A stretch of DNA of 32,148 bases from an uncultured Bacilli bacterium. GTDB taxonomy: Bacteria; Bacillota_I; Bacilli_A; RF39; UBA660. The notes beneath the pieces were generated by a model. It saw nothing but the letters and a program-made list of their open reading frames with translations, made no database searches and was not told where the DNA came from. Positions 1 through 32,148 of the stretch are shown here, one piece after another. The position numbers and the translations under genes were made by a program. The DNA lies in NCBI GenBank assembly GCA_947628375.1, contig CANQZQ010000005.1, positions 1 through 32,148 on the forward strand. Direction: 5' to 3'. Numbering within the stretch: position 1 is the first letter of the stretch; the number at the start of each line of letters is the position of its first letter.

Positions 1-7
1 ATAAATT

Positions 8-50
8 GCCTTTAAACCCTTCAAGGGTTTACGTGCTTAAGCACGTGGCC
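8..50. other. Two adjacent perfect hairpins enclosed by a GCC/GGC closing helix (candidate structured RNA or terminator)
   Basis: AAACCCTT-C-AAGGGTTT (14-30), ACGTGC-TTAA-GCACGT (31-46), GCC 8-10 / GGC 47-49. Confidence 0.45.
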
Positions 51-136
51 TGAACCTTTTTTTCGAAACGGTCAATATATGTATACTCATTATTTAGCTT
101 TTTACAAATATTGGTATATCTAATAATATATTAAAT

Positions 137-166
137 AAAAAAGCCACTAATTTCTTAGTAACCTTT
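137..166 (-). terminator. Intrinsic terminator of rplJL
   Basis: Minus strand hairpin GGTTACTAA-gaaa-TTAGTGGC (some G.U pairs) followed by TTTTTT, 15 nt after the rplL stop. Confidence 0.65.
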
Positions 167-180
167 CATTTAGAACAAAT

Positions 181-549
181 TTAAGCAAGTTCTACTTCAG
201 CACCAGCTTCAGTTAATTGATCAGCAATACTTTTAGCTTCATCAGCAGGAACATTTTCTTTAATGTTACCACCGTTGTCAGCTAATGCTTTAGCTTCAAC
301 TAATCCTAAGCCTGTAATTTCTTTAATGATTTTAATAACAGCAATTTTATTGCCACCAGCAGATTTTAATACTACTGTTTTAGTACTTGATCCTTCATCT
401 TCAGCACTTGCAGCAGGAGCAGCAGCTACAGCTACAGCAGATGGATCAACACCAAATTCTTCTTTCATTGCATCAACTAATTCTTTTACTTCAAGAATAG
501 TCATTTCTTTTAATGCACTTATAAATTCATCTTTTGTTAATTTTGCCAT
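181..549 (-). CDS. rplL: 50S ribosomal protein L7/L12
   Basis: Typical L7/L12: acidic N-domain, Ala-rich hinge, C-domain KTVVLKSAGGNKIAVIKIIKEITGLGLVEAKAL. Confidence 0.97.
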   Translation of the reverse strand: MAKLTKDEFISALKEMTILEVKELVDAMKEEFGVDPSAVAVAAAPAASAEDEGSSTKTVVLKSAGGNKIAVIKIIKEITGLGLVEAKALADNGGNIKENVPADEAKSIADQLTEAGAEVELA

Positions 550-552
550 ATT

Positions 553-1050
553 TTATTCCTTCCCTTCTAATTGTTCGGCATAAAGATTTAAACTTATTGA
601 TAAATCTCTAACATACTCAATCATACCACTTGCAAGCATAGTAAGTAATCCTTCTCTTGATGGAATACTTGCATACTCTTTAATAGTATTGATATCAGCA
701 ACATCACCACTAATTATTCCAACACGAATATTTAATTTATCATGATTCTTAGCATAATCAGCAATTATTTTAATTGGTTCAAGTAAACTTTCACCAAATA
801 ATATAGCATTTGGACCATCTAAGAATTCATTCATATCAATATTAAGTTCATCTAGTGCTCTTTTTAAAAGTGTATTCTTATAAACTCTAACTTTAGAATT
901 AACTTCATTAAGTTTGTTTCTAAGTTCACTCATTTCCGCAACAGTTAAACCTTGATATTGGAATAGAATAACGGATTCGCTAGCTTTAATATTATCAATA
1001 ATTTCACTTACGATAACTTTCTTTTCATTAAGAATTTTTTCGCTTGCCAT
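553..1050 (-). CDS. rplJ: 50S ribosomal protein L10
   Basis: L10 features (YQGLTVAEMSELRNKL, VYKNTLLKRAL, GPNAILFG); immediately upstream of rplL. Confidence 0.96.
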   Translation of the reverse strand: MASEKILNEKKVIVSEIIDNIKASESVILFQYQGLTVAEMSELRNKLNEVNSKVRVYKNTLLKRALDELNIDMNEFLDGPNAILFGESLLEPIKIIADYAKNHDKLNIRVGIISGDVADINTIKEYASIPSREGLLTMLASGMIEYVRDLSISLNLYAEQLEGKE

Positions 1051-1074
1051 TTTTCCTCCTTATTTTATTTTTAA

Positions 1075-1172
1075 GAATAGCTTCCGGTTAGGGAAGCTTA
1101 AAAAACAAAAGTTAATTAATATTCCCCTCGGTAGGATTTTTAAAATTTTACTTCCCTACTGTCTTCGGTTTT
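1075..1172 (-). ncRNA. L10 ribosomal protein leader
   Basis: Minus strand ACCGAAGACAGTAGGG ... CCTACCGAGGG ... CTTCCCTAACCGGAAG directly upstream of rplJ, matching the known L10 leader pattern. Confidence 0.85.
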
Positions 1173-1188
1173 TCTTTTCTTAAATTGT

Positions 1189-1217
1189 ATTATAACCTAC
1201 AACTTTTAAATATGCAA
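1189..1217 (-). promoter_or_regulatory. Promoter of rplJL
   Basis: TTGCAT-17 nt-TATAAT on the minus strand, just upstream of the L10 leader. Confidence 0.8.
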
Positions 1218-1226
1218 GTCTTAAAA

Positions 1227-1925
1227 TTAAAGTTCAAATGAGTTTTTATCAACTTTAATTCCAGGACCCATAGTTGTAGAAATTGTAATCTTATCAATAA
1301 AGATACCTTTTACAGCTTGTGGTTTAGCTTTATTAATAGTTTTTACAACATAATCTAAATTTTCTAGTAACTTATCTTCTTTAAAAGATACTTTACCAAT
1401 TATAGTATGGATATTGCCATAAGAATCAGTTTTATATGTAACCATACCACTTTTTAAGTCTTTAATTACGTCAGCAACTTTAGTAGTAACAGTTCCTGTT
1501 TTTGGGTTTGGCATTAAACCTTTAGGTCCTAAAATATTACCAACTTTACCAACTTCAGGCATCATATCTGGTGTTGCAACGATAACATCAAAATCAAACC
1601 AATTTTCATTTTTAATCTTATCAAGCATATCTTTGTCGCCAACATAATCAGCGCCAGCATTTTTAGCTTCAGTAGCATAATCACCTTTAGCAATAACTAA
1701 AACTCTTTTACTTTTACCTGTACCATTAGGCATAACTAATGATCCACGTAATTGTTGGTCAGTCTTTTTAGCATCAATATTAAGTTTAATTGCTACTTCA
1801 ACTGTACTATCAAATTTAGTTGTTGCCGTCTTTTTAACTAATTTTGTTGCTTCTTCTTTAGTATATAATTTATCATTTTCAACTAACTTAGCAACTTCCA
1901 CATATTTTTTACTATGTTTTCTCAT
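1227..1925 (-). CDS. rplA: 50S ribosomal protein L1
   Basis: L1 features (DVIVATPDMMPEVGKVGNILGPKGLMPNPKTGTVT). Confidence 0.97.
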   Translation of the reverse strand: MRKHSKKYVEVAKLVENDKLYTKEEATKLVKKTATTKFDSTVEVAIKLNIDAKKTDQQLRGSLVMPNGTGKSKRVLVIAKGDYATEAKNAGADYVGDKDMLDKIKNENWFDFDVIVATPDMMPEVGKVGNILGPKGLMPNPKTGTVTTKVADVIKDLKSGMVTYKTDSYGNIHTIIGKVSFKEDKLLENLDYVVKTINKAKPQAVKGIFIDKITISTTMGPGIKVDKNSFEL

Positions 1926-1973
1926 ATTTTCCTCCTAACTGTGGTTAATTAGCGGATTTTTTATTTTAATAAA

Positions 1974-2570
1974 TTATTCTTCAGTTTCGTCTTTATCTTT
2001 ATCTTCATCACCAATTACTGGTACATCAACTGGAGTTTCAGCTTTAGCTTCTTCTTCCATAGCTTCGAGTTCAGCCTCACGTTTAGCCATTTCTTTTTCT
2101 TCTTCCATAGCTTCTTTGGCTTGTTCAGCTAATTCTTTATCATTACGTCCAGCAACAGCGATTCCCATATTACGAGCAGTACCTTCAATAATATTCATTG
2201 CTTCTTCAACAGTATAGGCATTTAAATCTGGTAATTTAGTTTCAGCTATACTTCTTAATTCTGCTTCTGTAATAGTAGCAACAATTTGATTTGCTCCTTT
2301 AGCACTACCTTTTTGAACTTTAGCAACTTTCTTAAGTAAGAAACCTGCTGGTGGAGTTTTTAGAACAAAGTCAAATGTTCTATCATCATAAATAGAAATT
2401 TCACAAGGAATAACATCACCCATTTTTTCACGAGTTGCATCATTAAATTTAGTACAGAATTCTTGTAAATTAATTCCTGCAGGGCCTAAAACAGTACCAA
2501 CTGGTGGTGCTGGAGTTGCTTTTCCTGCTTCAATTTCTAGTTTAATTTTCTTTACGACTTCTTTTGCCAC
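1974..2570 (-). CDS. rplK: 50S ribosomal protein L11 (GTG start; the 2645 start in the ORF track is an over-extension)
   Basis: L11 features ([37 protein letters not shown]); AGGAGG upstream of GTG GCA AAA; acidic/charged C-terminal extension. Confidence 0.95.
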
Positions 2571-2604
2571 GAAAACACCTCCTATAAAATTATTTTTCGT
2601 GTTA

Positions 2605-2638
2605 GTGGTTTTGGGCAAATCCGCTTCTTCCCTCCCAC
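2605..2638 (-). promoter_or_regulatory. Putative L1-binding (autoregulatory) leader hairpin of rplKA
   Basis: Minus strand GTGGGAGGGAAGAAGCGGATTTGCCCAAAACCAC; GTGG/CCAC closing stem in the rplK 5'UTR. Confidence 0.55.
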
Positions 2639-2670
2639 TTAACATACAATTAATACAAATTGCATGTTAA

Positions 2671-2699
2671 ATAATACCATAAAAAAGCAATATTTGCAA
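2671..2699 (-). promoter_or_regulatory. Promoter of rplKA
   Basis: TTGCAA-17 nt-TATTAT on the minus strand. Confidence 0.7.
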
Positions 2700-2808
2700 T
2701 AATTTACTAATAAAGTTTATGTAAAAAAGAAATTTTTAATTAAATTTCTATCGCATTTTGCAGTATATTGTGTTATTATTTAGTTATATTAAGGATAGAG
2801 GTTTTAGT

Positions 2809-3822
2809 ATGGCAAAAAGATTTTTTTATGATAAAGTCCATAATACTAAGAAAACAATTATTAATTTAATTATAATTGGTTGCTGTGTTATTGGAATTAT
2901 TATTTGTTTTATAATTACATCAAATTTTCAAGGAGAAAACAGAAATAAAGGCGAATTAAGTATTAGAAGTGACGCTACTATTGAAGTAAACGAAGACTTT
3001 ACTACCGAAATTTTCTTTTCTAAAATTGAAAATGTTGATTTAGATAAAATTAAGGTTACTTATCCTAACGGATTTGATAAAGCAAGTCCAGGAGAATATA
3101 ATGTAGTATTAACAATTGATGGTAAAGACTACGATTCAAAGTTAATTGTTGTTGATACAATGAAACCAGAGTTAGTATTAAAGCCTTTAAGTATTTTTGA
3201 AGATCAACTTTATACTGCAAAAGATTTTGTAGAAAGTTGTTCTGATAATAGTGGAAAAGAATGTATAATCGAATTTTATGATGGTGGTGTTGATGAAGAA
3301 GGAAATGCTACCGACTATACTAAGTATAATAAACAAGGTATTTATCCAATTAAGATATCGGCTAAAGATGAATCGGGAAATCAAAATGTTTTAGAAATAA
3401 ACTTAACTATTAAAAAAGAAAATACTCCTTCAGTACCAGAAATTGAAAATCCTACGGTATGTAAATATGGTAATGGCTCTTATAATAAAAATAGTAGTAT
3501 ATTAGCTCTTGATGTAACAACTGGTGGCTGTGCAATTAGTTTAGATCTATATAATAAAAATGAAGAAATTGATAAAATAATGGAAGCAGAAACAACAAGA
3601 ATCATTAAAGATGTTCAAAAACTTAATTTAAGAGGGACACCATATGTTAATAGACAAGTATCAGCAATTACCAATTTAACTGGTGATGGAATAGTTGGAT
3701 TTGAATTAGAAATGACATTTAAAATTGAAAATGGTGAAAATATCGAGGTTATTGCTCAATATAAATTAGATATTAATGGTAAAAGAATATTTAGTGTAAA
3801 TAAATATAATTTACCAAATTAA
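2809..3822 (+). CDS. Membrane-anchored protein with Ig-like extracellular domains
   Basis: N-terminal TM segment (TIINLIIIGCCVIGIIICFIITS); two beta-rich Ig-like stretches (SPGEYNVVLTIDGKDYDSKLIVVDTMKPEL; GIYPIKISAKDESGNQNVLEINLTI). ATG at 2809 has upstream purine-rich RBS; the 2758 start is likely an extension. Confidence 0.65.
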   Translation: MAKRFFYDKVHNTKKTIINLIIIGCCVIGIIICFIITSNFQGENRNKGELSIRSDATIEVNEDFTTEIFFSKIENVDLDKIKVTYPNGFDKASPGEYNVVLTIDGKDYDSKLIVVDTMKPELVLKPLSIFEDQLYTAKDFVESCSDNSGKECIIEFYDGGVDEEGNATDYTKYNKQGIYPIKISAKDESGNQNVLEINLTIKKENTPSVPEIENPTVCKYGNGSYNKNSSILALDVTTGGCAISLDLYNKNEEIDKIMEAETTRIIKDVQKLNLRGTPYVNRQVSAITNLTGDGIVGFELEMTFKIENGENIEVIAQYKLDINGKRIFSVNKYNLPN

Positions 3823-3864
3823 AAGTGTTTAATTAATGTGATTACATTAAACAAACACTTTTTT
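3821..3864. terminator. Bidirectional terminator between convergent genes
   Basis: AAAAGTGTTTaat...attaaacAAACACTTTTTT inverted repeat overlapping the upstream stop. Confidence 0.7.
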
Positions 3865-3871
3865 ATTTTAA

Positions 3872-4354
3872 TTAATTTTTGTATTTATTATTAAAGTTTT
3901 TAATAAACATAACTAAGCATACTATTAATGTTATGGTATATAAAATGAGAAAGATTAATTGCCAAATTAAATCAATTGTATGATTGGCTCCTAAAATATC
4001 TAAATAATTATAGCCAATATCTCTTATAAAATCGAAAGGCAATTTTATTAAAGATAATACTAAAACAATATATATTAATTCAAAAATCATCTTTTTTCTG
4101 GTTTGAGGATCTTTGCTTTTAATTAAACTACTAAAAGTATTAAAAGTAGAACTTAAATTATTAAAAAGGCCTGTTTGAAGTTTTTTATAATCTATGCCTC
4201 TTTCATAATAAATTTTTTCTGCAAGTCCTTTAATATTAATATTTTCATTTGCAAGTAAAAATTCATATTTAGTTATTTCTTTATCTCTTTCTTCTTTTAA
4301 TAAGTATTTTAATTCTTTTTCTAATTTTTTTATGTTTTCCTCTTTCATAGTCAT
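3872..4354 (-). CDS. Hypothetical two-TM protein with N-terminal HAAS-like helical region
   Basis: KKLEKELKYLLKEERDKEITKYE... then two hydrophobic segments; translation may start at the second Met (4348). Confidence 0.45.
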   Translation of the reverse strand: MTMKEENIKKLEKELKYLLKEERDKEITKYEFLLANENINIKGLAEKIYYERGIDYKKLQTGLFNNLSSTFNTFSSLIKSKDPQTRKKMIFELIYIVLVLSLIKLPFDFIRDIGYNYLDILGANHTIDLIWQLIFLILYTITLIVCLVMFIKNFNNKYKN

Positions 4355-4390
4355 CTACCTTACTATTATTATAACAAATAAAATATATTT

Positions 4391-4414
4391 AAAAAAGTAG
4401 TATTTAAACTACTT
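4391..4414 (-). terminator. Terminator overlapping the stop codon of the 4409 CDS
   Basis: Minus strand AAGTAGT-ttaaat-ACTACTT-TTTT; stop TAG lies in the 5' arm. Confidence 0.7.
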
Positions 4415-5032
4415 CTTACTAACTATAATTAAACCTGTAAAGCCCCCAACTAAAATTATAAATATACTGGCAATAATAATGACATCATATTTCCCAGATT
4501 CTGGTATTTCTTTAGTAGAGTCCTCTGGTCTTATATCACAATTTAAAGTACCATGAGGAACATTTAAGGAAGATATATCAATATCTTTTTTACTGGCAAG
4601 TTCTTCTAAAACATCTTTATATTTTTTATCTGTTTGATAGGCAATAATTTTTTCATATAATTTATCTAAGTCTTTTGTTCCTATTTGTAAATAATCACCA
4701 ACCATAATAGTTGGAGTAGATAACCTTTCCGTATCTTCTTTATAGTGTTCTAGTGCATCTTGCATTAAAATAAGCCCATTTTTATTATCACTTTGAATCC
4801 ACTTTGGATTATTAACGTCTGTATAATCAGTACCACACCATACTTCTATATTAATAAGTTCAAAGGCATCGGGATCTTCTTTTAATTTTTCTTCAAAAAA
4901 AGCAAAAGCCGATTCACAAGCAGTACAACCATTTTTAGTAAACATATAAAGTTTAACATTATTTTTAGCATATACTGGTGTTAAGGCAAATATTGTTAGT
5001 AACGTAAAAAAAGTTAAATAAATTCTTTTCAT
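4409..5032 (-). CDS. Thioredoxin-like protein, signal peptide, C-terminal TM anchor (copy 1)
   Basis: LYMFTKNGCTACESAF (CxxC), TPTIMVGD (cis-Pro), C-terminal VIIIASIFIILVGGFTGLIIVSKK; RBS GGAGG precedes ATG at 5032. Confidence 0.8.
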   Translation of the reverse strand: MKRIYLTFFTLLTIFALTPVYAKNNVKLYMFTKNGCTACESAFAFFEEKLKEDPDAFELINIEVWCGTDYTDVNNPKWIQSDNKNGLILMQDALEHYKEDTERLSTPTIMVGDYLQIGTKDLDKLYEKIIAYQTDKKYKDVLEELASKKDIDISSLNVPHGTLNCDIRPEDSTKEIPESGKYDVIIIASIFIILVGGFTGLIIVSKK

Positions 5033-5078
5033 TTTTGGCCTCCTTATATAATTATAACACATCTATAAATAGTTACTA

Positions 5079-5102
5079 AAAAAGTAGCAAACGCTACTTT
5101 TT
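5079..5102 (-). terminator. Terminator overlapping the stop codon of the 5094 CDS
   Basis: Minus strand AAAAAGTAGC-gttt-GCTACTTTTT; stop TAG in the stem. Confidence 0.75.
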
Positions 5103-5708
5103 ACTTATAAATATTAATCCAGCAAAACCACCAATTAAGACAACAAATATTCCTGCTATAATTACTAAATCATTCTTGCTTGTTTCTTTTTTTTCTTCTT
5201 CTTTTGGATAAACATCACAGCTTGCACTTCCATGAGGAACGTTTAAGCTTGAGACATCTATATTATTATCTTTAGCAATACTTGCTACGACATCTTTATA
5301 TTTTTTATCCGTTTGATAAGCAATAATTTTTTCATATAATTTATCTAAGTCATTAGCGGTTGCTTGAAATTGATCACCAACAACAATAGTTGGAGTTCCT
5401 TCAATTTCTTCGCCAAAATGGTCAACTACTTTTTCCATTAGGGCTAATGCAGTATCACTACCTGTTATCCAAGGAGGATTAGTTTCACTTTGTGAATAAT
5501 CAGCTCCACACCATACTTCGATGTTAATAAGTTCAAAGGCATCGGGATTTTCTTCTAATTTCTTTTCAAAAAATTCAAAAGCATATTCACAAGCAGGACA
5601 ACCATTTTTAGTAAACATATAAAGTTTAACATCATTTTTAGCATAAGAATGTGGCAACATCATAACCATAGCTAAAACGGCCACTAAAGATATATAAATT
5701 TTCTTCAT
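5094..5708 (-). CDS. Thioredoxin-like protein, signal peptide, C-terminal TM anchor (copy 2)
   Basis: LYMFTKNGCPACEYAF, TPTIVVGD, C-terminal TM ending SKK; strongly similar to copy 1. Confidence 0.82.
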   Translation of the reverse strand: MKKIYISLVAVLAMVMMLPHSYAKNDVKLYMFTKNGCPACEYAFEFFEKKLEENPDAFELINIEVWCGADYSQSETNPPWITGSDTALALMEKVVDHFGEEIEGTPTIVVGDQFQATANDLDKLYEKIIAYQTDKKYKDVVASIAKDNNIDVSSLNVPHGSASCDVYPKEEEKKETSKNDLVIIAGIFVVLIGGFAGLIFISKK

Positions 5709-5732
5709 TTTACCTCCTAATTTTTTAATAAA

Positions 5733-6308
5733 TTATTTTTTACTCATGACAATTAAGCAGACAAAACCACCAACTAGAACAACAAAGATACTACCAATGA
5801 TGATTAAATCTGTAACACTAGTTTTAGCTGCAACTTTTTTATATTGTTCAAGATCAATATTTAATTTATCAGCTTCTTCTTTGACAATATCAACTTTTTC
5901 ATCTTCAGAAGCTTCTTTAGCATTCTTGATGGCATTATATACTAAACTATCATCATTAGGAAATCCAACTGTAGCATAATCACCAATAAAAATTGTTGGA
6001 GTAGCTATTTTTACAGTATCTAATTCTTTTCTTTCTAATAAAGTAATTAATAAATTATAAGCATCTTCATCTTCTATATTCCAGTTTGGATCATATACTT
6101 CGATAATATATTGCTCGAAAAGATCAGGTTCTTCTTTTTCTAAATTATCAAAATAATTAAAAGCATATTCACATCCTTTACAACCATTTTTACTAAATAT
6201 ATATACCGGTACTTTATCTACTGTTTCTTCTTCTGAAGCAGCGAAAGTTACAGGAATAAATGTTAATGTTAATAATAATGTAATTATACTCAATAATACT
6301 TTTTTCAT
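5733..6308 (-). CDS. Thioredoxin-like protein, signal peptide, C-terminal TM anchor (copy 3, divergent)
   Basis: VYIFSKNGCKGCEYAFNYF, TPTIFIGD, C-terminal TM ending SKK. Confidence 0.78.
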   Translation of the reverse strand: MKKVLLSIITLLLTLTFIPVTFAASEEETVDKVPVYIFSKNGCKGCEYAFNYFDNLEKEEPDLFEQYIIEVYDPNWNIEDEDAYNLLITLLERKELDTVKIATPTIFIGDYATVGFPNDDSLVYNAIKNAKEASEDEKVDIVKEEADKLNIDLEQYKKVAAKTSVTDLIIIGSIFVVLVGGFVCLIVMSKK

Positions 6309-6356
6309 ATATACCTCCTAAAAATCATTATAACAAAAAACTAGGCTATTTAAAAG

Positions 6357-6905
6357 TCACTTTTCAAGAGTTTTATAAATTTTCACAATTCTCACTATAA
6401 TCTCTTTATCATCAATATCTATTTTATTAGTGCTAATTAACGTAGCTAGGCCATTTGCATATAACCAAACATGCATAAATAATTCTTTAGCCTCAGAAAA
6501 AGTATAACCTTGTTTATTAACCAAATTAATAATAGCCCCTTGATTCCATTTTTCATTTAAAACATCATCAATACTTTTCCATTTTAAATTATTTGATAAA
6601 AATAAACTAATAAATAAATTTTTATAATATTTAGCAAATTCCACATAGGCAACACATAATGTTACTAAAGCTTTTTTATTATCTACTCTACTAGTGATAA
6701 ATTCATCATATTGTTTATATATTTCTTTATATATATCTTCTTTTATTTCATCCATATTTTGATAAATACGATATAAAGGTTTAGTGGAGATCTTTAACTC
6801 TTTAGCTAAATCTCTTGCATTAAGTGAATCCCAACCTTTTTTGTTAATCATGACAACTGCTTTTTTAATTATTGTTTCTTTTTCTAATTTGCAACTTGCT
6901 GGCAT
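6357..6905 (-). CDS. TetR/AcrR-family transcriptional regulator
   Basis: N-terminal HTH (IIKKAVVMINKKGWDSLNARDLAKELKISTKPLYRIYQNMDEIKEDIYKE) with helical C-terminal domain; RBS GAGGGGTGATAAT; TGA stop. Confidence 0.82.
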   Translation of the reverse strand: MPASCKLEKETIIKKAVVMINKKGWDSLNARDLAKELKISTKPLYRIYQNMDEIKEDIYKEIYKQYDEFITSRVDNKKALVTLCVAYVEFAKYYKNLFISLFLSNNLKWKSIDDVLNEKWNQGAIINLVNKQGYTFSEAKELFMHVWLYANGLATLISTNKIDIDDKEIIVRIVKIYKTLEK

Positions 6906-6920
6906 ATTATCACCCCTCTA

Positions 6921-6934
6921 GTAACTATTGTTAC
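6921..6934. promoter_or_regulatory. Putative TetR operator
   Basis: Perfect dyad GTAAC-TATT-GTTAC at the predicted transcription start of the tetR promoter. Confidence 0.55.
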
Positions 6935-6938
6935 CATA

Positions 6939-6967
6939 ATTATATTATCTTTATTTAAGCTTGTCAA
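6939..6967 (-). promoter_or_regulatory. Promoter of tetR (full consensus)
   Basis: TTGACA-17 nt-TATAAT on the minus strand. Confidence 0.85.
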
Positions 6968-7018
6968 ATTTATTTTATTAGACTGTAAATAACTAGCCAT
7001 TTATACTTGAAAAATAAA

Positions 7019-7048
7019 TTGACCTATTATATATTATTTTTATAGAAT
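7019..7048 (+). promoter_or_regulatory. Promoter of J-domain gene 1
   Basis: TTGACC-18 nt-TAGAAT, followed by AGGAGG RBS. Confidence 0.65.
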
Positions 7049-7078
7049 AAGATAAGTTTTTAGGAGGATAATGTAAAA

Positions 7079-8803
7079 ATGACTTTCGATGAAGCTTTAA
7101 AAATTTTGGGATTAGATAACAATTATTCAGAAAGCCAGTTACGAAAAAAGTTTCATGATTTAGCAAGAATTTATCATCCTGATGGACAAGTAGACAAATC
7201 TTTAGAAGAACAAGAAATCGCATCAGAAAAAATGAAAGAAATAAATGAAGCTTATGATATTTTAACAAAATCTTTAAAAGAAGGGAAAAAAACAACTGAA
7301 AGTAATGCAAATTATTCAAATAATAATGCAAGTGAACATACCGTTAATTATTCATCTGATATTTTCGATAATTGGAACTGGTACAATATTAATGAGTTAA
7401 ATAACTATAGAGATTCTAAAACAAATATTATTAAAAAATACATTTTAACTTTTAATTTTAAGTGTAAGTTTTTAGATAAGGCTAATTTCAACCAATTTGT
7501 AAATGAATCTATCTTTAAAATTAGTAATGCAAAAAGTAAAATAGAAATAGATGAGGTTTTTTTAAAATTTACTAACACATTAGAAAAAATTTATAAAGAA
7601 TTTAAAAATAGATATTTTAAAATTAATAATATACCTGAAAATACACCTTTTGCTATTGATACTAACTTAACTTTTGAAGAATTTTTTAAAAAACTAGAGG
7701 ATATTAACAAAAATAAACAAGCCAATATTATCACAGAAGAGGTACATAGTTTAGTAGCATCTTACCAACTTCGCGAAAATTACGAAGATTTGCAAAATAG
7801 TATTAATGATTTAATGAATAACACTATAGACACTCTTTTATTAGTTCAGGATAGTTTTAATTATGAACTTCTTAAAAATAATCATCTTAATCAATTAAAA
7901 AGTAATATTGATGAATTATTCAAAAGGGCTTCTGTTAACAAACCTTTATATTTAGAATTGTTAGAAATTATAAATAAGTATAATTTGCCATTTAAAGATA
8001 GAATAGAAAATCTCAAAAATAAGATAGGCGATCCTTTATTTCCTATTTATTATCAAGAACTAAAGGCAGATATTAATAATTTACTTGAATTACTTGATCA
8101 TGGTGAGGAAATTAAGAATATTGAAAATAATCTTGCTATTAGATTTAATGAAGCAATAAATAGTATAAATGATCCACAAAAGCAAAAACTTATTATATCT
8201 TTATATCAAAGTATTATAAGTAATTTATCAAATATTAGTTTTGAAGGACTTATGCTACTTAATGAAATCAATTTTTACGATTATGATGAAGCTTTAAGAA
8301 TTTATAATAAAGTTAAAAATAATTTAATTACAGATAAAAATATAGAAGTTTATTTATGCGACGGGGTAATAGGTATAGCGCCAATAAAGCATGTAAAAGT
8401 AGATGGTGTAGAATATAATTTAACAGCTATTAATAAACAAAATGTCTTAAAAAAAGACAAAACTTTATTTGGGCAAATAGTATCTTTAGATGATTTTATG
8501 AAAAAAGCTATAGCCAGTTTTACAGTAGGTGAAAATAAAGAAGGAGAAGAAGTTATAATTCTATTTGAATTAAATTCTCTTAAACTCTGCTTATATAAGG
8601 GTCATTTGGAATTTTTTGACGATATAAAAAAACCATTTATAATACAAAATAAAACTAATCCTAATGATTATCAAGGTCGTTTGCAAGATAGAAATTATAT
8701 TATATCTTTAATTATTAATGATTGCTATCGAACATTGAAAATTTCAGAAAAAAAAGACTATCAAGTAATTGAAACATCATCTAAAAAAGTTGGTTCTCGA
8801 TAA
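7079..8803 (+). CDS. J-domain protein of unknown function, paralogue 1
   Basis: N-terminal J domain: ALKILGLDNNYSESQLRKKFHDLARIYHPDGQ...KMKEINEAYDILTKSLK with HPD; long helical middle; C-terminal LCLYKGHLEFF module. Confidence 0.85.
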   Translation: MTFDEALKILGLDNNYSESQLRKKFHDLARIYHPDGQVDKSLEEQEIASEKMKEINEAYDILTKSLKEGKKTTESNANYSNNNASEHTVNYSSDIFDNWNWYNINELNNYRDSKTNIIKKYILTFNFKCKFLDKANFNQFVNESIFKISNAKSKIEIDEVFLKFTNTLEKIYKEFKNRYFKINNIPENTPFAIDTNLTFEEFFKKLEDINKNKQANIITEEVHSLVASYQLRENYEDLQNSINDLMNNTIDTLLLVQDSFNYELLKNNHLNQLKSNIDELFKRASVNKPLYLELLEIINKYNLPFKDRIENLKNKIGDPLFPIYYQELKADINNLLELLDHGEEIKNIENNLAIRFNEAINSINDPQKQKLIISLYQSIISNLSNISFEGLMLLNEINFYDYDEALRIYNKVKNNLITDKNIEVYLCDGVIGIAPIKHVKVDGVEYNLTAINKQNVLKKDKTLFGQIVSLDDFMKKAIASFTVGENKEGEEVIILFELNSLKLCLYKGHLEFFDDIKKPFIIQNKTNPNDYQGRLQDRNYIISLIINDCYRTLKISEKKDYQVIETSSKKVGSR

Positions 8804-8821
8804 TTTACAAAAAATATTATG

Positions 8822-8852
8822 GCCATTTTCTAATGCAGGAAAGTGGCTTTTT
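8822..8852 (+). terminator. Terminator of J-domain gene 1
   Basis: GCCATTTTC-taatgcag-GAAAGTGGC-TTTTT; T-tract nearly abuts the next -35 box. Confidence 0.75.
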
Positions 8853-8854
8853 AA

Positions 8855-8883
8855 TTGACATTGAAAATGCCTTATGCTAGAAT
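8855..8883 (+). promoter_or_regulatory. Promoter of J-domain gene 2
   Basis: TTGACA-17 nt-TAGAAT. Confidence 0.75.
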
Positions 8884-8908
8884 ACTACTTAATTTCGGAG
8901 GGAATTTT

Positions 8909-10579
8909 ATGGACTTTTATAAAGCTTTACAAATAATTGGGTTATCTAATAATTATACTGAAAAAGAATTACGAAAAAAATATCATGATTTAGCAAGAAC
9001 TTATCACCCTGATGCATATGTAGATAAATCTTTAGAAGAACAAAAAATGGCCTCAGATAAAATGAAAGAAATAAATGAAGCTTATGATATTTTAGCTAAA
9101 GCTTTAAAAGGAAAAAGATACTATTCTACTTTTTCTAATAATGATAATGATGAAGATAATGATAATGAATTTAATAATACTGACCTTCAAAAATATAAAG
9201 ATAATATTTTAAATTTTATTAACAAAAATAATAATATAAGTATTAAAGTTAGCGATGTATTTAGTGAAGATATTTCCAGTTTTAAAAATTTTATTTCTGA
9301 ATATTCAAAGCGCATTAAAGAAGCTAATAGTAAAAAAATAATAGATAGTATTTATGATGATTATAAAGAATTACTTAAAAGATATTACAAAGATTTTAAA
9401 TATACATATTTTACAAAAAATAATATACCTTTAGAAAGTTATTTTATCATTAATACTATGTTATCAATTAATGAATTTTATAAGAGCTTAGAAAACTTTA
9501 AAAATTATCTCTATAATAACGTTGTAAAAGAAGTTGATGATGTAATTTCATTTTATAAAAATTCTACTTATTATAATGATATCAAAGATAAAGTTGAAAA
9601 ATTAAAATCAGAAACAGTTGCAAGTATTTTAAGTATTGACTCAAGTCTTTATGATTATAAAATTAATGAAGATTTTTATTTAAATAGTCTTAAAAGTGAA
9701 ATTGAAGATTTAATTAAAATAATATCTATTAATAAACCATTATATTTAGAATTAAAAGAAATAATAAATAAAGACTACTTACCGTTTGAAGAAGATCTTG
9801 AAAAACTGGAAAAGAATCTTTATAGCCCTTTATTTCCGTTATTTTATCAGGAATTAAAATTAAAAGTTACGACTATATTAGATTGTTGCTTTAATCATGA
9901 TGATGAAATAAAAGAAATTGAAAATAATCTAACTAATAAATATAATGAGGCTATAAAAAATATAAAAGATGGTAGACAAAGCTTTTTGATAAAACATTTA
10001 TATGATTCTATCTTTAATTTTTTAAGTACAAGAAAATATACTAATTTTGAAAGCATTAAGCTTCTTAATAAAATTGATTTTAATAATTATGAAGAAGCTT
10101 CAAAAATTTATAATTGTGTTCTAGATAATTTAAATACTGATAAAGAATTTGAAATTTATTTAGATCAAAATAAAGCAAATACGATAGTTTCAAAACATGT
10201 TGTAATTGATAATGAGGAATATGATGTATCTACTTTAAACAATGAACAAATAGTTCATGAAATTTATAGAGACATGGATAGTAATGTTATATCTTTAAAC
10301 TTATTTATGATTTGTGCAGAAGAATTTTTTTCAACATTTGAGTGGAGGGGAGAAACATGTGTTGGACTTTACCGATGGAATAATTTAATTCTATGTATAT
10401 ATAAAGAACATTTAGAATTTTTAAATGAATGTATGATATCAAATATAAACCAAATAGAGCCAAGAGAATATATCATCTTTAAAGGGAAACAATTTATTGA
10501 AAGTTTAATTATTAATGATTGTTATCGAAATATTGAAAAGTTTAAAGAAAATAAAAAGGCAAAGAAAAGAAAGAGATAA
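8909..10579 (+). CDS. J-domain protein of unknown function, paralogue 2
   Basis: MDFYKALQIIGLSNNYTEKELRKKYHDLARTYHPDAY...; GGAGG RBS before ATG 8909; the ORF-track start (8855, TTG) lies inside the promoter. Confidence 0.85.
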   Translation: MDFYKALQIIGLSNNYTEKELRKKYHDLARTYHPDAYVDKSLEEQKMASDKMKEINEAYDILAKALKGKRYYSTFSNNDNDEDNDNEFNNTDLQKYKDNILNFINKNNNISIKVSDVFSEDISSFKNFISEYSKRIKEANSKKIIDSIYDDYKELLKRYYKDFKYTYFTKNNIPLESYFIINTMLSINEFYKSLENFKNYLYNNVVKEVDDVISFYKNSTYYNDIKDKVEKLKSETVASILSIDSSLYDYKINEDFYLNSLKSEIEDLIKIISINKPLYLELKEIINKDYLPFEEDLEKLEKNLYSPLFPLFYQELKLKVTTILDCCFNHDDEIKEIENNLTNKYNEAIKNIKDGRQSFLIKHLYDSIFNFLSTRKYTNFESIKLLNKIDFNNYEEASKIYNCVLDNLNTDKEFEIYLDQNKANTIVSKHVVIDNEEYDVSTLNNEQIVHEIYRDMDSNVISLNLFMICAEEFFSTFEWRGETCVGLYRWNNLILCIYKEHLEFLNECMISNINQIEPREYIIFKGKQFIESLIINDCYRNIEKFKENKKAKKRKR

Positions 10580-10587
10580 TACTATGT

Positions 10588-10624
10588 AAAAAGAGGAAAG
10601 TTGAAAATCACTTTTCTCTTTTTC
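10588..10624 (+). terminator. Terminator of J-domain gene 2
   Basis: AAAAAGAGGAAAGT-tgaaaatc-ACTTTTCTCTTTTT. Confidence 0.75.
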
Positions 10625-10640
10625 AATTTTATTTTAATGA

Positions 10641-10669
10641 TTGACAGCGAAAATATCTTATGTTAGAAT
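10641..10669 (+). promoter_or_regulatory. Promoter of J-domain genes 3-4-5
   Basis: TTGACA-17 nt-TAGAAT; near copy of the gene 2 promoter; short gaps from gene 3 to 4 (34 nt) and 4 to 5 (5 nt). Confidence 0.75.
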
Positions 10670-10696
10670 ACTTCTTAATTCAAAGAGGGGGATTTT

Positions 10697-12373
10697 ATGG
10701 ATTTTTATAAAGCTTTACAAATAATTGGGCTATCTAGTAATTATACTGAAAAAGAGCTACGAAAAAAATATCATGATTTAGCAAGAACTTATCACCCTGA
10801 TGCATATGTAGATAAATCTTTAGAAGAACAAAAAATGGCCTCAGATAAAATGAAAGAAATAAATGAAGCTTATGATATTTTAGCAAAATCTTTAAAAGAT
10901 GAAAAATCATTTCAAAGTAGACCAAGTTATTGTAATTATACCAGTCATCAAAATGAAGATATTAAAGTTAATTTAAAAAAACACAAAGAAAAAATTCTAA
11001 GTTTTATTGAAAAAAATAGATATGTAAATAGCGATATCAGTGAAGAATTTATGGGAACTATTTATAATTTTAATTCATTTGTGGCTAAATATATAGCATA
11101 CGTGGCAAATGCAGAAAGTATAAATCTAGTTGATAATTTCTTTGACGATTATAAAAAAGAGTTAAAAGATTGGTATCATAAATTTAAAAATATTTATTTT
11201 ACAAGATATCTTATACCGGAAAGTTTTGATTTTGAAATTGATATTAATTTATCAATTAATGAGTTTTATGAACATTTAGTAAACTTTAAACATGACTACG
11301 ATAATGTAATAAAAAAGATAGATAATATAATATCTCCTTATAAACTTTATACCTATTATGAAGATATAAAAAATGATATTGAAAAATTAAGAGAAGAAGC
11401 AATTAATAATGTTTGTGATGATTATAATATGGAAAGTTATTATTATATAAATTTGCGCCACAATCTTGATAATTTATTTAAGTATTATTCTATTAATAAG
11501 CCATTATATGCAGAATTAGAAGAAATAATAAATAACAATAGTTTACCTTTTCAAAGAAAATTTCAAAGAAAAATGGAAAATCTTAGAGAAAATATATATA
11601 GTCCTTTATTTTATCTTTATTATATTGAGTTAAAGCTAAATATTAATAATTTATTAGACTACCAAATTCATGAGGGAGAAATTGCAGATATTGAAAATAA
11701 TTTAACCCAAAAATATAATGAAGCTTTAAAAAATATAAATGATGATAATGAGAAAAAAGAGTTATATTTTTTCTATAAATCCGTTGTGCATTATTTAAAA
11801 ACACCAAAAAATGTTAGCTTTCAAAGTATTAAACTCCTTAATGAAATTGATTTTAATAATTATGAAGAAGTTTTAAAAATTCATGATAAAATTAATAATA
11901 ATTTAATTACTAATAAAAGAGTTGAAATCTATATAAATAAATCCGAACAAAATGCCATAGCATCTATACATATTAAATTTGATGATGAAGAATATGATAT
12001 ATATTCAGTTAATGGCGAAGACGTAGTTTATGAGACTAATAATATGGATAATAATTTTATTTCTCTAGATGAATTTATGCCATCATTTGCAACCTTTGAT
12101 TGGAATGGTGAGTCTTGCATTGGACTTTACAACTATTATGGTTTATGTCTATGTGTCTATAAAGGCCATTTACAATTTTTAAGCTATCCAGCAAGAACCA
12201 ATATTGAATGGTACCCAGATTATAAATTTGGTATGTTTCAAAACAAAGATTATGTTAAAAGTTTATTAATCAATCAATACTATCAATATATTGAATTATG
12301 CAAAAAAGAAAAGAAAATCTTAAATTTAAATGATTTGGAAAATAATAATAATTTAGAAATCAAAAGAAAATAA
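10697..12373 (+). CDS. J-domain protein of unknown function, paralogue 3
   Basis: J domain with HPD almost identical to paralogue 2; conserved C-terminal module. Confidence 0.85.
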   Translation: MDFYKALQIIGLSSNYTEKELRKKYHDLARTYHPDAYVDKSLEEQKMASDKMKEINEAYDILAKSLKDEKSFQSRPSYCNYTSHQNEDIKVNLKKHKEKILSFIEKNRYVNSDISEEFMGTIYNFNSFVAKYIAYVANAESINLVDNFFDDYKKELKDWYHKFKNIYFTRYLIPESFDFEIDINLSINEFYEHLVNFKHDYDNVIKKIDNIISPYKLYTYYEDIKNDIEKLREEAINNVCDDYNMESYYYINLRHNLDNLFKYYSINKPLYAELEEIINNNSLPFQRKFQRKMENLRENIYSPLFYLYYIELKLNINNLLDYQIHEGEIADIENNLTQKYNEALKNINDDNEKKELYFFYKSVVHYLKTPKNVSFQSIKLLNEIDFNNYEEVLKIHDKINNNLITNKRVEIYINKSEQNAIASIHIKFDDEEYDIYSVNGEDVVYETNNMDNNFISLDEFMPSFATFDWNGESCIGLYNYYGLCLCVYKGHLQFLSYPARTNIEWYPDYKFGMFQNKDYVKSLLINQYYQYIELCKKEKKILNLNDLENNNNLEIKRK

Positions 12374-12407
12374 TTTCTAAATCAATTAAAAGGGAGGAGG
12401 ATTATAA

Positions 12408-14039
12408 ATGCTTTTTCAAGAAGCACTAAATTTATTTGGGTTAAATAGTAATTATACTGAAAAAGAATTACGAAAAAAATATCATGATCTAGCAAAAATT
12501 AATCATCCGGATGCGTATGTAGGTAAGTCTTTAGAAGAACAAAAAATGGCCTCAGAAAAAATGAAAGAAATAAATGAAGCTTACGGTGTTTTAACAACAT
12601 CTTTAAAAGACAAAAGCAATCGAACCGAAAGAAAAAATTACACTAGTTATAATTATGATCCTAAAAAGAATTATGCGGATTTAAAAAAATATAAAGGTGA
12701 AATTCTAGATTTTATTGAAAAAAATTCCTATGTAGGTAGGGAGGTTAAAGATGAATATAGTAAAATTATATATGATTTTATGACCTTTGTTTCGGAATAT
12801 AAAATGTTTATTACAAGAGAATATGATAAAGATTTAATAGATGATTTATATGAGAGATATAAAACAAAACTTAGAGAATGGTATCAAAAATTTAAAGAAG
12901 TTTTTTTTGCTAAGTATAATATACTTTTAGAGGTTCCTTTTAATATTGATATCAATTTATCTATTAATGGATTTTATGAGCATTTAATAAAGTTCGAACA
13001 TAATTATAATAATGTTATAAAAGAAATTGATGATATAATATATCCTTATAAAAATTATGCTTATTATGATGAGATCAAAGACGAAATTGAAAAATTAAGA
13101 AAAGAAACAATTATTGGCGTTTGTGATAATTATAATAAAAAACATTATTGCTATCAAGATTTACAAGATGGTATTAAGAATTTATTTGAATTTTATTCTA
13201 GTAATAAACCATTATATTTAGAGTTAGAAGAAATAATAAATGAAAATAATTTACCTTTTCAAGCACAACTTGAAGAACTTAAAAGAAACATTTATAAACC
13301 GATATTTCAACTTTATTATATGGAGTTAAAGTGTGAAGTTAATCGTTTAGGAGGTATACTTAATCATTACGGTGAAATAAGGGAAATTGAAAACAATCTA
13401 ACTATTAAATATAATGACGCTATAAAAAATATAAAAGATAAAATGCATAGAGATATGATAGGTTATTTGTACAATAAGATAATAAATTTTTTAGGAAGCA
13501 AAAATGAGACAAGTTTTGAAAGCCTTCAACTACTTAATAAAATTAATTTTATTAATTATGAAGAAGATTTAAATATTTATGAAAGTGTTGATAAATTTTT
13601 AATTACTGATAAAAAAGTTGAAATTTATTTAAGAACAAATAGTACCGATATAGTAGCGGACAAACATATTAAAATTGCTGATGAAGAATATGATATGTTA
13701 TCTATTAATGGTGAAAAAGTAATTTATGAAATTTATAATAATGTAGATAATAGTGTTATTTCTTTAGATGAATTTATGAGACTTGCCAGTGAATTTTTTA
13801 TAACATTTGATTGGAAAGGCGAACATTGTGTCGGACTTTACCGTTATAATGGATTAGTCCTATGTATTTATAGAGGTCATTTAGAATTTTTAAATGACGT
13901 TGGGATATCAAATATTGAGTTTCCCGAAGAACATGAATTTGGTAAAATGCGATGGAAACAATTTGTTAAAAGTTCAATTATTAATGAATATTACCGAGAT
14001 ATTGAAAAATTTAAAGACAATAATAAAAGAAAGAGATAA
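12408..14039 (+). CDS. J-domain protein of unknown function, paralogue 4
   Basis: NYTEKELRKKYHDLAKINHPDAY; GGGAGGAGG RBS; C-terminal FDWKGEHCVGLYRYNGLVLCIYRGHLEFL. Confidence 0.85.
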   Translation: MLFQEALNLFGLNSNYTEKELRKKYHDLAKINHPDAYVGKSLEEQKMASEKMKEINEAYGVLTTSLKDKSNRTERKNYTSYNYDPKKNYADLKKYKGEILDFIEKNSYVGREVKDEYSKIIYDFMTFVSEYKMFITREYDKDLIDDLYERYKTKLREWYQKFKEVFFAKYNILLEVPFNIDINLSINGFYEHLIKFEHNYNNVIKEIDDIIYPYKNYAYYDEIKDEIEKLRKETIIGVCDNYNKKHYCYQDLQDGIKNLFEFYSSNKPLYLELEEIINENNLPFQAQLEELKRNIYKPIFQLYYMELKCEVNRLGGILNHYGEIREIENNLTIKYNDAIKNIKDKMHRDMIGYLYNKIINFLGSKNETSFESLQLLNKINFINYEEDLNIYESVDKFLITDKKVEIYLRTNSTDIVADKHIKIADEEYDMLSINGEKVIYEIYNNVDNSVISLDEFMRLASEFFITFDWKGEHCVGLYRYNGLVLCIYRGHLEFLNDVGISNIEFPEEHEFGKMRWKQFVKSSIINEYYRDIEKFKDNNKRKR

Positions 14040-14044
14040 ACTAT

Positions 14045-15679
14045 ATGAATTTTGATAGAGCCTTATATATAATCGGATTAAATAGTGATTATACAGAAGA
14101 AGAATTAAAGAAAAAATATTATTCTTTAGCCAAGCAATATCATCCAGATGCTTTAATTAATCAAACGATAGAAGAAATAAAAGCAGCAGAAAAAAAGATG
14201 AAGGAGATTAATCTCGCATATGATACTTTAAAAAAAGATAGAAAAAGTAGTTTTTCAGCTGGTCAAAGTAATTATACTTATAAACAAGCTAGAGCTAATG
14301 AAGAATATGATTTTATATATTATTATAGAAACAGTATAATTAACATTATTCAAAACTATAATTGGGTTAATATTGATGGTAAAAAGGAATTTGTTAAAGA
14401 TGCTGCCAATTTTAAAACATTTTTCATAAATTTTACTCTTGATATTACTTATGCGTCAACAAAAGAAGAGATTGTTAGACTGCTTAGTGAATTTAAAAAA
14501 AGAGTTAAAAATTGGTATAATATATTAAAAGATTCTTATTTTAAAACTTACAATATACCTAAAAATATTAGCTTTACAATTAATGAAGATTTATCCTTTG
14601 ATGAATTTTACGAATCTTTAGCAAACTTTAAACATAGTTATGATAATGTTATAAAAGAAATAGATGACATAATATATCCTTATAAACTTTATACGAATTA
14701 TGAAATAGTTAAAGAAGATATTGAAAAATTAAGAGAAGAAACAATTAAAAATGTTTATGATGATTATAATGAAAAAGATTATTATTATCAAAACTTACAA
14801 AATAGCATTGATAATTTATTTAAATATTATTCTACTAATATAGCATTATATACAGAATTAGAAGAAATAATAAGTAACAATAATTTACCTTTTCAAAGAA
14901 GAATAGAAAATTTTAAAGAAAATATATGCGATCCTTTATTTTATCTTTATTATATGCAATTAAAACTAGCTATTAATAATTTATTAGACTACCAAAGTCA
15001 CGAAGAAGAAATTACCGGCATTGAAAATAACTTAACTAAAAAATATAATGAAGCTGTAAAGAATATAAAAGATGAAAAAGAAAAAAATGAGCTGTATTTT
15101 TTCTATAAATCTATAGTACATTATTTAAGAACACAAAAAAATGTTAGCTTTCAAAGCCTTAAGCTACTTAATGAAATCGATTTTAATAATTGTGAAGAAG
15201 TTTTAAAAATTCATGATATGATTGATAATAATTTAATTACTAATAAAAAAATTGAAATATATATAAATGAATTAGAACCAAATACCATAGCTTCTAGACA
15301 TATTAAAATTGATGACGAAGAATATGATATGTTATCAAATAATGGTGAAAACGTAATTTTTGAAACTTATCATAATATAGATAATTTTATTTCTCTAGAT
15401 GAATTTATGGCTAAAATAAGACCATTTTTTACAACCTTTGATTGGAATGGTGAACATTGTATTGGACTTTATAATTATGATGGTTTACGTCTATGTATTT
15501 ATAAAGGTCATATACAATTTTTAATCAATCCGGCGATAACCAATACTGTATGGTACCCAGACCATAAATTTAGTATGTTTCAAAGTAAAGACTATGTTAA
15601 AAGTTTACTTATTAATGCTTGCTATAGCGAAATTGAAAAGTTTAAAGAAAAGAATAAGGAAAAGAAAATTACAAGATAA
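14045..15679 (+). CDS. J-domain protein of unknown function, paralogue 5
   Basis: DYTEEELKKKYYSLAKQYHPDAL; C-terminal FDWNGEHCIGLYNYDGLRLCIYKGHIQFL. Confidence 0.85.
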   Translation: MNFDRALYIIGLNSDYTEEELKKKYYSLAKQYHPDALINQTIEEIKAAEKKMKEINLAYDTLKKDRKSSFSAGQSNYTYKQARANEEYDFIYYYRNSIINIIQNYNWVNIDGKKEFVKDAANFKTFFINFTLDITYASTKEEIVRLLSEFKKRVKNWYNILKDSYFKTYNIPKNISFTINEDLSFDEFYESLANFKHSYDNVIKEIDDIIYPYKLYTNYEIVKEDIEKLREETIKNVYDDYNEKDYYYQNLQNSIDNLFKYYSTNIALYTELEEIISNNNLPFQRRIENFKENICDPLFYLYYMQLKLAINNLLDYQSHEEEITGIENNLTKKYNEAVKNIKDEKEKNELYFFYKSIVHYLRTQKNVSFQSLKLLNEIDFNNCEEVLKIHDMIDNNLITNKKIEIYINELEPNTIASRHIKIDDEEYDMLSNNGENVIFETYHNIDNFISLDEFMAKIRPFFTTFDWNGEHCIGLYNYDGLRLCIYKGHIQFLINPAITNTVWYPDHKFSMFQSKDYVKSLLINACYSEIEKFKEKNKEKKITR

Positions 15680-15712
15680 AAAAAGCTGACTATTTTGATA
15701 ATCAGCTTTTTT
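15679..15712. terminator. Bidirectional terminator, J-domain gene 5 / 15711 CDS
   Basis: Perfect 11-bp arms AAAAAAGCTGA / TCAGCTTTTTT; both convergent stop codons touch its ends. Confidence 0.8.
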
Positions 15713-15956
15713 ATTTATTTTTAGTTAATGTTCTATTCAGAGATTTTTCTTGCTCTACTTCTTCCCTAATGCCCACAACAGGAATGGCAATTCCTTGAGT
15801 ATCATACTCATAATATGCATGATACATTCCTGGGGTATATTTAGACTTTTGTAAATAAAAACTATTTTCTTCGCTTGTACCGATGGTTAAATGCTGAGGC
15901 CTATATTTAAGTTTACTATAATCAATATATGGCCGTTTAATTTTTTTATCTTTCAT
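15711..15956 (-). CDS. Small hypothetical protein (81 aa)
   Basis: ORF with RBS (AGGAGG just outside downstream-gene gap is shared region), lies directly after pheT; no recognised motif. Confidence 0.5.
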   Translation of the reverse strand: MKDKKIKRPYIDYSKLKYRPQHLTIGTSEENSFYLQKSKYTPGMYHAYYEYDTQGIAIPVVGIREEVEQEKSLNRTLTKNK

Positions 15957-15964
15957 AAAACCTC

Positions 15965-18364
15965 CTACTTATCTCTAATTATAGCGTTATATTTATGACA
16001 AATATTATCAATTATTTTATTAAATACTTCCATTACTTCTTCTTCTGTTAAAGTTCTGGTTTTATCTTCAAATGTTAAGTTATAAGCAATTGATTTTTTA
16101 TTCTCATCTATTTTATCACCAGTGTAGACATCAAAGATTTTAACATTTGTTAAAAGTCTTCCACCATAAGATTTGATATCTTTAACTAAGTCTTCAGCTA
16201 AAACAGACTTTTCTACTACAAAAGCAACATCTTTTTCAACGGTTGGATATTTATTAAGTTCACTATATTTAACATCACTAGTTTTATGAGTAAATAAACT
16301 AGTTAAAGACATTTCACAAACATAAACATCTTCTTTAGTAACATTTGGGTGTAATTTACCAAAATAACCAATAGGTGTACCATCAACAATAATTTCACTA
16401 TTAATTTTAGGGTGAATTTCTTTTGGTAAATTATCACTTAATTTTAAGGAATAGCGATTAGTTAAACCTAAGTATTCAAGTAAATTTTCTACTACTCCTT
16501 TAATTAGATAAAAGTCTGTTTGATAATTTAAACTATTCCATGTATTAGATAAATACTTACCAGTCATGGCAAATGCTAATTTAGTATCTTCTATATATTC
16601 ATTATCTACTTCACTATAAACATTAGATATTTCATATAAATAAATATCTTTATTCTTTTTATTTAAATTATAATTTACTACTTCCATTACAGAATTAAGC
16701 AAGCTTTGTCTTATAATACTTCTTTCTTTTAACATTGGCTTTAAAAGCTTAATTGAAGGATTAAATTTATAATTATATTTATTATTGTCTTCTTCACTAA
16801 TTAAAGTATATGTTCTAATTTCATTAAAACCTAAAGTACGCATTCTTTTAGAAACAATTTTTCTAAATTTGATATTATCACGATAAACACCTTTTTTAGT
16901 TCTAATCAAAGGTAGAGTTGGTTTAATATTTTCATAACCCATTAATCTTCCTACTTCTTCGATAATATCTTCTTTTTGGGGATATATATCTTGTCTTCTA
17001 TTAGGTACTTCTACTTCATATTCGCCATTTTTTTCGTGATATGCAAAACCTAAATTAGTAAGAGTAACTTTCACATCATTATCTTCTACTTTCATACCTA
17101 AAATAGAATTAAAATCTTTTAAAGCTGCTTTAATAACTTTAGGAGTTTTATCAACTTTATCATAAGAAATGCTACCTTTAACTATTTTAGCATCAGCATA
17201 TTTTTCTAATAGGTGGCAAGCTCTTTTTAAAGCAAGAAGACAGTATTCATAATTAAGTGGTTTTTCAAAACGAAGACTTGCTTCACTACGTAGTCCGAGT
17301 CTAATTGAAGTATATCTTATATTATAGGGATTAAACATTGCTGATTCAATTAAAATATTTTTAGTACCCGCTGTAATACCTGAATTAAGGCCACCCATAA
17401 CACCGGCTACACACAAAGGAGTATTACCATCAGTAATTAAGATATCATCTTTAATTAAATCTCTTTCTTCTTTATCTAAAGTAATTATTTTTTCGCCATC
17501 TTTAGCCATTCTAACAACTATTTTGTCTCCAACCACATCTTTATCAAAGAAATGGAGAGGTTGGCCATATTCAAGCATAACATAGTTAGATATATCAACA
17601 ACGTTATTAATACTTCTAACACCCGCAACTTCAAGACGATGTTTGATAAATTCCGGAGACTCTTTTATTTTGACGTCTTTAGCAATCATTAAATTATACA
17701 TATAGACATTATCTGTTAATACTTCTAAAGATACTTGATCATTAATATCTTCATCTAATTCTTTATAACTGACATCAGGCATAGTTACTTGTTTTTTAAG
17801 GACTGCTGCAACTTCATAAGCAAAAGGAATATGATTGTTGCAATCAGTACGATTAGGGTTTAAATCAAGTTCATAAGTGGTATCTTCAACACCAAGAAAA
17901 GCTAATGCATTTTCTCCAACGGGGGCATCACTAGGAAGCTCACAAATACCTTTACTATAATTTTCTTCCGTTTTTTCTTCTAAGCCAAGTTCAAATAAAG
18001 CACATAGCATACCATTTGATTCTACTCCCCGAATAGTGCTTTTTTTAATTTGAAATGTTTTATCACCATCTGGAAGTATACACCCTGGAAGAGCCACAAT
18101 TACTTTAATGCCCGCTCTTACATTAGGGGCTCCACAAACAATTTGTAAAGTATCTGTGCCAACGTTTACTTTACAAACATGTAAGTGATCACTATCAGGA
18201 TGTGGGATACATTCTAAAACTTCGCCAACAACTAAATGATCAATTTTAGTTGTTGTTACTTTTTCAACATTAATACCTGATCTAGTAATTTTATTTGCTA
18301 AAGAGACTTTATCTTCATCTTTAACTGGAACATAATCATTGATCCAATTTAAACTAATTGCCAT
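15965..18364 (-). CDS. pheT: Phenylalanine--tRNA ligase beta subunit
   Basis: MAISLNWINDYVP..., tRNA-binding domain, B3/B4 and FDX-ACB C-terminus (YPTVEKDVAFVVEKSV...). Confidence 0.97.
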   Translation of the reverse strand: MAISLNWINDYVPVKDEDKVSLANKITRSGINVEKVTTTKIDHLVVGEVLECIPHPDSDHLHVCKVNVGTDTLQIVCGAPNVRAGIKVIVALPGCILPDGDKTFQIKKSTIRGVESNGMLCALFELGLEEKTEENYSKGICELPSDAPVGENALAFLGVEDTTYELDLNPNRTDCNNHIPFAYEVAAVLKKQVTMPDVSYKELDEDINDQVSLEVLTDNVYMYNLMIAKDVKIKESPEFIKHRLEVAGVRSINNVVDISNYVMLEYGQPLHFFDKDVVGDKIVVRMAKDGEKIITLDKEERDLIKDDILITDGNTPLCVAGVMGGLNSGITAGTKNILIESAMFNPYNIRYTSIRLGLRSEASLRFEKPLNYEYCLLALKRACHLLEKYADAKIVKGSISYDKVDKTPKVIKAALKDFNSILGMKVEDNDVKVTLTNLGFAYHEKNGEYEVEVPNRRQDIYPQKEDIIEEVGRLMGYENIKPTLPLIRTKKGVYRDNIKFRKIVSKRMRTLGFNEIRTYTLISEEDNNKYNYKFNPSIKLLKPMLKERSIIRQSLLNSVMEVVNYNLNKKNKDIYLYEISNVYSEVDNEYIEDTKLAFAMTGKYLSNTWNSLNYQTDFYLIKGVVENLLEYLGLTNRYSLKLSDNLPKEIHPKINSEIIVDGTPIGYFGKLHPNVTKEDVYVCEMSLTSLFTHKTSDVKYSELNKYPTVEKDVAFVVEKSVLAEDLVKDIKSYGGRLLTNVKIFDVYTGDKIDENKKSIAYNLTFEDKTRTLTEEEVMEVFNKIIDNICHKYNAIIRDK

Positions 18365-18365
18365 T

Positions 18366-19415
18366 TTAATACTCCCTTCTATCAAACTCTTTTAAAGTTC
18401 TTATATCATGATTAACATAGAATGTTCTTATATCACTAATACCATATTTAAGCATTGCGAGTCTTTCAAGGCCAAAACCAAAAGCAAAGCCATTCCAAAC
18501 AAGAGGATCATAACCACAATTTTTTAAAACGATTGGGTTTACCATACCAGCACCACCAACTGTTATCCAGCCTGTCCCTTTGCAAAGATTACAACCTTTG
18601 CCATTACAATTAAAACAGCTAATATCCATTTCCACACTAGGTTCTGTAAAAGGATAAAATGATGGTCTAAATCTTGTTTCTCTTGATTCACCAAATAACA
18701 TTTTGGCTACTGCCTCAAATGTTCCTTTTAAATCACCTAGAGTAATATCTTTATCAACAAGCAATCCTTCCATTTGAGTAAATTCGTGAGAATGGGTGGC
18801 ATCATCTTCATCTCTTCTATAAGTTTTACCAGGGCAAATAATTCTTATTGGTTCATGCCCTTCACATCTAAGCATTTCTCTTACTTGAACAGGACTAGTT
18901 TGACTTCGAAGTAAATATTCATCTCCTCTTATATAGAAGGTATCTTGAGCATCTCTTGCTGGATGACCTTTAGGTAAATTTAGAAGTTCAAAGTTATATA
19001 AGTCTTTTTCTACTTCTGGCCCTTCAACAACATCATAACCCATACTCATTAAAAGATTTTCTAAACTTTCAATAATTCTTTCTAAAGGGTGTGCACTTCC
19101 TACTTCTATTTTAGTACCAGGAAGGCTAACATCAATTGCTTCTTTATTTAATTTTTCATTTATTTCTTGCTCTTCTAAGTTTTTACTAATTCTTTCATGA
19201 TTTTCATTAAAGATATTCTTAAGTTCATTAACACTCATACCAAATTCTTTTTTTAATTCATTTGGTACTTCTTTAATTTTACTACTAAGTTCAGTTATGG
19301 AACCATTTTTTCCCATGTATTGTTGCTTAAGAGTATCTAGTGCTTCTTTAGTTTTAACATCATTAAATACTGTTTCTAATTCTTTTTTAATCTTATTTAT
19401 TTCTTCATTATACAT
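18366..19415 (-). CDS. pheS: Phenylalanine--tRNA ligase alpha subunit
   Basis: Class II aaRS motifs (HPARDAQDTFYI, THSHEFTQMEGLLVDK, GFGLERLAMLKYGI); GGAGG RBS before ATG at 19415. Confidence 0.97.
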   Translation of the reverse strand: MYNEEINKIKKELETVFNDVKTKEALDTLKQQYMGKNGSITELSSKIKEVPNELKKEFGMSVNELKNIFNENHERISKNLEEQEINEKLNKEAIDVSLPGTKIEVGSAHPLERIIESLENLLMSMGYDVVEGPEVEKDLYNFELLNLPKGHPARDAQDTFYIRGDEYLLRSQTSPVQVREMLRCEGHEPIRIICPGKTYRRDEDDATHSHEFTQMEGLLVDKDITLGDLKGTFEAVAKMLFGESRETRFRPSFYPFTEPSVEMDISCFNCNGKGCNLCKGTGWITVGGAGMVNPIVLKNCGYDPLVWNGFAFGFGLERLAMLKYGISDIRTFYVNHDIRTLKEFDRREY

Positions 19416-19429
19416 AAAATATCCTCCAT

Positions 19430-19648
19430 TTAAATAAAAAATTTCATAAATAAACTTTGGCAAAGGACGAGATTCCCGCGGTACCACCTTTATTTATGAA
19501 ATGATTCATACACTTTAATTCGTAATGTGAATTATTCAACAACATTCATTAATTGAAATTCAATTTATTATTTATCTATAAATATTTGCACCAATTATAT
19601 TTATTCTCTAAATTAGAAATAATAAATTTACTTAGATTAAATCACTAT
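19430..19648 (-). promoter_or_regulatory. T-box riboswitch (tRNA-Phe) controlling pheST
   Basis: Minus strand: AGTA, 11-bp stem aatttattatt/aataataaatt, AGAGA + apical hairpin, GAAT-TTC-A specifier (UUC, plus coordinates 19555-19557), T-box GGTGGTACCGCGG, terminator TTTCATAAATAAA...TTTATTTATGAAATTTTTT. Confidence 0.92.
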
Positions 19649-19654
19649 GTTTTT

Positions 19655-19683
19655 ATATTAATAATTTTCAGCTTTTCTTTCAA
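19655..19683 (-). promoter_or_regulatory. Putative pheST promoter inside the 3' end of the rubrerythrin gene
   Basis: TTGAAA-17 nt-TAATAT on the minus strand; -10 overlaps the rubrerythrin stop codon. Confidence 0.5.
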
Positions 19684-20197
19684 AGAAACTTTGAGCATGT
19701 TTACATACAGGACATACTTCAGGAGCTTTTTTACCAATTACTACATGTCCACAGTTACGGCAGATCCAAATACGATCATCTTCGCTTGAGAATACTAAGC
19801 CTTCATCAATATTAGAAATTAATTTTCTATATCTTTCTTCATGTTCTTTTTCAATCTTACCAACACTTTCAAATAGATAAGCAATACGATCAAAACCTTC
19901 TTCTTTGGCTACTTTTGCAAATTCAGCATACATATCTGTCCATTCATAATTTTCTCCTGCTGCAGCATCTTCTAAGTTAGTATGCGTATCAGGTATTTCA
20001 CCATTATGTAATTCTTTAAACCATAACTTAGCATGTTCTTTTTCATTATTAGCAGTTTCTTCAAAGATAGCGGCGATTTGTTCATAACCATCTTTTCTTG
20101 CTTTACTAGCATAATAAGTATATTTATTTCTTGCTTGGCTTTCACCAGCAAAAGCTGCCATTAAATTGCTTTCTGTTTTTGAACCTTTAAGTTCCAT
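19658..20197 (-). CDS. Rubrerythrin
   Basis: Ferritin-like diiron domain (EExxH-type motifs) plus C-terminal rubredoxin-like [24 protein letters not shown]. Confidence 0.95.
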
Positions 20198-20241
20198 AGA
20201 TAACACTTCCTTTTTCTATCAAAGATTATAAATCATATCTT

Positions 20242-20283
20242 AAAAAAAGTAAAGAAAATTACTTTTTATTCTTTACTTTTTTT
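20242..20283 (-). terminator. Terminator overlapping the 3' end of the signal peptidase gene
   Basis: Perfect 13-nt inverted repeat AAAAAAAGTAAAG/CTTTACTTTTTTT; stop codon TAA in the 16-nt loop. Confidence 0.7.
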
Positions 20284-21011
20284 AAATCTTTATAGGCTTC
20301 TTCCAGTTTTTTTCTTTCCGATTCTGCCTTGTTAATTTTTGGCTCTTCTTTTTGAGGTTTTTTTTCGATTGATTCTTTTTTAGTATCTTTTTTGACATTT
20401 TTTTCTTTGGTTTCTTCTTTACTAGTATTCATCATTCTAATTATCTTAATAATATCTTTGATTAAAATATATAAGGCTGGGATAACAACAACTAAAATCC
20501 AACCGAAGCCACTTGATAAAAATTGTTGTAACTTACCAAGGCCCGGAATAACAGCTTTAACAACTCCGATAATATTTGATTCTTTTACACATCCTTCATC
20601 ATTACCCGGATTATTATCACCTCTAGTAATAAAACATGTAGATCCATCATCTAATATTTGAGTGCCAACAACCCGGTGAGTTACCGTCATACCATATTTA
20701 ATTTTCCAAGTTGAAATAAATGTAATAACATCATTAACTTGGACATCATCAGCATCATTAATCTTTAAATTAATAACGGCATCCAAAGTATTTATATTTG
20801 GTTCCATACTGGGACTTACAATAGTATATATAGAGAAAAATGGTTCAAATTTTTCACCCTTAGTTTTATATAATTGTAAAAAAACATAATAATAAATTAA
20901 AAGAACTCCAATAAGCATTAGCAACACAAAAATAGTCCAACTAATAACAGTTGAAATATAATTAAATAAACCTTTAAAATTATAATGTGTTTCATCTACC
21001 TTATTTTTCAT
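20259..21011 (-). CDS. Signal peptidase I, SipW/ER-type
   Basis: IVSPSMEPNINTLDAVI, VTHRVVG, FITRGDNNPGNDEG; two TM segments; Lys-rich tail. Confidence 0.88.
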   Translation of the reverse strand: MKNKVDETHYNFKGLFNYISTVISWTIFVLLMLIGVLLIYYYVFLQLYKTKGEKFEPFFSIYTIVSPSMEPNINTLDAVINLKINDADDVQVNDVITFISTWKIKYGMTVTHRVVGTQILDDGSTCFITRGDNNPGNDEGCVKESNIIGVVKAVIPGLGKLQQFLSSGFGWILVVVIPALYILIKDIIKIIRMMNTSKEETKEKNVKKDTKKESIEKKPQKEEPKINKAESERKKLEEAYKDLKKVKNKK

Positions 21012-21025
21012 ATTATCCTTTTTCT

Positions 21026-21745
21026 TTATATACTTTCTTTATATTCTATTTTAAATTCAGCTTTAATATTATGACCAACATTTTGCTTATTTTTTATAAT
21101 AGTTTCACTCTTCCAATACATAGTAGTACTCTCACCTGGCTTACTTGATAATTCATAATTGGTAGCAATCTTTAATGTTGAAATAATACCCGCTATATCA
21201 TAATAATTTCCGACAACTGGGCTTAAAACTCCTTCATAAGTCGAAATAGCATTATTAATATAAGTCCAATTTTCATTATCAAAAGAATAAGCAAATCTAA
21301 CTCTTACATCACTATCATCTTTGGATGTGGCATTACCATGAAAACTATTTTCTAAGATATTATATTTAACATCAAATTTTATCGTTCCATCTTTTTTCTC
21401 GCCTTTAAGAGTTTCTACGGCAATAGAACTTTTATTTTCGATAATTGTTTCATCTTCAGTATCTTCTTGAGTAATTTTCTTTTCTAAATTTCCTTCATTA
21501 TTAATTAAAACGGACATTTTACTATTTTTAATTTCAATTATTTCAATACCATTTTCTAATTTATTTTTATTAATATAATATTTTCCAATATACATAAGAG
21601 AGTTATATAAAGTAAAGCCAAAAAGAACTATTAAAACAAACAATAACAAAACTTGAGAAGAATTATTATAATAAGCAGCTTCTCTAATAGCTAAGTCTTC
21701 TTTATCGTCATAAGTTTTTTTACTTCTGCCAACCTTCTTATTCAT
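21026..21745 (-). CDS. Single-pass membrane protein with beta-rich ectodomain, adjacent to SipW-type peptidase
   Basis: TM near residues 30-55 followed by beta-rich region; 14 nt upstream of the signal peptidase gene. Confidence 0.55.
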   Translation of the reverse strand: MNKKVGRSKKTYDDKEDLAIREAAYYNNSSQVLLLFVLIVLFGFTLYNSLMYIGKYYINKNKLENGIEIIEIKNSKMSVLINNEGNLEKKITQEDTEDETIIENKSSIAVETLKGEKKDGTIKFDVKYNILENSFHGNATSKDDSDVRVRFAYSFDNENWTYINNAISTYEGVLSPVVGNYYDIAGIISTLKIATNYELSSKPGESTTMYWKSETIIKNKQNVGHNIKAEFKIEYKESI

Positions 21746-21838
21746 AATTACACACTCTTATTCTAAATAAAAGTATAGCATAAGATTTTTTTTTATTCAA
21801 TAAATTGTGTTATAATATTTGATAGAAAGTAGGATAAA

Positions 21839-22585
21839 ATGAAATTAGATGGAAAAGTAGCCATAATTACGGGATCAACTTCAGGAATTGGTTTAGATAT
21901 TGCTAAATGCTATTTAAAAAACGGAGCTAATGTTGTTATATGTGGAACAAATCCTAAAAAGCTTATAAATGTGACAAATGAATTAAAAGAAGAATTTAAT
22001 TTGGATAACTTTTTAGTAATTAAAGCTGATGTAACTAGTACTGAAGATGTTAAAAATTTATTTAGGGAAACTATTAATAAATTTAAACATTTGGATATTT
22101 TAGTCAATAATGCAGGGGTAGCGCCAAGAAGTAGTATGGAAGAAACCAGTGATGAAGAATTTTTAAAAGTTTTAAACATTAATTTAATGGGAGCATTTAA
22201 GTGTACAAGAGAAGCCATTTCATATATGAAAGATACTGGGGGCAGTATCATAAATACTAGTTCTTTTGTTTCTCTTTATGGTTCGCCTTATCAAGCAGCT
22301 TATTCTTCAAGTAAAGCTGCCATCAATGGGTTAACTAAATCCAATGCAAAAGAACTTGGTAAATATAATATCAGAGTTAATGCGGTAGCCCCAGGGGTTG
22401 TAATGACAGAAATGGTTAAAAATGACTGTGATGAAGAAACCATTAATAGACTTAACTTAATGACACCTTTAAAAAGAGGAGCAACGCCAGATGATTTAGT
22501 AGGTATTTACTTATACTTAGCAAGTGATGATGCCAAATTTACAACAGGAACAATCATTAATATTGACGGAGGACTTGTAATGTAA
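21839..22585 (+). CDS. SDR-family oxidoreductase (FabG-like)
   Basis: TGSTSGIG nucleotide-binding motif, NNAG, YSSSKAA catalytic motif, C-terminal GTIINIDGG. Confidence 0.92.
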   Translation: MKLDGKVAIITGSTSGIGLDIAKCYLKNGANVVICGTNPKKLINVTNELKEEFNLDNFLVIKADVTSTEDVKNLFRETINKFKHLDILVNNAGVAPRSSMEETSDEEFLKVLNINLMGAFKCTREAISYMKDTGGSIINTSSFVSLYGSPYQAAYSSSKAAINGLTKSNAKELGKYNIRVNAVAPGVVMTEMVKNDCDEETINRLNLMTPLKRGATPDDLVGIYLYLASDDAKFTTGTIINIDGGLVM

Positions 22586-22632
22586 AAAAGAGTTCGTTAC
22601 TTATGTTTAACTTTAGCAACAACTCTTTTTTT
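22584..22632. terminator. Bidirectional terminator spanning the convergent SDR and 22597 stop codons
   Basis: AAAAAAGAGTT (22584-22594) / AACTCTTTTTT (22621-22631), 26-nt loop containing the minus-strand stop. Confidence 0.7.
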
Positions 22633-23403
22633 AGTTTTCTTTTGATATGGTGGTAAACTTAAAATTAATTCACCATTTTCATAAGTTATAAATTCTTTAT
22701 CAAATTCACATTCCCCTTTAGCGAAAGCAATGCCTTTATAAATAGCTTGCTCACATTCATCTTGATAATCATCTCTATTAATATGTTGTCCACAACAACG
22801 ACAAACATAATTTTCATCAATACTATGTCCAAAGATGTAGCATAATTCAATTAATAAACTTTCTAAATACTCAAGATAAGATTCTAATTTTTGATGCTCT
22901 TTAGATAACTCATCTTCTAAAGAACAGCCTTTTTTACCTAATACTTTACCAAGATAATTAGTATGTGCCTTAGTATTTTTAGGAAAAATTGATTCTTTAT
23001 TTTCTTGATAAACAGTTCTTCTTTCACCACAAATACTGCATTCATAAGTCACTTGATATGGTGTTTTACTTTGAGTGCCTCTAGCTCCATTAGGCTTAAG
23101 ACAAACTTTAACAATTTCAAAATCGTGACGATTTTCCGCACAAGATTTTCTTTTTAACTCAGCATGTCTAGCTTCATTTTCCTCGATGCTTTTTTTCGTT
23201 TCTAAAATCTCATTATCGATTTCTTTTTTCTTAGCTAATCTTATATTATCTAATAGCTCTCTTCTTCTATCATTATTGGCATCCAATCTTTCTAAAGCTT
23301 TAATATATTTTTGTTGTAACTCTCTTACTTTACTTTCTTCTTCTTGACATTCAAAAATAGTTTTTTCAAATTTGCTATCAAATAAATTAATATCTTCTTT
23401 CAT
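22597..23403 (-). CDS. Coiled-coil protein with Cys-pair (zinc-ribbon-like) motifs, paralogue A
   Basis: YECSICGERRTVYQ and CRCCGQH; N-terminal charged coiled coil. Confidence 0.6.
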   Translation of the reverse strand: MKEDINLFDSKFEKTIFECQEEESKVRELQQKYIKALERLDANNDRRRELLDNIRLAKKKEIDNEILETKKSIEENEARHAELKRKSCAENRHDFEIVKVCLKPNGARGTQSKTPYQVTYECSICGERRTVYQENKESIFPKNTKAHTNYLGKVLGKKGCSLEDELSKEHQKLESYLEYLESLLIELCYIFGHSIDENYVCRCCGQHINRDDYQDECEQAIYKGIAFAKGECEFDKEFITYENGELILSLPPYQKKTKKRVVAKVKHK

Positions 23404-23435
23404 CTGTAAGCTTTCCTTCCATAAACTAGTTAAAT

Positions 23436-23464
23436 ATTGTAGTATAAAATATGAAGTATCGCAA
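23436..23464 (-). promoter_or_regulatory. Promoter of the 22597 CDS
   Basis: TTGCGA-17 nt-TACAAT on the minus strand. Confidence 0.6.
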
Positions 23465-23467
23465 TTG

Positions 23468-24280
23468 TTACTTAGATTTTACTCTAGCAACAACTCTTTT
23501 TTTATTTTTTTCTTGATATGGTGGTAAATTTAGCACTAAATCTTTATGGGTATTTATGATAAATTCGCCTATACCTATTGCCGGAATAACAATGGCTTCT
23601 GGGTAAGCTACACCTTTATATACGGCTTCCTTTTGGCTTTCTTCATAGTAGCCTTTTCCAACATGCATTCCACAACAGCGACATTCATCATTTTCATCAA
23701 CACTATGTCCAAAGATATGGCATAATTCGATTATTAAACTTTCCAAATACTCAAGATAAGATTCTAATTTTTGATGCTCTTTAGATAACTCATCTTCTAA
23801 AGTATGACCGGTTTTACATAATCTATTACCTAGATAATTAGTATGAGCTTTTGGATTTTTAGGGAAAATTGATTTATCACTTTCTTGACAAATTATTTTC
23901 CTTTCACCACAAATACTACATTCATAAGTCACTTTATATATATATTTATCTATAGATTGGTCTTCTCCGTAATTATAATAAGAAGTAACAATCCCAAAGT
24001 CGTGACCATTTTCTGCACAAGATCTTCTTCTTAACTCAGCATGTCTAGCTTCATTTTTCTCGAGTCTTTTTTTCGTTTCTAAAATCTCACTATCAATTTC
24101 TTTTTTCTTAGCTAATCTTATATTATCTAAAATATCTCTTCTTCTATCATTATTGGCATCTAGTGTTTCTAATGCATCAACATATTTTTGTTGTAACTCT
24201 CTTACTTTGTTTTCTTCTTCTTGGCATTCAAAAATGATTTTTTCAAATTCACTACCAAATAAATTAATATCTTCTTTCAT
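23468..24280 (-). CDS. Coiled-coil protein with Cys-pair (zinc-ribbon-like) motifs, paralogue B
   Basis: YECSICGERKIICQ and CRCCGMH; extensive similarity to paralogue A. Confidence 0.6.
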   Translation of the reverse strand: MKEDINLFGSEFEKIIFECQEEENKVRELQQKYVDALETLDANNDRRRDILDNIRLAKKKEIDSEILETKKRLEKNEARHAELRRRSCAENGHDFGIVTSYYNYGEDQSIDKYIYKVTYECSICGERKIICQESDKSIFPKNPKAHTNYLGNRLCKTGHTLEDELSKEHQKLESYLEYLESLIIELCHIFGHSVDENDECRCCGMHVGKGYYEESQKEAVYKGVAYPEAIVIPAIGIGEFIINTHKDLVLNLPPYQEKNKKRVVARVKSK

Positions 24281-24315
24281 TTTTCTCTCCTTGACTTAAT
24301 ATTATAACACATCCA

Positions 24316-24344
24316 TGAAAAAAGATATAAAAAATTATATCTTA
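24316..24344 (-). terminator. Terminator overlapping the stop of the ABC transporter gene
   Basis: Minus strand AAGATATAA-tttt-TTATATCTT-TTTT; TAA stop overlaps the base of the stem. Confidence 0.7.
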
Positions 24345-26759
24345 TTCCGTTCTTAAAGCCACAACTGGGTCTTTTTTACTAGCTAATTTAGCAGGAATTA
24401 AACCACCAATAACCGTCAGTAAGACACTTATAATAACTAAGATGATACTTCCGCCAAGTGGTAATTTAGATAAATTACTAATATCTACTAAATTTTTTAG
24501 AACAATATTAATTGGGATGGTAAGTAAGAATGTTATTAAAATACCTAATAGACCTGAACAAAGACCAATAATAAATGTTTCAGCATTAAATACTCTGGCT
24601 ATATCTTTTTTGCTGGCCCCAATACTTCTTAATATACCAATTTCTTTAGTTCTTTCTAAAACACTAATATAGGTGATAATGCCAATCATGATTGATGAAA
24701 CTACTAGAGAAATAGATACAAAAGCAATTAAAACATAACTTATAATATTAACGATAGTTGTGACACTATTCATAAGTAGGCCAACATAATCAGTATATTG
24801 GATTTTATTTTCATCTTTTTGTTTATCGTTATATTCTTTAATAATATTTTCAACTTCTTCTTTATCATTAAAGCTTTTTGGATAAATATTAATGGCTGAT
24901 GGTTCTTCTTCATTAACAATACCAAGAAGAGCTAAATTATTTTCATATGACTCAACACCTGCAAATTTTTTACCTGTAAAAATATTTAAATCTTTATTAT
25001 TAAGTTGTTCTTTAGCTATTTTAGAATTATTATTTTTATCCATGATATAACTAGTAAGCTCGCTTGTATAACCGATACCACCAGTTGTAGAATTAATCGC
25101 TGCTTCTTCATTAGGTTTAATAATTCCTACAACTTTAATAGATTCACTTTTATTAATTAAATCTTTCATATAATTAACATCAGTTTCTTTATTTATCCAT
25201 AAACCATTTTCTTTATGATAAAGATCTGTATTAAGAACTAATTTATATTCCAAATTAAGTATTTCATCATATGTATAATCTCTATTAGATGTTTCATATT
25301 TTTCCCCACGCATAGTACTTTGAAATAATTCATATAATTCTTTTTTATCTTTTAAACCTAAACTATATAAGGCATAATCATTAACTGCATTATTCTCATC
25401 AACTATTAATACTATTTCATTATAATTATTAGGAAGTCTTCCAGCCACAATATCATATTGGCTTTCTAATAGTTTTTTATTATTAGTAAGTTCTGTCCAG
25501 ACATTATAATTCATCATCATATTACCCATACCAAGCTCATTCATAATATTAGATGGATTAATTTTATTAATGGTAGTTGTATCTTTACTATAAATATTTA
25601 AATCAAAATTATAAACATATTTAATATCATTAATTAAATCTTTTAATTTATCATTATTTTCAATAAATTTTTTAAAATCTTTTAAATTGTTAGTAGTTAC
25701 TTCATTAGTAACCATACTCATCATATCTGTCATTATGTTATTTGCGTATATTTTATCTTCATCATGAGGAGTACTTTTGTTACTTGCCATATTAGTCATA
25801 AAAGATGCCATATCAACAGTTTGATGTTCAATTGTTAAAGGATAACTGGTCATTGTATCTTCTTGAACTTTATTTATATATATTTCAATACCATTAGATA
25901 AAGCTAAAATTAATGAAATACCAATAATACCAATACTACCCGCAAAAGAAGTAATAAAAGTTCTTCCTTTTTTAGTCATTAAATTATTTAAACTTAAAGA
26001 TATAGCTGTTTTAAATGACATACTATTCTTTTTACTTTTTCTTTTTTTCTTGTTATTTTCAGCTTTTTTAATGATTACTTCATCATAAGGATTACTATCA
26101 TTTTGGATTACGCCATCTCTAAGTTCAATAATTCTTGTGGAATATTTTTGAGCTAATTCTGGATTATGAGTTACCATAATAACTAAGTGATCTTTAGCAA
26201 TATCTTTAAGTAAATCCATAATTTGAATACTGGTTTTGGTATCTAAGGCTCCACTTGGTTCATCGGCTAACACAATGTCGGGATTATTAACTAAAGCTCT
26301 GGCGATAGCTACTCTTTGCATTTGGCCACCAGATAATTGATTAGGCTTTTTATAAATATGACTTTCTAGTCCCACACTAATAAGGGCTTTTTTAGCTCTT
26401 TCTCTTCGTTCTTTTTTAGGAACCCCACTTAAAGTTAAAGCAAGTTCAACATTACTTAATATAGATTGATGGGGAATTAAATTATAGCTTTGAAAAACAA
26501 AACCTATTTTATGATTACGATAATTATCCCAATCATAATCTGTATAATCTTTAGTACTAATGCCATTGATAATTAAATCACCATTAGTATATTTATCAAG
26601 ACCCCCAATAATATTTAAAAGGGTTGTTTTACCAGAACCTGATGGACCTAGTATAGAAACAAATTCATTTTCTCTAAAATTAATACTAACATTATCTAAT
26701 GCTTTTTGCTCAAAATTATCTAATTTATAAATCTTAGTAATATTTTTAATTTCTAACAT
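24342..26759 (-). CDS. ABC transporter, fused ATPase and FtsX/MacB-type permease
   Basis: Walker A GPSGSGKT, signature LSGGQMQR, Walker B VLADEPSGALD, MVTHNPELA; C-terminal FtsX-like TM segments (VLERTKEIGILRSIGASKKDIARVFNAE). Confidence 0.93.
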   Translation of the reverse strand: MLEIKNITKIYKLDNFEQKALDNVSINFRENEFVSILGPSGSGKTTLLNIIGGLDKYTNGDLIINGISTKDYTDYDWDNYRNHKIGFVFQSYNLIPHQSILSNVELALTLSGVPKKERRERAKKALISVGLESHIYKKPNQLSGGQMQRVAIARALVNNPDIVLADEPSGALDTKTSIQIMDLLKDIAKDHLVIMVTHNPELAQKYSTRIIELRDGVIQNDSNPYDEVIIKKAENNKKKRKSKKNSMSFKTAISLSLNNLMTKKGRTFITSFAGSIGIIGISLILALSNGIEIYINKVQEDTMTSYPLTIEHQTVDMASFMTNMASNKSTPHDEDKIYANNIMTDMMSMVTNEVTTNNLKDFKKFIENNDKLKDLINDIKYVYNFDLNIYSKDTTTINKINPSNIMNELGMGNMMMNYNVWTELTNNKKLLESQYDIVAGRLPNNYNEIVLIVDENNAVNDYALYSLGLKDKKELYELFQSTMRGEKYETSNRDYTYDEILNLEYKLVLNTDLYHKENGLWINKETDVNYMKDLINKSESIKVVGIIKPNEEAAINSTTGGIGYTSELTSYIMDKNNNSKIAKEQLNNKDLNIFTGKKFAGVESYENNLALLGIVNEEEPSAINIYPKSFNDKEEVENIIKEYNDKQKDENKIQYTDYVGLLMNSVTTIVNIISYVLIAFVSISLVVSSIMIGIITYISVLERTKEIGILRSIGASKKDIARVFNAETFIIGLCSGLLGILITFLLTIPINIVLKNLVDISNLSKLPLGGSIILVIISVLLTVIGGLIPAKLASKKDPVVALRTE

Positions 26760-26859
26760 AAATTCCTCCTAAATAAACTACCTTAAATTATATGGAACAT
26801 TTTAAAACATTGCAATAATATTTTTAAATTTCACAATAATTTCATTTTTAATAACTAAT

Positions 26860-26883
26860 AAAAAAGGAAGATTTTATTCTTCC
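26860..26883 (-). terminator. Terminator overlapping the XRE gene stop
   Basis: Minus strand GGAAGA-ATAAAA-TCTTCC-TTTTTT; stop TAA in the loop. Confidence 0.75.
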
Positions 26884-28229
26884 GTTATATACTTAATATA
26901 ATTATCATTTAATTTTAAATAGTTTTCTTCACTAATATGTAAATATATTTTATAATAAGTATCTATATTAATTAAAATAGTTTTATTTTTAATTTGTTCT
27001 AAAAAGTCATCAATTAAACCACCTAAACTACTATTATCTGGTTTTAAATTAAATAAATGAAAATATTCTAAAATATAACCATTTTCCCCATAATTATTAA
27101 CTTTTATTTTACCATCTAAATAATCATCGGTATAATATTCTATTAAAATATCATCACGATCTTCATAAATTATATCAACATTATCATATTCAATTTGCTC
27201 AATTACTAAATTATCTTTCATGTCAACAGTTAAAGAACTCGTTTTATTAGCATAAACTTTTTCTTCCACTTTATAAGTTGTAAGTTCACAGACAGTAAGA
27301 CCAATAGAAATTCCTAAGACGATTAATGTTGATATAAACATATAATATAATTTTTTACCATTAATTTTTAAATTAAAAATTAATTTAATGATAAGTTCTA
27401 AGATAACATAGCAAGCAACAATTAGAGATACTAAAGCAAAAGCTATAAATATTAATACTAAACCATAATTTATAAAATATAAGTCAAACATTAACAAAGT
27501 ACATAATAAAACAAAGATGAAAGCCATAAATAATAAGAATAATATGCCTAATCCTTTAAGAAATAAAACAAAGAATTTGTATAAGTAGCTTAAAGGATTA
27601 AAACCTTTAGAATCTCGAATAATTATTTTTTTAGGTTTTTCTTTAGTAATTTGCTCTTCACTTCTAATATCTTCTACTTTTGGTTTATCATCTATTTCAT
27701 AATAATTTAAATATCTTAATTTAAATAATTTAATTAAAATTACTAAAGTTATAATAAAGTAGAACGCTAATAAAACACCATTAAAAATTGAAGATAATAT
27801 ATCTATTATTTCATAAGGAATAAGTACAAATATTTGACTTAAAATTGCATTTAAAATTGAGTTAAATATAGCTAATATAATAATAATTATAAGTAAATAT
27901 AAACCCATTTCTAATAAGCAAAAGATTTTATTCATAAAACTTAAATTAAAAAACAAGTGAATAGATTTTACAAAATTATCACACCAATTATTTAAAATGG
28001 TAAATATTTTTCTTTCATTTTTAACACTTTTTACTTTTAGACCCATTAATTCATCCATACTTACATCAAACAGTTTGCAAATAGCTAGTATTTTTTCTGT
28101 TTCGGGATAGGCACTATTACTTTCCCATTTCGATACGGCTTGTCTAGAAACATTTAATTCATTTGCTAGTTCTTCTTGACTTAAGCCCTTCCCTTTTCTT
28201 AAATTTGTGAGAATCTCACCAAAACTCAT
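26874..28229 (-). CDS. XRE-family HTH regulator fused to a multi-TM region
   Basis: HTH LRKGKGLSQEELANELNVSRQAVSKWESNSAYPETEKILAICKLFDVSMDELMG, then several hydrophobic segments; RBS GAGGTGATAAAT before ATG at 28229. Confidence 0.88.
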   Translation of the reverse strand: MSFGEILTNLRKGKGLSQEELANELNVSRQAVSKWESNSAYPETEKILAICKLFDVSMDELMGLKVKSVKNERKIFTILNNWCDNFVKSIHLFFNLSFMNKIFCLLEMGLYLLIIIIILAIFNSILNAILSQIFVLIPYEIIDILSSIFNGVLLAFYFIITLVILIKLFKLRYLNYYEIDDKPKVEDIRSEEQITKEKPKKIIIRDSKGFNPLSYLYKFFVLFLKGLGILFLLFMAFIFVLLCTLLMFDLYFINYGLVLIFIAFALVSLIVACYVILELIIKLIFNLKINGKKLYYMFISTLIVLGISIGLTVCELTTYKVEEKVYANKTSSLTVDMKDNLVIEQIEYDNVDIIYEDRDDILIEYYTDDYLDGKIKVNNYGENGYILEYFHLFNLKPDNSSLGGLIDDFLEQIKNKTILINIDTYYKIYLHISEENYLKLNDNYIKYITEE

Positions 28230-28254
28230 ATTTATCACCTCATGCCCTTATTTT

Positions 28255-28283
28255 AGTATAAAAATGTCATTAGCAACCACCAA
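28255..28283 (-). promoter_or_regulatory. Putative promoter of the XRE gene
   Basis: TTGGTG-17 nt-TATACT on the minus strand. Confidence 0.5.
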
Positions 28284-28399
28284 CTTTCGGTGGAATTTTA
28301 GAAAATTTTAGTTGCATTTAACAAAAAATCCCCTTTTCTTCCTTAAAATCATATAATATTTTACGAGTAAAAGCAAATTTTTTAAAACATTTAATTACC

Positions 28400-28427
28400 T
28401 TGACTTTTTAATAATTTTAGATATAAT
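28400..28427 (+). promoter_or_regulatory. Promoter of the 28458 gene (and probably downstream genes)
   Basis: TTGACT-16 nt-TATAAT. Confidence 0.7.
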
Positions 28428-28457
28428 AAACTTTACTTAAAGCAAGGGGAAATGATT

Positions 28458-29615
28458 ATGGCAAACAAGAAAGATTTAAATAGTTTAAATGATGATGAAA
28501 TATACTTTTATTTAATATGTCTTAAAACTTTAAAAAATTTTAATCTCTATAGTGAAGATGAATTATTTAAAAGACTTAAAGAAATATATAAAACTGATAC
28601 CAAAACAATAGAAGATAATCAAGAGGCATTATTTAATTTTGTTAAGGACAAATATCGTTATGGATTAATTAATGATTTATTAAAACAAGTATTAGAGCAT
28701 TTACAGTCTGATAAATTTTCCAGTTTTAAAGATAACTTTTTAATTGATAACCTAGATTACTTATTGGATTTTATTTCTGATTATTGTATCAAAAAATCCC
28801 AACTTTTAAAGCAAAAGTGTCCTAATAGTACATTTCTAAATAAAAATTTAAGAGAAGAATATATTATAGAGTTATTGAAAGAGTTAGATCCTTCTTTAGA
28901 ATTAGTACAAAAATATAAATGGGCAAAAGAAAATAAAAGAATAATTAATTTAGATGAATATGGTAGAGATGAAGCTAAAGAGATTTTAGCAAAATATGGG
29001 CTTCATGATATTGATTTTAATTGTTGCTTATTTTTAGATGATGGACCACTTATTGTTTTAGCAAATACAGAAGAAATAGAAGATTTAGCGAATTTTGCTC
29101 ATGAATTTGCCCATTTTGTTAATGGCAGAAGGTTAACTCCTAGTATATGTGAATATTATGCTATCTTTTTTGAACTTTATGCAATGAAATTTTTGTTAAA
29201 CAAAAACTACCCAAAAGAAGAAATTGCTTATTTATATTCAGAAAGAATTAATGATATAGTTAATGTTTTGTTGGAAGGTAGTATTCCTTTTTATTATTTA
29301 AAATTATATTTACAAAATAAAGAAGTAAATGAAAACCTTGATATTAATTTTTATAAAAATTTTACTAATGCCAAAGAATTAGCTCATAAGTCATGCGATA
29401 AATGTATTGAACAATTAATGCGTAAACCAGGTATTATTCAAGAAGCTTATTCTTATTTAATGGGATTTGTTTTAGCAGATCAATCTTTAGAAAAACTTAA
29501 TAATGATAATATTCTAAAAGAATTAATTGATTTTACTAAAAATGGTAACGAAAATATTTTAGATATTTTTAATCTTTTAGGTTTTAGAATAGATAATTTA
29601 AAATTAAGTAGGTGA
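28458..29615 (+). CDS. Putative gluzincin metallopeptidase-like protein, M3/PepF-like motif, paralogue 1
   Basis: LANFAHEFAHFVNG (HExxH) and downstream CEYYAIFFE resembling PepF AEVASTFNE; TGA stop. Confidence 0.6.
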   Translation: MANKKDLNSLNDDEIYFYLICLKTLKNFNLYSEDELFKRLKEIYKTDTKTIEDNQEALFNFVKDKYRYGLINDLLKQVLEHLQSDKFSSFKDNFLIDNLDYLLDFISDYCIKKSQLLKQKCPNSTFLNKNLREEYIIELLKELDPSLELVQKYKWAKENKRIINLDEYGRDEAKEILAKYGLHDIDFNCCLFLDDGPLIVLANTEEIEDLANFAHEFAHFVNGRRLTPSICEYYAIFFELYAMKFLLNKNYPKEEIAYLYSERINDIVNVLLEGSIPFYYLKLYLQNKEVNENLDINFYKNFTNAKELAHKSCDKCIEQLMRKPGIIQEAYSYLMGFVLADQSLEKLNNDNILKELIDFTKNGNENILDIFNLLGFRIDNLKLSR

Positions 29616-29618
29616 CTT

Positions 29619-30827
29619 GTGAAAAAAGATGTAAAATATGCCTTTAATATTTTTAAAATTTACTATTTAATAAATAAATTAGAAGATAAAGAAAATATTC
29701 CCCTTAAGATTTTGGAAGAATTAAATAAAAATTATGCTTTTTTTGAAAAAAATTCAGAGTTAGATCTTGCTAATCCTGAAAGTGAAAAAATTCTTATTAA
29801 TTGGATGAATAATATATGTCGTTATTCTTTTTTAAATATTTTATTAGAAAATACTATTAAATATTTAAAGGGTAAAAAAAGTTTAAATTTAAAACATATA
29901 AAATTAAAAGATAACTTTTTAATTAAAAATTTTAAACCAATATTAAAAATGATGCTTAATGAATTAAAACTAAATGGTTCTTTAGATTATAATGAAAATA
30001 TTAATTTTAGTCCTTTATCTAATGAATTATATAATGAATATATAGTAAATTTATTAAAAAGAATTGACCCTAGTTTAAAACTTTTTAATTTATATGAATG
30101 GGCTAAAAATAATAACAAATTTATAAGTCTAAATGAAATGAGTGAAGAAAGCCAAAAGGAAATAATAAAAAAATATAATCTTTCAGATACTAAATATAAT
30201 AGATGTATATATTTACAAGATGGACCAATAATAATTTTATCGAAAACAAACACTATTAAAGATATTCCTGTTTTTATGCATGAATTTGGTCATTTTATTA
30301 CTTTTTATTTTAAGAAAAAATCATTAGGACCAACTTTAAATGAATTTTATTCTATTTTTTATGAAAATTTAGCTTTAGCTTATTTAACTAATAAAAGTTA
30401 TTCTCATGAAGAAATAGAATACTTATTAAATGAAAGATTATTACAAAATAAATACCTTCTTAATATATATACTGATTTCTTTATTTACCTTAATTACTAT
30501 TTAGATAAAGGCAAAATAAGGGAAGAAGATGAAGTCTTAATTAGAGGCGAAAATTTTAAATTATTAAAAGAAAAATTATTTAGAAAATGTGATTTTTATA
30601 TTTCTAAATTTTTTAATAATCCTCTTGAATTTATCCGTGTTTATTCTTATATAATTGGAACAATTCTTTCTTATAAAGCATTTGAAATGATAGCCACAGA
30701 TGAGTCTTTATTAAAACTATTTATTAGTGATTCAATGAGTAGTGAAATAATAAATCCCGAAGATATTTTTAACTTAGTAGGAATTAATTTAAATAAGAGA
30801 AAAATCAAAAGAACTAGACTTAAATAA
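29619..30827 (+). CDS. Putative gluzincin metallopeptidase-like protein, M3/PepF-like motif, paralogue 2 (GTG start)
   Basis: PVFMHEFGHFI (HExxH) and NEFYSIFYE; similar to paralogue 1 throughout (DPSL.L...WAK.N; DGPIIILS). Confidence 0.6.
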   Translation: MKKDVKYAFNIFKIYYLINKLEDKENIPLKILEELNKNYAFFEKNSELDLANPESEKILINWMNNICRYSFLNILLENTIKYLKGKKSLNLKHIKLKDNFLIKNFKPILKMMLNELKLNGSLDYNENINFSPLSNELYNEYIVNLLKRIDPSLKLFNLYEWAKNNNKFISLNEMSEESQKEIIKKYNLSDTKYNRCIYLQDGPIIILSKTNTIKDIPVFMHEFGHFITFYFKKKSLGPTLNEFYSIFYENLALAYLTNKSYSHEEIEYLLNERLLQNKYLLNIYTDFFIYLNYYLDKGKIREEDEVLIRGENFKLLKEKLFRKCDFYISKFFNNPLEFIRVYSYIIGTILSYKAFEMIATDESLLKLFISDSMSSEIINPEDIFNLVGINLNKRKIKRTRLK

Positions 30828-30859
30828 TTTATTTATTATATAATAATAAAGGTGCTTAT

Positions 30860-32098
30860 ATGAAGATAATAGATAAAATACTTTTATTTATATTGATAAT
30901 AATAATTCCTATTAATATTTATGCTTTAGAATTACCAGATTTATATTCTAAAAATGTTTTATTATATGATATAGAAAATGATAAATTATTATATGAAAGA
31001 AATGGGAATCAAATAATTAGTATTGCAAGTCTTACAAAAGTTATGACAACGATTGTGGCAATTGAAAATATCGAAGACTTAAATGATACAATTACGATTA
31101 CTAAAGAAATGTTAGATGAAATTCCTTGGGATGCATCAGTTGCGGGTTTAAAAGAAGGAGATATAGTAACATATAGAGATTTATTATATGCTTCCCTTCT
31201 TCCAAGTGGGGCTGATGCTACAACTGCTTTAGCTTATGGAATATGCGGTTCATCTTCTAAATTTATTGAACTAATGAATAATAAAGCTAAAGAATTAGGA
31301 CTTAATCATACTCATTTTGCTAATGTAACTGGTTATGATATTGATAATCATTATAGTACTCCTAAAGAAGTTTTAAAATATTTAACCTATGCTTTAAATA
31401 ATAGTTTATTTAATGAAATATATCGAACTAAAAGTTATACTTTATCAAATGGTTTATTAGTATTAAGTACGGTTTATAAAGCAGCAGATAAATGGAATTA
31501 TGATTTATCTAGTGTTCTTGGTAGTAAAACAGGATATACTGATAATGCTGGTTTATGTATGTCAGCCATAATAGATATTAATGGTAAAGAATTACTATTA
31601 TTAACTTTTGGGGCTGAAGTAAATAAAGAAAGAACTTATCATTTAGAAGATACTTTAAAAGTTATTAATTATTTAAAAGATAATTATAAAGCATATACTT
31701 TATATAAAAAAGGAGATATTTTATTAACCATTCCTGTAAATGAATCAACAATTAAAAATTATGATATAAAAGTATCTAGAGATATTATCGTAAACTCAAT
31801 AGATGAAGTAAGTAAAGAAGATTATTATTATGAATATGATGGATTAGATAATCTAAGCTTCAGGAATAAAAAAGGAGATAAAATAGGAACAATTAAGTTT
31901 TATTATGAAGATGATGTAATTTTACAAAACGTCTTTTTAGATCAAAATATTAATATATCTTTATTTAAATTCTTTAAATCCAATTATTTATTATTACTAC
32001 CCTTTATAATTGTTATTTTATTATCTCTTTATGTTTTTAATTATAAATCTAAAAGAAAGAAAAGAAGAAGAAAAAAGGGGATGTTAGAAAATAAATAA
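30860..32098 (+). CDS. Serine-type D-Ala-D-Ala carboxypeptidase (DacA/DacF-like)
   Basis: Signal peptide, SIASLTKVMTTIVAIE (SxxK), LLPSGADA, GSKTGYT (KTG), C-terminal TM plus basic tail. Confidence 0.9.
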   Translation: MKIIDKILLFILIIIIPINIYALELPDLYSKNVLLYDIENDKLLYERNGNQIISIASLTKVMTTIVAIENIEDLNDTITITKEMLDEIPWDASVAGLKEGDIVTYRDLLYASLLPSGADATTALAYGICGSSSKFIELMNNKAKELGLNHTHFANVTGYDIDNHYSTPKEVLKYLTYALNNSLFNEIYRTKSYTLSNGLLVLSTVYKAADKWNYDLSSVLGSKTGYTDNAGLCMSAIIDINGKELLLLTFGAEVNKERTYHLEDTLKVINYLKDNYKAYTLYKKGDILLTIPVNESTIKNYDIKVSRDIIVNSIDEVSKEDYYYEYDGLDNLSFRNKKGDKIGTIKFYYEDDVILQNVFLDQNINISLFKFFKSNYLLLLPFIIVILLSLYVFNYKSKRKKRRRKKGMLENK

Positions 32099-32124
32099 AA
32101 TATTTTCTTAACATCTTCTTTTTT
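32080..32124 (+). terminator. Terminator overlapping the carboxypeptidase stop
   Basis: GATGTTAGAAAATA-aataaaa-TATTTTCTTAACATC-TTCTTTTTT; stop TAA in the loop. Confidence 0.8.
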
Positions 32125-32148
32125 ACAAATAAATAAAAAAATACCCGT

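Follow-up and report, generated by a model that had tools for sequence, protein, structure and literature searches.

Five tandem class C J-domain proteins with a shared, uncatalogued extension in an uncultured Bacilli bacterium

Why should a bacterium with one DnaK encode five J-domain proteins side by side, and what might their long extensions contribute? We addressed this for contig C5 of G000, the source genome, a bin of 122 contigs and 1.30 Mb; the whole stretch analyzed, 32,148 nucleotides, is called the window below. The five genes lie on the forward strand at 7079-8803 (gene 1, 574 aa, J domain at residues ~1-68, DnaJ E value 2.3e-11), 8909-10579 (gene 2, 556 aa, ATG start), 10697-12373 (gene 3, 558 aa), 12408-14039 (gene 4, 543 aa), and 14045-15679 (gene 5, 544 aa), exactly the span and lengths stated for five co-oriented genes in an earlier note made from the letters alone. 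The assignments combined the ORFs with the alignment for gene 1 and with Pfam for genes 2 and 5. All ORFs terminate properly under table 11, and an alternative genetic code was unnecessary. The array is flanked by a TetR-like regulator gene on the left (6357-6905, reverse strand) and by pheT, for the phenylalanyl-tRNA synthetase beta subunit, on the right (15965-18385, reverse strand), both identified by reading the sequence, and an 81-aa ORF without a Pfam match lies directly downstream of pheT (15711-15956, reverse strand).

At least six family members are present in the source genome, since a sixth is split over two contig ends (C70/C27; L047 end/L046 end) that share a 25-aa identical overlap. 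This split member adjoins a probable addA/addB pair, and a broken copy occupies the matching place in a related genome (G028 C71). The chaperone genes themselves lie outside the window, as had been noted for dnaK and grpE: they occur in the order hrcA-grpE-dnaK-pepF-dnaJ on a separate contig, which thus includes the canonical dnaJ. Other tandem paralogues were also observed in the window. Three related thioredoxin-like proteins at 4409-6308 (reverse strand) were read as having a signal peptide, a CxxC motif, and a C-terminal membrane segment, and their copy number varies among relatives; two coiled-coil proteins at 22597-24280 (reverse strand) carry two zinc-ribbon-like CxxC pairs each and matched no family in Pfam, NCBIfam, PHROGs, or PADLOC; and two proteins at 28452-30827 (forward strand) with HExxH-type motifs (HEFAH and HEFGH), probably metallopeptidase-like, had no family match.

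All five proteins matched the Pfam DnaJ family (PF00226) at 40.1 to 45.0 bits, above the gathering cut-off of 27.8 (E values of 3.9e-10 to 1.2e-11), and the HPD motif was intact in each, as first read from the sequence. The J fold was also recovered in an AlphaFold model of gene 4, whose J domain was aligned by Foldseek to 58 residues of 6psi at 2.5 Å. The HPD of J domains triggers ATP hydrolysis by Hsp70, and the positively charged residues of Escherichia coli DnaJ that contact DnaK are R22, K26, R27, K48, and K51 (PMC8215388). In the array, K48 is kept, as is R22 except for a K in gene 5, while K26 is replaced by H or Y, R27 by D or S, and K51 by N; by inspection, R27 and K51 are likewise absent from the canonical DnaJ of this genome. 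Because K26, R27, and K51 are not conserved, the contact of the array J domains with DnaK may be weaker or tuned. The source genome encodes one DnaK and one canonical DnaJ, and a single DnaK was found in each of 15 carrier genomes, the remaining weak matches being short or ~340-aa ORFs; therefore, the paralogues should compete for DnaK or share it. Across the wider family, HPD was present in 29 of the 33 J regions read, and the four variants were YPD (G005_b), HEA (G184), HSD (G187), and YID (G625). In these HPD-changed members (at L042:9986-11614 for G005_b and at L052, L066, and L145), the sequence suggests that the J domain is probably inactive while the extension persists.

The ~450-aa extensions of the five proteins align over their whole length, with overall identity of ~40% to gene 1, whose extension is the most diverged, and ~50% among genes 2 to 5; a C-terminal module is conserved in all five. 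Searches of the extension against Pfam, NCBIfam, PHROGs, and PADLOC gave no accepted match, only hits that were driven by the J domain or fell below the cut-off. Transposase and PAS matches on genes 3 and 5 were of the latter kind and were rejected, being absent from the paralogues. A profile search of the PDB likewise returned only matches to the J domain and chance-like ones. The extension family appears to be without any curated model.

The gene 4 model was built from an 11-sequence alignment of the window proteins and related loci and had a mean pLDDT of 87.8 and a pTM of 0.68. The J part is formed by helices at residues 3 to 70, followed by a low-confidence linker at 69 to 87 that is rich in Asn and Ser. 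In the extension, a helical domain (85 to 395, ~310 aa) precedes a beta domain (strands at 404 to 504, ~100 aa) and a C-terminal helix (508 to 541), and the beta domain and helix modeled alone adopted the same fold (pLDDT 87.3, pTM 0.84). In the model, the extension comprises two folded domains and a terminal helix. The earlier note had described a long Asn/Lys/Glu-rich helical region and a conserved C-terminal module; the model adds to this picture a folded, all-helical domain at 85 to 395 and a beta domain at 404 to 504. No significant match to the extension (E ≤ 0.001) was obtained when the whole model and the beta domain were compared with PDB structures and viral models by Foldseek, and PH-, galectin-, and neurexin-like matches to the beta domain were discarded (TM scores of ≤0.28, rmsd of >11 Å). 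The claim that the five proteins share an unrecognized extension has therefore held, as it is homologous along its length and, in the profile searches and structure comparisons, matched no characterized family by sequence or fold. No signal peptide or membrane segment was evident in the five array sequences.

In class C J-domain proteins, a J domain is combined with unrelated domains that bring Hsp70 to a client or a place (PMC8215388, section 8). By their sequences, the array proteins are members of this class, having a J domain over the cut-off with HPD and none of the architecture of a G/F region with DnaJ C-terminal or zinc-finger domains; they share with the class, as defined in PMC8215388, an HPD J domain joined to domains unrelated to DnaJ. 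They differ from class C proteins in that their extension has no sequence likeness or significant fold likeness to the curated or solved families found, and in that five occur in tandem with homogenized J heads. Class C is heterogeneous by definition; bacteria have few such proteins, for example DjlA, HscB, and DjlB/C, and the well-studied ones are mostly present in one copy. With the canonical DnaJ and CbpA of classes A and B, the array proteins have the J domain and HPD in common, whereas neither the zinc finger nor the C-terminal beta-sandwich was matched in them (no Pfam zinc-finger or DnaJ_C match at E ≤ 0.1 in the five proteins, in line with the first reading), a canonical DnaJ is encoded elsewhere in the genome, and the NCBIfam DnaJ_bact model (TIGR02349) scored 32.8 to 43.9 bits in them versus a cut-off of 377.2. 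HscB resembles them in that a J domain is followed by a helical domain, and weak fold matches to it were seen, mainly to the J domain; however, the array extension is far longer and includes a beta domain, no partner HscA was found in a genome with one Hsp70 only, and the hscB model (TIGR00714) reached 26.0 to 32.8 bits versus a cut-off of 46.75. Mycoplasma TopJ is a specialized J-protein in a low-GC lineage. Unlike TopJ, the array proteins show no EAGR-type match, there being no Pfam match besides DnaJ above the cut-off in the five proteins, in line with the first reading, which saw no EAGR box, and no terminal-organelle genes were noticed.

To define who carries the family, we searched the 38 genus genomes with a DnaJ scan and with a profile built from the five proteins. 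Seven of the 38 carry it (G000, G005, G028, G030, G033, G036, and a diverged member in G027), with G005 having members at several places. In one of these places (L044:7675-9966), between rnpA/yidC and dnaA, two family copies are frame-disrupted, which we noted as decay of duplicates. About twelve other genera of the GTDB family also have the extension, at a low identity of ~16 to 26% in the alignment. An iterated search with the J-less extension recovered eleven proteins from further genera versus none in 2,480 shuffled controls, and a family-wide scan found members in at least 12 of 291 genomes at E ≤ 1e-6, a lower bound, as the best few candidates per genome were scored. In class-wide samples of 296 and 247 genomes, any match outside the GTDB family was restricted to the J domain and its edge. 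Phage and plasmid records yielded no relatives of the extension, nor did viral contigs, for which scans with one or two short peptide patterns make weak negatives. On these searches the extension is confined, as far as detected, to the GTDB family of the window, a large uncultured one, where it occurs mostly as scattered single genes. The architecture was found in seven genomes of the genus and, in diverged form, in the wider family, and the proposal of a lineage-specific family agrees with the genus, family, and class samples.

Most distant members stand alone among housekeeping genes, as in murD-J-rRNA methyltransferase, and no neighbor gene is shared consistently; G625 has a separate tandem pair, of which one copy is the YID variant. 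A 281-aa protein of G163 corresponds to the helical domain, and none of the frames upstream of it encodes a J domain. Together with the HPD-changed members, this protein marks the extension as an independent module. An ORF of G280 with a double beta module was not counted as a further J-less protein, because it runs near a contig end. Among other observations, a J-extension gene of G201 (L119:5279-6526) lacks the beta domain and lies beside small proteins of WXG100-like type and a large ORF resembling a secreted toxin, and its near-identical counterpart in G130 lies near rnc. A J-protein of another genus (L067/L130:3983-5593), adjoining rplL, has a hydrophobic, probably membrane-spanning middle segment and no established homology of its extension to the family.

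Within the genus, the array is located between pheT and tetR, with five copies in the source genome, two each in G028, G033, and G005, and one in G036; in G030 the contig begins inside the array, so that three copies and the pheT side alone are visible. The same site is empty in G060, G007, G009, G035, and G001, where the pheT end is ~70 to 105 nt from tetR, and holds other genes in some further relatives. Of the 38 genus genomes, only the six with the array at this site have an ORF of 81 to 84 aa beside pheT; the remaining 32 lack it, and we therefore take the array insertion and the small ORF to share one history. These comparisons suggest that the array originated in a single sub-lineage, at one place on the chromosome.

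The five genes are not related to each other in the same way along their length. Genes 2 and 3 are 96% identical in nucleotides over the J domain versus 63 to 67% over the extension, with the switch at codon ~61, and their dS is 0.15 in the J domain versus 0.65 and 0.93 in the helical and beta domains. Gene 4 shows the opposite pattern relative to its orthologues G028_b, G033_b, and G036: its extension is 86 to 95% identical to theirs and its J domain only 72 to 74%, while that J domain is 79 to 84% identical to genes 1 to 3 of its own genome. The corresponding dS values are 0.67 to 0.74 for the J domain versus 0.15 to 0.37 for the extension (for G036, 0.74 versus 0.19 in the helical and 0.37 in the beta domain). 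Protein-level constraint on the J domain alone does not account for this pattern. Gene 3 is a mosaic by segment identity, with an array-type J head, a "type a" segment (~66 to 190), a "type 5" segment (~190 to 500), and a "type a" tail. Maximum-likelihood trees were in conflict, the J data rejecting the extension tree (delta lnL of 144, rejected by the AU test); the J-domain alignment is short (~66 codons), and the tree difference is far beyond noise. The J tree unites genes 1 to 4 of the source genome, and the extension tree unites types across species, the gene 4 type occurring in four genomes and the gene 5 type in three. Taken together, these comparisons are strong evidence that the genes recombine as modules, the heads being homogenized within a genome and the tails kept apart.

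Comparisons of orthologous extensions gave omega values mostly of 0.27 to 0.42 for the closest pairs, with one pair reaching 0.56 in its beta domain, and on these estimates the extensions are under purifying selection. Paralogue pairs within one genome gave 0.44 to 0.72, which we read as relaxed or shifted constraint and not as proof of positive selection. Modular recombination, insertion at one site, and a modular fold go beyond what the earlier note contained.

The array has its own predicted promoters, ribosome-binding sites, and terminators. Near-identical promoter-like sites (TTGACA-17-TAGAAT with TG before the -10) precede gene 2 (8855-8883, forward) and gene 3 (10641-10669, forward), and the -35 element TTGAC shows no variation across the upstream regions of nine family genes from six genomes. 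An alternative in-frame TTG start of gene 2, at 8855, falls inside its promoter. Terminator-like hairpins with T runs follow gene 1 (8821-8848, forward) and gene 2 (10588-10623, forward), and a further terminator-like hairpin, scored on the reverse strand, separates gene 5 from the small ORF (15679-15712). With gaps of 34 nt between genes 3 and 4 and 5 nt between genes 4 and 5, genes 3-4-5 probably form one transcription unit from the gene 3 promoter to the hairpin at 15679-15712. A CIRCE-like operator with one mismatch was found upstream of hrcA-grpE-dnaK, whereas the window has no HrcA/CIRCE site even with up to three mismatches allowed; for this reason, heat-shock control by HrcA probably does not extend to the array.

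We consider it probable, with some reserve, that the five proteins are targeting adaptors for DnaK that carry different tails on a common J head. Each HPD J domain would dock on the cell's only DnaK and stimulate its ATPase, and the ~450-aa extension, attached by a flexible linker, would pick the client or the site through its helical and beta domains; as most differences among the paralogues lie in the extension, one DnaK would be given several specific jobs. Tandem duplication would have amplified the array at its site, and segmental recombination would homogenize the J heads (plus the promoter, for genes 2 and 3) within the genome and reshuffle segments of the extension. Direct support comes from the J domains with their HPD, the homology and predicted fold of the extension, the single DnaK, the mosaicism, the purifying selection, and the occupancy of the site; from these we infer DnaK stimulation, client selection, and specialization of the paralogues. 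Weighing against this reading are the distant members with no neighbor in common, the loss of HPD in 4 of 33 J regions, the J-less relative, and the unconserved K26, R27, and K51 of the array. The co-chaperone interpretation first offered for this locus is retained in its J fold, its lineage-specific family, and its unmatched extension, and is amended to include the beta domain. A bolder version, which we regard as unlikely, is a recombining co-chaperone repertoire in which gene conversion keeps the DnaK-docking heads uniform and client-selecting tails are shuffled between the tandem genes. A bacterium with a small genome would thereby have an evolvable adaptor set, perhaps against foreign or fast-changing proteins, and the helical and beta domains would represent either novel folds or known folds put to a novel use.

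The patchy presence of the family (7 of the 38 species of the genus), an insertion site that five sampled relatives leave empty and others fill with different genes, copy numbers of 1 to 5 with mosaic extensions, and decayed copies in G005 C1 and G028 C71 would also suit a fast-evolving conflict family, whose paralogues recognize phage or mobile-element proteins or block DnaK-needing phages and whose tail recombination is selected. We judge this unlikely: none of the five proteins matched a PADLOC-DB family, no defense genes were among the neighbors, no extension relatives were found in phage and plasmid records or, by short peptide patterns, in viral contigs, the orthologous extensions are under purifying selection, and distant members sit in housekeeping loci. 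It is quite improbable that the proteins are instead a structural or scaffold family of the TopJ type, with an accessory J domain and with helical and beta domains that build or position a cell structure. Conservation of the extension as a unit, its occurrence with HPD lost or with no J domain, and the hydrophobic putative membrane segment of the distant L067 protein are in its favor, but Pfam matched neither EAGR nor anything else besides DnaJ above the cut-off in the five proteins, their sequences show no obvious membrane segment or signal peptide, nothing was seen to connect them with genes for division or the cytoskeleton, and retention of HPD in 29 of 33 J regions implies that DnaK contact is generally maintained. 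Because HPD is lost in 4 of 33 and one relative (G163) is J-less, the extension may nevertheless act without DnaK. Tandem duplication with gene conversion and no specialization, i.e., dosage or near-neutral copy-number change of an ordinary co-chaperone, is favored by copy numbers of 1 to 5 between close species, by broken copies elsewhere, and by the other tandem paralogues of the window (three thioredoxin-like, two zinc-ribbon, and two HExxH proteins), which show duplication to be common there, and homogenized J heads could arise from tandem recombination alone, with no functional meaning. Yet the extensions, diverged to 45 to 50% identity, are intact in all five window genes, and extension types are common to several species with orthologue omega mostly of ~0.3 to 0.4, so that we hold this explanation to be quite improbable as well.

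The open-access literature yielded no paper describing gene conversion in tandem arrays of J-proteins. The 1.3-Mb source genome, which has a single DnaK, encodes at least six class C J-proteins that share an undescribed, predicted two-domain extension, five of them in tandem. For heads to stay constant while tails vary in a genome with one DnaK is unusual, and it can be put to the test. Should the adaptor reading hold, this family would provide a natural test of how J-proteins divide the work of one Hsp70, for which orthologous tails with swapped heads have already been made by evolution.
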